Shown here: positions 1 through 64,000 of the stretch, in pieces
Layout: every line of letters begins with the position of its first letter
Position numbering within the stretch: position 1 is the first letter of the stretch
DNA from: Formosa sediminum
GTDB taxonomy: Bacteria > Bacteroidota > Bacteroidia > Flavobacteriales > Flavobacteriaceae
Reading direction: 5' to 3'
DNA length: 64,000 bases
Assembly: GCF_007197735.1 (NCBI RefSeq)
Contig: NZ_CP041637.1
Span: 930,001-994,000, forward strand
The notes under the pieces: generated by a model
What the model was told of the DNA's origin: nothing
The model's input: the letters and a program-made list of their open reading frames with translations, nothing else
Database searches by the model: none
Made by a program: the position numbers and the translations under genes

Positions 1-1586
1 TGCAAGAAAAAATTAGTGATGAAGAACTATCAGATAAATTTAAATACTTAAATAAACAGAATAAAAAACAAAAACGGAGTTTAGAACAGCTTGTAGAATT
101 AACTAAACGGTTTTATGTTGCAAAAAAAATCGAAAAGTTACAGCAAGATTTAGAGACTTTAGCCAACGAACAATTAGAGTTAGCAGATAAACCCAAATCT
201 GAAAACACTTCAAAAAAACAAGATGAACTTAATAAACAATTTAATGATTTTCAAAACGATTTAGATGCTTTAGAAAATGAAAATAAAGCATTAAAAAAAC
301 CAATGGATTTACCTAGAGATTCTGAATCAGAATCGCAAATAGATAATTTACAAAAAGAAGCATCACAAGATTTAAAAGAAAGTGAATCTACAGAAGATTC
401 AGATTCAAAATCGGCAGAGTCTGAAGCTAAGAAAAAGCAAAAGCAGTCTGGACAAAAAATGAAACAAATGAGTCAGTCTATGCAACAATCTATGCAAATG
501 TCTAGTGGTGAACAAATGGAAGAAGATGCTGAGATACTTAGACAAATTTTAGATAATTTACTAATTTTTTCTTTCGATGAAGAAGCATTAATGAATCAAT
601 TTAAAAGTATAGAAGCACATGATAATAGTTATGCTAAATACTTACGTAAACAACACGATCTAAGAGAATATTTTGAACATGTGGATGATAGTTTGTTTTC
701 TTTGTCTTTAAGACAACCTATGTTATCTGAGCAAGTAAATAATGAAGTCACTAAAATTTATAATTATTTAGATCTTTCTCTTGAAGAATTTTCCGAGAAT
801 TTAATATATCAAGGCATTTCATCTCAACAATATGTGTTCACATCTGCTAATGTTTTGGCAGATATTTTGAGTAATATACTGGATAATATGGAAGACCAAT
901 TAAATGCATCTTCGTCTTCTGCTTCTGGACAGGGTAGTGGTAAACAGTCTAGTAAATCAGAAGGTCAGCTTCAAGATATCATTATGAGTCAAGAGCAACT
1001 TAATAAACAAATGCAACAACAAATGGAAGGTGAAGGGTCTAGCAAAGGTGAGGGCGAAGGTAATGAAAAAGAAAGTGAAAGTGGTGAGTCTGGAGATTCA
1101 GGATCTGATGGTAACGATAAGCAAGGTTCCAAGGAAGGTGATGGAAATTCTAATAATAATGGTAAACTAAATTCTAATGAATCTTTAAATGGTGAATTAT
1201 TTTCCATATACCAAAAACAACAAGAGTTACGTAATCAACTTCAAGATTTGATGGATCAAGAAGGCTTAACTAGAGATGCACAAAATCTTTTAAAGCAAAT
1301 GGAAGATGTAGAAATGGATTTATTAAATGATGGGTTTACACAAAAGACTTTAGAAAAAATGATGAATTTTGAACATCAACTTTTAAAGCTTCAAGATGCG
1401 ACTTTTCAGCAAGAGCAAGAAAAACAGAGACAATCTAAAACTAATGATTTAGAATTTAATAATACTTCTACAGATAAATTACCCCATGCTAAACAATATT
1501 TTAATACTATAGAGATATTAAACAGACAAATCCTACCTTTGCAGCAAAGTTTTAAAAATAAGGTACAACTTTACTTTAATAAATAA
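1..1586 (+). CDS. DUF4175 family protein, C-terminal part (5' truncated by window edge)
   Basis: The reading frame is open from base 3, so the start lies before the window; the ATG at 303 is internal. What is visible is a highly charged, glutamine-rich, probably coiled-coil protein with a low-complexity stretch rich in Gly, Ser, Glu and Asn at about 900-1190. In Bacteroidota, large proteins of the DUF4175 family have an N-terminal membrane part followed by such a coiled, Q/E-rich tail, and this gene commonly sits just before ybeY and mnmG, as here. The stop is two bases before ybeY, which implies co-transcription. Molecular function is unknown. Family assignment rests on composition and gene order, not on a recognisable catalytic motif. 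Confidence 0.7.
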   Translation, partial: QEKISDEELSDKFKYLNKQNKKQKRSLEQLVELTKRFYVAKKIEKLQQDLETLANEQLELADKPKSENTSKKQDELNKQFNDFQNDLDALENENKALKKPMDLPRDSESESQIDNLQKEASQDLKESESTEDSDSKSAESEAKKKQKQSGQKMKQMSQSMQQSMQMSSGEQMEEDAEILRQILDNLLIFSFDEEALMNQFKSIEAHDNSYAKYLRKQHDLREYFEHVDDSLFSLSLRQPMLSEQVNNEVTKIYNYLDLSLEEFSENLIYQGISSQQYVFTSANVLADILSNILDNMEDQLNASSSSASGQGSGKQSSKSEGQLQDIIMSQEQLNKQMQQQMEGEGSSKGEGEGNEKESESGESGDSGSDGNDKQGSKEGDGNSNNNGKLNSNESLNGELFSIYQKQQELRNQLQDLMDQEGLTRDAQNLLKQMEDVEMDLLNDGFTQKTLEKMMNFEHQLLKLQDATFQQEQEKQRQSKTNDLEFNNTSTDKLPHAKQYFNTIEILNRQILPLQQSFKNKVQLYFNK

Positions 1587-1588
1587 TT

Positions 1589-1999
1589 ATGGTATATTTT
1601 AATTATGAAACCGATTTTGAATTAGTCAATGAAGATGTGTTAGCTAATTGGATAAATACGACTATTGTTAAAGAAGGTTGTAAAGAAGGTGAAATTAATT
1701 ATATTTTTTGTGATGATGAGTATCTACATAAATTAAATGTGGAGTTTTTAGATCATGATACGCTTACTGATGTGATTAGTTTTGATTATTGTGTTGGTAA
1801 AGAAATTCATGGAGATATTTATATTTCTATAGAACGTGTAAAAGATAATGCAATTGATTTTAAAAATGACTTTATAGACGAATTACACCGTGTTATTATT
1901 CACGGAATATTGCATTATTGCGGTTATAAAGACAAGTCAGAATCAGATGCTACACTCATGAGGAGCAAAGAAGATTATTACCTTTCTATTCTACAATAG
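1589..1999 (+). CDS. ybeY: Endoribonuclease YbeY (rRNA maturation factor)
   Basis: YbeY is a single-strand-specific, zinc-dependent endoribonuclease involved in 16S rRNA 3' end maturation and ribosome quality control. The protein is 136 residues, slightly short for the family. The metal motif region is clear: H105 and H109 lie in HGILHYCGYKDK. The third ligand position, a histidine in the Escherichia coli motif (H-x3-H-x5-H), is D115 here; a GYKDK ending is, to my recollection, usual in Bacteroidota, so this is a lineage variant and not decay. The gene follows the DUF4175 gene by two bases and precedes mnmG by about 100 bases that carry two parS-like palindromes. Confidence 0.92.
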   Translation: MVYFNYETDFELVNEDVLANWINTTIVKEGCKEGEINYIFCDDEYLHKLNVEFLDHDTLTDVISFDYCVGKEIHGDIYISIERVKDNAIDFKNDFIDELHRVIIHGILHYCGYKDKSESDATLMRSKEDYYLSILQ

Positions 2000-2005
2000 T
2001 TAATT

Positions 2006-2021
2006 TGTTCCACGTGGAACA
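2006..2021. other. parS-like palindrome 1
   Basis: TGTTCCACGTGGAACA is a perfect 16-base palindrome. It differs at one position from the Bacillus subtilis parS site TGTTCCACGTGAAACA, the sequence bound by the chromosome partition protein ParB. It lies in the ybeY-mnmG gap, and the same right flank (ATGTG) follows copy 2. No parA or parB gene is in the window, so the assignment rests on sequence similarity alone. Confidence 0.75.
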
Positions 2022-2060
2022 TGTGTATCTCATTTTTAATTATTCTTTTTTATAACTATA

Positions 2061-2076
2061 TGTTCCACGTGGAACA
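2061..2076. other. parS-like palindrome 2
   Basis: This is a second perfect copy of TGTTCCACGTGGAACA, 55 bases after the first (start to start) and 30 bases before the mnmG start codon. It is again followed by ATGTG. Two identical 16-base palindromes in a 100-base gap is far beyond chance in such AT-rich DNA. Confidence 0.75.
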
Positions 2077-2105
2077 TGTGATTTTTAATTTTTAAATTTA
2101 ATATC

Positions 2106-3977
2106 ATGTTTGATAAAGTTTATGATGTTATAGTTGTTGGTGCTGGACATGCAGGAAGTGAAGCTGCTGCATCAGCTGCAAATATGGGAAGTAGTACATT
2201 GTTAATTACAATGAATTTGCAAAACATAGCTCAAATGTCTTGTAATCCTGCTATGGGAGGTATTGCTAAAGGACAAATTGTGCGCGAAATAGATGCTTTA
2301 GGTGGTTATAGTGGAATTGTTAGTGATACATCTGCAATTCAATTTAAAATGCTAAATAAATCTAAAGGTCCTGCAATGTGGAGTCCAAGAGTGCAAAGTG
2401 ATCGTATGCGTTTTGCTGAAGACTGGAGAATGATGTTAGAACAAACTCCAAATTTAGATTTTTATCAGGACATGGTTTCTGGATTAATAATAGAGAAACA
2501 TAAAGTGGTTGGTGTAAAAACATCTTTAGGTATAGTGGTAAGAGCTAAATCTGTGGTGTTAACCAATGGTACCTTTTTAAATGGTTTAATTCATATTGGT
2601 GATAAAAACTTTGGCGGCGGTAGAGCAGGGGAACGTGCTGCAACTGGTATCACGGAACAACTTGTGGATTTAGGTTTTCAATCTGGAAGAATGAAAACAG
2701 GAACACCACCTCGAGTGGATGGGCGTTCTTTAGATTATTCTAAAATGATTGAACAGCCTGGTGATGATACTCCAGAAAAATTCTCCTATTCAGATGTTAC
2801 AAAACCATTAACTACACAACGTTCTTGTTATATGACTTACACTAGTAATTTGGTGCACGATTTACTACGTGAAGGGTTTGATCGTTCTCCTATGTTTAAT
2901 GGACGAATTAAAAGTTTAGGCCCAAGATATTGTCCGTCTATAGAAGATAAAATTAATCGTTTTGCAGATAAAGATCGTCATCAATTATTTATTGAGCCTG
3001 AAGGATGGAACACCTGTGAGGTATATGTAAATGGTTTTTCAACTTCACTTCCAGAAGATGTTCAGTTTAAAGCTTTGCGTTCTGTGGCAGGATTTGAAAA
3101 TGTAAAATTTTTCAGACCAGGTTATGCTATCGAGTACGATTATTTTCCCCCAACGCAATTAAAACATACTTTAGAGACTAAGTTGGTTGAAGGTTTATAT
3201 TTTGCTGGACAAATAAATGGAACAACAGGTTATGAAGAAGCCGCTTCTCAAGGTTTAATGGCAGGTATAAATGCAAGTCTAAAAGTACAAGAACGTGACG
3301 AATTTATACTTAAACGCAATGAAGCTTATATAGGAGTTTTAATTGATGATTTAATTACAAAAGGGACAGAGGAACCTTATCGTATGTTTACGTCTCGTGC
3401 AGAGTATAGAACATTGTTAAGACAAGATAATGCAGATTTTAGATTAACGCCTAAAGGGTTTGAAATTGGTTTAGCTTCTGAGAAGCGTTTAAAACGTATG
3501 GAAGATAAACATAACAAAGCGGAACAATTTGTTCAGTTTTTTAAAGATTTGAGTGTTAAACCAGAAGTTGTAAATCCGATTTTAGATGACAAAGAATCTG
3601 CATTAGTAAATCAATCAGGTAAATTATTCAAAATTTTTGCTCGTCCAAATATTGAGATGAATGATGTACGTAAGATAAATGAAGTAGAACAATATATTAC
3701 AGATAATAATTTAGATCGCGAAATTATTGAACAAACAGAAATACAAGTTAAGTATGCTGGCTATATTGAAAAGGAAAAAAATAATGCAGATAAGTTAACA
3801 CGTTTAGAAGATATTAAAATTCCACCCAACTACGATTATTCACAGATTAAATCAATGAGCTTTGAAGCAAGAGAAAAGTTAAGAAAAATTCAGCCTACAA
3901 GTATATCTCAAGCCTCAAGAATTAGTGGTGTATCCCCTAATGATATTTCTGTTTTATTAGTATATATGGGTAGATAA
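2106..3977 (+). CDS. mnmG: tRNA uridine-5-carboxymethylaminomethyl synthesis enzyme MnmG (GidA)
   Basis: MnmG with MnmE adds the carboxymethylaminomethyl group to the wobble uridine of several tRNAs, using FAD, methylene-tetrahydrofolate and glycine. The 623-residue length is normal. Visible motifs are the FAD-binding GAGHAG at residues 12-17, the family signature GPRYCPSIEDKI near residue 275, and the second signature GQINGTTGYEEAASQG near residue 370. The C-terminal helical MnmE-binding part is intact (ISGVSPNDISVLL). mnmG (gidA) often lies near the replication origin in bacteria, which fits the parS-like sites on both sides. Confidence 0.97.
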   Translation: MFDKVYDVIVVGAGHAGSEAAASAANMGSSTLLITMNLQNIAQMSCNPAMGGIAKGQIVREIDALGGYSGIVSDTSAIQFKMLNKSKGPAMWSPRVQSDRMRFAEDWRMMLEQTPNLDFYQDMVSGLIIEKHKVVGVKTSLGIVVRAKSVVLTNGTFLNGLIHIGDKNFGGGRAGERAATGITEQLVDLGFQSGRMKTGTPPRVDGRSLDYSKMIEQPGDDTPEKFSYSDVTKPLTTQRSCYMTYTSNLVHDLLREGFDRSPMFNGRIKSLGPRYCPSIEDKINRFADKDRHQLFIEPEGWNTCEVYVNGFSTSLPEDVQFKALRSVAGFENVKFFRPGYAIEYDYFPPTQLKHTLETKLVEGLYFAGQINGTTGYEEAASQGLMAGINASLKVQERDEFILKRNEAYIGVLIDDLITKGTEEPYRMFTSRAEYRTLLRQDNADFRLTPKGFEIGLASEKRLKRMEDKHNKAEQFVQFFKDLSVKPEVVNPILDDKESALVNQSGKLFKIFARPNIEMNDVRKINEVEQYITDNNLDREIIEQTEIQVKYAGYIEKEKNNADKLTRLEDIKIPPNYDYSQIKSMSFEAREKLRKIQPTSISQASRISGVSPNDISVLLVYMGR

Positions 3978-3984
3978 TATTTTT

Positions 3985-4000
3985 TGTTCCACGTGGAACG
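3985..4000. other. parS-like palindrome 3 (one mismatch)
   Basis: TGTTCCACGTGGAACG differs from copies 1 and 2 only in the last base. It starts eight bases after the mnmG stop codon and is followed by TGTGTAT, again the same right flank, then a run of T. A role as an mnmG terminator is possible, but the stem would be only six pairs and the T-run is displaced, so a ParB site is preferred by analogy with the two perfect copies. Confidence 0.65.
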
Positions 4001-4076
4001 TGTGTATTTTTTTTTTAAAACTAGTTATAACTTATTATATTTTGAAATATAAATTCAAGATTTCAAATTTAATTTC

Positions 4077-4934
4077 ATGAATAAAACATCAAATTCAGTG
4101 TATTTAAAATGTAAAGATCATACTGTAAGTTCAGAGCAATTTGATTTATTACACGATTTAGAATTAGATATTTTGATTACTTCTCCACAACCTAAAATAG
4201 AAGATCTTGGAAGGTATTATGAAAGTGAAGATTATATTTCTCATACAGATGCTAAGCGTAATGTGTTTGAAAAATTATATCATGTAGTAAAAGGAGTGGC
4301 CTTAAAACGTAAATTAAAATTAATTAATAGTTTTAATACGTCTGAAAAAACACTTTTAGATGTAGGTTGTGGAACTGGAGATTTTTTGCAAACGGCAAAA
4401 TCTAATGCTTGGAAAGTTTATGGTATAGAACCGGATAGTAATGCACGTAATTTAGCTATTACGAAAGTGGGGAATTCTGTTTTCGATTCAGCTAAAATTA
4501 ACGAATTGCCACAAAATTCTTTTGATGTTATTACGCTTTGGCATGTTTTAGAACATTTGCCAAATTTAAATATGCATATTGCAAACTATAAGCGTTTATT
4601 AAAAAAAGATGGTGTGCTAATTGTTGCTGTGCCAAATTTTAAAAGTTTTGATGCAACATATTATAAATCGGTTTGGGCGGCTTTTGATGTGCCCAGACAT
4701 CTATGGCATTTTTCGCAAACAGGAATCTCAAAGTTATTTGCTAAGCATGATTTTAAAGTAGTAAAAACATTACCAATGATTTTTGATGCTTTTTATGTAA
4801 GCTTACTTTCTGAAAAGTATAAAACTGGTAAAATGAATTTTATTAAAGCTTTAAAAGTAGGTTTGCAGTCTAATTTAAAGGCAAAACAGTCTAAAGAGTA
4901 TTCTTCATTAATTTATATAATTAAAAACGAGTAA
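4077..4934 (+). CDS. Class I SAM-dependent methyltransferase
   Basis: This 285-residue protein carries the glycine-rich SAM-binding motif I, LLDVGCGTGDFL, near residues 97-108, an acidic motif II (VYGIEPDS) and a post-motif ITLWHVLEHLPN typical of the Methyltransf_23-like group. The substrate cannot be told from the sequence. Genes of this type are often found directly after mnmG in Flavobacteriaceae, so it may act in RNA or small-molecule modification; that is inference. It begins about 100 bases after mnmG, beyond parS-like copy 3, and is followed by a 230-base gap. Confidence 0.85.
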   Translation: MNKTSNSVYLKCKDHTVSSEQFDLLHDLELDILITSPQPKIEDLGRYYESEDYISHTDAKRNVFEKLYHVVKGVALKRKLKLINSFNTSEKTLLDVGCGTGDFLQTAKSNAWKVYGIEPDSNARNLAITKVGNSVFDSAKINELPQNSFDVITLWHVLEHLPNLNMHIANYKRLLKKDGVLIVAVPNFKSFDATYYKSVWAAFDVPRHLWHFSQTGISKLFAKHDFKVVKTLPMIFDAFYVSLLSEKYKTGKMNFIKALKVGLQSNLKAKQSKEYSSLIYIIKNE

Positions 4935-5053
4935 ATATTCATTTTAAAGCGTTTTAAGAGGTTTTTGTTTGAAAAACATGCTGTACGTAATAAAATTATA
5001 ATAACGCTTTTAAAAGTTTTTAAATAAGCTTGTTTTTAATAATTTTAATTTAT

Positions 5054-5080
5054 CGTATTTTTATCTGCTATAAAAATACG
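5054..5080. other. Perfect 11-bp inverted repeat between the methyltransferase and OmpH-like genes
   Basis: CGTATTTTTAT and ATAAAAATACG are separated by five bases (CTGCT). It sits 120 bases after the methyltransferase stop and 85 bases before the lipoprotein gene. There is no T-run after it, so it is an imperfect terminator candidate or a binding site. Confidence 0.4.
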
Positions 5081-5131
5081 TTATAATAACTTAATAGCAC
5101 CACTTTACATTATTTATCAGTCTAACTTTTC

Positions 5132-5139
5132 TATTTTTG
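5132..5139 (+). promoter_or_regulatory. Candidate -7 box for the OmpH-like gene
   Basis: TATTTTTG matches the Bacteroidetes -7 consensus TAnnTTTG and lies 26 bases before the ATG at 5165. No clean TTTG -33 element is seen at the expected distance, so the match is partial. Confidence 0.4.
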
Positions 5140-5164
5140 TCTGTAGAAATAAATTTTAAAAACA

Positions 5165-5677
5165 ATGAAAAAAATATCTTTATTAGTAATTTCATTAATT
5201 ACTATGGCTTCTTGTCAGCAAACGCAAAAAATTGGATTTGTAGACAATTCTAAATTGATAAATGAATATCAAGAAAAAATAGATGTAGAGGCAAAATATA
5301 AAACAATGATAGAGGCGTCTAATAAAAATACAGACAGTTTGGCAAAAGCGTTCCAAGCAGAATATCAGGAATTTCAAGCTCAAGCAGCATCAATGCCTCA
5401 AGATAAAGCTCAAGCTCGTTACCAACAATTGGGACAAAAACAACAAATGTTGCAACAACAAATTCAAATGAGTGAGCAACAAATTACTGTTGAAAGTCAA
5501 AAAGAAATTGACTCATTAATTTCTAAAGTAAGAAAATTTGTAAAAGATTATGGTAAAACTAATGCTTACGATTATATTTTAGGTAGTAATGATGCTGGTA
5601 GTGTTATGTATGGAAAAGAGGGAGACGATCTAACAGACGAGCTTATTAAAGCGTTAAACGATTCTTATAAAAAATAG
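5165..5677 (+). CDS. OmpH/Skp-family periplasmic chaperone-like lipoprotein
   Basis: The 170-residue protein starts with a lipoprotein signal (LVISLITMASC, lipobox Cys at 17). The mature part begins KIGFVDNSKLINEY, the typical OmpH/Skp opening strand, followed by a long glutamine-rich coiled coil at about residues 45-120 and a C-terminal DYILGSNDAGSVMYG segment also typical of the family. Skp-type proteins hold unfolded outer-membrane proteins in the periplasm. Unlike soluble Skp this copy is predicted to be lipid-anchored. It is a single-gene unit with its own terminator at 5696-5731. Confidence 0.85.
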   Translation: MKKISLLVISLITMASCQQTQKIGFVDNSKLINEYQEKIDVEAKYKTMIEASNKNTDSLAKAFQAEYQEFQAQAASMPQDKAQARYQQLGQKQQMLQQQIQMSEQQITVESQKEIDSLISKVRKFVKDYGKTNAYDYILGSNDAGSVMYGKEGDDLTDELIKALNDSYKK

Positions 5678-5695
5678 TGTAATTCCTATTTTAGT

Positions 5696-5731
5696 AAAAA
5701 AAGTCAAACATTAATATGTTTGACTTTTTTT
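5696..5731 (+). terminator. Rho-independent terminator after the OmpH-like gene
   Basis: AAAAAGTCAAACA pairs with TGTTTGACTTTTT around a six-base loop and ends in a run of T. It lies 18 bases after the stop codon. Confidence 0.88.
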
Positions 5732-5884
5732 ATGTCTAAGAATTTGTAGACTTTAAGTTTTAATTGTTAACCAAAGATTACCAATTAAATTTTAATGTCA
5801 TCATTTAAGTCTTTAAGCCTATATTTAACTGTGTAATACAAAAGAATTTATGTTGTTTTGTAATAAAATTAAACTGTATATATA

Positions 5885-8254
5885 ATGAAAATAACACTTA
5901 GTGTTTGCTTTTTACTGCTTGGTGTACTTGTGTATTCGCAAGAAAATTTTTCGGTAAGCGGTACTGTTAAAGATTTTTCTAACGGAGAAACGGTATTTGG
6001 AGCTTCTGTTTATTTAGAAGGGACAACTAATGGAACAGTAACTAATGCCTACGGATTTTATTCGTTAACTGCACCTAAAGGAAATTATAAACTCATCATT
6101 TCTTATTTGGGCTATACCACAATTGTAAAAGAAATAGAACTAACTCAAAACAGAAACTATTCGTTTGAATTGGAAGAAGATAATATGACTTTAGACGAAG
6201 TTGTAATTACAGCAGAAGAATCTGAAAAAGCCAATATTCGCGATCCACAAATGAGTGTTTCTGTAATTAAAGGATCTACAATAAAAAAAATACCAGCGGT
6301 TCTTGGAGAAGTAGATTTGGTAAAATCTATACAAATGTTGCCAGGAGTAACAAATAATGGAGAAGGATCTAATGGTTTTAATGTTAGAGGTGGAGCTACA
6401 GACCAAAATTTAGTATTATTAGACGAGGCAATTATTTTTAACGAATCGCATTTATTTGGTTTTTTCTCAGTATTTAATGCAGATGTGGTTAAAGATGTAA
6501 AGTTGTACAAAGGAAATATTCCATCTAATTACGGTGGTCGCGTGTCTTCTGTGCTCGATATTCGTCAGAAAGAAGGAAATAGTAAAGATTTTAATTTAAC
6601 TGGCGGAATAGGTCTAATTTCAAGCCGACTTGCTGCAGAAGGACCTTTATTTAATAGTAAAGGTTCGTTTATTGTTGCTGGACGTTCCTCTTATGCTCAT
6701 CTTTTTTTAAAATTAGCAGACCAAGAAAACACGGCCTATTTTTATGATGTAAATGCAAAAGCTAATTATGAAATAAACCAAAATAATAAATTATATCTTT
6801 CTGGATACTTTGGTCGAGATATTTTAAATTTTTCAGATTCATTTGAAAATTCTTATGGTAATAGTTCGCTTAATTTACGCTGGAATCATGTATTTAACGA
6901 TAAACTATTTTCAAACTTATCGGCAATTTACAGCATGTATAATTACGGATTAATTTTAAATTTTATTGGCCTAGATTGGAAGTCTGATATCAAAAATTTT
7001 AATGTTAAATACGATCTTAAATACTATTTAAATAACAAAACAACTATTGATTTTGGTGTGAGCGGGATTAACTATAATTTTAATCCTGGTGAAGTTAGAC
7101 CTACAGATGAAGATTCTTCAATTAACGAAGATATTTTAGATGAAAAACGCGCTTTTGAAAGTGGAATTTACGCTAATGTGGAACATAAATTTTCAGACCG
7201 TTTAAACCTTCAATTGGGCTTGCGTTTTAGTATGTTTAATCGTTTAGGCGGACAAGCAATAGCTACTTACGAAAACGACCAACCCGTAGTTTTTAATGAA
7301 ACGTACGGGATTTATGAAGAAGGTACAAAAACAGGAGAGATAGAGTACGCTAAAAACGAGTCTATCAAAACGTTTTCTAATTTTGAACCCCGTTTAGGTT
7401 TAGCTTATCAGTTAAACGAATCGTCTTCTGTAAAATTAGGGTATTCACGAATTGCACAATATTTACATTTATTATCTAATACGGCTAATGCCACACCTTT
7501 AGATGTGTGGACACCAAGTGGCTCTTTTATAGAACCTCAATTAGCAAATCAATATTCGGCTGGGTATTTTAAAGATTTTTCTAACGGCATGTTTTCAATA
7601 GAAACAGAGGGGTATTATAAAACAGTAGATAATAGAATTGATTATATAGATGGTTCTAGTTTAATTGCACAAAATAATATCGAAACACAGATTTTATCTG
7701 GCGAGTCTAGAGCTTATGGATTAGAGTTTTTATTCCGAAAAAATAAAGGCAGGTTTACAGGATGGTTAGCTTATACAATATCTAAGTCTGAACAACGAAC
7801 ACCAGGAGGTCATGCTGGTGGTCTGGGAATTAATAATGGGGAATGGTATAATACAGCTTACGATAGAACTCATGATATTTCGGTTACAGGCTCTTACGAG
7901 TTCTCGGATAAATGGAGTTTTAGCGGTAATTTTATCTTTCAAACAGGGCGTCCAACAACATATCCTGTAGGACAATATGAATACGAAGGTTTGTCTATTC
8001 CTGTGTACGATAGCCGTAATGCAAACAGGTTACCATCTTATAACCGACTAGATGTTGGCGCAACTTACACACCAAATAAAAAGCCAAATGCAAAATGGAA
8101 AGGCGAGTGGGTATTTAGTATTTATAATTTGTATAATCGAAAAAATGCCGCATCAATTTCATTCGGACAAAACTTAGAAACAGGCGTTAATGAAGCCACG
8201 CGAACAGCTATTTTTGGAATCGTTCCTTCGGTTACTTATAATTTCAAATTTTAA
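5885..8254 (+). CDS. TonB-dependent receptor with carboxypeptidase-like regulatory domain
   Basis: The protein has 789 residues with a signal peptide ending near YSQ (about residue 19). A carboxypeptidase-D-like regulatory domain follows (GTVKDFSNGETVFGASVYLEG, about 25-110), then a plug domain (about 115-225, with GSNGFNVRGGATDQNLVLLD) and a long beta-barrel ending in the aromatic terminus YNFKF. It imports an unknown ligand across the outer membrane with TonB energy. It is shorter than SusC proteins. The DUF4249 lipoprotein gene begins five bases after its stop, so the two form a transport pair. No SusD or glycan hydrolase is nearby, so the substrate is open. Confidence 0.92.
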   Translation: MKITLSVCFLLLGVLVYSQENFSVSGTVKDFSNGETVFGASVYLEGTTNGTVTNAYGFYSLTAPKGNYKLIISYLGYTTIVKEIELTQNRNYSFELEEDNMTLDEVVITAEESEKANIRDPQMSVSVIKGSTIKKIPAVLGEVDLVKSIQMLPGVTNNGEGSNGFNVRGGATDQNLVLLDEAIIFNESHLFGFFSVFNADVVKDVKLYKGNIPSNYGGRVSSVLDIRQKEGNSKDFNLTGGIGLISSRLAAEGPLFNSKGSFIVAGRSSYAHLFLKLADQENTAYFYDVNAKANYEINQNNKLYLSGYFGRDILNFSDSFENSYGNSSLNLRWNHVFNDKLFSNLSAIYSMYNYGLILNFIGLDWKSDIKNFNVKYDLKYYLNNKTTIDFGVSGINYNFNPGEVRPTDEDSSINEDILDEKRAFESGIYANVEHKFSDRLNLQLGLRFSMFNRLGGQAIATYENDQPVVFNETYGIYEEGTKTGEIEYAKNESIKTFSNFEPRLGLAYQLNESSSVKLGYSRIAQYLHLLSNTANATPLDVWTPSGSFIEPQLANQYSAGYFKDFSNGMFSIETEGYYKTVDNRIDYIDGSSLIAQNNIETQILSGESRAYGLEFLFRKNKGRFTGWLAYTISKSEQRTPGGHAGGLGINNGEWYNTAYDRTHDISVTGSYEFSDKWSFSGNFIFQTGRPTTYPVGQYEYEGLSIPVYDSRNANRLPSYNRLDVGATYTPNKKPNAKWKGEWVFSIYNLYNRKNAASISFGQNLETGVNEATRTAIFGIVPSVTYNFKF

Positions 8255-8259
8255 TTATC

Positions 8260-9111
8260 ATGAGACACAATTTATATCGTATTTTAATGGTATTGTTATG
8301 CATCTTTACGTCGTGTACAGATGTTATAGATGTAGAAGTACCAACAGCAGAAGAACGACTTGTTATAGAAGCATCTCTAGATTGGGAAAAAGGCACTCCG
8401 GGGAACAATCAAACTATAAAATTAAGTACAACAACAGCTTATTTTAATCCCGACACAAGTAATAGTGTTATAGGAGCAGAGGTAACAGTAACTCGCGATT
8501 TAGATGGGGCTGTGTACGTTTTTGAAGACCAATTAAACGGTACGTATACAACAGATAGTTTTGAAGCTATTTTAGATGAAAGTTATACCCTAAATATTGT
8601 ATATAATAATGAAACCTATACAGCTACAGAAACATTATTACCAACTACAAGTATAACCCAAATTACTCAATCTAAAGATGGCGGATTTTTATCTGAAGCT
8701 TTAGAGTTAAATGTGTATTTTGATGACCCTGTTGATGAAACTAATTTCTACATTTTACGCTATTTTGAAGTGGGCGATTTTTATCCCACATTAGTAAGTG
8801 TATCTGATGAATTTTTAAACGGAAATGAAATCCATTTGTTTTTTGAAAAAGATGGAGATGATGAAGAAGAAGAATTTGAGCCTGGAGACATAGTTAATGT
8901 TAATCTTTATAATGTTTCTGAGACTTATTATAATTATATGGATATTTTGATTAGCCAATCAGGAAGTTCTGGAAATCCGTTTAGTCCTGCGCCTGTAGAA
9001 TTACGCGGAAATTGTATAAATATTACAAATCCAGATAACTATCCATACGGTTATTTTAGAGTTACTCAAACAGATTTTGAAACCTATACTTTTATTGAAG
9101 ATGAAGAGTAA
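8260..9111 (+). CDS. DUF4249 family lipoprotein, partner of the TonB-dependent receptor
   Basis: A 283-residue protein with a lipoprotein signal (LLCIFTSC, Cys near residue 19) and the opening TDVIDVEVPTAEERLVIEA that is characteristic of DUF4249. The rest is beta-rich with an acidic patch, DGDDEEEEFEPGD, around residue 205. In Bacteroidota, DUF4249 lipoproteins are typically encoded directly after a TonB-dependent receptor of the type found here and are thought to be surface-exposed partners; the ligand is unknown. The five-base spacing indicates co-transcription. Confidence 0.88.
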   Translation: MRHNLYRILMVLLCIFTSCTDVIDVEVPTAEERLVIEASLDWEKGTPGNNQTIKLSTTTAYFNPDTSNSVIGAEVTVTRDLDGAVYVFEDQLNGTYTTDSFEAILDESYTLNIVYNNETYTATETLLPTTSITQITQSKDGGFLSEALELNVYFDDPVDETNFYILRYFEVGDFYPTLVSVSDEFLNGNEIHLFFEKDGDDEEEEFEPGDIVNVNLYNVSETYYNYMDILISQSGSSGNPFSPAPVELRGNCINITNPDNYPYGYFRVTQTDFETYTFIEDEE

Positions 9112-9137
9112 AAAATAAAAATAAAATCACTCTTTTT

Positions 9138-9186
9138 AAAAGCATTAAATTTTTGAACTTAGACTAAAAAAAATAATGCTTTTTTA
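9138..9186 (+). terminator. Terminator-like hairpin after the DUF4249 gene
   Basis: AAAAGCATT (9138-9146) pairs with AATGCTTTT (9175-9183), followed by T. The loop is long. The first arm and its extension (AGCATTAAATTTTTGAAC) are also nearly complementary to GTTCAAAATTTAAAATGCT at about 9194-9212, giving an alternative longer fold. Confidence 0.5.
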
Positions 9187-9371
9187 TGCTTAATGTTCAA
9201 AATTTAAAATGCTACTAAGTCCTGTTTTTAAAAGGATTAGTTGTGATAATAAGATTAAAAAAAATAAAAATTACTGAACTTTAAAACTTCTAAAAAAAAT
9301 ATATTTAAAGTAGTTTTTTAATTCAAAATATATTTTTAAAAAGACTGTTTTTATTAAAAAAAATAAACACT

Positions 9372-9776
9372 TTAAAAATGGTGCTGAAAAAGGTAAACAG
9401 CAAATACAGAAACCGTAAAATATATGGTTATATGTCTTGCACCTTCAAAGTCTTTTGCTATACGTTGGCCTAATAAAAATAGCAGTAAGACAAGACAAGA
9501 AAAAACAGAACCGAGGAGTGAAAAATATGTCGTTTTTTCGGTAATGATTTCAAAAATTCCAAGGCTACAAAATACAGTGGTTAATAATTCTAATATTAAA
9601 ATTATCACTAAAGTTACAGGTAATAATGGCAATACAAAAGTGTTTTTAAAATGCGATTTTAAAAACAAAATAGTCCCTTTCCAATCACTTAATTTATCTA
9701 TAATACTCATGATATAAGTAATCACTAAAAAAATTAGAATTAGTAATTCTGTACTATGATTTAAAATTGAATTCAT
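9372..9776 (-). CDS. DoxX-like four-helix membrane protein
   Basis: The 134-residue product is almost entirely hydrophobic, with four predicted membrane segments at about residues 9-25, 45-70, 82-103 and 115-130. The internal GQRIAKDFEGARHITIYF before the last helix resembles DoxX-type small membrane proteins of Bacteroidota. It starts seven bases after the holB stop and is presumably co-transcribed with it. A plus-strand frame of 97 codons covers the same DNA, but its product looks random and basic, while this one is a coherent membrane protein. Function is unknown. Confidence 0.68.
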   Translation of the reverse strand: MNSILNHSTELLILIFLVITYIMSIIDKLSDWKGTILFLKSHFKNTFVLPLLPVTLVIILILELLTTVFCSLGIFEIITEKTTYFSLLGSVFSCLVLLLFLLGQRIAKDFEGARHITIYFTVSVFAVYLFQHHF

Positions 9777-9783
9777 AGTTGGT

Positions 9784-10935
9784 TTAATTTTGTTTAGCGT
9801 GAAGTAATCGTGTTAGTTTTATAGATAAGTCTGTTAAAACAATTTTAGAATTTCCGTTGCGTTCAATATGGTAAATAGCATCTTGTAGGGCATCGTAAAT
9901 TTCCATAATATTTCCGTTATGAATAAACGGAGCAAATTTTTCTAATTTAAAAGCAGTTTTAGGCTCTAGGTAAACCAATTCGTTTGCGCCATAATTAAGC
10001 AGCATGGCTTGACGGAAAAAATCCATACAAAAAAACAGAAATTGCTTTTGTGTTTCACGGCCTGTTTTAGCTATTTCTTCACTCCATTTTATAATATCAT
10101 GAATGGCCGCTTTATTCCCTTTAGCTTTAAAAGCACTTCGAACCCAAAGTACAAACCAATCTTCAAATTGGGTATCTTCAGAGTCATGATAAACTAAATC
10201 GCAAGCTTTGTTATAATTACCATTAGATTGATGCGCTATTTTAGTAGCTATATTTTCATTTAATTGGTAGTCTCTAATAAGTGCTTCAATAATCACACTC
10301 TCTGCAAGCGCTGGAAAATGTAATACTTGACAGCGAGATCTTATGGTGTTTATAATGTGTTGTTCCTCTTCTGCAATTAAAATAAAAATGGTTTGGTTTG
10401 GTGGCTCTTCAATTAACTTTAATAATTTATTGGCTGCAGCACTATTCATTTTTTCTGCCATCCAAATAATCATTACTTTATACCCACCTTCATAAGCTTT
10501 TAAAGACAATGCTTTTACAATATCTTGGGCTTCATCTACACCAATTTGGCCTTGCTTATTATCTACACCCAGCATTTTATACCAATCAAAAAGATTTCCG
10601 TAAGGTTGCTCTTTAAGTAATTGTCGCCATTCTGTTAAAAAATGACTAGATACAGGATGAGACTTTATACTTCCAGTAGTAGTAACAGGAAATGCAAAGT
10701 GTAAATCCGGATGCGAAATATTATTAAACTTTAGATTACAAGATTCATTCCCAGTATTGTTTTCTCCATTGTTATTTTTACACAAAATATATTGAGCGTA
10801 AGCAATGGCCATAGGTAATGTTCCAGAACCTTCGGGACCAATAAATAATTGTGCATGTGGAATTCTACCATTGTCTACACTTTGTGTTAAATGGTTTTTT
10901 ATATGTTCTTGACCTAAAATATCTTTAAATAACAT
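9784..10935 (-). CDS. holB: DNA polymerase III delta' subunit (clamp loader)
   Basis: At 383 residues this is the delta' stator of the clamp loader. It shows ILGQEHIKNHLTQSV at the start, a degenerate P-loop GPEGSGTL where the Walker lysine is replaced by Thr, the partner motif AAANKLLKLIEEPP and the conserved SRC (TIRSRCQ) at about residue 200. Loss of ATP binding is the known state for delta' in Escherichia coli. Two cysteines (ILCKN and ESCNLKF) remain of the small zinc module. The C-terminal helical collar is present. A -7 box ends five bases before the ATG, suggesting a leaderless mRNA. Confidence 0.92.
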   Translation of the reverse strand: MLFKDILGQEHIKNHLTQSVDNGRIPHAQLFIGPEGSGTLPMAIAYAQYILCKNNNGENNTGNESCNLKFNNISHPDLHFAFPVTTTGSIKSHPVSSHFLTEWRQLLKEQPYGNLFDWYKMLGVDNKQGQIGVDEAQDIVKALSLKAYEGGYKVMIIWMAEKMNSAAANKLLKLIEEPPNQTIFILIAEEEQHIINTIRSRCQVLHFPALAESVIIEALIRDYQLNENIATKIAHQSNGNYNKACDLVYHDSEDTQFEDWFVLWVRSAFKAKGNKAAIHDIIKWSEEIAKTGRETQKQFLFFCMDFFRQAMLLNYGANELVYLEPKTAFKLEKFAPFIHNGNIMEIYDALQDAIYHIERNGNSKIVLTDLSIKLTRLLHAKQN

Positions 10936-10939
10936 GTGG

Positions 10940-10969
10940 CAAAACTAAATATTTTTTAATTAAAGCAAC
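10940..10969 (-). promoter_or_regulatory. Promoter for holB, probably leaderless
   Basis: On the minus strand GTTG, 18 bases, then TAGTTTTG (a full TAnnTTTG match) runs into the holB start. Only four bases separate the -7 box from the ATG at 10935, so transcription would begin at or within a few bases of the start codon. Confidence 0.55.
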
Positions 10970-11086
10970 GGTTTTAAATGGCTATTGTTTTTAGGTTGAA
11001 ATTAAGATTTATCTGTTTTTTAAGTAATGTAATCTTAAATTTTTAAAAATCTTTTAAAATAGAAAACGTTTTCGTAAAAAAACACG

Positions 11087-11117
11087 TTTTAAAGCTGTTT
11101 ATTATTGTTTACATTTG
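11087..11117 (+). promoter_or_regulatory. Promoter for pgk
   Basis: TTTT, 19 bases, then TACATTTG fits the Bacteroidetes vegetative promoter (TTTG, 17-23, TAnnTTTG) with one mismatch in the upstream box. It lies 25 bases before the pgk ATG. Confidence 0.65.
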
Positions 11118-11142
11118 TACAATAACATCAAAACTTTTTAAG

Positions 11143-12330
11143 ATGAAAACACTTAATGATTTTAATTTTAATAATAAAAAAGCTTTAATTCGAGTAGATT
11201 TTAATGTGCCTTTAGACGAGGATTTTAAAGTTACAGATACTACAAGAATAGTATCTGCAAAACCAACAATTATTAAAATTTTAGAAGATGGAGGGAGTTG
11301 TGTATTAATGTCTCACTTAGGAAGACCAAAAGGTGTTCAAGATCAATTTTCTTTAAAACATATTGTAGAAGAAGTGTCTAACATATTAGGTGTTACAGTA
11401 AAATATGTATCAGACTGTGTTGGAGAGGTTGCAGAAGCTGCTGTTGCAGATCTAAAACCTGGTGAAGTTTTATTATTAGAAAACTTGCGTTATTACGCAG
11501 AGGAAACTGCCGGAGATGAAACCTTTGCAAAGCAATTATCTAAATTAGGAGATATTTACGTAAATGATGCCTTCGGTACAGCGCATAGAGCACATGCATC
11601 TACTACTATAGTGGCTCAATTTTTCCCTGAAAATAAATGTTTTGGATACTTATTAGCACAAGAAATTGAAAGTATTCAAAAAGTAATGGAAACAGGAGAA
11701 AAACCTGTATTGGCAGTTTTAGGAGGAGCTAAAGTATCTTCTAAAATTACTATTATTGAAAATATATTAGATAAAGTAGACCATTTAATTATTGGTGGAG
11801 GAATGACTTTTACATTCGTAAAAGCACAAGGTGGTCAAGTTGGAGATTCTATATGTGAAGATGATAAAATGGAATTAGCATTAGATATTTTAAAGCAAGC
11901 TAAAGCTAAAAATGTCCAAATACATATTCCTGTAGATGTGGTTGCAGCCAATGCTTTTAGTAACGATGCCGAAACTAAAATTGTAGATGTTACTGAAATT
12001 CCTGACGGATGGCAAGGTTTAGATGCTGGACCAAAATCTTTAGAAAACTTTAAAAAAGTAGTTTTAGAAAGTAAAACTATTTTATGGAATGGACCATTAG
12101 GTGTGTTTGAAATGCCAAATTTTGCTAAAGGAACTATCGCTTTAGGTGATTTTATTGCAGAATCTACTAAAAATGGTGCTTTTTCACTAGTTGGTGGTGG
12201 CGATTCTGTAGCAGCTGTTAAACAATTTGGTTTTGAAAATAAAGTAAGTTACGTAAGTACAGGAGGTGGTGCAATGTTAGAAAGTTTAGAAGGAAAAACG
12301 TTACCAGGTATTGCTGCTATTTTAGACTAA
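11143..12330 (+). CDS. pgk: Phosphoglycerate kinase
   Basis: This glycolytic enzyme transfers phosphate between 1,3-bisphosphoglycerate and ADP. The 395-residue length is standard. The N-domain signature [15 protein letters not shown], the substrate motif SHLGRPKG near residue 59, [14 protein letters not shown] near 140, [12 protein letters not shown] near 190, and the nucleotide-binding [11 protein letters not shown] and STGGGAMLE near the end are all intact. It appears to be a single-gene unit with its own promoter; the next gene starts 113 bases later with a long inverted repeat around its start. Confidence 0.97.
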
Positions 12331-12394
12331 TAGCTGTATTTTAATAATGAATAGAATAAGAGTTTTATACTTTTAACTTTCATTTTCAGTATAA

Positions 12395-12469
12395 AAAGAC
12401 GAATTTAGCCGCTTTCACGTTATACCAATTAAAGGTTTTATTAATGAAACAGCGACTAAATTCGTCTTT
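12395..12469 (+). promoter_or_regulatory. Long inverted repeat enclosing the start codon of the lytic transglycosylase
   Basis: AAAGACGAATTTAG (12395-12408) is the exact reverse complement of CTAAATTCGTCTTT (12456-12469). Pairing can continue inward over 12410-12417 and 12445-12454 with one mismatch and a two-base bulge, giving about 22 pairs. The loop holds the A-rich ribosome-binding region, and two bases of the ATG at 12444 are inside the stem. It could mask translation, or act as a pgk terminator, as the distal arm is followed by TTTATTTTATTT. Confidence 0.6.
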
Positions 12470-14090
12470 ATTTTATTTAGCATTTTTACAAATAATATGT
12501 TTGTATGCGCAAGATTCACAGGTAAATACTGTGAGTTCAGATACTTTAGTTGTAGCCGAAACTAATGATAAAACACAACCGTTAGTTGCAGAGCGTTTAA
12601 CAGAAGATATGTTAGTCTCTGGAGAAAAATATGTTGTAGACACCATTATTGCTGGTAAAACATATTACAAGAAAGCTCTTAAAATTACAGATTCTTTAAG
12701 CATTACAGATTTAAAAGATCATGCTTATTCTGCAAAAGTAGATCAGCTCTGGTTAGACGAACTCTATAATAATACACTTTACGATTCTATTTATGAGTCT
12801 GTAACCGATTTAACTTACGAAGAAGTAGACTATCCAGAACTAAATACAGATACACTTAAAAAACGGTTAATAGATTTAGATGCAAAAACCCCCTTTAATG
12901 TGGCTTACAATCCCGCTTTAGAGAGTGTGATTAAATCGTATTTAAAACGCAGACGAAATTCACTTCAAAAATTAATGGTTTTAAGTGAATATTATTTTCC
13001 GATGTTTGAGCGCGAATTAGATAATTATAATCTTCCTTTAGAAATTAAATATTTATCTATAGTAGAGTCTGCTTTAAAACCCCGTGCAAAATCTAGAGTT
13101 GGAGCCACTGGTTTATGGCAATTTATGTATACTACAGGAAAGTCTTACGATTTAGATGTTAGTAGTTATGTTGATGAGCGTAGCGACCCATTAAAATCTA
13201 CTGCAGCAGCGGCAAAATATTTATCTAAATTATACTCTATTTTTGGGGATTGGGATTTGGCGTTAGCAGCTTATAATTCTGGTCCAGGAAATGTAACAAA
13301 AGCCATTAGACGCTCTGGAGGTTACGAAAATTATTGGAATATTAGAAATTACCTTCCACGTGAAACAGCTGGTTATTTACCTGCATTTTTAGCAACAATG
13401 TATATTTTTGAAAATGCTGAAGAATTAGGATTTTCAAGATCAAAACCAGAAATAGCATACTTAGAGACCGATACCCTTCATGTAAAACAAATGATTACTT
13501 TAGATCAAGTCTCTGAAGTTACAGGAGTTAAAATTGAAGAATTACAGTTTTTAAATCCAACCTACAAGCTAGATATTATTCCGTTTATTAAAGATAAAAC
13601 CTATACGTTACGATTACCTGTAGAAGCCATAGGGCCTTTTGTTGCAAATGAAGAGCTAATATATGCTTTTGCTAAGGCTGAATTTGATAAACGAGAAAAA
13701 CCATTGCCAGAATTAATTGATTCTGAAACTAAAACACGATATACGGTAAAATCTGGCGATTATTTAGGTAAAATTGCTCGAAAATATAACGTGCGCGTCA
13801 GTCAGATTAAACAATGGAATGGTTTGAGAAGTAATAACTTAAGTATTGGACAACGGTTAACTATTTACCCTAGAAATGCATCAGTAATTCCAAAGAAAGT
13901 AATGCCAAAACCAACAACATCTACAGTGCAAACTTCTGGCGGACACACTTATGTTGTTAAAAAAGGAGACTCTTTATGGAGCATCGCTCAAAAACATTCT
14001 GGAATTTCTGTTGAAAATATTAAAGAATGGAACGATATTAGCGGTACAAGTTTAAAACCAGGAATGACCTTAAAAATGTACAAAGGCTAA
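12444..14090 (+). CDS. MltD-like membrane-associated lytic murein transglycosylase with LysM domains
   Basis: The 548-residue protein has an N-terminal signal peptide (to about CLYAQ, residue 23), a family-specific region, then an SLT/lysozyme-like domain at about 175-320 with the catalytic-Glu motif LSIVESALKPRAKS and GATGLWQFM and AAYNSGPGNV. A degenerate LysM-like segment follows near 345-390 and two good LysM repeats at about 430-475 and 505-548. Such enzymes cut the glycan strands of peptidoglycan to 1,6-anhydro ends. The start codon lies inside a long inverted repeat. The next gene follows after 23 bases. Confidence 0.92.
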   Translation: MKQRLNSSLFYLAFLQIICLYAQDSQVNTVSSDTLVVAETNDKTQPLVAERLTEDMLVSGEKYVVDTIIAGKTYYKKALKITDSLSITDLKDHAYSAKVDQLWLDELYNNTLYDSIYESVTDLTYEEVDYPELNTDTLKKRLIDLDAKTPFNVAYNPALESVIKSYLKRRRNSLQKLMVLSEYYFPMFERELDNYNLPLEIKYLSIVESALKPRAKSRVGATGLWQFMYTTGKSYDLDVSSYVDERSDPLKSTAAAAKYLSKLYSIFGDWDLALAAYNSGPGNVTKAIRRSGGYENYWNIRNYLPRETAGYLPAFLATMYIFENAEELGFSRSKPEIAYLETDTLHVKQMITLDQVSEVTGVKIEELQFLNPTYKLDIIPFIKDKTYTLRLPVEAIGPFVANEELIYAFAKAEFDKREKPLPELIDSETKTRYTVKSGDYLGKIARKYNVRVSQIKQWNGLRSNNLSIGQRLTIYPRNASVIPKKVMPKPTTSTVQTSGGHTYVVKKGDSLWSIAQKHSGISVENIKEWNDISGTSLKPGMTLKMYKG

Positions 14091-14113
14091 TCATTCTGAT
14101 AAAATTAAACATC

Positions 14114-15094
14114 ATGCATAAAACTTTATTTTTTGTATCAGTATTTTTAGTGATACTTAGCAGTTGTAATGGTAATAAAAAGCAACAACTGTTATCAGAA
14201 TCATCAGGAAACTTAAATAACTTATCTGTTGTCCTGTCTAACGATATGTGGCAAGGTAAAGTAGGAGAATCTATTCGAAGTACACTAGCGGCACCAGTTG
14301 ATGGTTTACCCCAAGAAGAGCCATTATTTCATTTAAGTCAGATTCCACCTCAAGTATTTGATGGTTTTGTAACAAAAAATAGAACAATTCTAAAAATAGA
14401 AGTTGATCCAAATAAAGAATCTACTATAAAATTTGCAAAAAACGTTTATGCAATTCCTCAAAAAGTAGTCATTATTTCAGGTAAAACCGAAGATGAAGTT
14501 ATACAGCAATTAGAGGATAATGCTTTAAAAATTATTGAAGCTTTTAAAACTCAGGAAACAAAGGAAAAGCAACGTAGGATTAAATTGTCGCTACTTAAAA
14601 TAGATACTATAGAACAAGCCTTAGGTATAAAAATGGAATTACCATCTGCCTATAGAATTGCTAAAAAAGATAATAATTTCTTCTGGTTAAGAAAGGATAT
14701 TACAACCGGTACACAAAATATTATGTTGTACGAGTTGCCTTTAAACAGACTTAAACATAAGGATAGTTTGGTAAATCAAATCATTAAAATAAGAGACTCT
14801 ATAGGACAAGTTCACATACCAGGACCTACAGAAGGATCTTATATGATTACAGAAAAAGCTTATGCACCTTATGTATTTGAAAAGACAATAAATGATAAAC
14901 CAGCTATTGAAACCAAAGGAATTTGGGATGTTAAAAATGCGTTTATGTCTGGCCCTTTTATTAATTATATGATTGAAGATAAAGCCAATAACAGATTGTT
15001 AGTAGTTGAAGGATTTACTTTTGCGCCTTCTGTAGAAAAACGAGACTATGTATTTGAATTAGAGGCAATTTTACAATCTATAAAAATAGAATAG
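14114..15094 (+). CDS. DUF4837 family lipoprotein
   Basis: A 326-residue protein with a lipoprotein signal (VILSSCNGNKK, Cys near residue 18). The family-typical features visible are the early WQGKVGESIRSTL stretch near residue 45, the QETKEKQRRIKLSLLK helix near 150, and a C-terminal EGFTFAPSVEKRDYVFELEAIL. DUF4837 is a Bacteroidota lipoprotein family without known function. It follows the transglycosylase by 23 bases and is probably co-transcribed, hinting at an envelope role. Confidence 0.85.
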   Translation: MHKTLFFVSVFLVILSSCNGNKKQQLLSESSGNLNNLSVVLSNDMWQGKVGESIRSTLAAPVDGLPQEEPLFHLSQIPPQVFDGFVTKNRTILKIEVDPNKESTIKFAKNVYAIPQKVVIISGKTEDEVIQQLEDNALKIIEAFKTQETKEKQRRIKLSLLKIDTIEQALGIKMELPSAYRIAKKDNNFFWLRKDITTGTQNIMLYELPLNRLKHKDSLVNQIIKIRDSIGQVHIPGPTEGSYMITEKAYAPYVFEKTINDKPAIETKGIWDVKNAFMSGPFINYMIEDKANNRLLVVEGFTFAPSVEKRDYVFELEAILQSIKIE

Positions 15095-15108
15095 AGTAAA
15101 AAACTCGA

Positions 15109-15154
15109 AGATATAAAAAAGCCAACATTTTTAAATGTTGGCTTTTTTATATCT
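15109..15154. terminator. Bidirectional terminator between DUF4837 gene and tatA
   Basis: Bases 15109-15130 are exactly complementary to 15133-15154, a 22-pair stem with the core GCCAACATTT/AAATGTTGGC flanked by six A on the left and six T on the right. It ends 15 bases after the DUF4837 stop and 12 bases from the tatA stop, so it can serve both converging genes. Confidence 0.92.
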
Positions 15155-15165
15155 AAAATATTAAA

Positions 15166-15354
15166 TTAGTTTTTGTTATCTTTTTTAAGGTTTTCCTCAT
15201 CTTCCTTAGAGGCATCTTTAAATTCTTTAATACCGCTTCCTAATCCACGCATAAGTTCAGGTATTTTTTTACCTCCAAAAAGTAATAAAACAATAACCAC
15301 AATTAAAATGATTTGTGGTGCACCAATAACTAAAAATGTTCCTAAAGAGATCAT
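15166..15354 (-). CDS. tatA: Sec-independent protein translocase subunit TatA/E
   Basis: The 62-residue protein has one N-terminal membrane helix (about 8-25), the hinge [17 protein letters not shown] typical of TatA (the FGxxKLPEL motif), an amphipathic helix ending [10 protein letters not shown] and a short acidic-basic tail. TatA forms the protein-conducting element of the twin-arginine pathway for folded proteins. tatB and tatC are not in this window. The sequence TACCTTTG on the minus strand (15375-15382) is a plausible -7 promoter box 20 bases before the start. Confidence 0.93.
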
Positions 15355-15471
15355 ATTATTTCCTGTTTAAAAAACAAAGGTAATAATTAAAGTTTAATAT
15401 TAATGTTTTACTAATAACTTTAGGAAAACATAAAGGTTTTGTGAAATAAATTTCTTTAATTTTGTTTTAAG

Positions 15472-16344
15472 ATGAAGCAAAAGAAAACTAAAAATAAAAA
15501 AATAGCCAAGAAATTACTGCATAAGTATCGTCTTGTTATTTTAAATGAAGACACTTTTGAAGAGCGTCTGTCTTTTAAACTTACGCGATTAAATGTGTTT
15601 GTTGTACTTTCATTATCAAGTATTTTTTTAATAGCTGGAACAACATTATTTATTGCTTTTACACCATTGCGAGAATATATTCCGGGATATTCCTCAACGG
15701 CTTTAAAAAAATCAGCAGCAGAGTTACATTACAAAGTAGATTCTTTACAGCAAGTACTACATGAAAATGAACAGTTTTATAGTTCTATAAAACAAGTCTT
15801 AGAAGGCGATATTAGTACAAATAATATTAATAAAGATTCTATAATTGCTGCTACTAAATTTGAAGTGACTCAAGTTGATTTAAGTGCAACACGAGCAGAC
15901 TCTATTTTAAGAGAAAAAGTAGAAAAAGAAGATAAGTACAATGTATTTGATTCTGCTACAACAGCAGCAAATTTTGTGTTATTTCCGCCTGTCAGTGGTG
16001 AAATAAGTGAACCTTATAATACAAACGACAAACATTTTGCAGTGGATATAATTGTTGCTAAAAATTCACCAATAAAAGCTACAGCAGATGGTCGTGTTAT
16101 TTTTGCAGAATGGACTACACAAACAGGGTATGTTATTATTTTAGAGCATAGCTATGGCTTAATTTCTGTATATAAACATAATGCGTCACTAACTAAAGAT
16201 CAAGGCGATTTAGTAAAAGCAGGAGAAGTTATCGCAACTGCAGGTAATTCTGGAGAGTTTACTACAGGACCACATTTACATTTCGAGTTATGGAGTGATG
16301 GTTATCCTATTAATCCAATTAATTTTATCGATTTTAAACCATGA
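15472..16344 (+). CDS. M23 family metallopeptidase, membrane-anchored
   Basis: The 290-residue protein has a basic N-terminus, one membrane helix at about 41-63 and a coiled stretch at about 80-120. The C-terminal LytM/M23 domain keeps all zinc ligands: H188 and D192 in HFAVD, and H270 in GPHLHFE with H268 as the general base partner. Such enzymes cut peptide cross-links in peptidoglycan or act as scaffolds for other hydrolases. A TAATTTTG box ends eight bases before the ATG, so the mRNA leader is very short. It overlaps the next gene by four bases, so both are likely translated together. Confidence 0.92.
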   Translation: MKQKKTKNKKIAKKLLHKYRLVILNEDTFEERLSFKLTRLNVFVVLSLSSIFLIAGTTLFIAFTPLREYIPGYSSTALKKSAAELHYKVDSLQQVLHENEQFYSSIKQVLEGDISTNNINKDSIIAATKFEVTQVDLSATRADSILREKVEKEDKYNVFDSATTAANFVLFPPVSGEISEPYNTNDKHFAVDIIVAKNSPIKATADGRVIFAEWTTQTGYVIILEHSYGLISVYKHNASLTKDQGDLVKAGEVIATAGNSGEFTTGPHLHFELWSDGYPINPINFIDFKP

Positions 16345-17843
16345 TGTCTATAAAAGCACTATTAGCAAAACCATTTGCTAAATATATTTATAATTCTGTT
16401 CAGAAATGGGCTAAAAACCCTATTGAAACACAGGAAAAAGTGTTTCAATCTTTAATTTCAGAGGCGCGTAATACAGTGTTTGGAAAAGACCATAATTTTG
16501 AAAAGATAAACACATTTCTAGATTTTGTAAAACAAGTTCCTGTCAGAGATTATGAAGATTTAAAACCCTATGTTTTAAAAGTGGTAGAGGGAGAAGAAAA
16601 TGTACTTTGGAAAGGTAAACCCTTATATTTTGCTAAAACCTCAGGTACTACTTCTGGCGCTAAATACATACCAATAACAAAAGAAAGTATGCCTACGCAT
16701 ATCGAAGCTGCAAGAAATGCCATTTTACTTTATATAAACGAAACAGGTAACTCTAGTTTTGTAGATGGTAAAATGATTTTTCTTCAAGGTAGCCCTATTT
16801 TAGAAAAGAAAAATGGTATACATCTTGGTAGATTATCTGGAATTGTAGCTCATTTTGTACCAAAATACCTTCAGAAAAACAGATTACCAAGTTGGGAAAC
16901 AAATTGTATTGAAGATTGGGAAACGAAAGTAGATGCTATTGTTGAAGAAACCTTGCCAGAAAATATGACAATTATTTCTGGCATACCTTCATGGGTACAA
17001 ATGTATTTTGAAAAGCTTGTGCAAAAAACAGAAAAACCAGTTGGAGATCTTTTTAAGAATTTTAATTTGTTTATATATGGAGGTGTGAATTTTGAACCAT
17101 ATCGCGCAAAATTTGAAAAGCTTATAGGTAGAAAAGTTGATAGTATAGAACTCTATCCTGCCAGTGAAGGTTTTTTTGCTTATCAAGATAAACAATCTGA
17201 AAAAGGAATGTTATTGCAATTAAATTCCGGAATTTTTTATGAATTTATAAAAGCAGACGAATTTTATAGTGAAGGCCCTAAACGTATCACTATAAAAGAT
17301 GTTGAGTTAGATGTTAATTATGTAATGATTATTTCTACAACAGCAGGACTATGGGCTTATAATATTGGAGATACTGTGGCGTTTACATCATTACAACCAT
17401 ACCGTGTAATTGTAACTGGCCGTATAAAACATTTTATATCTGCATTTGGTGAACATGTTATAGGGAAAGAGGTGGAACAAGCCATGAAAGAAGCTACAGC
17501 ACATACAAATATTCGTATTTCTGAATTTACTGTGGCTCCTCATATAAATCCGGAATCGGGGTTGCCATATCACGAATGGTTTGTGGAATTTGAAAATGAA
17601 CCAGAAGATTTTCAACTTTTTATTTCTAAATTAGATCATTCACTACAACAACAAAATAGTTATTATTTCGATCTTATTGAGGGTAAAGTATTACAACCAT
17701 TAAAAATCACTGTAATTCAGAAAGATGGATTTCAAAATTATATGAAATCTATTGGTAAGCTAGGTGGTCAGAATAAAATTCCTAGATTATCTAACGATAG
17801 AAAAATAGCTAATGCACTATATGATTTGAAAGTAAGTAAATAG
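16341..17843 (+). CDS. GH3 auxin-responsive-promoter-like acyl-adenylating enzyme
   Basis: This 500-residue protein belongs to the GH3 branch of the ANL adenylate-forming superfamily. The ATP-binding signature YFAKTSGTTSGAKYIPIT is at about residues 95-112, the second motif ELYPASEGFFAYQ near 275, and YNIGDTVAF with VTGRIKHFISAFGEHV near 340-375. Plant members conjugate amino acids to jasmonate or auxin; the bacterial substrates are unknown. Two ATGs in tandem open the frame (16341 and 16344) and cannot be separated. The start overlaps the M23 gene and the next gene follows after 27 bases. Confidence 0.9.
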   Translation: MMSIKALLAKPFAKYIYNSVQKWAKNPIETQEKVFQSLISEARNTVFGKDHNFEKINTFLDFVKQVPVRDYEDLKPYVLKVVEGEENVLWKGKPLYFAKTSGTTSGAKYIPITKESMPTHIEAARNAILLYINETGNSSFVDGKMIFLQGSPILEKKNGIHLGRLSGIVAHFVPKYLQKNRLPSWETNCIEDWETKVDAIVEETLPENMTIISGIPSWVQMYFEKLVQKTEKPVGDLFKNFNLFIYGGVNFEPYRAKFEKLIGRKVDSIELYPASEGFFAYQDKQSEKGMLLQLNSGIFYEFIKADEFYSEGPKRITIKDVELDVNYVMIISTTAGLWAYNIGDTVAFTSLQPYRVIVTGRIKHFISAFGEHVIGKEVEQAMKEATAHTNIRISEFTVAPHINPESGLPYHEWFVEFENEPEDFQLFISKLDHSLQQQNSYYFDLIEGKVLQPLKITVIQKDGFQNYMKSIGKLGGQNKIPRLSNDRKIANALYDLKVSK

Positions 17844-17870
17844 TGTTATATTTACACGCAAAACATTTTT

Positions 17871-19559
17871 ATGGGTAACAAAAAATATCATGAAAGAACT
17901 AGAGCTCAAGAGAGTTCAGGGGCAATAGAACGCATGTATATTACAATGCGTCATTTGTTCAATCGCGGCTTTTATAAGCCAATGGGTATCTCTGGCGAAA
18001 CCCTTAGAGAGGCGTTGTTACTTTTAAGACCAGAAATTTATGGTTCTGTTGGCGATGAAAAAGCAGAGTTAGAAGGTCTGTTATATATTATAGATAGATT
18101 ACCAATTGGTATTGAAGAATGTCGGTACATTAACTTAACGAGCGACGAAGGATATGCAGATTCTCATTTTAAAGCAATAATTCCACCTAAAAGACGTCGT
18201 AACTGTTATCGGATTGATGATGACCAGATGAATATTGAAATTACTCGAGGCAGATCTGAGATTTATGATATTCTTACGCATCTTACGTTTTTATTCATTG
18301 AGTCTCATAAGATTAGTAAACACGTTTTAATTGATGATAAAGGAAAAACCACTAGAGATTGGTTAAAACTTGAAAAAGTCGTTCTTGAAAACAAAGAATT
18401 AACAGAGCCAGAACGAGAAACAGCTATCACCTATACTGCAAATATATTAGGCCGAACTTTTAATGAAATTACAGGAATTTATAATCAATTTTCTACTCCA
18501 GACCGGCCAGAACGTTTATTGCATATTGTATATTGGTTAGGAAAATTAGCAATTGAAGAGATTATAAATAACGATAAACGTACCGTTACGTTTAGTCCAA
18601 TGCTAAGAGAGCGATTAGGACACCATATTCATGGCGAAGTTTGGGCTAATAATATAAAACAAACTCTTCATAAAAATAAATTATTACAACGTCCTATTCA
18701 CGTTATAAGTGCGAATATGCATAGTGTTATGAATACGCTTTTTGCTCCAACGGCTTTAAAAACATTAATGGCTAAAAAAGACATTTTTGAAGTATATGAA
18801 GCTATCAGTAATAATGAAAATAAGTCTTTAAGAAGTAAAGTAAATAAAGAAGCATTACAAAATGGAATGATTTTTATTAAAGATACTTCAGGAACAAATA
18901 TAGATGTTCAAATTTTTGATACATCAAAATTAGATACATCAAAATTAGATTTTAATGCTAACGATAGTAAGCTAAAAGAAGAAAAGCCCGTAATTTTAGT
19001 TATGGATTATGCTTTTGGTGAACAGGCTTATGAAACTATAGACGAACTTTTGAAACCTTATAAAATTGAAGGTAAAAAAGTGCATTTAAATGTCGAGTCT
19101 CTTTCTATTATGGGTAAAGCAGGAATTTTAGAAGGAGGTAAAGGTGATATTATGATCCCTTCGGCACATATTTTTGAAGGAACAGCAGATAATTATCCTT
19201 TTAAAAACGAATTAAATAAAGCCGATTTAGAAGGACAAGGAATAGATGTTTACGAGGGTGCAATGATAACGGTATTGGGAACGTCTCTTCAAAACAAAGA
19301 TATTTTAAAATTCTTCTATAACTCTACTTGGAATGTTATTGGGTTAGAGATGGAAGGTGCGCATTACCAAAAAGCCATTCAGTCTGCTTCTAAAGTAAGA
19401 GGGAATATCTCTTCTGATGTTAAAGTCAGATATGCTTATTATGCTAGTGATAATCCATTAGAAACCGGAGGTACTTTAGCCTCAGGAGGTTTAGGAACCA
19501 CAGGAGTTAAACCTACTTACTTAATTACAAGAACCATTTTACAACAAATTTTTAATTAA
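17871..19559 (+). CDS. Conserved Bacteroidota protein (DUF6909-like) with nucleoside-phosphorylase-like C-terminus
   Basis: The 562-residue protein is probably the family called DUF6909; that name is from memory. The N-terminal half is helical without a known motif. The C-terminal part from about 370 on reads like a PNP/UDP-phosphorylase fold: ILVMDYAFGEQAYE, SLSIMGKAGILEGGKGDIMIP, then VYEGAMITVLGTSLQN and IGLEMEGAHYQKAI, the last matching the MEMEG substrate motif of nucleoside phosphorylases and nucleosidases. An AMP-nucleosidase-like activity is therefore conceivable, but not shown. A 15-base tandem duplication at 18918-18947 gives the local repeat DTSKLDTSKLD. It follows the GH3 gene by 27 bases. 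Confidence 0.7.
   Translation: MGNKKYHERTRAQESSGAIERMYITMRHLFNRGFYKPMGISGETLREALLLLRPEIYGSVGDEKAELEGLLYIIDRLPIGIEECRYINLTSDEGYADSHFKAIIPPKRRRNCYRIDDDQMNIEITRGRSEIYDILTHLTFLFIESHKISKHVLIDDKGKTTRDWLKLEKVVLENKELTEPERETAITYTANILGRTFNEITGIYNQFSTPDRPERLLHIVYWLGKLAIEEIINNDKRTVTFSPMLRERLGHHIHGEVWANNIKQTLHKNKLLQRPIHVISANMHSVMNTLFAPTALKTLMAKKDIFEVYEAISNNENKSLRSKVNKEALQNGMIFIKDTSGTNIDVQIFDTSKLDTSKLDFNANDSKLKEEKPVILVMDYAFGEQAYETIDELLKPYKIEGKKVHLNVESLSIMGKAGILEGGKGDIMIPSAHIFEGTADNYPFKNELNKADLEGQGIDVYEGAMITVLGTSLQNKDILKFFYNSTWNVIGLEMEGAHYQKAIQSASKVRGNISSDVKVRYAYYASDNPLETGGTLASGGLGTTGVKPTYLITRTILQQIFN
18918..18947 (+). repeat. 15-base tandem duplication inside the DUF6909-like gene
   Basis: GATACATCAAAATTA occurs twice without a gap and is followed by GAT. 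It adds one extra DTSKL unit in frame, in what looks like a linker between the N- and C-terminal parts. Slipped-strand duplication is the likely origin. Confidence 0.85.
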
Positions 19560-19562
19560 AAA

Positions 19563-20651
19563 ATGAACTCCAATCTACCAGAAAACTCAAACTCTAATAT
19601 ATCCCAAAAACAACAAAATTCTACAGATGAAGTTGATTTAATTGTGTTATTTAATTACATAGGTAAAGGTTTTTCTAATTTATTTAAGTTTATAGGTAAA
19701 CTATTTATTTATCTATTTAAAGGCTTAATATATCTTTTAAAACCTATTGTTATATATGGAAAAATAATAGCAATAGTTATGAGTGTGTGTGTTATATTAG
19801 GCTATTTAATAGATAAAAATAAACCAGTTGTTTATACTTCTAATATGTTAGTTAAGCCTTATTACGATTCAAAATTTCAGCTTATTAACAACGTAAAATA
19901 CTACAATTCTCTTTTAAGTAATAAAAATTATGAGGATATTGCTAAAATATTTCACATAGACACAGTTACTGCAAAAAGCATAAAGAAATTAGAAGTTAAT
20001 CCAGGACCAGAAACAGAAACAGATTTGATTATTGAGTATGAAGAATTTTTACAAAATACAGATTCTGTTACAGCAAGTAAATTTACTTACGAGAAATTTC
20101 TAGACCGACGCGATATTTATTCTCCTAAGATCTATGAAATTAGTGTTGAATCATTAAAAAATGATATTTTTAATGATTTGGAAGTGGGGTTAAATTCTAC
20201 ATTTGAAAATAAGTACTCTAAACGATTAATGGAAAAACGAAATCAATTACTTGATTTTCAAAAAGAGACTATAAATTCATCTTTAGTTAAAATAGATTCG
20301 TTACAAAAAGTGTATATTTCAGTTTTAGAAGAAGAATCTAAATCACAGTCAAGAAAAGGAATGACTATTAGTGATGGTTTATCTTTTGAAAAAGATAAAT
20401 CTGTGACTAAAGAATATGAATTATTTAACAAAGAAATAGAGTTAAGAGCGCAATTAGTTGAAATAGAAACAGAGCGATTAGAAGAAGATTCTCTTTTCGA
20501 AATTGTTTCAAGTTTTAAAAGTGTAGGTAACCAAGTAACAGCAATTAGCAAAAAATATATGTTTATACTACCTTTAATTGCTTTCATTTTATTGTATGTG
20601 GTATTTGCAGGAATAAAAATTATTAAATTTATAAAGAATTATGAAGGGTAA
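19563..20651 (+). CDS. Wzz-like polysaccharide chain-length/co-polymerase protein
   Basis: A 362-residue membrane protein with hydrophobic N-terminal segments at about 38-60 and 66-88, a large middle region with coiled coils (about 205-250 and 275-315), and a C-terminal helix at about 332-354. This layout, two membrane ends around a periplasmic helical domain, is that of Wzz/chain-length determinant proteins, although no proline-rich motif is obvious. It begins three bases after the previous gene and overlaps rfbB by 11 bases, so it opens the polysaccharide operon. Function is inferred from topology and position. Confidence 0.65.
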   Translation: MNSNLPENSNSNISQKQQNSTDEVDLIVLFNYIGKGFSNLFKFIGKLFIYLFKGLIYLLKPIVIYGKIIAIVMSVCVILGYLIDKNKPVVYTSNMLVKPYYDSKFQLINNVKYYNSLLSNKNYEDIAKIFHIDTVTAKSIKKLEVNPGPETETDLIIEYEEFLQNTDSVTASKFTYEKFLDRRDIYSPKIYEISVESLKNDIFNDLEVGLNSTFENKYSKRLMEKRNQLLDFQKETINSSLVKIDSLQKVYISVLEEESKSQSRKGMTISDGLSFEKDKSVTKEYELFNKEIELRAQLVEIETERLEEDSLFEIVSSFKSVGNQVTAISKKYMFILPLIAFILLYVVFAGIKIIKFIKNYEG

Positions 20652-21660
20652 AACTTCAATTTTAGTGACCGGAGGAGCAGGTTTTATTGGCTCAAATTTT
20701 GTTCCTTATTTTTTGGAAGAAAACAAAGATATTCACCTTGTAAACTTAGATAAGTTAACTTATGCAGGTGATTTAAAAAATGTATCAGAAGTTGAAGGTG
20801 ATCCTAATTATACTTTTGTTGAAGGCGATATTTGTGATCGTGGTTTAATTGAAGAGTTATTTGATAAATATAACTTCTCAGGTGTTATTCACTTTGCAGC
20901 AGAATCTCATGTAGATAATTCTATTAAAAATCCAGATGCGTTTATGCAAACTAATATTTTTGGTACTTTCAATTTAATTGATGTAGCTAAAAAGCATTGG
21001 ATGAATGGACCATTCGAATTTAAAGAAGGTTGTGAAAATAATAAATTTCACCATATCTCTACAGACGAAGTTTATGGAACTTTGGGCGAGACAGGTATGT
21101 TTTTAGAAACTACACCATATGCACCTAATAGTCCATATAGTGCTTCAAAAGCCTCTTCAGATTTTGTTGTTAGAAGTTATTTTCATACTTATGGGATGAA
21201 TGTTTTAACCACTAATTGTTCTAACAACTACGGGCCAAAACAACATGATGAAAAATTAATTCCAACTATAATTAGAAAGGCACTTGCAGGTGAAGATATT
21301 CCAATTTATGGAGATGGTAAAAATATTCGTGATTGGTTATATGTGTTAGACCATTGTAAAGGTATTGCTCTGGTTTACAATACAGGAAAATTTGGAGAAA
21401 CTTATAATATTGGTGGTAGAAACGAACGCGACAACATGTATATTGTAAATACCATATGTGGTATTTTAGATAGTATGTTCCCGAAAGATAAATCTTATGG
21501 AGATCAAATTACATTTGTAAAAGATCGTGCTGGACATGACTTCCGTTATGCCATAGATGCTTCAAAATTAGAAGATGAATTAGGGTGGAAAGCAGATGAA
21601 AATTTTGAAACAGGTATTAAGAAAACCATAGAGTGGTATATCAATAAATATAAAAACTAA
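20641..21660 (+). CDS. rfbB: dTDP-glucose 4,6-dehydratase
   Basis: This is the second step of dTDP-L-rhamnose synthesis. The 339-residue short-chain-dehydrogenase protein has the NAD-binding [10 protein letters not shown] at residues 10-19, [10 protein letters not shown] with the catalytic Thr-Asp-Glu triad region, and the active-site [10 protein letters not shown]. The [10 protein letters not shown] segment is typical of RmlB. It overlaps the Wzz-like gene by 11 bases and is followed one base later by rfbA. Confidence 0.97.
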
Positions 21661-21661
21661 G

Positions 21662-22528
21662 ATGAAAGGAATTATTCTAGCAGGAGGTTCAGGAACCAGA
21701 CTACACCCCTTAACATTATCTGTGAGTAAGCAGTTAATGCCTATTTATGACAAACCCATGATTTATTATCCGTTATCTACATTAATGTATGCGGGTATTA
21801 ATGAGATTTTAATTATTTCGACTCCAAAAGATTTGCCTTTATTTGAAGATTTACTAGGGGATGGAAAAAAATACGGTTGTAAATTTGAATACGCAGTACA
21901 AGATGCTCCAAATGGTTTAGCCGAAGCTTTTATTATTGGAGCAGATTTTGTTGGCAACGATAAAGTAGCTTTAATTTTAGGAGATAATATTTTTTACGGT
22001 ACAGGTTTGGCAAAATTATTACAAGCCAATAACGATCCTGAAGGTGGCATTATTTATGCGTATCGTGTACATGACCCAGAGCGTTATGGCGTTGTAGATT
22101 TTGATGCGAATGGTCAAGCGATTTCAATAGAAGAAAAACCTGAAGTTCCGAAATCTAATTATGCAGTTCCAGGGATTTACTTTTATGATAATTCTGTAAT
22201 TGAAATTGCTAAAAACATTAAACCAAGTCATAGAGGTGAATTAGAAATAACCGATGTAAACAAAGTCTATTTAGAGCAAGGTAATTTAAATGTAAGTATA
22301 CTAGATAGGGGTACAGCTTGGTTAGATACAGGTACGTTTCAATCGCTTATGCAAGCGTCTCAATTTGTTGAGGTTTTAGAAGAGCGTCAAGGTTTAAAAA
22401 TTGGATCTATTGAAGCTGCTGCTTATGAAATGGGATATATATCTGCTGAAGAATTTGAAGCCTTAGCTCAACCACTATTAAAGAGTGGTTATGGAAGAAA
22501 TTTATTAGGATTATTAAATAAAAAATAA
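21662..22528 (+). CDS. rfbA: Glucose-1-phosphate thymidylyltransferase
   Basis: It makes dTDP-glucose from dTTP and glucose-1-phosphate. The 288-residue length is standard for RmlA. The nucleotide-binding signature [20 protein letters not shown] spans residues 8-27, followed by [22 protein letters not shown] near 110, and the C-terminal [14 protein letters not shown]. The stop overlaps the start of rfbC by one base. Confidence 0.97.
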
Positions 22529-23073
22529 TGACAGTTACAGAAACTAAATTAAAGGATTGCTTTATTTTAGAACCACAAGTATTTGGTGACAAAAGAGGGT
22601 ATTTTCTTGAATCTTATAATGCTGAAACTTTTAATAAATTAACTGGTCTAGATGTTACTTTTGTTCAAGATAACGAATCATTTTCTTCTAGAGGCGTTTT
22701 AAGAGGACTTCACTACCAACTAGGTGAACACGCCCAAGCAAAACTTGTACGTGTAGTGAAAGGAGAGGTGTTAGACGTAGCTGTAGATATTAGGAAGGAT
22801 TCTCCAACTTTTGGTCAGCATGTTGCAGTTAGACTTACAGAAGACAATAAAAAACAGTTATTCGTTCCGCGTGGTTTTGCTCACGGATTTGTAGTGTTAA
22901 GTGAAACAGCGATTTTTTCTTATAAATGTGATAACTTCTACAATAAAGCCTCCGAAGGCAGTATAATTTATAACGATAAAACTTTAAATATCGATTGGCA
23001 AATTGATGAAAGTGAAATGTTAATTTCTGAAAAAGATACTGTTTCACCTTCACTAGAAAACGCAACTTTATAA
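22528..23073 (+). CDS. rfbC: dTDP-4-dehydrorhamnose 3,5-epimerase
   Basis: It epimerises C3 and C5 of the 4-keto sugar. The 181-residue cupin has FVQDNESFSSRGVLRGLHYQ near residues 46-65, containing the catalytic His, the KLVRVVKGEVLDVAVDIR strand and VPRGFAHGFVVLSETA. One-base overlaps link it to rfbA and rfbD. Confidence 0.96.
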   Translation: MTVTETKLKDCFILEPQVFGDKRGYFLESYNAETFNKLTGLDVTFVQDNESFSSRGVLRGLHYQLGEHAQAKLVRVVKGEVLDVAVDIRKDSPTFGQHVAVRLTEDNKKQLFVPRGFAHGFVVLSETAIFSYKCDNFYNKASEGSIIYNDKTLNIDWQIDESEMLISEKDTVSPSLENATL

Positions 23074-23921
23074 TGAGAATTTTAGTTACAGGAGGAAACG
23101 GTCAATTGGCATCATGTATTAAAGATGTTAGTAAAAACGAGAATAAGTTACAGTTTATTTATACAGATTCAGAAAATTTAGATATTACAAATCAGCAACA
23201 GGTTGCTGATTTTTTTCAAAATAACAATTTTGATTGGTGTATTAACTGTGCTGCATATACTGCAGTAGATAAGGCCGAATCTGATGTAGATATAGCTCGA
23301 AAAGTAAATAAAGATGGTGCAAAACATTTAGCAATTGCTTGTAAAGAAAACAGCGTGAAGTTAATTCATGTGTCTACAGATTTCGTTTTCGATGGTAAAT
23401 CTTCAATACTATATTCAGAAACAGATGAAACTAATCCAATAGGTGTTTACGGGTTAACGAAGTTAGAAGGCGAACAAGCTATTCAAGACACATTAGAGAC
23501 TTATTTTATTTTGAGAACATCTTGGTTATATTCTGAACATGCTAACAATTTTATGAAGACGATGTTGCGTTTAGCTGAGACACGACCAGAATTAAACGTG
23601 GTTGCAGACCAAATTGGTACACCTACTTATGCTACAGACCTAGCTCAGGTTGTAGTTTCAATTATTGCTCAAGATAGCACAAACTATGGTTTATATCATT
23701 ACAGTAACGAAGGTGTTGCAAGTTGGTATGATTTTGCGGCAGCTATCTTTGAATTAGCAAATTCAGAAACTAAAGTTTTTCCAATAAGAACAGAAGCCTA
23801 TCCTACACCCGCAGCGCGACCACAGTTTAGTGTAATGGATAAATCTAAGATTAAAGACTGTTTTAATATTACTATTCCGTATTGGAGAACGAGTTTAAAA
23901 CAAGCCCTAAAAAATTTATAA
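23073..23921 (+). CDS. rfbD: dTDP-4-dehydrorhamnose reductase
   Basis: The last enzyme of dTDP-L-rhamnose synthesis, using NAD(P)H. At 282 residues it has the dinucleotide motif GGNGQLASC near residue 7, INCAAYTAVDKAESD, VSTDFVFDG, the catalytic YGLTKLEGE and RTSWLYSEHANNFMKTM. With rfbB, rfbA and rfbC it gives a complete rhamnose donor pathway. cysQ begins directly at the next base after its stop. Confidence 0.96.
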   Translation: MRILVTGGNGQLASCIKDVSKNENKLQFIYTDSENLDITNQQQVADFFQNNNFDWCINCAAYTAVDKAESDVDIARKVNKDGAKHLAIACKENSVKLIHVSTDFVFDGKSSILYSETDETNPIGVYGLTKLEGEQAIQDTLETYFILRTSWLYSEHANNFMKTMLRLAETRPELNVVADQIGTPTYATDLAQVVVSIIAQDSTNYGLYHYSNEGVASWYDFAAAIFELANSETKVFPIRTEAYPTPAARPQFSVMDKSKIKDCFNITIPYWRTSLKQALKNL

Positions 23922-24716
23922 ATGAATCAAGATTTAAAAATCGCTATCGAAGCGTCTTTAAAAGCTGGAGAAGTTATTATGCAAGTGTATGATACAGCTT
24001 TTAATGTAGAATTAAAAGATGATAAATCACCACTTACGGAAGCCGATAAAAAGGCAAATGATATTATTAATTCATTTTTAATACCAACAGAAATTCCAAT
24101 TATAAGTGAAGAAAATAAACAAACTGATTATAACATCAGAAAAACTTGGGAAACATGTTGGATTGTAGATCCTGTAGATGGTACTAAAGAGTTTATTAAG
24201 CGTAATGGTGAATTTACAGTAAATATTGCTTTAGTTACCAATGGAAAGCCTGTATTAGGGGTTATTTACGTACCTGCAGTAAAGACTTTGTATTATGCGG
24301 ACGTTAATACTAAAAAAGGATTTAAAGTGGTGTTAGATAGTCATAACTCAACTTTAGATTTTATATTAGAACATGCCACACCATTACAACCTAAAAAAGC
24401 AAACTCTAATCCAGTACAAGTTGTAGGAAGTCGCTCACATATGAGTCAAGATACATTAGATTTTGTAGACACTTTAAAAGAAAAAGGAAGTGATGTCGAA
24501 ATAGTATCTAAAGGTAGTTCTTTAAAATTTTGCTTAGTAGCAGAAGGTAATGCAGATGTATATCCAAGATTTGCACCAACTATGGAGTGGGATACAGCGG
24601 CAGGTCAAGCCATTTGTAATGCTGTAGGAGTAGAAGTTATCTCTAAAGATACAGAAAAAGGATTATTGTATAATAAAGAGAATTTATTAAATCCATATTT
24701 CCTAGTTACTCTATAG
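23922..24716 (+). CDS. cysQ: 3'(2'),5'-bisphosphate nucleotidase CysQ
   Basis: CysQ removes the 3'-phosphate from PAP, the by-product that inhibits sulfotransferases, and can also act on PAPS. The 264-residue protein shows the inositol-monophosphatase-family metal motif DPVDGTKEF near residue 86, with EENK upstream, and WDTAAGQAI near 227. It is placed directly after rfbD, with no gap, inside a glycan locus that also has a sulfotransferase. The expected job here is recycling PAP made during glycan sulfation. Confidence 0.93.
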   Translation: MNQDLKIAIEASLKAGEVIMQVYDTAFNVELKDDKSPLTEADKKANDIINSFLIPTEIPIISEENKQTDYNIRKTWETCWIVDPVDGTKEFIKRNGEFTVNIALVTNGKPVLGVIYVPAVKTLYYADVNTKKGFKVVLDSHNSTLDFILEHATPLQPKKANSNPVQVVGSRSHMSQDTLDFVDTLKEKGSDVEIVSKGSSLKFCLVAEGNADVYPRFAPTMEWDTAAGQAICNAVGVEVISKDTEKGLLYNKENLLNPYFLVTL

Positions 24717-24720
24717 GATA

Positions 24721-24751
24721 ATTGTTTTAGTGAAAAAAATAGTTACATTTG
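24721..24751 (+). promoter_or_regulatory. Promoter for the DUF2061-cysC-cysD-cysN unit
   Basis: ATTG, 19 bases, then TACATTTG matches the Bacteroidetes promoter with one mismatch in the upstream box. It starts just after the cysQ stop and 28 bases separate its -7 box from the DUF2061 ATG, so sulfate activation can be transcribed apart from the rhamnose genes. Confidence 0.65.
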
Positions 24752-24779
24752 TCCTAATTAGAACAAGGCATAAGTCTAT

Positions 24780-25205
24780 ATGAAAATAAAAGATACTTCA
24801 CATAAAAGGCATATTTTTAAGGCAATTACTTGGAGAATTGTCGGAACTTTAGACACTATTTTATTGTCTTGGTTAATATCCGGAGATCCGCTTACAGGTT
24901 TAAAAATTGGTTTTGCTGAGATTACAACCAAAATGATTTTATACTATTTGCACGAACGTGTGTGGTTTAAAGTCGATATGGAGGAAAGCAATAAGCGCCA
25001 TATTTTTAAAACCATTACTTGGCGTATAGTAGGTACTTTAGACACCATGACTTTGGCTTGGTTAATATCTGGAGACCCGATGGTTGGACTTAAAGTTGGG
25101 GGTACAGAAGTGCTTACCAAAATGCTCTTATATTATTTGCATGAAAAAGCATGGTATAAAATTAATTTTGGATTAGATAAAAATAAACGTCATACTCAAG
25201 AATAA
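24780..25205 (+). CDS. Tandemly duplicated DUF2061 membrane protein
   Basis: The 141-residue protein consists of two copies of one domain, residues about 8-66 and 74-132. Each opens with KRHIFK(A/T)ITWRIVGTLDT, has a hydrophobic (L/A)WLISGDP hairpin and closes with TKM(I/L)LYYLHE(R/K). DUF2061 proteins are small membrane proteins of unknown function. It shares its last base with the first of cysC and is driven by the same promoter, so a role linked to sulfate or PAPS, such as transport or membrane recruitment, is a fair inference, not a demonstrated one. Confidence 0.88.
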   Translation: MKIKDTSHKRHIFKAITWRIVGTLDTILLSWLISGDPLTGLKIGFAEITTKMILYYLHERVWFKVDMEESNKRHIFKTITWRIVGTLDTMTLAWLISGDPMVGLKVGGTEVLTKMLLYYLHEKAWYKINFGLDKNKRHTQE

Positions 25206-25810
25206 TGAAAGAGAACATAATACCTCACGATTATCAAATATCTCGAGGAGACCGACAAGTTAAGAATCAGCACAATTCGTTTTTAATGTGGTTTACAGGA
25301 CTTTCAGGCTCTGGGAAATCTACCATAGCGAATGTCGTAGAGCAAAAATTATTTCAAAAAGGAATAAAAACATATACCTTAGACGGAGATAATATTCGCA
25401 AAGGAATAAATAATGATTTAACCTTTGCTCCTGAAGACCGAACAGAAAATATACGCCGAATTGCCGAGATTTCTAATTTAATGATCGATGCAGGTGTGGT
25501 TACTTTAGCAGCGTTTGTTTCACCGTATAAAAAAGATAGGTTAAACATAAAAAATATTGTTAAAGAAGATAATTTTATAGAGATTTACATCAATACAAGT
25601 GTAGAAGAATGTGAACGAAGAGATGTAAAAGGACTGTATAAGAAAGCGAGAGCTGGAGAAATAAAAAATATGACGGGTATTTCGGCGCCTTATGAGGCTC
25701 CAGAAAATCCAGATATTGAAATAAAAACAGAAGAGGTATCTGTAGAAGATGCCGCTAATAAAATTGTAGAATATATATTACCTAAATTAAAAATAGAGAG
25801 CAATGAGTAG
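25205..25810 (+). CDS. cysC: Adenylyl-sulfate kinase
   Basis: CysC phosphorylates APS to PAPS, the universal sulfate donor. The 201-residue protein has the P-loop GLSGSGKST at residues 32-40, the APS-binding DGDNIRKGINNDLTF, and FVSPYKKDR with the usual phospho-Ser position. It is a stand-alone kinase, not fused to CysN. It overlaps DUF2061 by one base and cysD by eight. Confidence 0.96.
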   Translation: MKENIIPHDYQISRGDRQVKNQHNSFLMWFTGLSGSGKSTIANVVEQKLFQKGIKTYTLDGDNIRKGINNDLTFAPEDRTENIRRIAEISNLMIDAGVVTLAAFVSPYKKDRLNIKNIVKEDNFIEIYINTSVEECERRDVKGLYKKARAGEIKNMTGISAPYEAPENPDIEIKTEEVSVEDAANKIVEYILPKLKIESNE

Positions 25811-26711
25811 TAAGTATTATTTAAATTATTTAGATGAATTAGAGAGTGAAGCCATCTATGTTTTAAGAGAAGTTTGGGCTCAATTTCAGAATCCTGTAAT
25901 TTTGTTTTCTGGAGGGAAAGACTCAATTGTAATTACACATTTAGCGAAAAAAGCATTTTATCCTTCAAAAATTCCTTTTCCTTTAATGCACGTAGATACA
26001 GGCCATAACTTCCCTGAAACTATTAAATTTAGAGATGATATTATTAAAGAATTAGGCGTTAACTTAATTGTTGGTTCTGTACAAGAATCTATTGATGACG
26101 GTAGAGTTGCAGAAGAAAAAGGAAAAAATGCAACACGTAATGCTTTACAAATTACTACACTTTTAGATGCTATAGAAGCTAATAAAGTAGATTGTGCTAT
26201 TGGTGGAGGTAGACGAGACGAAGAAAAAGCAAGAGCAAAAGAGCGTTTCTTTTCGCATAGAGATGACTTTGGACAATGGGATCCAAAAAACCAACGACCA
26301 GAACTTTGGAATATCTTTAATGGTAAATATTTTGAAGGAGAACATTTTAGAGCATTCCCAATTAGTAACTGGACAGAAATGGATGTTTGGAACTATATTA
26401 AACGCGAAAATATTGCAATTCCGTCACTGTATTTTGCTCACGAAAGAGAAGTTGTTTGGAGACAAGATGCATGGATTCCAAATTCTGAATTCTTAGTTTT
26501 AGAAGATCACGAAGAAGTTGTTACAAAGAAAATAAGATTTAGAACCTTAGGAGATATTACCATTACAGGTGGTATAGAATCTGATGCAGATACGCTAGCT
26601 AAAATTGCCGATGAGGTTGCCGGAATGCGCCAAACAGAACGAGGTAATAGAAGCGATGATAAACGATCTGAATCTGCAATGGAAGACAGAAAACGTCAAG
26701 GATACTTTTAA
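25803..26711 (+). CDS. cysD: Sulfate adenylyltransferase subunit 2
   Basis: CysD is the ATP-pyrophosphatase subunit that makes APS from sulfate and ATP. The 302-residue protein has the PP-loop FSGGKDSIV at residues 35-43, HVDTGHNFPET near 62, GGGRRDEEKARAKER near 138, and the C-terminal REVVWRQDAW and ERGNRSDDKRSESAMEDRKR typical of the family. Its start overlaps cysC by eight bases. cysN follows after 32 bases. Confidence 0.97.
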   Translation: MSSKYYLNYLDELESEAIYVLREVWAQFQNPVILFSGGKDSIVITHLAKKAFYPSKIPFPLMHVDTGHNFPETIKFRDDIIKELGVNLIVGSVQESIDDGRVAEEKGKNATRNALQITTLLDAIEANKVDCAIGGGRRDEEKARAKERFFSHRDDFGQWDPKNQRPELWNIFNGKYFEGEHFRAFPISNWTEMDVWNYIKRENIAIPSLYFAHEREVVWRQDAWIPNSEFLVLEDHEEVVTKKIRFRTLGDITITGGIESDADTLAKIADEVAGMRQTERGNRSDDKRSESAMEDRKRQGYF

Positions 26712-26743
26712 ATCAACAATCAATAATTTTAGAATACGTACAT

Positions 26744-27997
26744 ATGTTAGATAATAACCAATTATTAAGATTTACAACAGCTGGGAGTGTAGATGATGGA
26801 AAAAGTACCTTAATTGGTCGCTTACTATACGATTCAAAATCAATTTTTGAAGATCAGTTACATGCAATAGAAAATACAAGTAAGAAAAAAGGACATGAAG
26901 GTGTCGATTTAGCGCTATTTACAGACGGTTTAAAAGACGAACGTGAACAAGGAATAACAATAGACGTTGCATATAGATATTTTACAACACCAAAGCGTAA
27001 ATTTATTATAGCAGACACACCTGGACATATTCAGTATACAAGAAATATGGTTACAGGAGCCTCTACAGCAAATGTAGCTACAATTTTAGTAGATGCAAGA
27101 CATGGTGTTATAGAACAAACTAAACGTCATGCCTTTATTGCTTCATTATTAAATATACCTCATGTAATAGTGTGTATAAATAAAATGGATCTTGTAGATT
27201 TTTCTGAAGATGTGTTTAATAACATCGTATCTCAATTTGAAGAGATTTCATCTAAAATGTTAATTAAAGATGTGCGATTTATTCCTATGAGTGCTTTATT
27301 AGGAGATAATGTTGTAAACCGATCTGAAAACATGCCTTGGTACCAAGGGTCTCCAATGTTAAATATGCTTGAAACAATGCATATTAGTAGTGACGTAAAT
27401 AAAGTTGATGCACGTTTCCCTGTACAAACAGTGTTAAGACCTCAAAGTGATTCCCATAGAGATTATCGTGGGTATGCAGGACGTGTATCTAGTGGTGTAT
27501 TTAGAGTAGGCGATGAAATTACAGTAATGCCTTCTGGGTTTACTTCAGTAATTAAATCAATAAATTTAAGCGATCAAGAATTAAAAGAATCTTATGCGCC
27601 ACAATCAGTGTCTATTCAATTAGAAGATGATATCGATATTAGTAGAGGAGACATGATTGTTCGTTCAAATAACAAACCTGAAGCTTCTCAAGATATTGAG
27701 GTGATGTTATGTTGGTTAAATAGTACCGGTGCTAAACCACGTGCTAAATATACCATTAAACACACGTCTAACGATCAGAAAGCTATGATTAAGGAAGTTG
27801 TTTATAAAATAGATATAGAGACTTTAAATCGTGTTGAAGATGATGATTCTCTTAATATGAATGACATTGCAAAAGTAAAAATAAGAACAACAAAACCATT
27901 AATGGTAGATTCTTATCGAGAAAACCGCTCCACAGGAAGTATTGTATTGGTAGACGATTCTACGAATGAGACTGTTGCAGCTGGGATGATTGTATAG
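26744..27997 (+). CDS. cysN: Sulfate adenylyltransferase subunit 1 (GTPase)
   Basis: CysN is the regulatory GTPase that drives APS synthesis with CysD. At 417 residues it contains G1 GSVDDGKST (14-22), G2 region EQGITIDVAYRYF, G3 DTPGH, G4 NKMD, then EF-Tu-like beta-barrels. The length shows that no CysC domain is fused to the C-terminus. A long hairpin follows at 28026-28073, closing the unit. Confidence 0.97.
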   Translation: MLDNNQLLRFTTAGSVDDGKSTLIGRLLYDSKSIFEDQLHAIENTSKKKGHEGVDLALFTDGLKDEREQGITIDVAYRYFTTPKRKFIIADTPGHIQYTRNMVTGASTANVATILVDARHGVIEQTKRHAFIASLLNIPHVIVCINKMDLVDFSEDVFNNIVSQFEEISSKMLIKDVRFIPMSALLGDNVVNRSENMPWYQGSPMLNMLETMHISSDVNKVDARFPVQTVLRPQSDSHRDYRGYAGRVSSGVFRVGDEITVMPSGFTSVIKSINLSDQELKESYAPQSVSIQLEDDIDISRGDMIVRSNNKPEASQDIEVMLCWLNSTGAKPRAKYTIKHTSNDQKAMIKEVVYKIDIETLNRVEDDDSLNMNDIAKVKIRTTKPLMVDSYRENRSTGSIVLVDDSTNETVAAGMIV

Positions 27998-28025
27998 TTA
28001 ATAAATAACAATTAAATAGATATAA

Positions 28026-28083
28026 AAATCCATTAAAAAGATATGATTAAAATCGTATCTTTTTAATGGATTTACTTTTTTTA
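28026..28083 (+). terminator. Very long hairpin after cysN
   Basis: Bases 28026-28048 pair with 28051-28073 over about 23 positions with one G-U wobble (core AAATCCATTAAAAAGATA / TATCTTTTTAATGGATTT). A T-rich run follows at 28076-28082. It sits just after cysN and before a -7 promoter box for the next genes, so it probably separates two transcription units. Confidence 0.7.
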
Positions 28084-28087
28084 ATAG

Positions 28088-28095
28088 TAACTTTG
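28088..28095 (+). promoter_or_regulatory. Candidate -7 box upstream of the wzx-to-glycosyltransferase genes
   Basis: TAACTTTG matches TAnnTTTG. It would give an mRNA leader of about 85 bases before the GTG start of wzx, containing a nine-codon open frame (ATG at 28135). No good TTTG -33 element is seen, so this is tentative. Confidence 0.4.
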
Positions 28096-28186
28096 TGGTC
28101 TTTTTATAAAAAGCAAAAATAATTTAAAGCTGTTATGTTATTTAAAGAAAAAATAGTTTCTTAAATACAGGTAAAATTAATAGAGG

Positions 28187-29431
28187 GTGACAAGTTATTT
28201 AAAAAAAAACAAAAAAATTTTAGAAAATTTTTCTTACTTAACAGCGTTAAATTTATTTAATGTACTTTCTCCGTTAATAATCTATCCGTATCTTATTAGA
28301 GTATTAGAGCCTGATAATTATGGGCTAACAATTTTTGCACAAACAACAGTTGCATATTTGGTTATTTTTGTTTCCTTTGGTTTTAATGTTACCGCAACTA
28401 AAGAAGTGAGTATTAACAGAGACTTTCCTGAAAAATTAAACGAAATAGTTAGTGCTACATTTATAATTAAGTTTTTGTTATTTGTCTCTTCTTTTTTAAT
28501 CTTAATACTACTATTTAGCCTTATACCTAAAGTAGGAAATAATAAAGTATTATTTATTCTTACAATGTGGTTATGTTTTTATGAATTTGTATTCCCTGTG
28601 TGGTATTTTCAAGGGATTGAAAAGATGAAATATATTACTCTGTTTTCATTAATTAGTAAATTAATTAGCTTAATATTAATCTTTTTTTTAGTAGTAAAAG
28701 AATCTGATTATCTTCTTGTACCTCTATTTAATGGAATAGGTGGGATAATCGCCGGATTATTTTCTTTGTATATAGTTTTTAAAAAACATAAAGTTAAGCT
28801 TAAAATATGTAGTATAAGTGTTTTAAAATATCATATAAAAGACTCTTACTTAATCTTTATATCTCGTGTTTCGAATATAAAAGATAATACACCAGCTTTT
28901 TTAGTTGGTGCATTATTGGGAAACCAAGCGTTAGCTTATTACGATTTAGCCTTTAAAATAGTAAAAGTCGTTGTAAGTGTATTTAATAATGTTACTAATG
29001 TTGTTTTTCCTGTAGTTGCAATGAAAAAGGATAATAAATGGTTTAAAAAAATACTAATTGTTGAATTTTTTAGTTTGATAGTTTGTTATTTAATCTTAGT
29101 TATTTTCCGAGATTTTATTGTGACTTTATTAGGGAGTGGGCAGATGTTGCCAGCAAGTCCTTTAATACCAATATTGGGTATAATGGTAGTAAGGCCACTA
29201 GCATCATTAATTGGATCATGTGTGCTAATCACTAATGGTCTAAATAAAGAATTTACCCTAAATTTAATCTATTCAACGTTATTTTATTTGGTCATCACTC
29301 TCGCTTGTTGGGGAGCTGAAATATTAGATATATATACCATATCATGGGGAATTGCTTTGGCTCAATTATTTGAGTTATTCCATAAAATATATATAATAAA
29401 AACAAAAAAATTAATTCATTGGATAATATAA
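28187..29431 (+). CDS. Wzx-type polysaccharide flippase (MATE/MOP superfamily)
   Basis: The 414-residue protein is nearly all membrane helices (12 or more) and begins FSYLTALNLFNVLSPLIIYPYLIRVLEPDNYG, the standard opening of oligosaccharide flippases. It would move lipid-linked repeat units across the inner membrane. The start is GTG at 28187, preceded by a purine-rich AGAGG; an in-frame stop lies two codons upstream, so no longer start exists. It overlaps the next gene by 13 bases. Confidence 0.9.
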   Translation: MTSYLKKNKKILENFSYLTALNLFNVLSPLIIYPYLIRVLEPDNYGLTIFAQTTVAYLVIFVSFGFNVTATKEVSINRDFPEKLNEIVSATFIIKFLLFVSSFLILILLFSLIPKVGNNKVLFILTMWLCFYEFVFPVWYFQGIEKMKYITLFSLISKLISLILIFFLVVKESDYLLVPLFNGIGGIIAGLFSLYIVFKKHKVKLKICSISVLKYHIKDSYLIFISRVSNIKDNTPAFLVGALLGNQALAYYDLAFKIVKVVVSVFNNVTNVVFPVVAMKKDNKWFKKILIVEFFSLIVCYLILVIFRDFIVTLLGSGQMLPASPLIPILGIMVVRPLASLIGSCVLITNGLNKEFTLNLIYSTLFYLVITLACWGAEILDIYTISWGIALAQLFELFHKIYIIKTKKLIHWII

Positions 29432-30348
29432 GATTACCACTTGTTAGTATTATGATTCCTACTTATAATCAAGCTAAGTATATTGAAAATACAATAGATA
29501 GCGCTCTGAGTCAGGACTATAGTAATCTAGAAATTATTATTTCTGATGATTGTTCTCCGGATGAAACACAAAGGATTTGTGAAAAATATTTAAAGAAGAA
29601 TTGTCAAATTAAATATTTTAGAAATAAAACTAATTTAGGCAGAGTTAAGAATTATCATACTACTTTATTCAATAGAGCTAAAGGTGAATACGTTTTAAAT
29701 TTAGATGGTGATGATTTATTGACAGATAAATCGTTTGTTAGTAATGGAATAAAGAGAATATTGGCAATTAAAAATCCTGATCGCCCTTTATTATATATTG
29801 CTTGTAAAAGTGCTAAGAAGAATAATAAAATTAAGAAAATTTTACACAAAATAAACGAAGAAAATAAATTGATAAAAGGAGAGGATTTTATTTATGGATT
29901 ATTTACTAAATATAAATTTTCTCATCTCACGACTATTTATAATAGATCTGAAGCATTAAAACATAATTTTTATTCTTTAAATGTAATTTCATCAGATTCA
30001 GAATCTCTATTAAAACTTGCATGTCACTCAAACGTAATGATTTCAAAAGATATAGTGGGACAGTGGTGTGAAGTAGATAACAACGAGAGTCTTACAGTAA
30101 ATTTTAATAAACGTTTAGATAATTTAAAATGGATTTCTTCAATAGATGCGTACTTAAAGGATAAAATTCCTTGGAAGAAGAGGTTTGTTTGGAAAATAAA
30201 AGCTTTATATTTTAATGGAAGATGGGTTTATTCTTCTTTACTAAGAAAAGAGAATTTTTCAACCACGAATCTAAAATATTTATTAAAAAACAAGTACTTT
30301 GTTTATTTACTTATTTTAACCCCTTTTTTCGTTATTAAAAATAAATAA
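29419..30348 (+). CDS. Family 2 glycosyltransferase
   Basis: A 309-residue GT-A transferase: LVSIMIPTYNQAKYIENTID at the start, IIISDDCSPDET near residue 36, and the metal/nucleotide motif LNLDGDDLL near residue 95. The start is TTG at 29419, inside the end of wzx; the next ATG (29452) would remove the first conserved strand, so TTG is preferred. Donor and acceptor are not predictable. Confidence 0.88.
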   Translation: MDNIRLPLVSIMIPTYNQAKYIENTIDSALSQDYSNLEIIISDDCSPDETQRICEKYLKKNCQIKYFRNKTNLGRVKNYHTTLFNRAKGEYVLNLDGDDLLTDKSFVSNGIKRILAIKNPDRPLLYIACKSAKKNNKIKKILHKINEENKLIKGEDFIYGLFTKYKFSHLTTIYNRSEALKHNFYSLNVISSDSESLLKLACHSNVMISKDIVGQWCEVDNNESLTVNFNKRLDNLKWISSIDAYLKDKIPWKKRFVWKIKALYFNGRWVYSSLLRKENFSTTNLKYLLKNKYFVYLLILTPFFVIKNK

Positions 30349-30405
30349 TTATTTTATATCAACGTGTAAGATTTATTAGTTGATACAGCAATTGAGAATA
30401 AGTAT

Positions 30406-31332
30406 ATGAATTCTAAACTTCCTAATTTTATAATTTCAGGTTTTCCCAAATGTGGTTCTTCCGCATTGCATTATTATTTAGAAAACCATCCAGAAATATT
30501 TATGCCTAAACAAAAAGAGCTTCATTTTTTCACGAATGATATTCTTGCAAAACTTAATCAAGGACCTGGAGATAAGGCAACTAAAATAAGTCAGATTAAA
30601 TTATTGGAAGACTACGAAAAATGTTTTAATGACGTAGGAGATGAGCTGGTTATTGGAGATGCTTCTCCATCTTATATTAATTACCCTGAGAAGTTTCAAG
30701 AGATAAAAGATACGTTATCCGACCCTAAGGTGATTATCTTATTAAGAGACCCTGTTAAAAGAGCTTATTCAAACTATTTACACCTAGTTAGAGAAGGAAG
30801 AGAAAGTTTAAGCTTTTATGAAGCTCTTTTAGAAGAAGAAAATAGAAAGAAGAAGAAATTTTCAGATTTTTGGTATTATCGATTTAATTCTACATATACA
30901 GAGAAAGTACAGAAGGCTCAGGAAGTTTTTAGAGATGTATTAATTATAACACAGGAAGAATTAAACTCAGAACCAAAGGAAACAATTAAAAGTATTTTTA
31001 CTTTTTTAAATGTTAATGCAGACTATATACCTACTAATTTGAGTGAGCGATATAATGAAGGTGGTGTTTTTGAAGATAATTTTATTACACGAACATTTTT
31101 TAAGCAGAGTAAATTAAAAAGTTTTATAAAAAAAAGGTTTCCTATTCCAGTTGAAATAAAAAACATTAAAAATAAAGTTGTAAATAATTATAGAAAACCA
31201 ACTCCATTAATTGATGAGAAGGCAGAAGCATTTTTGGTAAAATCATTATCTGAAGATGTTTTAAAGATCAAAAAATTAGGAGTAGATACTTCAGTGTGGA
31301 ACAAGAAGTTTTTAATAAAAACTAAGGTTTAA
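30406..31332 (+). CDS. PAPS-dependent sulfotransferase
   Basis: At 308 residues this is a Sulfotransfer-type enzyme that moves sulfate from PAPS to a glycan hydroxyl or amine. The 5'-phosphosulfate loop ISGFPKCGSSALHYYL is at residues 10-25, with the catalytic Lys15, and the 3'-phosphate-binding segment VIILLRDPVKRAYSNYLHL is at 109-127 with the expected Arg and Ser. It is placed between glycosyltransferase and polymerase genes and a few kb after cysC/D/N, which make its donor. It overlaps the next gene by one base. Confidence 0.92.
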   Translation: MNSKLPNFIISGFPKCGSSALHYYLENHPEIFMPKQKELHFFTNDILAKLNQGPGDKATKISQIKLLEDYEKCFNDVGDELVIGDASPSYINYPEKFQEIKDTLSDPKVIILLRDPVKRAYSNYLHLVREGRESLSFYEALLEEENRKKKKFSDFWYYRFNSTYTEKVQKAQEVFRDVLIITQEELNSEPKETIKSIFTFLNVNADYIPTNLSERYNEGGVFEDNFITRTFFKQSKLKSFIKKRFPIPVEIKNIKNKVVNNYRKPTPLIDEKAEAFLVKSLSEDVLKIKKLGVDTSVWNKKFLIKTKV

Positions 31333-32747
31333 TGAAAACTATATTCATTCGAAAATCATTACCATATACATTGCTGTTATTAGGTGTGTTTTTTATGCCC
31401 TTTAATTCTTTTAATGGTTTTGAGGTTCTTGGTGAATTTAAAAGAGATTCTTGTTTTTTATTTTTTTTTCTATCAGGTGTGTTAATTTTTTTTACTAAAA
31501 AAATTAAATTTCCATTTTATAGTACTTTATTTAAAGTAGTGCTTTTAATCGTGTTTTATTTTTTTATTAGTGGGATATTGAATGTTTACGATATGTCTCA
31601 TTATTATTTTAAGCATACTTCAGGTCTTAACCGGTTTATAAGACAAATTACTTCATTACTATTATCTTCTGTTTTTTTGATTTATGTTTTCTATAATGTC
31701 TTAAGGCATTATGAAGTAAATGAAATTTTTTTTACTTTAAGAAAAGTTATATCATATTCCTTACTTATCGTTGCTCTATATGGATTTGTGGAGTTTTTGA
31801 TTGTTAAGGGTAAAAGGACCGAATTAATGCCAATTCTTAATTTATTTAATTATTTTCCTTTTACTAAAGCTCATATAGATTGGACAACCAATAGAATGTC
31901 TTCTGTTTCTTTTGAGTCTCCTGCTTTGGCTACATATTTAATTAGTATAGCAGGTTGGATGTTTAGTTATGTACTAACAGAAAAAGGTTTTAAGAGATTC
32001 ATTCCAATGTTTTTAACCATTATTTTATCCTTTTTAAGCGGTTCTCGTGCAGGTATTTTTGTAATTGTTATTCAAGTTTTAATTTTAGTAATGTATTTAA
32101 TGAAGGATAAAAGGTTTAAAAAACTTTTTATCAATATATTTCTTATTAGTTCTGTTTTAGGTACTTTAATGATGCTTTTTTACTCAAAGCCTATTATTGG
32201 ATACATCTCTTCAAAAGTTATGTCTTTTAAGACTAGTGATGATGTACATGCAATGTCTAATAAAACTAGATTTGGTATACAGACAGCTATGTTTGAGGTG
32301 TTTTTAAATAATCCAATAAAAGGTGCCGGTTATGGGTTACAGGCTTTTGAATCTAGTAAATTGTATCCGGAATGGGCTGTTAAAGGAAATTGGGAATTTA
32401 AGTACAAGTATTTAAATGACAAACATAAAGGTTTCCCCCCAGGTTTTAATTTATATTTGCGATTATTGTCAGAGACAGGAGTAATTGGGTTTACTTTTTT
32501 TATGTTCTTAATAGTAATGCTACTTTCATGGTGCTACAAAAAGACTTTTAAAAGACAAGGTTTTCAGTCTGTAATTCCTTTAATGATTACAATCTCTATG
32601 GTTGGATTTGCTTTTAATTGGTTAAAAATGGACACATTTAGAATTTACTTTTTTTGGTTATGTTTAACGCTAATAATTTTAATACAAAGACAAGGAACTC
32701 GTGATGAACGAAAAAAGAATAATAGTTTTAATACCCCATTACAATAA
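31332..32747 (+). CDS. O-antigen polymerase/ligase family membrane protein (Wzy-like), copy 1
   Basis: The 471-residue protein has about 10-12 membrane helices. The Wzy_C/WaaL-type region is recognisable: LSGSRAGIFVIVIQVL near residue 237, then a large periplasmic loop ending KGAGYGLQAFES and a final FFMFLIVMLLSWCYK helix. It would polymerise flipped repeat units or ligate the chain. The C-terminal tail overlaps the next gene by 44 bases. Confidence 0.82.
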   Translation: MKTIFIRKSLPYTLLLLGVFFMPFNSFNGFEVLGEFKRDSCFLFFFLSGVLIFFTKKIKFPFYSTLFKVVLLIVFYFFISGILNVYDMSHYYFKHTSGLNRFIRQITSLLLSSVFLIYVFYNVLRHYEVNEIFFTLRKVISYSLLIVALYGFVEFLIVKGKRTELMPILNLFNYFPFTKAHIDWTTNRMSSVSFESPALATYLISIAGWMFSYVLTEKGFKRFIPMFLTIILSFLSGSRAGIFVIVIQVLILVMYLMKDKRFKKLFINIFLISSVLGTLMMLFYSKPIIGYISSKVMSFKTSDDVHAMSNKTRFGIQTAMFEVFLNNPIKGAGYGLQAFESSKLYPEWAVKGNWEFKYKYLNDKHKGFPPGFNLYLRLLSETGVIGFTFFMFLIVMLLSWCYKKTFKRQGFQSVIPLMITISMVGFAFNWLKMDTFRIYFFWLCLTLIILIQRQGTRDERKKNNSFNTPLQ

Positions 32748-33504
32748 TCCCGAATGTTTAGAAACATCTATTCTATCTATAGATGATAGAATTCAAGTAG
32801 ATCTATTAATTATAGATGATGGCAGTAGTAGAAAACCAAATGAAGCTGAGTTAAATCAAGCCTATAAGAATGGTGAGATTTATTTTGAATATTTAATAGA
32901 AAATAAAGGGTTGAGTAACGCTTTAAATAAAGGTATTTTTTTTGCTCAAACTAATAAATATGAATTTATAGGACGATTAGATTGTGGAGATCGTTGTTTT
33001 AAAAATAAATTTTCAAAACAATTAGATTTCTTAGATAATAATGATAAAATAAAATTGTTAGGAACTTGTGCAGTTGTTGTAGATGAAGAAGGTAACGAAT
33101 TATTTATGTTAAATCATCCTCTTAAGCATGAAGAAATAAAGAAGAAAATGTATCTAAATAACATGTTCGTTCATCCTACAGTTATTATTAGGACTAATGT
33201 TTTTAAGAGTGTTGAAATGTATGATGAAAAATATACCAGAGCGGCTCAAGATTATGCTCTTTTTTTTAGAATAATAAAAAAGTTTCAAGTAGCTAATTTG
33301 CCAGAACCTTTATTGTATTATGAAATATCATCAAATTCTATTTCATCAAAAAGGAGACAGTTGCAAGTTAGGCATAGAATAAAAATTATATTAGAAAATT
33401 TTTATTTTGGATTTCATCCTATATATGGTTTAACTAGAAATACTATTTTATTTTTTATGTCAAGAGAAGCCACAACAAAATTAAAATTGATCTTTAAAAA
33501 GTAA
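32704..33504 (+). CDS. Family 2 glycosyltransferase
   Basis: A GT-A transferase of 266 residues from the ATG at 32704; a GTG at 32701 directly before it is a possible alternative. It shows IIVLIPHYNNPECLETSI, LLIIDDGSSRKP near 38, ENKGLSNALNKGI, and FIGRLDCGDRCF near 88, where the DxD is degenerate (D-C-G-D). The reading frame overlaps the end of the Wzy-like gene by 44 bases, suggesting translational coupling. Confidence 0.86.
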   Translation: MNEKRIIVLIPHYNNPECLETSILSIDDRIQVDLLIIDDGSSRKPNEAELNQAYKNGEIYFEYLIENKGLSNALNKGIFFAQTNKYEFIGRLDCGDRCFKNKFSKQLDFLDNNDKIKLLGTCAVVVDEEGNELFMLNHPLKHEEIKKKMYLNNMFVHPTVIIRTNVFKSVEMYDEKYTRAAQDYALFFRIIKKFQVANLPEPLLYYEISSNSISSKRRQLQVRHRIKIILENFYFGFHPIYGLTRNTILFFMSREATTKLKLIFKK

Positions 33505-33518
33505 AGAGAATCTAACTG

Positions 33519-34733
33519 ATGAATTACAAAAAATACCTTGAGATTTTTTACGAATATTTATTCTTAATTTTTTGCCTAATTGTGCCTTTTGAAGAGTATG
33601 TTAGTGCTATTCCAAATATTTTAATAGGAGTATTATTGGCTATTTATTTGGTTGTATGTAAAAAGAATCAATTTAAGTATTTATTTAAAAATAAAAGTTA
33701 TATAGTTTGGTTAGGGTTCGTTTTATATATTTTTCTTATTGCCATATTTAATAATAGAGTCTCTGAAGATTTTTTTATTTTAAAAAAATTATTGCTACCA
33801 GTTATCATTGTGCTCTTAGGAATTAATGTTTCTAATTTTAATAGATGTAAACTTTGGTTTATAGCAGGTACTGTGCTATCTGTTTTAATCTCTTTTATAG
33901 GTGTATCAAAATATTGGTTTTCAGAAAATAACTTTAATTTTACCTCAGGAGATTTTATCAATCAGATTTTAGTATCCGAACGTATATACATAGGGTTTTG
34001 TGTCGCTATTAGTCTTGTGTTTTTGTTAGAGTTATTCAAGAATAATAAGGAAATTAAGGTTAAGATTTTATGTTTTGTTTTAATAAGTTTATTGCTTTCA
34101 TTTTGTTTTATTATAGCGGCTAGAATTGCAATTGTTTGTATTGTTTACATTCTGATTCTCTTTTTTTTAAGTTTAAAAAATGTAAAAATAAAATTTTGGG
34201 GTATAATTTCATTTATAATATTCATTGGAATATTTTTTATGTTAAATAAGAACTTAACAAATAGATTTTTTCATTCAGATAATAAGTATCATATTAGTTA
34301 CTATGAGAAGGTATCACAACAAGAACCAAGGGTTTTAATTTGGAGTTGTGCTTATGGAATATTCAAGAATAATTTTAAACCTTTTTTAGGGAATGGATTT
34401 TATAATATTAAAAATCAACTTGTAGATTGTTACGATAGTAATATAGATGTAATTAAAAAAAGAAATTGGTATGTAGAGCGTAGCTTTAATTCTCATAATC
34501 AGTACATCGATTTTTTATTAAGTTCTGGGTGGATTGGGATTGTGTTATTTCTTCTCATATTATATTTAATGTTAACGACTTCTAAAATTAGTTTTTATAC
34601 ATTGTCGCTTTTAGGGAGTGTTATGTTAATTTTATTGATTGAAAATATTTTTCATAGACAGATTGGGTGTTATTTGTTTTCACTTGTTTGGATCTCTTTA
34701 CTAAAAAATGGTAATATTAAATTTGAATTTTAA
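33519..34733 (+). CDS. O-antigen polymerase/ligase family membrane protein (Wzy-like), copy 2
   Basis: A 404-residue protein with about 10-12 membrane helices, unusually rich in Phe, Ile and Leu. IIAARIAIVCIVYILILFF near residue 205, a loop with EPRVLIWSCAYGIFKNNFKPFLGNGFYN and SFNSHNQYIDFLLSSGW near 325 match the Wzy_C domain pattern. Its sequence is clearly different from copy 1 at 31332-32747, so it is not a recent duplicate. One copy may be the polymerase and the other the ligase. Spacing to both neighbours is under 20 bases. Confidence 0.82.
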   Translation: MNYKKYLEIFYEYLFLIFCLIVPFEEYVSAIPNILIGVLLAIYLVVCKKNQFKYLFKNKSYIVWLGFVLYIFLIAIFNNRVSEDFFILKKLLLPVIIVLLGINVSNFNRCKLWFIAGTVLSVLISFIGVSKYWFSENNFNFTSGDFINQILVSERIYIGFCVAISLVFLLELFKNNKEIKVKILCFVLISLLLSFCFIIAARIAIVCIVYILILFFLSLKNVKIKFWGIISFIIFIGIFFMLNKNLTNRFFHSDNKYHISYYEKVSQQEPRVLIWSCAYGIFKNNFKPFLGNGFYNIKNQLVDCYDSNIDVIKKRNWYVERSFNSHNQYIDFLLSSGWIGIVLFLLILYLMLTTSKISFYTLSLLGSVMLILLIENIFHRQIGCYLFSLVWISLLKNGNIKFEF

Positions 34734-34738
34734 AAAAA

Positions 34739-35860
34739 ATGATAAAAGTCATTCATGTTTTACATGCAGTAGGTGGTGTTGATGTGTATTTAAGATTGCT
34801 TTTGGCAATAATGGATCACAATAAATTTGAGCATATTATTATTAAAGGGGAAAATGACACTCATGAAACTTATTTTCGTCCAGATGGTAAGCTTATTAAG
34901 GTTTATAAGCTTCCTATCGACAGAGAAATTAACTTTATTGAAGATTTTAAATCTATTTCTCAAGTTGTTAAAATATTTAAGAATGAAAGACCAGATATTG
35001 TACATGCTCATAGTGCCAAAGGTGGAATTATAGCTAGATCTGCAAGTGTGTTTTATAAAGTAAATGTTTTACATACACCTCATGCCTATTCATACTTAAG
35101 TGCAGATTATGGTTTTAAACGTCGCATATTTCTGTTTATAGAGAAATTTTATAAACATATTAATTCAAAACTATTGGCTACATCAAATTCTGAGATTAAT
35201 AGAGGTCTTATTGATGTAGGGTACAAAGAGGAAGATGTATATCTTTTTAATAACTCTATATTACCAATAGAAGAGATAAAACCATTAAAAATAAAAAAGA
35301 CTTGGCCTGATAATTATATTTGCTCTGTAGGACGACCTTCTTTTCAAAAAAACATTGAACTGATGTTAGATGTTTTGTTTGAGGTTAAAAAGCAAGAAAA
35401 CGATATTCATTTGGTTTTAATGGGTGTAGGTTATCATTCTCCAAATCTTTTAAATGTTAAAAACCTTATACAATCTTTAGGTTTAGAAAATAACGTAACA
35501 TTATTAGATTGGACAAATAGAGAAGATATCTTTTATATAATCAAGCATTCGGCTCTTTATATATCGACGGCTAGATATGAGGGATTACCTTATTCAGTCA
35601 TTGAAAGTTTAGCATTGGGTAAACCTATTGTTGCTACTAAAGTAGATGGTAATCAAGATTTAGTAAAACATAATTACAATGGGTTTTTGGTAGAAAATGA
35701 AAATGCTACAGAAATGTCTAGTTTTGTTTTAAAACTACTAAATGATAAAACACTATTCCAAACATTTTCTGAAAACTCTAAATTATTATTTGAAGAAAAT
35801 TTTAATATGAAAAATAATATAAAGGATTTAGAATGTATCTATGAAAATAATATTAAATAA
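34739..35860 (+). CDS. Family 4-type glycosyltransferase (GT-B fold)
   Basis: The 373-residue protein has a Glyco_transf_4 N-domain (VIHVLHAVGGVDVYLRLLL, then VHAHSAKGGIIARSASV) and a Glycos_transf_1 C-domain with YICSVGRPSFQKNIELML near residue 198 and the donor-site ARYEGLPYSVIESLALGKP, where two Glu eight residues apart match the EX7E motif. This is the last gene of the polysaccharide locus; a long gap without a clear terminator follows. Confidence 0.9.
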   Translation: MIKVIHVLHAVGGVDVYLRLLLAIMDHNKFEHIIIKGENDTHETYFRPDGKLIKVYKLPIDREINFIEDFKSISQVVKIFKNERPDIVHAHSAKGGIIARSASVFYKVNVLHTPHAYSYLSADYGFKRRIFLFIEKFYKHINSKLLATSNSEINRGLIDVGYKEEDVYLFNNSILPIEEIKPLKIKKTWPDNYICSVGRPSFQKNIELMLDVLFEVKKQENDIHLVLMGVGYHSPNLLNVKNLIQSLGLENNVTLLDWTNREDIFYIIKHSALYISTARYEGLPYSVIESLALGKPIVATKVDGNQDLVKHNYNGFLVENENATEMSSFVLKLLNDKTLFQTFSENSKLLFEENFNMKNNIKDLECIYENNIK

Positions 35861-36431
35861 ACTGTAAGTTTTTTTAATATTCGTTAATCATATTACGCAA
35901 TAATATTTAAAAATAAAAATGAATCATAGGTTTAAATTATCTCAATAATTGGAAGTAATAATTCGTTTTTAATTGATTTTATTTTGCTTATAAACTGTTG
36001 GTTTTTATTTGTTTGTGTATTTTTGTTTTTTGAATTTTTTTAAAAAAGATTCAATTTTTACAACTACTAAAAACTCGGTTTTCACATATAAAATTTCTGA
36101 GGTATACTTGTTGAAAATTTAAAATATTTTCCAGGTTTTTAGAAAATAAATATCATTTAAAAAAAACTCCCTTTTTTAGAAATTCTAGTGTGTTTTTTCT
36201 TCTGTTTTTTTTCATTACAAACAGATTGTTTTTCGTTTGTAATAAATCTAATTTTAAAAGTATTTGTATCTTAATTTTGTTTGTAAAGTAAGGGCTTAGT
36301 TCTCTTTTTTTATAAGCTATTATCTATTATTTATGCTGTCTAAAGTGTTCAAGGTAAATATTTTAGTTCAATGTATTTTCTTACTAAGAATAGATTATAT
36401 TTGATTGCAACAACTTAATTATACTCCATTT
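35861..36431. other. Non-coding gap after the polysaccharide locus
   Basis: About 570 bases of very AT-rich DNA without a credible gene. A nine-pair inverted repeat (ATTACAAAC 36214-36222, GTTTGTAAT 36235-36243) lies before a TAATTTTG box at 36272-36279, which may be the -7 element of the metallopeptidase gene about 150 bases downstream. Confidence 0.6.
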
Positions 36432-37493
36432 ATGAAAATTTTTCAATGTAGTCACTGTAATTTTCCTGTTTTTTTTGAGAATACAACTTGTGAAAGTTGT
36501 GGTTTTGATTTAGGATATTTAGACGTAGAAAACGAAATTTTAGCCAATACTTCGGATAGTTTAGAATGGATTGTTAAAGACCAGACGTATGTATATTGTA
36601 AGAATCATAATTTTAATGCATGTAACTGGTTAGTACCTAATAATGATACTAATGGTTTTTGCACTTCATGCGATTTAAATAGAACCATACCAGATTTAAA
36701 AGTTCCAGAATATTACGAGCGTTGGCAAATTATGGAAATTGCAAAACATAGATTAATTTATACATTGCAACGTTTAGAGCTTCCTCTAATTAGTAAGTTT
36801 GATAATCCTGAAACAGGTTTGTTTTTTGATTTTCTTTCAGAAGAAGCTGCAAATGCTGGGGAAAATAAAATTATGATGGGTCATGCAAATGGCGTAATTA
36901 CAATCCTTTTGGCAGAAGCAGATTCTGTAACTCGAGAAGAAATGCGTATCTCTTTAAATGAAAAATACAGAACTTTAATTGGACATTTTAGACATGAGGT
37001 TGGACATTATTACTGGGATATAATATTTAAAACGAATAAAACATTTTTATCTGAATACAGAAGTTTATTTGGTGATGAACGATTAAATTATGCAGAAGCT
37101 TTACAAGCCCACTATAAAAATGGGGCACCTAAAGACTGGAAAAATAATTTTATTAGTACCTATGCTTCTTCTCATCCTTGGGAAGATTGGGCCGAAACTT
37201 GGGCTCACTATCTTCATATTTTAGATACTATGGAGACTGCTTATTATTTTGGTCTAGAAGGTAAACCTAACCTAAATAATTCTAGTCATATGCGGGTCTT
37301 TTCAATATATCCTTATAAAGAAGGATTGTCCTTTAAAACAATACTAGATGAGGTTTCTCCTTTGTTCTATGCTGTTAATAGTATAAATAGATCTATGGGA
37401 ATTACAGATGTATATCCATTTGTAATATCAGATAAAGTTAAAGAAAAATTAGAGTTTATTCACGATATAGTTTGTCGCTTTAAAACTCATTAA
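36432..37493 (+). CDS. Zinc-ribbon putative metallopeptidase (DUF2248-like)
   Basis: From the ATG at 36432 the protein has 353 residues. Two N-terminal zinc-ribbon units are visible, CSHC with CESC at about residues 5-22 and CNW with CTSC near 65-82. The main domain has the metalloprotease signature HFRHEVGHYYWD (HExxH) and later SSHPWEDWAETWAHYLHI, supplying the further Glu and His. This fits the Bacteroidota and Proteobacteria family of putative zinc-binding peptidases. A longer frame opens with TTG at 36405 but would add nine residues before the first zinc ribbon. Substrate unknown. Confidence 0.85.
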   Translation: MKIFQCSHCNFPVFFENTTCESCGFDLGYLDVENEILANTSDSLEWIVKDQTYVYCKNHNFNACNWLVPNNDTNGFCTSCDLNRTIPDLKVPEYYERWQIMEIAKHRLIYTLQRLELPLISKFDNPETGLFFDFLSEEAANAGENKIMMGHANGVITILLAEADSVTREEMRISLNEKYRTLIGHFRHEVGHYYWDIIFKTNKTFLSEYRSLFGDERLNYAEALQAHYKNGAPKDWKNNFISTYASSHPWEDWAETWAHYLHILDTMETAYYFGLEGKPNLNNSSHMRVFSIYPYKEGLSFKTILDEVSPLFYAVNSINRSMGITDVYPFVISDKVKEKLEFIHDIVCRFKTH

Positions 37494-37577
37494 TCTCCTT
37501 TAAACTAAGATCTTTTACCTTAATCTCTGCCCAAATTAATTGTAAATATCTAACTCGCAATAAGTGTGTAATGGGTG

Positions 37578-37598
37578 TACGTATAATTAGTATACGTA
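37578..37598. other. Eight-pair inverted repeat upstream of the two-helix membrane protein gene
   Basis: TACGTATA and TATACGTA are separated by ATTAG. It lies in the 270-base gap between the metallopeptidase and the next gene, 168 bases before that gene's ATG. It could be an operator or a hairpin. There is no T-run. Confidence 0.4.
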
Positions 37599-37765
37599 AA
37601 ATGTTAGAGTGTGTAATAATTATACAATGTTGTAAAATTAAATAACATATAAGTTGTTGGTAAACAATGTGTTGTACTTGTTGGCATATGTATTGATAAT
37701 TATTTAACAATTCCAGTAATAAAACAGGAATGTTAATTACAAAATAATTTAGCATAACAATACTT

Positions 37766-38434
37766 ATGAGAACGGCAACATTAAAATCAAACCAATTTAA
37801 TATTTCAGAGGCTATCTTTAGCGACTTTGAAAGTTTAAATCAGTCTGTTTTTAATAATGAGAAATTGGTACCTAAGTGTATGAATACTAGTAGTAAACTA
37901 GTTTTAGTTGTAGCTTTTATTTTATTAGTCAGTACAGTGATAGGGTTATTTGCCTTTCAACAATTATTGAAAGATATATATTTAAACCCAATATATTACC
38001 CATTAAATTATGGTCTATACATTATAGCTTCTGGATGGTTTGTTTTTAATGGTGGAATATCTCTTTATAAATTACACTTGTATTTAAAATTTAAGCCTTT
38101 AAATTCTTTAAAAGACATTTGTACACCAATAGGCAATGTATCCATTATTAAAAAAATTAATACTACAAATACTTTTATCTTTAATAGCATTAAAGAATAT
38201 TTAAAACCCGTATTTGTTATTAATAAAACGCAACAAAATAGTATTGCACTCTTAGCAGATAAATATTCTATAGGTGTATTAGAAAACCATTATAATCTTT
38301 CTTTTAAACACATTAAAAATAACATACATACTATTAACACCACTACACATCACATCTTTGAAAAAGCATGGAAACGTTTAGATGAAGTTACTAACTCATT
38401 ATTAAAAAATCAGAATCTAGATTATTCTACTTAA
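37766..38434 (+). CDS. Uncharacterised two-helix membrane protein
   Basis: I do not recognise this 222-residue protein. It has two strong membrane segments at about 47-67 (LVLVVAFILLVSTVIGLFAF) and 78-98 (YPLNYGLYIIASGWFVFNGG), and a C-terminal soluble part rich in Asn, Lys, Ile and Thr with a run of paired Thr/His residues (NTTTHHIF). The N-terminal 45 residues are polar. It stands alone between the metallopeptidase and a terminator at 38487-38525. Codon use resembles the neighbours, and the long uninterrupted frame supports a real gene. Confidence 0.6.
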   Translation: MRTATLKSNQFNISEAIFSDFESLNQSVFNNEKLVPKCMNTSSKLVLVVAFILLVSTVIGLFAFQQLLKDIYLNPIYYPLNYGLYIIASGWFVFNGGISLYKLHLYLKFKPLNSLKDICTPIGNVSIIKKINTTNTFIFNSIKEYLKPVFVINKTQQNSIALLADKYSIGVLENHYNLSFKHIKNNIHTINTTTHHIFEKAWKRLDEVTNSLLKNQNLDYST

Positions 38435-38876
38435 CTAGTTATAACACATAAACAAAGTCAATTAATTATTAGCAAACAATTGTATTAAAGCCTTCAAGAG
38501 TATAAATTCTTGGAGGTTTTTTTATTACCAATAGTTTTTTAAGCATGCATTACATAAAAATTTACTTAAACCTTTAAGTAAATTGTATATGTATATGTAA
38601 TGTATATATTTTAGTATTGTAATATGCTTATTTTGTTGGTGTTTCAATCGTTTTTTTTCTCTAAAAGTACTGTTTAACTATTCTGCTAGTGCTGTGCTTA
38701 TCTGTGGCTTATTTTAAATATAATTTAATAATTGTTTGTAAAATTCATAATTTCACATATAAATGAATGTGTTGTTTGATTATTAATAAAAATCGAGTTT
38801 TAGAATAACTCATGGCATGCATTCATTTAAAGGGTTATAAAAAAAGTTACTCAATTAATAATATTGTTTATATAAA
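38435..38876. other. Non-coding gap upstream of xylB
   Basis: About 440 bases, starting with the terminator at 38487-38525. The rest is AT-rich. Two copies of GCATGCATT occur (about 38543 and 38815) and a GAGTT/AACTC inverted repeat is at 38795-38811. Any of these could be an operator for the LacI regulator at 43276-44301, but no classical CG-centred LacI palindrome stands out. Confidence 0.5.
38487..38525 (+). terminator. Terminator after the two-helix membrane protein gene
   Basis: CCTTCAAGA pairs with TCTTGGAGG with one G-U wobble, around an eight-base loop, followed by a run of seven T. It lies about 55 bases after the stop. Confidence 0.8.
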
Positions 38877-40361
38877 ATGTATCACTTAGGAATAGATTTA
38901 GGTAGTTCTTCGGTTAAAGTGGCTTTAGTTAATGCCGTTAACGGAAAACAAATTAAAATACTTCACGAGCCGCAAAACGAAATGGAGATTGTTGCAGTTA
39001 ATCCAGATTGGGCAGAACAAGATCCTAACATGTGGTGGCTACATACTTGTAATGCTATAAGACGTATTATTAAAGAATCAGCTATTGATGCATCTAAAAT
39101 TAAAAATATTGGTATATCGTATCAAATGCATGGATTAGTTATAGTAGATGCCGCAGGACATCCGTTGTGTAATTCCATTATTTGGTGTGATAGCCGAGCT
39201 GTAGAGATTGGAAAAAAAGCATTAAAAGATTTAGGTGAGGACATGTGTAGTAAACATATGTTAAATGCTCCAGGAAACTTTACCGCTTCTAAATTAAAAT
39301 GGGTGATTGATAATGAACCTAACATTTATAAAGACACATATAAATTTATGTTGCCAGGCGATTATATAGCTTTTAAACTCACTGGTAATTTGGTTACAAC
39401 AAAAAATGGTTTGTCCGAAGGTGTTTTGTGGGATTATAAACAGGATAATGTTGCTGTAGATTTGTTAAATTATTACGGTATAGATAAAGCTTTAGTGCCG
39501 AATATTGTAGAGAATTTTAAAAATCAAGGAGAAGTCAATTTGCAAGCTGCTCAAGACACTGGGCTTCCTTTAGGAGCTCAAGTTACTTATCGTTCCGGAG
39601 ATCAGCCAAATAATGCCTTGTCTCTTAATATCTTTAATCCAGGAGAAGTTGCTGCAACAGGAGGAACATCTGGGGTAGTGTATGCGGTGTCTAATAATTT
39701 AAAGCCACAAGAAATTTCAAAAGTTAATCATTTTGCACACGTAAACTATACTGTAACTAAGCCTGTTATAGGAACACTCTTAAATATTAATGGAGCAGGA
39801 ATTCAGTACCGTTGGTTGCGCAATAATTGTGGGAATGATTCTTATGAAGTAATGAATGACAAAGCCTCAAAAATAGATGTAGGTGCTAATGGAGTTGTTG
39901 TTATTCCTTTTGGAAATGGTGCAGAGCGTATGTTAGATAATAAAAATATAGGTACACATATTTTAAACCTAAACTTAAATCTACATAATAACGCACATTT
40001 ATATCGCGCTGCTTTAGAAGGTATCGCATTTTCATTTGTGTACGGTGTAGAAATTCTTAAAAGAGATCTCGGAGAGATTAAAGTGATTCGTGCTGGAAAT
40101 GATAATCTGTTTAGATCTGAAATTTTTTCGAATACGGTGGCTACATTAATAGATCACGATATAGAGATTTATAATACTACTGGCGCTGTTGGAGCGGCTA
40201 GAGCTGCGGGTCTTACCGATGGCGACTTTAAAACGTTTGGAGAACATATTACTAAAAATGATCATGTAATGACTTATAAACCTATGCAAAATAAAACGGA
40301 ATATATGGCCGCATATGCAGCGTGGAAGAAAGAATTAGAAATAATATTAAAACATAGATAA
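38877..40361 (+). CDS. xylB: Xylulokinase
   Basis: It phosphorylates D-xylulose made by XylA. The 494-residue FGGY-family protein opens with [17 protein letters not shown], has ISYQMHGLV and the substrate-binding [10 protein letters not shown] near residue 103, [13 protein letters not shown] with the catalytic Asp near 242, and the C-terminal [17 protein letters not shown] and [10 protein letters not shown] segment. xylA begins two bases after the stop. The order xylB-xylA-porter is an operon-like set for xylose use. Confidence 0.95.
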
Positions 40362-40363
40362 AT

Positions 40364-41689
40364 ATGGCAACATTAGGAGATAAAGAATACTACAAAGGTA
40401 TTGGAGATATAAAGTTTGAAGGAAAGGAGTCTGATAATCCTTTAGCATTTAAATATTACAATCCAGAACAAATTGTTGCAGGAAAAACCATGCGCGAGCA
40501 TTTTAAATTTGCAATTGCATACTGGCATACTTTCTGCGGAACTGGTGGAGATCCTTTTGGACCAGGAACATTAAATTTTCCTTGGGATAAACCTACAGAT
40601 GCTATAGCAGCAGCTAAAGAAAAAGCAGATGCAGCCTTCGAATTTATTACAAAAATGGGCTTTGATTATTACTGTTTTCATGATGTAGATTTAGTAAGAG
40701 AAGGCGCGTCTTTTAGCGAATTAGAAAGTAGACTGGCAACTATTACTGAATACTTAAAAGAAAAACAAACCGCTTCTGGGGTAAAACTACTTTGGGGAAC
40801 TGCAAATTGTTTTTCTAATCCAAGATACATGAATGGGGCTTCTACTAACCCAGATTTTAATGTCTTGGCAAGAGCTGGCGGACAAATAAAATTAGCCATG
40901 GATGCTACAATTGCTCTAAATGGAGAAAATTACGTGTTCTGGGGCGGGCGAGAAGGCTATATGAGCTTATTAAACACCGATATGGGACGTGAGTTAGACC
41001 ATATGGGTAAATTTTTGGGCATGGCCAGAGATTATGCAAGGTCACAAGGGTTTAAAGGCAATTTTTTAATTGAACCTAAACCTATGGAACCTATGAAACA
41101 TCAGTATGATTTTGATACCGCTACAGCTATAGGTTTTTTAAAAAATTATGGCTTAGATAAGGATTTTAAAATTAATATTGAAGTAAATCATGCGACTTTA
41201 GCACAACACACGTTCCAGCATGAAATAGCTACGGCGGCTAATGCAGGCATGTTAGGGAGTTTAGATGCCAACCGTGGAGATTACCAAAATGGATGGGATA
41301 CAGATCAATTTCCAAATAATATTCAAGAAACTACAGAAGCTATGTTAGTTTTTTTAAAAGCAGGTGGCCTACAAGGCGGAGGTATCAATTTCGATGCTAA
41401 AATTAGAAGAAATTCAACAGATTTAGAAGATGTATTCCATGCACATATTGGAGGCGCAGATACCTTTGCAAGAGCGTTACTTACTGCCGATAAAATTATT
41501 TCATCTTCAGCTTACGAAAAATTAAGAACTGAGCGCTACAGTTCATTCGATTCTGGTAAAGGAAAAGATTTTGAAAATGGAAAACTCAATTTTGAAGATT
41601 TATATAAAATCGCTCAAGAAAATGGAGAACTACAATTACAAAGCGGAAAACAAGAGCTGTTTGAGAATATAATTAACCAATATATTTAA
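40364..41689 (+). CDS. xylA: Xylose isomerase
   Basis: It converts D-xylose to D-xylulose using two divalent metals. The 441-residue length is that of class II enzymes. Conserved features include [18 protein letters not shown] near residue 47, the catalytic YYCFHDVDL near 103, [20 protein letters not shown] near 191, [17 protein letters not shown] near 233, IEVNHATLA near 268 and SLDANRGD near 297. A terminator-like hairpin follows. Confidence 0.97.
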
Positions 41690-41718
41690 TAAATTAGTTA
41701 AAAGTTCAAAATTAACCC

Positions 41719-41759
41719 AACTGTATCGTTAATTAACCAGGTTACGGTACAGTTTTTTT
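41719..41759 (+). terminator. Terminator or attenuator between xylA and the sugar porter gene
   Basis: AACTGTATCGT (41719-41729) pairs with ACGGTACAGTT (41744-41754) with one wobble, followed by seven T. It sits inside the xyl set, about 30 bases after xylA and 52 bases before the porter ATG, so it would lower or separate transport gene expression. Confidence 0.68.
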
Positions 41760-41810
41760 GCAACTTATAACTTTTGTTTTTCAGTATTAATTTAACAAAC
41801 AAACTATAAC

Positions 41811-43235
41811 ATGACGTCAACTTCTCATAATTCTGCCTTTTTATGGCGCTTAACTTTAGTAGCCACTTTAGGAGGTTTACTTTTTGGTTACGATACAGCA
41901 GTAATATCGGGTACTGTAAGTTCTTTAGAACAGTTTTTTGTATTACCCTTTGGCCTGCCTGAAATGGCATCTAATGCGCGTTTAGGGTTTTTAGTCTCTA
42001 GTGCCTTAATTGGGTGCATATTAGGAGGTGTTTCCGGTGGATATATTAGTCGGAAATTAGGACGAAAAAACGGCTTGATTTTAGCGGCAGTCTTATTTTT
42101 AATTTCGGCTATAGGTTCGTCTGCTCCAGAGTTGTTTATAAAGCCAATAGGAGAAGGCGATCATACATTTATGTACTTCTTTATAGTATATCGTATTATT
42201 GGTGGTGTAGGAGTTGGTTTAGCATCTATGCTATCGCCGCTCTATATTGCCGAAATTGCGCCTGCCGAAAATCGTGGGCGTCTAGTCTCTATGAATCAGT
42301 TTGCCATTGTATTAGGGATGTTAATTGTTTATTTTGTTAATTATTATATCTCTAGTTTAGGGAATGATGAATGGTTAAGTGCTATAGGTTGGCGTTGGAT
42401 GTTTGCTTCAGAAATTATTCCTGCCAGTTTATTTTTATTTTTCTTACTCTTTGTACCAGATACACCAAGATCTTTAGTTTTAAAATCAAAACCTGCTCAA
42501 GCATTAAGCGTTTTGGTGCGGGTAAACGGAGAGACTCAAGCTAAAGTTATTTTGGCTGAGATTAAAAATACGGTAACAGCAAATTCTGGTAAACTCTTTT
42601 CTTATGGTGTACCAATAATAATATTTGGAATTTTATTATCAGTTTTTCAGCAATTTGTAGGTATTAATGTCGTCTTATATTATGCGCCTGAAATTTTTAA
42701 AAGTATGGGATCTGGTACAGATACGGCATTATTACAAACCATTATTGTGGGAGCAATAAATTTATTATTCACCGTTTTGGCAATGCAAACTGTAGATAAA
42801 TTTGGTAGAAAACCTTTAATGATAATTGGAGCATTAGCAATGGCTATAGCTATGTTTGCTTTAGGAACCTCGTTTTTTATGCATTCCTTAGGGCTCTTTT
42901 CTTTAATTTGTATGTTAGTTTATGTTGCAGGATTTGCTATGAGTTGGGGACCAGTAACTTGGGTGCTTTTATCAGAAATTTTTCCAAATAATATTAGAGG
43001 AAAAGCCTTGGCTATTGCGGTAGCTTGTCAATGGATTGCAAATTATTTAGTGTCATGGACATTCCCAATGCTAGATAAAAACAGCTATTTAATAGAGCAG
43101 TTTAATCATGGATTTGCATATTGGATTTATGGTTTAATGGGAGTTTTGGCTGCTATTTTTGTATGGAAATTTATCCCAGAAACTAAAGGAAAAACCTTAG
43201 AAGATATGAATGATTTATGGTCTAAAAAAGAATAG
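41811..43235 (+). CDS. xylE: MFS sugar porter, probably D-xylose/proton symporter
   Basis: The 474-residue protein has 12 membrane helices and the sugar-porter signatures GGLLFGYDTAVISGT near residue 18, SRKLGRKNGL (the R-x-G-R-R-type loop) near 76, PDTPRSLVLK (PESPR) near 216, QQFVGINVVLYYAP near 278, and PETKGKTLEDM at the end. Specificity for xylose is inferred from the preceding xylBA genes. It converges with the LacI gene with only 40 bases between the stops. Confidence 0.85.
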   Translation: MTSTSHNSAFLWRLTLVATLGGLLFGYDTAVISGTVSSLEQFFVLPFGLPEMASNARLGFLVSSALIGCILGGVSGGYISRKLGRKNGLILAAVLFLISAIGSSAPELFIKPIGEGDHTFMYFFIVYRIIGGVGVGLASMLSPLYIAEIAPAENRGRLVSMNQFAIVLGMLIVYFVNYYISSLGNDEWLSAIGWRWMFASEIIPASLFLFFLLFVPDTPRSLVLKSKPAQALSVLVRVNGETQAKVILAEIKNTVTANSGKLFSYGVPIIIFGILLSVFQQFVGINVVLYYAPEIFKSMGSGTDTALLQTIIVGAINLLFTVLAMQTVDKFGRKPLMIIGALAMAIAMFALGTSFFMHSLGLFSLICMLVYVAGFAMSWGPVTWVLLSEIFPNNIRGKALAIAVACQWIANYLVSWTFPMLDKNSYLIEQFNHGFAYWIYGLMGVLAAIFVWKFIPETKGKTLEDMNDLWSKKE

Positions 43236-43262
43236 AATAAGCATTTTAAAGTTTAAAACACT

Positions 43263-43303
43263 AAGCACAAAACGACTAGTTATATACTAATGGTTTTGTG
43301 CTT
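43263..43303. terminator. Hairpin between converging xylE and LacI genes
   Basis: AAGCACAAAAC (43263-43273) and GTTTTGTGCTT (43293-43303) form a perfect 11-pair stem with a 19-base loop. It overlaps the last codons of the LacI gene. No long T-run follows on either strand, so it is a weaker candidate for a shared terminator. Confidence 0.4.
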
Positions 43304-44301
43304 TGTCGTTCTATTAAATTGGTTTTTATAGTTTTAGTTTCAAACACATTGGTTGGGTCTTCAATTTTTGAAATTAAAATCTCAGCAGCTGTTCTTCCCA
43401 TAAAAACACTATGTTGGTTTATACAGGTAATAGGAGGATTTGTGTATTTAAAAAAATCACTGTTTGTAAAACTTATAATAGAGATGTCCTCTGGAATTTT
43501 ATATCCTCTTGCTTGAGCAATAACCATAGATTCTACTGCAGAAAACTCTTCTAAACCAATAATAGCATCAACTTTTTGGTAATCAAGCATTGTTTTTATT
43601 TCGGTTTCAAAATCGTATCCTGGCTTTATTAAATTTATTATTTTTCTATTAATGGGAATATTGTGGTTTTCTAATGCTTTTAAATATCCATTTATTCTTA
43701 ATTTAATTATACCAATATTGTTTAAAGTAGAAACGACAGAGATGTGTTTGCAACCAGTTTTTATAAGGTGTTCGGTGGCTTTATAGGCGCAGTTAAAATC
43801 ATCTACAATAACTTTGTCTGTTTCAACTAAATCAGAAACACGGTCAAACATTACTATTGGTCCTGCTTGATCAATAAATTCTTCTAAATGTTTGTAATAT
43901 TGTTTTGCTTCGGTTTCTTCACTTAATGAAATTAGTAAACCATCAATTAATCCATTTTCAAGCATATGAATAGATGTCATTTCTTTATCTAATTTCCCAT
44001 GAGATACAATGGTAATTACATTATAACCTTTGGTGTTAGCAATATGCTCAATACCACTAAATATTTTAACAAAAAACGGATTTAATATAGAAGGCATAAT
44101 CACACCTATGGTTTTTGTTTTTCTTTGTAGTAAGCTTAAAGCAATGCTGTTGGGTCTGTAATTGTTAGTTTTAGCATATTCTTGAATTTTTAATTTCGTA
44201 TTTATGCTAATTTCATGACTATCTTTTAATGCTTTAGAAACAGTTGCTATAGATACATTAAATACAGAAGCAATTTGTTTTAATGTGGTGCGTTTTTTCA
44301 T
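43276..44301 (-). CDS. LacI-family transcriptional regulator, likely of xylose genes
   Basis: A 341-residue regulator with the N-terminal helix-turn-helix TLKQIASVFNVSIATVSKAL and hinge SIALSLLQRKTKTIG, then a periplasmic-binding-protein-like effector domain: VIMPSILNPFFVKIFSGIEH, GLLISLSEETE, VDDFNCAYKATEHLI, and ISFTNSDFFKYTNPPITCI. It is transcribed toward the xyl genes from the other end. Control of xylBAE with a xylose-related effector is inferred only from this adjacency. Confidence 0.9.
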   Translation of the reverse strand: MKKRTTLKQIASVFNVSIATVSKALKDSHEISINTKLKIQEYAKTNNYRPNSIALSLLQRKTKTIGVIMPSILNPFFVKIFSGIEHIANTKGYNVITIVSHGKLDKEMTSIHMLENGLIDGLLISLSEETEAKQYYKHLEEFIDQAGPIVMFDRVSDLVETDKVIVDDFNCAYKATEHLIKTGCKHISVVSTLNNIGIIKLRINGYLKALENHNIPINRKIINLIKPGYDFETEIKTMLDYQKVDAIIGLEEFSAVESMVIAQARGYKIPEDISIISFTNSDFFKYTNPPITCINQHSVFMGRTAAEILISKIEDPTNVFETKTIKTNLIERQSTKPLVYN

Positions 44302-44677
44302 AAATGAAAATATCTATAGTTAAGATTTTTTATTTAAATGATTATAAAATTATAAAAATAGCTAAGATTAATTATACTATAAAGTTGTGAAAATTATTTT
44401 AATATATAATTTATTGTAGTGAATATTAAATGTAATATACTTTTATAGGATTAAAAAGAGTTTTTTTAAATTCATTCTTTTAATTAAAATGCTATACTTG
44501 GGTGTAATTCTTGCGAATTGTGTATTTAATTTGTGAAATTTTGAAAAATAGTTTAATTCAGTAAAATAGCTTAATAAATACTTGTTTAAGTAAATTAAAA
44601 TATGTTAAATTTACCGCCGTTTAGTGATTAGTAGAAATACTAGTGTTTTAACTAATTGTTAGAGATTTATAATTAAT
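44302..44677. other. Non-coding gap between the LacI gene and the PID-CTERM gene
   Basis: About 375 bases, very AT-rich, between two divergent genes. TAAATTTA near 44605, a one-mismatch -7 box, may serve the PID-CTERM gene. I see no further structure. Confidence 0.5.
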
Positions 44678-44881
44678 ATGATGCAGAATAAATACATTTT
44701 CATTTTATTATTTTTTTTTGTTGCAGTAACTACTAGTTTCTCGCAACAATTACCTACTCCAATGGGTGATGGGAGTACTGAAAGAGCTCCAAATCCTCCA
44801 GGGACACCTATAGACGGAGGCTTGTCTTTGCTTATAGCCGCAGGAGCCTTTTATGGCATTAAAAAATCTTTAAAGAGATAA
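44678..44881 (+). CDS. PID-CTERM sorting-domain mini-protein
   Basis: At 67 residues this is a complete small secreted or membrane protein. The signal peptide spans about residues 1-22 (to SFSQQ), a short Pro/Gly-rich spacer follows, then PGTPIDGGLSLLIAAGAFYG and the basic end KKSLKR. The PID motif, short hydrophobic helix and basic tail match the PID-CTERM sorting class known from Bacteroidota. The body between signal and sorting motif is only some 20 residues. Two adjacent ATGs (44678, 44681) open the frame. The stop lies two bases from the end of the converging riboflavin synthase gene. Confidence 0.8.
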   Translation: MMQNKYIFILLFFFVAVTTSFSQQLPTPMGDGSTERAPNPPGTPIDGGLSLLIAAGAFYGIKKSLKR

Positions 44882-44883
44882 GA

Positions 44884-45477
44884 TTATTTAATATCAAATT
44901 CTAATAAGCGTTTTACGTACTTGCCTAAAACATCAAATTCTAAATTTACCGCATCTCCTAATTTAAAATATTTAAAATTAGTATGCTCATATGTAAAAGG
45001 AATAATTGCCACACTAAATTGATTGCGTTTAGAATCTACAACAGTTAAACTTGTACCATTTACAGTAATAGAGCCTTTTTCAATAGTTATATTATTTAAC
45101 GATTTATCGTATTCAAAGGTAAAAAGCCAGCTTCCGTTGGTTTCTTTAATATCTATACATGTAGCTGTTTGATCTACATGGCCCTGAACTATGTGCCCAT
45201 CTAATCGGTCTCCTAACAACATGGCGCGTTCTAGGTTTACTAAATCATCAATTTTTAGTGTGCCTAAATTTGTTTTGTTTAAAGTTTCTTTAATAGCTGT
45301 AACGGTATAAGTGTTGTCGTTTATTTCTACAACAGTTAAACATACGCCGTTATGAGCTACACTCTGATCTATTTTTAATTCAGAAGCTAAATGACTTTCT
45401 ATGGTTACATGAAGATTATCTTGATCTGATTTAAGATTGGCAACACGACCTAAATTTTCTATTATTCCTGTAAACAT
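44884..45477 (-). CDS. ribE: Riboflavin synthase, alpha chain
   Basis: It dismutates two 6,7-dimethyl-8-ribityllumazine to riboflavin. The 197-residue protein has the expected two lumazine-binding barrels: MFTGIIENLGRV at the start with NGVCLTVVEI near 43 and MLLGDRLDGHIVQGHVD near 86, then a second copy with SITVNGTSLTVVD near 140. The C-terminal trimerisation helix is present. No FMN riboswitch is seen upstream. The gene is divergent from pdxA, with 65 bases between starts. Confidence 0.95.
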   Translation of the reverse strand: MFTGIIENLGRVANLKSDQDNLHVTIESHLASELKIDQSVAHNGVCLTVVEINDNTYTVTAIKETLNKTNLGTLKIDDLVNLERAMLLGDRLDGHIVQGHVDQTATCIDIKETNGSWLFTFEYDKSLNNITIEKGSITVNGTSLTVVDSKRNQFSVAIIPFTYEHTNFKYFKLGDAVNLEFDVLGKYVKRLLEFDIK

Positions 45478-45496
45478 ATTAATTCATTTATTTGGT

Positions 45497-45504
45497 TAAA
45501 TTTG
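45497..45504 (+). promoter_or_regulatory. Candidate -7 box for pdxA
   Basis: TAAATTTG matches TAnnTTTG 38 bases before the pdxA ATG, in the short gap shared with divergent ribE. No clear -33 element is seen. Confidence 0.45.
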
Positions 45505-45542
45505 TAATGGTAAAATTACAAACAAAATAGTTATCAAGTTTA

Positions 45543-46565
45543 ATGAAGAAAGAAGAAAATATAATAGTTGGAATTTCAATTGGAGACTTGAATGGTATTG
45601 GTGGAGAAATAATTTTAAAGACTTTTGAAGATCCAAGAATTTTAGAGTTCTGTACACCAGTGATTTTCGCATCTGTTAAGGTTATGTCTTATTTTAAAAA
45701 TCACTTTAAAATGGATATCAATTTTAATGGAATTAATCATGTTAATCAAATTATAATAGGTAAGGTTAATGTGCTAAATGTTTGGAAAGAAAATGTATCT
45801 ATAAATTTTGGAAAAGAAGATTTTAAAATAGGAGAATATGCAATTAGATCTCTAGAAGCCGCAACAGCAGCATTAAAGGACGATGCTATTAACGTATTGG
45901 TTACTGCGCCTATTAATAAGCATAATATACAATCCGATAAATTTAAATTTCCTGGGCATACAGATTATTTAGCAGAGCAATTAGAAGGAGAGAGCTTAAT
46001 GTTTATGATTACCGACTTTTTAAAAGTAGGCTTGTTAACAGACCATGTTCCAGTTAGCGAAGTGGCTAATCATATTACACCAGAATTAATTGAAAGTAAG
46101 ATTGCAACAGTATACCATTCACTACAAAAAGATTTTCAAATCTCTAAACCAAAAATAGCTGTCTTAGGTATAAATCCGCATACAGGAGATAACGGAGTAA
46201 TAGGCAATGAAGACGATACGATATTACGTCCAACACTAAAAAAAATAAAGGATACAGGTAAGCTTGTATTTGGTCCTTATGCAGCCGATAGTTTTTTTGG
46301 GTCAAACAATTATAAAAATTTCGATGCTATTATTGCTTCCTACCACGATCAAGGTTTAATTCCGTTTAAAACGTTATCTTTTGGAGAAGGAGTAAACTAT
46401 ACAGCTGGACTAAGTAAAGTAAGAACATCTCCAGATCATGGCACAGCTTTTGAGATTGCAGGAAAAGGTATTGCAAACGAAACCTCTTTTAAAGAAGCTT
46501 TATTTGCAGGTATTCAGATTTTTAAACACCGTTTAGAGTACGAAACACTTGTAAAAAGAGTATAA
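45543..46565 (+). CDS. pdxA: 4-hydroxythreonine-4-phosphate dehydrogenase
   Basis: PdxA oxidises 4-phosphohydroxy-threonine in the deoxyxylulose-dependent pyridoxal phosphate pathway. The 340-residue protein has GISIGDLNGIGGEI near the start, VTAPINKHNIQ near 119 with FPGHTDYLAEQL (metal His) near 137, GINPHTGDNGVIG near 218 and YHDQGLIPFKTL with SPDHGTAFEIAG near the end. It is followed by a promoter for the DUF177 gene. Confidence 0.95.
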   Translation: MKKEENIIVGISIGDLNGIGGEIILKTFEDPRILEFCTPVIFASVKVMSYFKNHFKMDINFNGINHVNQIIIGKVNVLNVWKENVSINFGKEDFKIGEYAIRSLEAATAALKDDAINVLVTAPINKHNIQSDKFKFPGHTDYLAEQLEGESLMFMITDFLKVGLLTDHVPVSEVANHITPELIESKIATVYHSLQKDFQISKPKIAVLGINPHTGDNGVIGNEDDTILRPTLKKIKDTGKLVFGPYAADSFFGSNNYKNFDAIIASYHDQGLIPFKTLSFGEGVNYTAGLSKVRTSPDHGTAFEIAGKGIANETSFKEALFAGIQIFKHRLEYETLVKRV

Positions 46566-46611
46566 AATAGTATTAAAAAAAGATATAAACAAAAAAATGT
46601 TTATAAGTAAG

Positions 46612-46640
46612 CTTGTGTAAAATAAAAATTCATATATTTG
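46612..46640 (+). promoter_or_regulatory. Promoter for the DUF177-rpmF unit
   Basis: CTTG, 17 bases, then TATATTTG fits the Bacteroidetes promoter with one mismatch. The -7 box ends 16 bases before the DUF177 ATG at 46657. Confidence 0.62.
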
Positions 46641-46656
46641 CAGGCTCAAATTAGAT

Positions 46657-47205
46657 ATGAAAATGAAGTTGTTGAAAGAATTTACAATCCAATTTGTTGG
46701 ATTAAAATTAGGTAAACATGAATTCGACTATCAAATTGGACAGGAGTTCTTTACACATTTTGAGTATGAAGATTTTAATGATGCTAATGTACAAGTTCAT
46801 GTGCTTTTAGAAAAAAAGACCACTTTACTAGAGTTGCATTTTGAAATTTCGGGAACCGTAAATGTTTATTGTGATATTACAAACGAACCTTACGATCAGC
46901 CCATTCAAAATGAATTTGATTTGGTAGTGAATTTTGGAGAAGAGTACAATGATGATGAAATTGATCTGTTAGTTATACCTCATGGTGAGTATGAAATAAA
47001 TATACAACAGTATATTTACGAATTAATTGTATTAGCAGTCCCTACAAAACATGTACACCCAGGCATTGAAGATGGTACATTACAATCTGAATTGCTTAGT
47101 AAATTAGAAGAATTAAGTCCTAAAATACAGGAAGAAAAAGAAGACCAAGAGGAGACAGACCCTCGTTGGAATACATTAAAAAAACTATTAACGGATAATA
47201 AATAA
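46657..47205 (+). CDS. DUF177 (YceD-type) protein, 23S rRNA-linked accumulation factor
   Basis: The 182-residue protein matches the YceD/DUF177 family by position directly before rpmF and by sequence: an N-terminal FTIQFVGLKLGKHEFDYQIG, a mid-region with CDITNEPYDQPI, and a C-terminal DPRWNTLKKLL that is typical in Bacteroidota. In other bacteria YceD proteins influence 23S rRNA levels; here only family membership is certain. It lacks the second Cys of the usual Cys pair. rpmF follows after seven bases. Confidence 0.88.
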   Translation: MKMKLLKEFTIQFVGLKLGKHEFDYQIGQEFFTHFEYEDFNDANVQVHVLLEKKTTLLELHFEISGTVNVYCDITNEPYDQPIQNEFDLVVNFGEEYNDDEIDLLVIPHGEYEINIQQYIYELIVLAVPTKHVHPGIEDGTLQSELLSKLEELSPKIQEEKEDQEETDPRWNTLKKLLTDNK

Positions 47206-47212
47206 ATAGAAA

Positions 47213-47416
47213 ATGGCACATCCTAAAAGAAAAATCTCGAAAACTAGAAGAGATAAAAGAAGAACACATTACAAAGCAACTGCGCCACAAATTGCTACGT
47301 GTCCAACAACAGGAGAAGCTCACTTATATCACAGAGCACACTGGCACGAAGGTAAATTATACTACAGAGGTCAAGTATTAATTGACAACTCAGAAGTTGA
47401 AGAAAATTTAGCATAA
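47213..47416 (+). CDS. rpmF: 50S ribosomal protein L32
   Basis: A 67-residue basic protein starting [20 protein letters not shown], the classic L32 N-terminus. Only one Cys remains in [15 protein letters not shown], so this is a zinc-free C-minus form. It closes the short DUF177-rpmF unit, followed by a strong terminator at 47434-47463, so fabH probably has its own promoter. Confidence 0.96.
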
Positions 47417-47433
47417 TTATTATGCATGCATAT

Positions 47434-47463
47434 AAAAAAACGCTCCTTGTGAGCGTTTTTTTT
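47434..47463 (+). terminator. Terminator after rpmF
   Basis: AAAAAAACGCTC pairs with GAGCGTTTTTTT around the loop CTTGT, ending in eight T. It begins 17 bases after the stop. Confidence 0.92.
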
Positions 47464-47595
47464 GTCATATAGTTTACTATAAGTCAAAAACAACTTAATT
47501 TGCATCTAATTAAATTAAAAAATTAAGTAATTTGGCCAACTAAATAATGTTTAAGGTCTAATTGTTTAATTTATTGGTTCAATAATTTATACTGT

Positions 47596-48591
47596 ATGAG
47601 TAAAATAACAGCGGCTATTACAGCTGTAGGAGGATATGTACCAGAGCATGTTTTAACCAACAAGATGTTAGAATCTATGGTTGAAACAAACGATGAATGG
47701 ATTGTTTCTAGAACTGGAATTAAAGAACGTCGTATTTTAAAAGAAGACGGAAAGGGAACTTCATTTCTTGCCATAAAAGCAGCTCAAGACCTTATTGATA
47801 AATCTGGTGTAGATCCTAAAGAAATCGATTTAGTAATTGTAGCTACAGCTACACCTGATATGAAAGCAGCTGCGACTGCTGCATTCACAGCAACAGCAAT
47901 TGGAGCTGTAAATGCATTTTCTTATGATTTGGAAGCAGCATGTTCAAGCTTTTTGTTTGGTATGTCTACAGCGTCTAGCTATATAGAAAGCGGACGTTAC
48001 AAAAAAATATTATTAATTGGAGCAGATAAAAACTCTTCAATGATTAACTATAAAGACCGTGCAACTTGTATTATCTTTGGAGACGGTGCCGGTGCAGTGC
48101 TATTTGAACCTAATACTGAAGGTTTAGGATTTCACGACGAATATTTAAGAAGCGATGGTAGCGGTAGAGATTTTCTACAAGCAACCTATGGCGGATCATC
48201 TTATCCTGTAACCCAAGAAGCTGTGGCCGAAGGTAAACATTTTGTGTTTCAGGATGGAAAGACAGTTTTTAAAAATGCAGTTTCTAATATGGCAGACGTA
48301 GCCGTAAAAATATTAGAACGCAATAATTTATCTAAAGACGATATTTCTTGGTTAGTAGCCCATCAAGCAAATAAACGTATTATAGATGCAACAGCTAATA
48401 GAATTGAATTAGATTCTGAAAAAGTAATGACTAATATTGCAAGTTACGGTAATACCACTTCTGCAACTTTACCTTTATTACTTTTTGATTATGAAAAACA
48501 ACTTAAAAAAGGCGATAAATTAGTGTTTGCAGCTTTTGGAGGTGGTTTTACATGGGGATCTATTTATTTAACTTGGGCTTACAATTCCTAA
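47596..48591 (+). CDS. fabH: 3-oxoacyl-ACP synthase III (FabH)
   Basis: FabH condenses acetyl- or branched acyl-CoA with malonyl-ACP to begin fatty acid synthesis. The 331-residue protein keeps the Cys-His-Asn triad: C116 in EAACSSFLFG, His in LVAHQANKRI near 256, and Asn in SYGNTTSAT near 288. Also DEWIVSRTGIKERR near the start. The spacing to accB is 37 bases; FabH and acetyl-CoA carboxylase genes together form a lipid unit. Confidence 0.95.
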   Translation: MSKITAAITAVGGYVPEHVLTNKMLESMVETNDEWIVSRTGIKERRILKEDGKGTSFLAIKAAQDLIDKSGVDPKEIDLVIVATATPDMKAAATAAFTATAIGAVNAFSYDLEAACSSFLFGMSTASSYIESGRYKKILLIGADKNSSMINYKDRATCIIFGDGAGAVLFEPNTEGLGFHDEYLRSDGSGRDFLQATYGGSSYPVTQEAVAEGKHFVFQDGKTVFKNAVSNMADVAVKILERNNLSKDDISWLVAHQANKRIIDATANRIELDSEKVMTNIASYGNTTSATLPLLLFDYEKQLKKGDKLVFAAFGGGFTWGSIYLTWAYNS

Positions 48592-48628
48592 TTCACTAAT
48601 AATAACTTATTTTAAAATCTAATTTATT

Positions 48629-49114
48629 ATGGATTTAAAAGACATTCAAAATTTAATCAAATTCGTTGCCAAATCAGGTGCAAGCGAGGTTAAATTAGAA
48701 ACAGATGATGTAAAGATTACCATTAAAACAGGTGGTGACGATAAAGCAGAAACTACAACGTATGTTCAACAAATACCTGTAGGTGCTCCTGTAGCTCAGG
48801 CTCCAGTTGTACCACAACCAGTAGCTGCAGTAACTCCAGAAACTGCTGCTCCTGTAGCAGATCCAGATTCAAAGTATATTACTATTAAGTCTCCAATTAT
48901 CGGAACTTTATATAGAAAACCATCACCAGACAAACCGTTGTTTGTAGAAGTTGGGCAAACTATAAGTGAAGGTGATGTACTTTGTATTATTGAAGCCATG
49001 AAACTTTTTAACGAAATAGAGTCTGAAGTTTCAGGTAAAATAGTGAAAATACTAGTAGATGACGCATCTCCGGTAGAATTCGATCAACCGTTATTTTTGG
49101 TAGATCCATCATAA
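48629..49114 (+). CDS. accB: Biotin carboxyl carrier protein of acetyl-CoA carboxylase
   Basis: The 161-residue protein has an N-terminal dimerisation part (MDLKDIQNLIKFV), a flexible Ala/Pro/Val-rich linker at about 48-78, and a C-terminal biotinyl domain with IEAMKLFNEIES, where K125 is the biotinylated lysine. The PSPDKPLFVEVGQ segment is the thumb typical of AccB. accC follows after 74 bases that hold an inverted repeat. Confidence 0.97.
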   Translation: MDLKDIQNLIKFVAKSGASEVKLETDDVKITIKTGGDDKAETTTYVQQIPVGAPVAQAPVVPQPVAAVTPETAAPVADPDSKYITIKSPIIGTLYRKPSPDKPLFVEVGQTISEGDVLCIIEAMKLFNEIESEVSGKIVKILVDDASPVEFDQPLFLVDPS

Positions 49115-49123
49115 CAAATTTTG

Positions 49124-49165
49124 AAATTCCAAATCAAATCCCAACACAATTGGAATTTGGAATTT
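49124..49165. repeat. Inverted repeat in the accB-accC gap
   Basis: AAATTCCAAAT (49124-49134) and ATTTGGAATTT (49155-49165) are exact reverse complements with a 20-base loop. The right arm is part of a short direct repeat TTGGAATTTGGAATTTG. It resembles the simple dispersed hairpins common in flavobacterial intergenic DNA. Confidence 0.7.
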
Positions 49166-49188
49166 GAGATTTTTAAATTATATATGTT

Positions 49189-50544
49189 ATGTTTAAGAAG
49201 ATACTAATAGCAAATAGAGGGGAAATAGCACTACGTGTTATTAGAACCTGTAAAGAAATGGGGATAAAAACGGTTGCAGTATATTCTACAGCCGATGCAG
49301 AAAGCTTGCACGTTAAATTTGCAGACGAAGCCGTTTGCATTGGGCCTGCTCCAAGTAGTGACTCCTATTTAAAAATGTCTAATATTATTGCTGCTGCAGA
49401 AATTACAAATGCAGATGCTATACACCCAGGATACGGTTTTCTTTCAGAAAATGCTAAATTTTCTAAAATATGTGAGGAACACGATATTAAATTTATCGGT
49501 GCATCTGCAGATATGATTTCCAAAATGGGAGATAAAGCAACAGCAAAAGCAACCATGAAAGCTGCAGGAGTACCTTGTGTTCCTGGAAGTGATGGAATTA
49601 TTCCAGACTTCGAAACTTGTCAGAAAATTGCTTTGGAAACAGGATATCCTGTTATGTTAAAAGCAACTGCAGGTGGTGGTGGTAAAGGTATGCGTGCAAT
49701 ATGGAAAGAAGCCGATTTAAAAGATGCTTGGGAATCTGCAAGAAAAGAAGCTAAAGCAGCCTTTGGTAACGATGGTATGTATATGGAGAAGCTTATTGAA
49801 GAACCAAGACATATTGAAATCCAAATTGTAGGAGACTCTACAGGAAAAGCGTGTCATTTATCAGAACGTGATTGTTCAGTACAACGTCGTCATCAAAAAT
49901 TGACAGAAGAAGTACCTTCGCCATTTATGACGAAGAAATTACGAGACGAAATGGGTAAAGCAGCTGTACGTGCAGCTGAATTTATAAAGTATGAAGGTGT
50001 TGGTACTATTGAATTTTTAGTAGATAAGCACCGAGACTTTTACTTTATGGAAATGAATACTCGTATACAAGTAGAGCACCCAATAACAGAGCAAGTAATT
50101 GATTTTGATTTAATTAGAGAGCAAATTCTTGTGGCTGCAGGTGAGCCAATTACAGGAAAAAATTATACACCTAATTTACACGCCATAGAATGCCGTATAA
50201 ATGCAGAAGATCCTTATCATGATTTTCGCCCTTCACCGGGACGTATTACTACCTTACATGCGCCAGGCGGACACGGAGTACGTTTAGATACACATGTGTA
50301 CGCAGGCTATAGTATACCGCCTAATTACGATTCTATGATTGCAAAGTTAATTACAACTGCGCAAACTCGAGAAGAGGCGATAAGTAAAATGAAACGTGCT
50401 TTAGATGAGTTCGTAATTGAAGGAATAAAAACAACAATTCCTTTTCATAGACAATTAATGGATCATCCAGATTATGTAGCTGGAAATTATACCACTAAGT
50501 TTATGGAAGATTTTGTTATGGAACAGCCTTCTGAAGAAGATTAA
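49189..50544 (+). CDS. accC: Biotin carboxylase subunit of acetyl-CoA carboxylase
   Basis: AccC carboxylates the biotin on AccB using ATP and bicarbonate. At 451 residues it shows [20 protein letters not shown] at the start, [13 protein letters not shown] near 85, the glycine-rich ATP loop [12 protein letters not shown] near 159, [13 protein letters not shown] near 230 and [18 protein letters not shown] near 285. An earlier overlapping ATG at 49184 is out of frame. A palindromic terminator begins at its stop codon. Confidence 0.97.
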
Positions 50545-50580
50545 AAAAAACTCCGAATTATATAATTCGGAGTTTTTTTT
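50543..50580 (+). terminator. Terminator after accC
   Basis: The core is a perfect 22-base palindrome at 50551-50572 (CTCCGAATTAT and its reverse complement), flanked by eight A and eight T. It begins within the stop codon region. Confidence 0.93.
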
Positions 50581-50881
50581 TGAAACTTACCTAAAAGTAA
50601 TTCTAAATTCCCCTTTATATTTTAAAATTACTGCCTTTGTAAAACATACAGAGCATCTGCTGCCGTCCATACACTAACTTTCTTTAATTGAATAATGATG
50701 TAGTTATATAGAAAATATTATTTCTATGTTCCGCCTGTAAGCATATATAATTATAAATCTAGTATTATAACATGTATGGTTAACATGTGAATTTAAAATG
50801 CCTTTTTAAGCTTTAAAAAAGTAAAATTCTTAAAAATTATGTAGTTTAACCTCATTTTTTTCCGTTTAACTAATTTTTTTT

Positions 50882-50910
50882 TTTGAATATGCTAGTTCAA
50901 TATATATTTG
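50882..50910 (+). promoter_or_regulatory. Consensus promoter without a following gene
   Basis: TTTG, 17 bases, then TATATTTG matches both boxes of the Bacteroidetes consensus exactly. It is the best promoter match seen in the window. The next plus-strand protein gene is nearly 900 bases away, beyond two hairpins. Confidence 0.65.
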
Positions 50911-50915
50911 CTTCA

Positions 50916-50985
50916 CCATAACATAAGTAGGTTAAGTTCATGGTAGATTTGGGGCAAAAAGGTGAACTTAATAGGTTCGCCTTTT
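50916..50985 (+). ncRNA. Candidate small RNA of about 70 bases
   Basis: The limits are set by the promoter at 50882-50910 and a terminator-like hairpin at 50956-50985. Inside is one ATG (50939) with a 28-codon frame that runs past the hairpin, which makes a protein less likely. I cannot match it to a known RNA family. Confidence 0.4.
50956..50985 (+). terminator. Terminator-like hairpin of the candidate small RNA
   Basis: AAAAAGGTGAAC pairs with GTTCGCCTTTTT with one G-U wobble around a loop of about seven bases, and ends in five T. Confidence 0.7.
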
Positions 50986-51002
50986 TCATTTTATATAGGT
51001 AT

Positions 51003-51038
51003 AAAAAAAAATCGGACCATATATAAATACAGTCCGAT
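51003..51038 (-). terminator. Terminator after sod
   Basis: On the minus strand ATCGGAC and GTCCGAT form a seven-pair stem around a 14-base loop, followed by nine T. It lies about 25 bases after the sod stop. Confidence 0.85.
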
Positions 51039-51062
51039 CATTTAAAACATTAAAACGTCTAA

Positions 51063-51671
51063 TTACTTTGCTTCTGCATAACGACGTTCTACTTCATTCC
51101 AGTTAATTACATTAAAAAATGCACTTATGTATTCTGGTCTTTTATTTTGGTAGTTTAAATAGTATGCGTGTTCCCATACATCTAATCCTAAAATTGGTGT
51201 TCCATCACAATCTACACCTGGCATTAAAGGGTTGTCTTGGTTTGGTGTTGAACATACAGATACTTTTCCTCCTTTATGTACACATAACCAAGCCCATCCA
51301 GAACCAAACTGTGTTGCAGCGGCATTACTAAAAGCTTCTTTAAAAGCATCAACACTTTCAAAAGCATCTTCAATAGCAGCTTTTAATTCACCAGATAATC
51401 TTCCTTTACCTTCAGGGTTTAAAATTTCCCAAAATAAAGAGTGGTTATAAAATCCTCCACCGTTATTTCTAACAGCAGAATTGCTCATATCTAAATTTGT
51501 AAGAATGTCTTCAATAGATTTTCCTTCTAAATCTGTTCCTTCTATAGCACCATTTAATTTAGTAGTATATCCTTGGTGGTGTTTTGTATGGTGTATTTCC
51601 ATTGTACGTGCATCGATATGTGGTTCTAATGCATCGTAAGCGTATTGTAATTTCGGTAATTCGAAAGCCAT
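51063..51671 (-). CDS. sodA: Superoxide dismutase, Mn/Fe family
   Basis: The 202-residue enzyme converts superoxide to peroxide and oxygen. Metal ligands are H27 (EIHHTKHH), His in [10 protein letters not shown] near residue 79, and Asp and His in [19 protein letters not shown] near 163. The glycine in the GGGFYNHS position resembles Mn-type and cambialistic enzymes more than the Gln of classic Fe-SOD, so Mn or either metal is likely. TAAATTTG on the minus strand (51712-51719) is a possible -7 box 40 bases upstream. It is a single-gene unit with its own terminator. Confidence 0.95.
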
Positions 51672-51805
51672 ATTATTATAGTTTTTTATGATTAATAAAA
51701 ATTCCTTTTTTCAAATTTAAGGATAATACACGTCAATTAAAAATAATTAATAGTTATCAAATCATTGACAGTTCTTATATTGTGTTAAATTTTTTTATAA
51801 AAAAT

Positions 51806-54800
51806 ATGGAACTCGGTACAACTTTCACTATTTATGATGCCTCAGCTGGAAGTGGAAAAACATTTACGCTTGTAAAAGCGTATTTAACAATCTTATTTAA
51901 ATCTCAAAGTCATTTTCAATTTAAGAACATTTTAGCAATAACCTTTACAAATAAGGCCGTGTTTGAAATGAAGGAGCGTATTATAAAAACGCTTAAAGAG
52001 TTTTCTAATCCCTCGGTTTTAAATGGTGAGAATGATATGTTTAATTTGTTGTGTCATGACTTAAATGTACAACCAGAAGCTTTGCATAGTAAAGCAAAAG
52101 TTTTATTGCATACAATCATTCATAATTATGCGGCATTTGAAATTTCGACTATTGATGGATTTACTCATCGTATAATAAGAACATTTGCACACGATTTAAA
52201 ATTACCTTTAAACTTTGAAGTCGATTTAGATTCTGATACGTTACTACAAAAAGCAGTAGATCGCTTAATAGCAAAAGCAGGGACTACTAAAGAAATTACA
52301 GATGTACTAGTGCAATTTGCTTTAGAGAAAGCAGACGACGATAAAAGTTGGAATATTGCTTTAGATTTATATAAGATAGCCAAACTTTTAATTAATGAGA
52401 ATGACATTCCGTATTTAGAAGTATTAAAAGATAAAACGTTGTCCGATTTTAATACGCTTAAAAAGCAATTAAGGACAGATATTAAAGCTTCTGAAGCAGC
52501 AATAACAGAGCTCGCATTAGAGGTTTTAGATTTACTAAAAACTAATGGAATAGAATTTGCTGATTTTACAGGGAAATATGCACCTTCATATTTTAAAAAA
52601 TTAAGTGAAGGCGATTTTAATGTAAATTTTAATACCGCTTGGCAAACTAAGATTGATTCGCACTCTTTATATCCAGCACGTGTAAAAAATAATGCAGATC
52701 TAGCAGGAACATTAGATCGGCTTCAACCAAAAATTGCAGATTATTTTTATAAGACTAAAGAGTTAATTTATGCATTAAAATTTACAATAACAATACGTAA
52801 AAACTTAACACAGCTTTCCGTTTTAAATGCCATTAATCAAGAATTAACTGCATTAAAAGTTGAAGAAAATAAAATGTTGATTTCAGAATTTAATACCTTA
52901 ATAAGTAATGAAATTGCAGCGCAACCCACACCTTTTATTTACGAACGTTTGGGGGAGAAGTTTAATCATTACTTTATAGATGAATTTCAGGATACTTCTA
53001 CCATGCAATGGCAAAATTTAATTCCGTTAATTTCTGAAGCCATAGATGCACACGATATTGAAAAAGACCCGGGATCTCTCATGCTTGTGGGCGATGCTAA
53101 GCAGGCCATTTACAGATGGCGTGGTGGTAAAGCCGAACAATTTATAGAATTATCAGATCCAGATTTCTCAACCAACCCATTTAATACATCAAAAACATTA
53201 GAGACATTAGATACTAATTTTAGAAGTTTTAAAGAAATTATAAGATTTAATAATTCTTTTTTTGATTACTTATCGGATGTCGCTTTTAGTAACACCACTT
53301 ACAGTAAACTCTACAAGCGTGCTAGCCAAAATATAAAAAACCCAAATACAGGATATGTTAACCTCACTTTTTTAGATTTAAAAAACGAAGATAGTACGCA
53401 ACTCTATGCAGAACATGTGTATCGTACTATACAATCTTGTCTTGCTAACGGATATCAGTTAAAAGATATATGCATATTGGTGCGTAAGACTAAAAATGCG
53501 GTCTCAACAGCACAATATTTAACAGCACAAAAAGTGCCTATAATTTCTTCTGAATTGTTATTAATAAAGCAAGCTCCAGAAGTTATATTTATCACGCATT
53601 TAGCAACACTTTTATTTCAGCCTAAAAATGCTGAAATAAAAGCAGAAATTTTATATTTCTTAGCCAATACATACAAAATTGAAGATAAACATGCTTTTTT
53701 TACAGCGCATATTTCGCTAGATAATGAGGCCTTATTTTCTAGTTTTGAGCAGTTCAATATATTTAGTAATGCAAGTGCATTAATACAATTACCAATGTTT
53801 GATATGTTTGAAACTTTGGTAAGAGAATTTAATATTGTTACACATTCTAATGCCTATATTCAGTACTTCTTAGATGTTGTTTTAGAGTTTACTCAGAAAA
53901 AAAATTCAGATATATTTGGATTCTTAGATTATTTTGAAGCTAAAATAGATAAACTAAGTATAGTCTCTCCAGAAGGTCAGGATGCAGTACAGATTATGAC
54001 TATACATAAGTCTAAAGGGTTAGAGTTTCCGGTTGTTATTTTTCCCTTTGCCGATTTAAATATATACGAGGATATAGAGCCTAAAGAGTGGTTTCCTTTA
54101 AAATCAGATGATTTCAATAATTTCCCTGTTACGTTATTAGATTATAACAAAACTAATTTTGAAGCTTTTGGTAAAGACGGAGAAATTATAAGTGAAAAAC
54201 ATCAGTCCGAATTAGAATTAGATAGTTTAAACCTTTTATATGTTGCGTTAACACGTCCGGTAGAACAGCTTTATATAATTAGCAGTTTGGCATTAGATAA
54301 CAATCAGAAAGTAAATACAAAACTGTATAGTGGTTTGTTTATAGATTACTTAATGCAGCAACAACTGTGGAACTCCGATACGTATACGTATCAATTTGGT
54401 GATCCAATAAAAAATACCAAATCAGAACATTCTGAAAATCTTTTAGATAAACCTAAACAACTTAATTTGGAGTTTATAACAACCGCAAAAAAAGATCATA
54501 ATATTAAAATTATAGCAAATAGCGGGTATTTATGGGATACGAAACAACAAGATGCAATTGAAAAAGGAAATCTTATACATAATTTAATGGCAAAAATAAA
54601 AACCACAGCAGATGTTACATTGGTGTTGAACGATGCAGAACAGTCTGGACTTATAACAAAACCGCAGTTAGACGAGCTTCAAGATGTTATTTTACAAATT
54701 GTAACGCACCAAGAATTGCAATTGTATTTTACATCGCAAAATATTATTTATACAGAACGCGATATCATTAATAAAGATGGCTCTATATTAAGACCAGACC

Positions 54801-54979
54801 GATTAGTTATAACACCAAACAGGGAGGTTATTATTATAGATTACAAAACAGGAACAGAATTAGAAAAACATAAGCAACAGCTAGTGCAATACCAAGACTG
54901 TTTAGAACGCATGCATTATAGAGTTGTAAAAAAAATACTGATATATATTAATGAAGAAATTCAAATTTGCTATGTCTAA
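51806..54979 (+). CDS. UvrD/RecB-type helicase-nuclease, AddA-like
   Basis: A SF1 helicase of about 1057 residues that, with an AddB-like partner, would process double-strand DNA ends for recombination. Near the N-terminus is the Walker A DASAGSGKTFTLVKAYL; motif II is HYFIDEFQDTSTMQW near residue 395; GDAKQAIYRWRGGKAEQF follows; motif V is MTIHKSKGLEFPVVIFPF near 735 and motif VI LNLLYVALTRPVEQLY near 810. A C-terminal PD-(D/E)XK nuclease shows RPDRLVI and IIIDYKTGTEL. The frame can start at GTG 51782, but ATG 51806 sits just before the conserved part. The AddB-like gene is at 56721. Confidence 0.88.
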   Translation: MELGTTFTIYDASAGSGKTFTLVKAYLTILFKSQSHFQFKNILAITFTNKAVFEMKERIIKTLKEFSNPSVLNGENDMFNLLCHDLNVQPEALHSKAKVLLHTIIHNYAAFEISTIDGFTHRIIRTFAHDLKLPLNFEVDLDSDTLLQKAVDRLIAKAGTTKEITDVLVQFALEKADDDKSWNIALDLYKIAKLLINENDIPYLEVLKDKTLSDFNTLKKQLRTDIKASEAAITELALEVLDLLKTNGIEFADFTGKYAPSYFKKLSEGDFNVNFNTAWQTKIDSHSLYPARVKNNADLAGTLDRLQPKIADYFYKTKELIYALKFTITIRKNLTQLSVLNAINQELTALKVEENKMLISEFNTLISNEIAAQPTPFIYERLGEKFNHYFIDEFQDTSTMQWQNLIPLISEAIDAHDIEKDPGSLMLVGDAKQAIYRWRGGKAEQFIELSDPDFSTNPFNTSKTLETLDTNFRSFKEIIRFNNSFFDYLSDVAFSNTTYSKLYKRASQNIKNPNTGYVNLTFLDLKNEDSTQLYAEHVYRTIQSCLANGYQLKDICILVRKTKNAVSTAQYLTAQKVPIISSELLLIKQAPEVIFITHLATLLFQPKNAEIKAEILYFLANTYKIEDKHAFFTAHISLDNEALFSSFEQFNIFSNASALIQLPMFDMFETLVREFNIVTHSNAYIQYFLDVVLEFTQKKNSDIFGFLDYFEAKIDKLSIVSPEGQDAVQIMTIHKSKGLEFPVVIFPFADLNIYEDIEPKEWFPLKSDDFNNFPVTLLDYNKTNFEAFGKDGEIISEKHQSELELDSLNLLYVALTRPVEQLYIISSLALDNNQKVNTKLYSGLFIDYLMQQQLWNSDTYTYQFGDPIKNTKSEHSENLLDKPKQLNLEFITTAKKDHNIKIIANSGYLWDTKQQDAIEKGNLIHNLMAKIKTTADVTLVLNDAEQSGLITKPQLDELQDVILQIVTHQELQLYFTSQNIIYTERDIINKDGSILRPDRLVITPNREVIIIDYKTGTELEKHKQQLVQYQDCLERMHYRVVKKILIYINEEIQICYV

Positions 54980-55298
54980 AAATTAAGATAAAAGCATCCT
55001 TTAAAATAATAAGTTAAATGTTAAAAGTAATAACATAATTATTTAAAAAAAAGATTAAGATATGTAAAATTAAATTCAAATTTTGCGATGTAACATGCTG
55101 TTAATTAGGTGAAATTTCGGATATATTCTATAAATGTTATTTTAAGGAGCTAATAAATGCTTAGGTATTATGTAAAACCCTTCTAAACATTGCGAAATCC
55201 ATAATTATTGTTAATATTTTTTTATATTTGTCTTTGTTAATAATATTTAACAACTTACTTTTGTTTACAATTAACACTTAAAAATTAAACTTTTGAAT
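54980..55298. other. Non-coding gap upstream of the OmpA gene
   Basis: About 320 AT-rich bases. The last 70 bases should be the mRNA leader of the OmpA gene, following the TATATTTG box at 55223-55230. No terminator for the helicase gene is obvious. Confidence 0.5.
55223..55230 (+). promoter_or_regulatory. Candidate -7 box for the OmpA gene
   Basis: TATATTTG is a full match to TAnnTTTG. It gives a leader of about 60 bases. No TTTG element at the usual spacing is seen upstream. Confidence 0.5.
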
Positions 55299-56651
55299 AT
55301 GAAAAATCTTAGCAGATTATTGTTCGCAATGTTGCTGGTATTTGGTTTTAGCAACACTTATGCGCAAGATGAAAACAACCCTTGGGCGATTGGCTTTGGA
55401 GTAAATGCAGTCGATTTCTATCCTAACGGAGATGGAGCCCCTTTCGGTGAAGGATTCGGAGACGAATATTTTAATGTAGGAGATCACTGGAACATTTTAC
55501 CTTCTTTATCAACTATTTCTGTAGCACGTCACATCACAGGTGGTTTGTCTTTTGGAGTAACAGGATCTATTAATAAAATCGAAAATTACGGAGAAGAGTC
55601 AGTTTCTGATTTATCTTACTACGGACTTGATGGTACGTTTAAGTATGGTTTCTTAAATACTAGCGTATTCAATCCTTTCGTTGGTGTTGGTGGAGGTTAC
55701 ACTTGGGTCGACGAAATTGGAGCAGGAACTATTAACGGGTCTTTAGGATTCAACGTATGGTTTACTGATAACATCGGTCTTACATTACAATCTTCTTACA
55801 AACATGCTTTTGAAGATTACTTAGATTCTCACTTCCAACATTCAGCTGGAATTACAATTAAATTTGGAGGAAAAGACACTGATAAAGATGGTGTATACGA
55901 CAAAAACGATGCTTGTCCAGATGTATTTGGTTTAGCAATGTTTAATGGTTGTCCTGATACAGACGGAGATGGTATTGAAGATAGTAAAGATTCTTGTCCA
56001 AACGAAGCTGGTACTGCAGAATTTAACGGATGTCCTGATACAGACGGAGACGGTGTAGCTGATCCTGATGATGCTTGTCCAGAAGTTGCTGGGTTAAAAG
56101 AATTAAACGGTTGTCCTGATGCTGATGGCGATGGTGTTGCTGATGGAGATGATAAATGTCCAAACGAAGCAGGTCCTGCTGAAAACAATGGATGTCCTTG
56201 GCCAGATAAAGATGGTGACACTGTAATTGATAAAGATGATAAGTGTCCAGATATTCCTGGTACTGTTGCAAACAACGGATGTCCAGAATTATCTGAAGCT
56301 GTTCAAAAATCTTTAAATGAATATGCTAAAACTATCTTATTCGATACAGGTAAATCTTCTATTAAAGCTCACTCTGAAGAAGTATTAAAAAACATTATCG
56401 ATATCTTAAAAGAATATCCTAATGCTAAATTTACTGTTGAAGGTCACACTGATAGTTCAGGATCTGATTCTTTAAACATGAAGTTATCTGAATCTAGAGC
56501 ATTATCTGTAAAAGATTACTTAGTGAAAAATGGTATCGATGAATTTAGATTATCTTCTAAAGGATACGGTGAAACTAAGCCAATCGATTCTAACAAAACT
56601 AGAGCTGGTAGAGCTAATAACAGACGTGTTGAAATTAACTTAGTTAAATAA
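55299..56651 (+). CDS. OmpA-family outer-membrane protein with thrombospondin type 3 repeats
   Basis: From the ATG at 55299 the protein has 450 residues; a TTG two codons earlier opens the same frame. A signal peptide (to NTYAQ, about residue 23) is followed by an eight-stranded-type barrel (about 30-190), five Asp-rich calcium-binding TSP3 repeats (about 193-330) with the pattern DTDGDG and ACP/NGCP, and a C-terminal OmpA domain (about 340-450) with [39 protein letters not shown] and [10 protein letters not shown] for peptidoglycan binding. It is likely abundant and structural. It lies between the two halves of the AddAB-like system, with its own promoter and terminator. Confidence 0.95.
55950..56285 (+). 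repeat. 81-base coding repeats encoding TSP3 units
   Basis: TGTCCT or TGTCCA recurs at 55950, 56031, 56112, 56193 and 56280, giving a period of 81, 81, 81 and 87 bases. Each unit encodes a 27-29-residue calcium-binding TSP3 repeat ending NGCP. The reverse strand gives long Ser/Pro-rich open frames here, which are by-products. Confidence 0.9.
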
Positions 56652-56679
56652 GACTAAATCTGTTAAAATATAATTTTAT

Positions 56680-56709
56680 AAAACGCCTCGTTTATTCGAG
56701 GCGTTTTTT
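56680..56709 (+). terminator. Terminator after the OmpA gene
   Basis: AAAACGCCTCG pairs with CGAGGCGTTTT around TTTATT, then T continues. It ends about 12 bases before the next start codon. Confidence 0.93.
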
Positions 56710-56720
56710 ATTTTTATACA

Positions 56721-59486
56721 ATGACAACTTTTATAGAAGAGGTTATTATTAACCTACAAGAAAAAGGACTTAACCTTTCCGAATTAAAATTTATTCTTCC
56801 AAGTAAACGTGCAGGTACATTCTTAAAGCATCAACTTTCAAGATCGACTAAAACAACCATGTTTGCTCCAGAAATATTAAGTATTGAAGATTTTGTTGAA
56901 TCTATTTCTGGATTAAAAACAGTCTCTAATACAGAGTTATTGTTTCAATTTTATAACACTTATACTACATTACATACAGAACCTAACCCAGATTCTTTTG
57001 AAGTGTTTTCAAAATGGGCTCAAATATTGCTTCAAGATTTTAATGAAATTGATAGGTACCTTATTCCTCAAGATAAAATATTTGATTATTTAGGTGCTAT
57101 TCAAGAATTAAAACACTGGTCTCTTGAAACTGAAAAAACAGATTTTGTTAAAAATTATTTAGCATTCTGGAATAAACTTAATGCATATTACACTCATTTT
57201 ACCAATCATTTATTAGAAAATAAATTAGGATATCAAGGATTAGTATACAGACAAGCAGAGGCTCATGTCAATACCTACATCAAAGAACATAAAATACAAC
57301 ATGTGTTTTTAGGATTCAATGCTTTAAACACTGCAGAGGAATCTATAATTCAACATATTCTAGAACATACAGATGCTTTAATTTATTGGGATATAGATAA
57401 AATGTTTTACGAGAACCCAGTTCATGATGCCGGACTATTTACAAGACAACATGCAAAAAAATGGAACTATTTTAAAACACATCCGTTTCATTGGGTTACC
57501 GAAAATTATAAAAATAATAAAACTATAAATGTAGTAGGTGTGCCTAAAAATATTGGGCAAGCCAAATATATAGGTAACATTCTTAAAACATTACAGACAC
57601 CCGAAAATAAGTTAGAAAGTACGGCAATTGTTTTAGGTAATGAAGATCTGTTGCTACCTCTATTAAATTCTATACCAGAGTATATAAAGAAGCTTAATGT
57701 AACAATGGGGTTTCCTTTAAAATCCATTCCATTAGCATCTTTATTTGAGAGTCTGTTTAATTTGCATAAAAATAACCCTAAAGCATTTTATTATAAAGAC
57801 GTTATTTCTATATTATCACATCAATTTATTCGCCTTTTATTATTAGATAATCAAATAGACCATGCGACTAAACTTATAGAAACTATTCAGTCTAATAACA
57901 TAGTGTTTATTACCTCTTCAGAATTAATGGAGTTAAGTGATGTTTTTAAGCCTGTATTAACGCTGTTATTTGAATCTTGGGGGAATAGTGCAGCAAAAGC
58001 CTTAAGTAATTCTAAAGCGTTTATTTTAGTCTTAAAAAATCATTTAAATAAGTCCAAAGACGAACAGATATTAAGTTTAGAATATACTTATAAGTTTCAT
58101 GAGCTTTTTAACGAGTTAGATCGCTTAAATACTACATACAATTATTTTCAATCTATAAGTTCATTACACCAAGTGTATAAAGAACTGCTAAGTAGCGAAA
58201 CATTAGACTTTCAGGGTGAACCTCTTCAGGGGTTACAAATTATGGGAATGTTAGAATCTCGGGTTTTAGATTTTAAAACAGTAATTATTTCATCTGTTAA
58301 TGAAGGGGTTTTGCCAGCAGGAAAGAGTAATAATTCCTTTATTCCTTTAGATGTAAAATTAGAAAATAAGTTGCCTACATTTAAAGAAAAAGACGCGGTC
58401 TATACGTATCACTTTTACCGTTTGCTACAACGTGCAGAACATGTATATATACTTTATAATACAGAGCCTGATGCATTAGCAGGAGGAGAGAAGAGTAGGT
58501 TTATTACACAATTGGAGTTAGAACATGTTCATACATTAAACCATGCTATAGCAACACCAACAGTAAATCTTGTAGAACATAAATTAAAAACAGTTTCTAA
58601 ATCTCCTTTGGTTATACAACGCTTAAAGGAGATTGCCAAGCGTGGGTTTTCTCCATCTTCTCTTACAAGTTATATGAGGAATCCGATGGATTTCTATTTT
58701 CAAAAAGTATTAAAAATTAAGGAGTATGATGAGGTAGAAGAAACCGTAGCCGCCAATACACTAGGAACAGTGGTACATAATACTTTAGAAGATTTCTATA
58801 AGCCACTAGAAGGAATGCAATTAACGGTAGAACATATTACCGAAATGAAAACTAAAATAGCTACAACTGTATTGCATCATTTTAAAATGACCTATAATGA
58901 AGGTGATATTAGTACAGGTAAAAATCTAATTAGTTTTGAAATTGCTAAACGGTATGTGTTAAACTTTTTAAATGCAGAATTAAAAGCCATTAATGCAGGT
59001 AGAGTTATTAAAATTATTGCTATTGAGGCAGATTTTAAACAGGTAGAGATTAATATTCCAGAACTAGATTTTCCTATAACTATTGGAGGGAAAGTAGACC
59101 GTGTAGATGAATATGATGGTACCACACGTATTATAGATTATAAGACAGGGAAAGTAAGCCAATCACAAGTAGAAATTATAGATTGGGAGGAGCTTACAAC
59201 AGATTATGATAAATATAGTAAACCATTTCAAATTCTTTGTTATGCGTATATGATGCAGTCTTTAGGGATATTACAATATCCAATAGAGGCCGGAATTGTT
59301 TCTTTTAAAAATTTAAATGCGGGGTTTTTAAAGTTTACTAAAAAAGATAAATCAGGAAAAGGAGCAACTAAAATAACTGCAATAGATCAACAAACAATTC
59401 AGTTATTTGAAGAGCAACTTAAGAGGCTAGTATTAGATATTTTTAATGAAAATATCGATTTTGAAGAGAAAGAAGTTAGTCACTAA
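56721..59486 (+). CDS. PD-(D/E)XK nuclease superfamily protein, AddB-like
   Basis: The 921-residue protein resembles AddB: an inactive helicase-like N-terminal part (LKFILPSKRAGTFLKHQL), a mid-region ESRVLDFKTVIISSVNEGVLPAGKSNNSFIPLD with GVLP, and a C-terminal nuclease with SPSSLTSYMRNPMDFYFQ near 653, GTVVHNTLEDFY, GGKVDRVDEYDG and the catalytic IIDYKTGK near 815. The cysteines that hold an iron-sulfur cluster in Bacillus AddB are missing (Asn occupies the first position). Its partner is the AddA-like gene at 51806. The stop lies seven bases before the preferred mtgA start. Confidence 0.86.
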   Translation: MTTFIEEVIINLQEKGLNLSELKFILPSKRAGTFLKHQLSRSTKTTMFAPEILSIEDFVESISGLKTVSNTELLFQFYNTYTTLHTEPNPDSFEVFSKWAQILLQDFNEIDRYLIPQDKIFDYLGAIQELKHWSLETEKTDFVKNYLAFWNKLNAYYTHFTNHLLENKLGYQGLVYRQAEAHVNTYIKEHKIQHVFLGFNALNTAEESIIQHILEHTDALIYWDIDKMFYENPVHDAGLFTRQHAKKWNYFKTHPFHWVTENYKNNKTINVVGVPKNIGQAKYIGNILKTLQTPENKLESTAIVLGNEDLLLPLLNSIPEYIKKLNVTMGFPLKSIPLASLFESLFNLHKNNPKAFYYKDVISILSHQFIRLLLLDNQIDHATKLIETIQSNNIVFITSSELMELSDVFKPVLTLLFESWGNSAAKALSNSKAFILVLKNHLNKSKDEQILSLEYTYKFHELFNELDRLNTTYNYFQSISSLHQVYKELLSSETLDFQGEPLQGLQIMGMLESRVLDFKTVIISSVNEGVLPAGKSNNSFIPLDVKLENKLPTFKEKDAVYTYHFYRLLQRAEHVYILYNTEPDALAGGEKSRFITQLELEHVHTLNHAIATPTVNLVEHKLKTVSKSPLVIQRLKEIAKRGFSPSSLTSYMRNPMDFYFQKVLKIKEYDEVEETVAANTLGTVVHNTLEDFYKPLEGMQLTVEHITEMKTKIATTVLHHFKMTYNEGDISTGKNLISFEIAKRYVLNFLNAELKAINAGRVIKIIAIEADFKQVEINIPELDFPITIGGKVDRVDEYDGTTRIIDYKTGKVSQSQVEIIDWEELTTDYDKYSKPFQILCYAYMMQSLGILQYPIEAGIVSFKNLNAGFLKFTKKDKSGKGATKITAIDQQTIQLFEEQLKRLVLDIFNENIDFEEKEVSH

Positions 59487-59493
59487 ATTAGGT

Positions 59494-60180
59494 ATGAAAA
59501 AAGTTTTTAGATTTCTTTTTAAGTTATTGTTTTGGTTTGTATTTAGTTCGTTTTTGGTCGTTTTTATATATAAATACATTCCAGTTTATATAACTCCACT
59601 CATGATTATTCGTAGTTTTGAAACTTCAGAAAACGCGATGCCAAAGTCATGGAAACACCATTGGGTATCTATAGATCAGATATCTAATGCCATGCAAAAG
59701 GCTGTGATTTGTAGTGAAGATCAGAATTTTTTAAAACATAATGGGGTCGATTTTAAAGCTGTAGAAAAAGCATTTACTGCAAATAAAAGCGGTAAGCGAA
59801 TACGTGGCGGAAGCACAATTAGTCAGCAAACCGCAAAAAATATATTTCTATGGCCAGAGAGAAGTTGGTTACGTAAAGGTTTAGAAACGTATTTTACGTT
59901 TATTATTGAATTATGTTGGGATAAGGAACGTATTTTAGAGGTGTATTTAAATAGTATAGAAATGGGTAAAGGGATTTATGGCTGTGAAGCTGCTGCGGAG
60001 TATTGGTTTAAAACATCTGCCTCAAAATTAACTGCATATCAGGCTGCTGCGATAGCTTCAATTTTACCTAACCCTAGAGTTTATAGGGCCAATCCGGCGT
60101 CTTCGTATATTCAAAAACGAAAAGTGTGGATTGTAAAACAAATGGCACTTTTTGGTCCTTTACAATTTAATAACCAATAA
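59494..60180 (+). CDS. mtgA: Monofunctional biosynthetic peptidoglycan transglycosylase
   Basis: A GT51 enzyme that polymerises lipid II without a transpeptidase domain. From ATG 59494 it has 228 residues, beginning MKKVFRFLFKLLFWFVFSSF, a single membrane anchor. Catalytic motifs are AVICSEDQNFLKHNGVDF with the catalytic Glu near residue 68, RIRGGSTISQQTAKNIFLWPERSW near 104, and ELCWDKERILEVYLNSIEMG near 140. A longer frame from ATG 59446 would overlap the AddB-like gene by 41 bases and add a basic extension before the anchor, so the later start is preferred. One-base overlap with the next gene. Confidence 0.93.
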   Translation: MKKVFRFLFKLLFWFVFSSFLVVFIYKYIPVYITPLMIIRSFETSENAMPKSWKHHWVSIDQISNAMQKAVICSEDQNFLKHNGVDFKAVEKAFTANKSGKRIRGGSTISQQTAKNIFLWPERSWLRKGLETYFTFIIELCWDKERILEVYLNSIEMGKGIYGCEAAAEYWFKTSASKLTAYQAAAIASILPNPRVYRANPASSYIQKRKVWIVKQMALFGPLQFNNQ

Positions 60181-60638
60181 TGAATAATACCGAAATTAAA
60201 CAACAGCTTTTAAAACATTGTGAGCTATTTATTGAAAAACGGTTGGCAAATGTGCAACATAATATAGCCGAAGTTCAAGACGCTTTAACGTCTGAAACTA
60301 AAAGTACTGCAGGGGATAAGCATGAAACAGGTCGTGCGATGTTACAATTAGAACGGGAGAAATTTGGTGTACAGCTCTCTGAAGTTAATCAAGTAAAACA
60401 AGCATTGTCTAAAATAGATGTTTCTAAAACATCACATACAATTTGCTTGGGAAGTGCTGTAATTACAGATATTTCTAACTATTTTATAGCAATTAGTGCT
60501 GGCCAAATTTTAGTAAATAATATAATTTATTTCGCTATAGCTCCCAATACGCCAATTGGTAAGCTTCTGATTTCAAAACAAGCAGGTGAAGATGTAAGTT
60601 TTAGAAATCAAAAATTTAAGATTTTAAACGTTTTTTAG
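60180..60638 (+). CDS. Small GreA/GreB-like protein
   Basis: The 152-residue protein has an N-terminal helical coil (about 1-75, with EVQDALTSETKSTAGDKHETGRAMLQ) and a C-terminal part ending APNTPIGKLLISKQAGEDVSF, which resembles the closing strand pattern of the Gre FKBP-like domain (TPIGKALLGKKxGD). This is the layout of transcript cleavage factors, but shortened. Homologues in flavobacterial genomes are sometimes labelled 3-oxoacyl-ACP synthase, for which I see no support. It shares a base with mtgA and its end overlaps the converging ABC gene by 23 bases. Confidence 0.68.
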   Translation: MNNTEIKQQLLKHCELFIEKRLANVQHNIAEVQDALTSETKSTAGDKHETGRAMLQLEREKFGVQLSEVNQVKQALSKIDVSKTSHTICLGSAVITDISNYFIAISAGQILVNNIIYFAIAPNTPIGKLLISKQAGEDVSFRNQKFKILNVF

Positions 60639-61584
60639 CTGCTACATTTAGTTGTAAGTGTACAGTAGTATTTGGAGGAAGAGCTGTGTTATGGTAAAAG
60701 AAAATAGCTTTAGATTGGTATTCAGCTTCTACTAAATATTGGTGTCCTCTATAATAATTTTGAGTAACGCGTACTTCTAGAGCAGGAGATTTTGTGAGTT
60801 GCAATTCATGAGCATATACAAAAATGGGTTCTGAGGTAGCGTTTATTCCTAAAGACGAAGCTCTCATGGTATTAAATTCGTCAAAAAAAGATGCAATAAG
60901 AGGCTTTTCTGGCTGTTTATATAAATTTTCAGGCGTATTATTGGCAATTATTTTTCCGTTGTTTAAAACAATCATATGGTCTGCATAAGGTAATACATCT
61001 TCGCGGTCGTGGGTAGCGACTACGCAACTTATATTTTTTTCTTTTAAATATTTAAAGAGATTACGCCTTAAGGTTTGTTTCTGAAAATTATCAATATGAC
61101 TAAAAGGCTCGTCTAACAAAATAATTTCAGGCTCTTTAGCAATAGCTCGTGCTAGCGCAACACGTTGTTTTTGTCCGCCACTTAATAGTTTTACTTTTAC
61201 GTCAGTAAATTCTACTAAATCAACTAGAGCAATGAGTTCTTTAGCGCGTTGTTCTTTTTCTTCTGGATAGAAATTAGATAGGAATTTTCCAATGTTTTCT
61301 TTAACAGTAATAAAAGGCATTAAATCGAATTCTTGGGCGACATATTTCATAAAATCATACCCAATAACCAAATTGTATTTTGGACCTAGAATAGGTTGGT
61401 TTTTCCACAAGATTTCACCTTCAGGTAAATCATATGTGCCGTAAAGCAGTTTTAAAATAGTACTTTTTCCAGAACCACTTTCTCCTATAATAGACAGTTG
61501 TTCGCCTGGTGCTACAGAAAAAGAAATGTGGTCTAAAATGGTTTTATCGTCGTAACCAAATGATATATTTTGAACTTGAAGCAT
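60616..61584 (-). CDS. ABC transporter ATP-binding protein with TOBE-like C-terminus
   Basis: The 322-residue ATPase has Walker A GESGSGKST at about residues 36-44, a Q-loop (KYVAQEFDLMPF), signature LLSGGQKQRVALARA near 136, Walker B EIILLDEPFSHID near 158 and the H-loop VVATHDREDV. Beyond residue 235 comes an extra domain (FVYAHELQLTKSPALEVRV, then NYYRGHQYLVEA) like the TOBE domains of polyamine, iron and sugar importers of the PotA/FbpC/MalK class. No permease or binding protein gene is adjacent, so the substrate is unknown. Confidence 0.88.
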   Translation of the reverse strand: MLQVQNISFGYDDKTILDHISFSVAPGEQLSIIGESGSGKSTILKLLYGTYDLPEGEILWKNQPILGPKYNLVIGYDFMKYVAQEFDLMPFITVKENIGKFLSNFYPEEKEQRAKELIALVDLVEFTDVKVKLLSGGQKQRVALARAIAKEPEIILLDEPFSHIDNFQKQTLRRNLFKYLKEKNISCVVATHDREDVLPYADHMIVLNNGKIIANNTPENLYKQPEKPLIASFFDEFNTMRASSLGINATSEPIFVYAHELQLTKSPALEVRVTQNYYRGHQYLVEAEYQSKAIFFYHNTALPPNTTVHLQLNVAAKKRLKS

Positions 61585-61614
61585 AGTTTGAAATCGCTGT
61601 AATTTACTTGGGTA

Positions 61615-63690
61615 TTAATTATTTTTAAAGTATGTATATTTAAGTAAAAATAGCGGTTTTAAAATACTAAATCGTATAAATTTATTAAGTAAATAATACA
61701 AGTAAATAAAATAACTTGGGGTAAGAAAGGCTAAAATTTTATTTTTTTGATATAAAACAGGTTTAAGTTTTGTGACATATCTAAACACAACTTCAGGCGT
61801 TTTAATAAATGTAATTAAATAACTTATGGGGTTACCTAATTCTTGTTTTTCATATTTTAAGCCAACTGTGTTTGTCCCTATATTTTGATAGAATCCAGAG
61901 TTTAAACTGTCTATAAATTGTAATGTTTTTTTATTGTAAAAAAGTCCTGTTTTAAGAGCAATTTTAGCTATAATTTGCTGAATCATGTTTTGGTCATAAC
62001 AAACGGTTTCTAAGTTTTTAAGTAACTCTTGGTGAAACCCTAGCATTTGTTTTTGGTGAGTTTCAATATAAGTTTCGTACAACCATTTTTCTTCAGGATT
62101 ATGTTTTTCAATCACATATTTAGCTGTATCGGTATACTCGACTGCACTGCCGTGATTTGCTGCCGAAAATTGTTCGTAATATTGGTTATTTGCCATAAGC
62201 AAGTAGTCGGTATAAGATGTGAATGGTAATATGGAAAAAATAAGACCATCGCGTTTTGTTTTTTCCTGAATATTGTAAATGTATCTTAATCCTAAATAGT
62301 AACCCGTAACCGGTATTTCCGATTTGTAAAATCCATATAAAGATTCTTGCATGGTTCCGCCCCAGCCAATATCTACCAAGTAAATTCCTTCTTTTTCAAT
62401 GTCTACTCCAAAGGCATTAATGTAAGCATTAAAACTGTTTCTATTGGTTTCTCTATGTGTTTTATAGAATGCAATAAAAGTTTCGTTTTGTTTTAATTTT
62501 TCAAAAACCTCAGACTTAAAAAAGTCTTTAATAGGTGCATTAGCGCTAATGTTTAAAGCTTTAATAATTGTGTGTTGTGTAGACTCTGGACAATTAAAAA
62601 AGATTAAAAAATCTGCAATAGATAATTCTGGATATTTATCCTTTAAATATAAAAAAGGTTCTGTCTCTAAAGGTTCTAAATTAATTTGAATAGAAGCTTG
62701 TCTAGATGTTTTTAAATAATGAGTATTGATTTTTGAATTGGTATCAATAAGGTGAAACTCTTGATATGAATCGAATATTTGTTTTAAAAATTGGCCCTCT
62801 CTAGCTAAGAAAAATAAATTTTTTACCCTTTCTTTTTTGCATTTAATATATAGTCTTTCAATAAAAAAATGATAATAAATAATATACTGTGTAAAAGGCA
62901 TAATGTCCTTTTTCTTTGATTTTTTGTATATAGTATTTATAACTTTTTTAGTTGATTTAAAATCGTTACCTAAGGCATTTAATCTATTTTGTTTTAAATA
63001 TTTATCGTGTGGTAGTTTATGGGCATTTAATTTGTTTGTAATAGCGTTGTCATAATCACTTCTTTGATTGTCTCCTATCATTACAACTTCGCTAGGATTT
63101 GTTATTAAAAGAGTCTCTAAAACTGTTTTATAAAGTGTGCCTGCATGTTTGCTGGTTTGAAGCATGGAGGAACTAAAAATATCATCAAAAAGAGTTGAGA
63201 TACCGTGATATTGTAATAATTTTTCGAATAAAGATTTAGAGCCGTAAAAATCTGAAACCAAATACACTTTTCCGCCCTTAGATTTAAATGTTTTTATGGT
63301 ATTTACTACGTCTTCATTTATATACTGTACACTACTTTCTGTTTTAAAATCGATGGTTTCAAAAAGCTCAAAAAAACGAGATTTGCAACTGTAATCTATA
63401 TAATTAGAATTAACCAACCTTATAAAAACATCCCCGATTAAAATTTCATAAGGAATTTCGACATTGTTTTTTTTTAATTTTTCACAAAGATGTGCTAAAG
63501 CCTCTTGTCTTATAAAATATAACGCATCATACGTCAGGTCTAATCCTAATTCTATAATCATGTACTTGGCCCATAATTTTAGGGTGTAATTTGGGTGAAC
63601 CGTTCTATGAATTATCGTGTCGTAGTAATCACTAAATAGAACTTTAGTGTATTTATTATCTAGTTTAATCTTTAAATCATTCAAAGACAT
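61615..63690 (-). CDS. HAD-domain protein of the polysaccharide-locus type, two-part
   Basis: The 691-residue protein begins with a HAD hydrolase domain (about 15-240): nucleophile region VLFSDYYDTIIHR with D20, the KGGKVYLVSDFYG motif II near 130 and EVVMIGDNQRSDYDNA near 199. The larger C-terminal part (about 265-610) has KNLFFLAREGQFLKQIF near 285, LKTSRQAS, and YLVDIGWGGTMQESLYGF near 435, a domain I know only as accompanying HAD units in glycan-synthesis genes. The last 40 residues are hydrophobic and basic. It is upstream of the ABC gene by 30 bases on the same strand. Function unknown. Confidence 0.72.
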   Translation of the reverse strand: MSLNDLKIKLDNKYTKVLFSDYYDTIIHRTVHPNYTLKLWAKYMIIELGLDLTYDALYFIRQEALAHLCEKLKKNNVEIPYEILIGDVFIRLVNSNYIDYSCKSRFFELFETIDFKTESSVQYINEDVVNTIKTFKSKGGKVYLVSDFYGSKSLFEKLLQYHGISTLFDDIFSSSMLQTSKHAGTLYKTVLETLLITNPSEVVMIGDNQRSDYDNAITNKLNAHKLPHDKYLKQNRLNALGNDFKSTKKVINTIYKKSKKKDIMPFTQYIIYYHFFIERLYIKCKKERVKNLFFLAREGQFLKQIFDSYQEFHLIDTNSKINTHYLKTSRQASIQINLEPLETEPFLYLKDKYPELSIADFLIFFNCPESTQHTIIKALNISANAPIKDFFKSEVFEKLKQNETFIAFYKTHRETNRNSFNAYINAFGVDIEKEGIYLVDIGWGGTMQESLYGFYKSEIPVTGYYLGLRYIYNIQEKTKRDGLIFSILPFTSYTDYLLMANNQYYEQFSAANHGSAVEYTDTAKYVIEKHNPEEKWLYETYIETHQKQMLGFHQELLKNLETVCYDQNMIQQIIAKIALKTGLFYNKKTLQFIDSLNSGFYQNIGTNTVGLKYEKQELGNPISYLITFIKTPEVVFRYVTKLKPVLYQKNKILAFLTPSYFIYLYYLLNKFIRFSILKPLFLLKYTYFKNN

Positions 63691-63902
63691 TAAAGGTTGA
63701 ATTTGATTAATATTAGGTTTAGTTATAACGAAGATAAGTTTTCGTTTGTTAAACTTATAGCATTTTAAGTTAGAAATGCTTTGCCCTGTAAAATTATCTT
63801 CTTAAAAACTAAGGTAATATAAGGAAGTTGGAGTGTAAAGGTATTAGTGTTTAGTTTTTTAATTGTTGTCTTTCTGTAATTTGTTTAAGGATGTGTATAG
63901 AT

Positions 63903-63940
63903 AAAAAAAGTCATTTAATTGAAATTAAATGACTTTTTAA
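63903..63940 (-). terminator. Terminator-like hairpin near the right edge
   Basis: Bases 63905-63920 are exactly complementary to 63923-63938, a 16-pair stem with a two-base spacer, flanked by A on the left and T on the right. On the minus strand it lies 25 bases after the stop of the partial frame at the edge, and it is followed by a seven-T run. Confidence 0.8.
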
Positions 63941-63962
63941 AGAATAAAAAGGGTGTGATTTT

Positions 63963-64000
63963 TTAGTTTTCTGTATCGGGTAAAGCATTAAATCCCATGT
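63963..64000 (-). CDS. C-terminal end of a minus-strand gene running off the window
   Basis: The minus-strand frame reads MGFNALPDTEN followed by a stop at 63963-63965, and a terminator-like hairpin follows at the expected distance. Only the last dozen codons are in view, so the product cannot be named. Confidence 0.45.
   Translation of the reverse strand, partial: MGFNALPDTEN

Follow-up and report, generated by a model that had tools for sequence, protein, structure and literature searches.

Three 16-bp palindromes that surround mnmG in Formosa sediminum are, at a probability of roughly 0.93, parS: centromere-like sites of a chromosomal ParABS system, situated close to where GC skew puts the replication origin and served by a distant parAB locus. 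We analysed a window of 64,000 nucleotides, by which we mean the whole stretch of DNA examined around these sites. The palindromes and the genes beside them are arranged as follows.

1589..1999, plus strand: ybeY (rRNA maturation RNase), upstream neighbour of mnmG
2006..2021, no strand assigned: probable parS copy 1, TGTTCCACGTGGAACA, no mismatch, 6 bp past the ybeY stop codon and 84 bp ahead of the mnmG start
2061..2076, no strand assigned: probable parS copy 2, TGTTCCACGTGGAACA, no mismatch, 29 bp ahead of the mnmG ATG
2106..3977, plus strand: mnmG (gidA), 623 aa, scoring 850.8 bits with TIGR00136 (cut-off 524.85), bracketed by the sites
3985..4000, no strand assigned: probable parS copy 3, TGTTCCACGTGGAACG, one mismatch, 7 bp past the mnmG stop codon
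4077..4934, plus strand: methyltransferase-like gene, downstream neighbour of mnmG, matching methyltransferase families, none above cut-off

Positions and mismatch counts confirmed what an earlier, sequence-only reading of this DNA had described, namely two perfect copies and one single-mismatch copy flanking mnmG, each with TGTG directly to its right. The palindromes fit the consensus of chromosomal parS, TGTTTCACGTGAAACA, once C is also accepted at position 5 and G at position 12. When up to 3 mismatches were allowed, the window contained four matches, compared with a mean of 0.15 in 100 dinucleotide shuffles, none of which reached four. The fourth match, which has 3 mismatches and is found at position 13352 within an open reading frame (12444-14090), looks like background, because 500 kb of other genome stretches, with 10 kb of the sample counted twice, yielded 7 matches to TGTTYCACGTGRAACA at up to 3 mismatches. 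In the entire contig (3,934,786 bases; a 3.93 Mb genome), no copies at up to 2 mismatches occurred besides these three, all within 2 kb, and a scan of the whole genome for the 16-mer therefore found it clustered, not scattered round the chromosome. A reversed-pattern control matched the same contig twice at up to 2 mismatches and never at up to 1 mismatch; chance is thus exceeded by the near-perfect match and the clustering, and not by the bare count at 2 mismatches. An Rfam search of the window returned nothing at gathering score. Further along the window, positions 28001-38000 have a G+C content of about 0.26-0.27, against about 0.30-0.33 around them, and nearly all long open reading frames in this segment are on the same strand.

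The sequence-only reading had also suggested that the sites may mark a centromere-like region near the chromosome origin, with GC skew and dnaA as points of reference. We refer to the genomes and loci that were compared by G and L numbers, with G000 being F. sediminum itself. Sampled GC skew along its contig was mostly negative to about 880 kb (with +0.010 at 410 kb) and became mostly positive between about 900 kb and 2.9 Mb (with -0.009 at 2.7 Mb). A contiguous profile of 800-994 kb placed the minimum of the cumulative skew at 889,868, a point at which the open frames switch strand as well, and the sites are 42-44 kb from this minimum; the 2.5 kb skew bins in between are noisy. A coarse antipodal origin fit allows 860-1110 kb in this genome, and because such a fit was too loose for both G000 and G036, we relied on contiguous profiles of G000 and G025 instead. 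The skew of G025 switches sharply at 1,457,211, about 20 kb from mnmG, and in both genomes the sites are clustered in the origin domain. The distance from switch to mnmG was about 0-60 kb in G001, 30-110 kb in G034, 90-160 kb in G004 and about 60-160 kb in G036, where the skew is weak; for these four genomes 20 kb stretches were sampled and the switch was judged by eye between adjacent samples. An offset that varies from 0 to 160 kb by genome, together with a switch that is poorly resolved in some, counts against the parS reading. With copies clustered, a parB gene present (see below) and the skew minimum nearby, the suggested centromere-like origin region is nonetheless supported.

The expectation about dnaA did not hold in this genome. 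The gene is found at the contig start (G000:C1 1-1419), about 0.93 Mb from the sites and about 0.89 Mb from the skew minimum, and so the contig, which starts at dnaA, does not begin at the origin, and it is the sites, not dnaA, that mark the origin domain. In the seven closed genomes where both genes could be located, dnaA and mnmG are 0.54-1.41 Mb apart, and dnaA is far from the skew switch in the six of these with sampled skew. We found no DnaA-box cluster at the skew minima of G000 and G025 or at mnmG, and the genes present at the two minima differ. A predicted origin at mnmG was reported independently in the species papers on two other Flavobacteriaceae, Mariniflexile and Algorimicrobium, where the Ori-Finder origin agrees with GC skew (PMC11278836, PMC12843772); for Mariniflexile, dnaA did not match the skew plot, and the labels in the figure legend are reversed relative to the text (PMC11278836). 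In the accessible text of these papers, unlike here, ParB has 0 occurrences and neither parS nor any sites are mentioned.

The sequence-only reading had noted neither parA nor parB near the sites and had supposed that they lie elsewhere, which is borne out. The genome contains a single ParB-domain match above the family cut-off, at 3,844,271, and measured the shorter way round the contig taken as a circle, the sites and parB are about 1.02 Mb apart. The canonical ParABS arrangement, with parS beside parAB at the origin, is therefore not the one found in F. sediminum. In seven closed genomes, the distance from parB to mnmG ranges from 0.17 Mb (G034) up to 1.48 Mb. The translations at the parAB locus give the order ParA-type ATPase, parB, one more gene, dapB and a signal-peptidase-like gene, the last of which we read as lepB from its translation alone; the matches above cut-off at the locus are TIGR00180 (ParB) and dapB. 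No NCBIfam model reaches its cut-off on the putative ParA, which we named from its KGGVGKTT motif and the place of its gene. ParB carries a GERRFRA motif and matched solved ParB structures (best 7bnk, E 6.4e-54). Its residues, numbered as in PMC7383237, include R173, Y179, K184 and G201, and the type that reads parS is described in the available part of that paper as having R and G at 173/201, against Q and R in Noc. The same genome thus encodes a ParB with parS-type specificity residues. ParB matches were found in 36 genomes, and the 30 ParBs of relatives that were cut out all have R173, N178 and G201; the pattern matched by 30/30 fixed R173 and N178 and accepted either G or R at 201.

Noc is a ParB-like protein with a similar palindrome (PMC7383237), and we considered it as an identity for this system. 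Its site, NBS, is given there as TATTTCCCGGGAAATA and its residues as Q173/R201, whereas the 16-mer studied here is parS and the ParB has R173/G201. An assignment to Noc and NBS was rejected, since the 16-mer is not NBS and the protein is without Q173/R201.

The G000 contig has parA, parB and parS, yet a canonical SMC condensin (TIGR02168) was not found in it. The best score was 27.9 bits against a cut-off of 567.35, and the same model scored above cut-off in 10 of 14 control genomes. A search with TIGR02168 thus did not find the SMC member of an SMC-ParB-parS loading system, and the SMC-loading half of ParB-parS function that is known elsewhere may not apply.

The arrangement around mnmG is conserved in the order. 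At up to 1 mismatch, 29 of 39 genomes have a copy, and none of the 56 copies is farther than 3 kb from mnmG; the control with the pattern reversed matched once in those 39 genomes. When we searched with TGTTYCACGTGRAACA at up to 2 mismatches within 500 bp, sites were present on both sides of mnmG at 30/37 loci, on one side at 6/37 and on neither at 1/37. Two genomes were left out of the 37: G010, which yielded no mnmG, and G019, in which mnmG is split across two contigs with one site at each piece. The siteless locus belongs to G038, whose genome measures 0.34 Mb and gave no ParB match at E up to 1e-15. The second genome without a ParB match, G008 (80% complete), does have the sites, and the ParB frame of G007 has one internal stop; both observations weigh against the parS reading. 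Copy 2 is spaced 23-32 bp from the mnmG start in five relatives of the same genus. The gene neighbourhood is kept as well. In the 900 bp upstream of mnmG, a YbeY match in the same orientation is present at 30/30 order-level loci and at 77/80 of the named loci described below, and in the 900 bp downstream there is a methyltransferase-like match at 23/30 and 76/80, respectively.

The named loci are the 80 top-ranking ones among more than 592 candidates and are mostly Flavobacteriaceae by label; they consequently lean towards close relatives, and some are perhaps of the same species as genomes in our other counts. Within 400 bp and at up to 2 mismatches, an upstream site was found at 78/80, a downstream site at 77/80 and both at 77/80. 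At the Maribacter locus L257, the downstream site is perfect and about 475 bp past the stop codon, just outside the limit. Two of the 80 have no site at mnmG within the limits, which weighs against the parS reading. One is Capnocytophaga catalasegens L289, whose mnmG lacks a site as well as any adjacent YbeY or methyltransferase match, which suggests that this mnmG left the origin locus. The other is Tenacibaculum finnmarkense L292, which has a 4-mismatch remnant only. Sites in Polaribacter and Tenacibaculum (L278, L287, L290, L294, L297) are often altered at the centre, reading CACGAG, CACAAG or CACATG, as if the site were changing there. Some Flavobacterium loci (L246, L247, L250) have upstream arrays of parS-like copies instead of the usual one or two, and the array of L247 (3812-4587 and upstream of mnmG) comprises 12 copies with up to 2 mismatches. 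The suggestion that TGTG belongs to an extended site used in this lineage fails, given that TGTG is found on the right of 1/193 mnmG-flanking sites of the 80 named loci and its reverse complement on the left of 1/193. We ruled out a TGTG-flanked extended site on the grounds that the flank is not kept in relatives.

Beyond the order, we drew 80 genomes from the phylum, F. sediminum included, each at least 90% complete. The degenerate pattern was matched with up to 1 mismatch in 78/80 and its reversed control in 14/80. Among the matches listed, 29 new loci were cut around sites, and mnmG is within 1.5 kb in 24/29; the remaining five are G040, G074, G101 and G109 from the same class (4 of 11) and G062 from the same family. 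Outside the class, we chose 30 of 61 genomes by family label after the counts had been made, such that all 17 families and both genomes with zero matches were included. A site was within 2 kb of mnmG in 27/30 of these, and sites were on both sides within 500 bp in 8/30. The exceptions were G050, with its sites on a different contig from mnmG, and G072 and G092, with none. All 30 have a ParB match, located on the mnmG contig in 7 and on another contig in 23, and where the contig is shared, parB is about 0.5-1.3 Mb from mnmG by the shorter way, as calculated from rounded genome lengths. Taken together, having parS at mnmG and parAB in another place seems to be the common layout in the phylum as sampled and not the oddity of one genome.

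The sites have close counterparts in better-known systems. The perfect 16-mer is identical to parS2 and parS3 of P. aeruginosa, where parS1-parS4 are clustered near oriC as the sites here are near the skew minimum; the differences are that parAB of P. aeruginosa is about 7 kb from oriC, whereas here it is about 1.02 Mb from the sites, and that ten putative sites are distributed along its chromosome, against three here (PMC4368675, in its available text). The same 16-mer is listed for P. putida (PMC4368675, PMC7022226), and that of copy 3 equals the Myxococcus xanthus entry in the table of PMC7022226. In the same phylum, the gut Hi-C study of B. caecimuris and M. intestinale describes parS clusters, an origin that was placed by GC skew and is not systematically with dnaA, and no known condensin found (PMC10197239). 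It differs in covering other orders and in seeking sites with TGTTTCACGTGAAACA at 2 mismatches, and mnmG has 0 occurrences in its main text. A literature search limited to open-licence papers found no published description of parS around mnmG, nor of canonical parS in this unusually fixed arrangement, with parS at mnmG and the origin, parAB and dnaA elsewhere, and no canonical SMC found.

By analogy with known ParABS biology, ParB made from the distant parAB operon (about 3.844 Mb) would bind each 16-mer as a dimer. It would load as a CTP-gated sliding clamp and spread across mnmG and its neighbours, and ParA would then move the ParB complex, along with the newly copied origin region, apart before division.

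If the palindromes are parS, the bracketing of mnmG could be meaningless or selected. The first of these explanations, which competes with the second and not with the parS reading, is that the sites are ordinary parS, that mnmG is an ancestral neighbour of the origin, and that short intergenic gaps house the sites. We consider this explanation more likely than not. The gene set often near origins includes gidA (mnmG) according to the available part of PMC2099444, just 8/30 genomes outside the class are two-sided within 500 bp, and the siteless Capnocytophaga L289, in which the usual neighbours are absent, points to sites tied to the locus and not to the gene. Against it, the two-sided pattern is kept in 77/80 named loci, and outside the class, sites stay at mnmG without a YbeY match just upstream (L321, L322, L324).

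The second explanation is that parS-mnmG-parS forms a selected unit, in which the sites would act as facing entry points for ParB, clamps would fill or be pushed by transcription over about 1.9 kb, and mnmG expression would be coupled to assembly of the partition complex, in a lineage where no canonical SMC was found. We regard this as unlikely. In the site nearest mnmG (L221-L300), the half facing away from the gene is more often degenerate on both sides: the degenerate half was outward in 26 and inward in 6 upstream sites (46 symmetric), and outward in 30 and inward in 14 downstream sites (33 symmetric). This mirror-image degeneracy (Fisher p = 2e-5 per genome, 0.03 per genus label) favours a selected unit a little and is weak when counted by genus label. 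In P. aeruginosa, one high-affinity oriC-proximal site is enough and a single site opposite the origin is not (PMC4368675, available text), which would explain why parS stays near the origin though parAB and dnaA move. It does not explain the bracketing of mnmG.

A competing interpretation of the palindromes themselves, raised by the fold and by a terminator scan, is that they are transcribed and act as RNA, in the form of hairpins or intrinsic terminators that close ybeY and mnmG at their 3' ends. Copies 1 and 3 do begin 6 and 7 bp past a stop codon, the RNA strand folds to a stem capped by a loop of 4 bases (z = -2.07, -3.89 and -1.46 for copies 1-3), and scanning 1500-4500 for terminators gave 6 hits against 0.9 in shuffles, with 5/6 overlapping the sites. 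We judge this interpretation very improbable from the substitution pattern. The 80 named loci contain 175 sites at up to 1 mismatch. In these, positions 2, 3, 4, 6, 8, 11, 13 and 14 are invariant, C or T occurs at position 5 and G or A at position 12, and the outer pair is only loosely kept, which is the parS pattern. The eight invariant positions are as expected of a DNA site read by protein, bearing in mind that the sites were preselected at up to 1 mismatch. On the sense strand of mnmG, the 5/12 pair is broken in 32 sites (C5/A12) and is changed but kept in about as many (33; T5/G12 24, T5/A12 9), so pairing is not clearly selected, which speaks for recognition as DNA. This test is uneven between sides, with 10 broken and 24 kept upstream and 22 broken and 9 kept downstream, and the upstream sites alone would not argue against RNA. 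In addition, many upstream sites end 6-30 bp ahead of the mnmG start codon, a poor place for a terminator, and the commonest right flank is ATAA (13/193), followed by TTTT (11/193).

It is more improbable still that an ordinary transcription factor controls mnmG with the palindromes as its operators, because although the sites in F. sediminum hug the start and stop of mnmG and are absent elsewhere, a site past the stop is conserved to the same degree as one ahead of the start (77/80 and 78/80), the sequence equals published parS to the letter in a genome that encodes a parS-type ParB, and none of our results points to another regulator.

With the palindromes read as parS, an evolutionary question is raised: why did parS stay by mnmG while parAB and dnaA did not? 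For Bacteroidota, parS at mnmG would provide a sequence marker for the origin domain, and in flavobacteria the mnmG locus would be the place to seek a ParB focus or a Hi-C feature.
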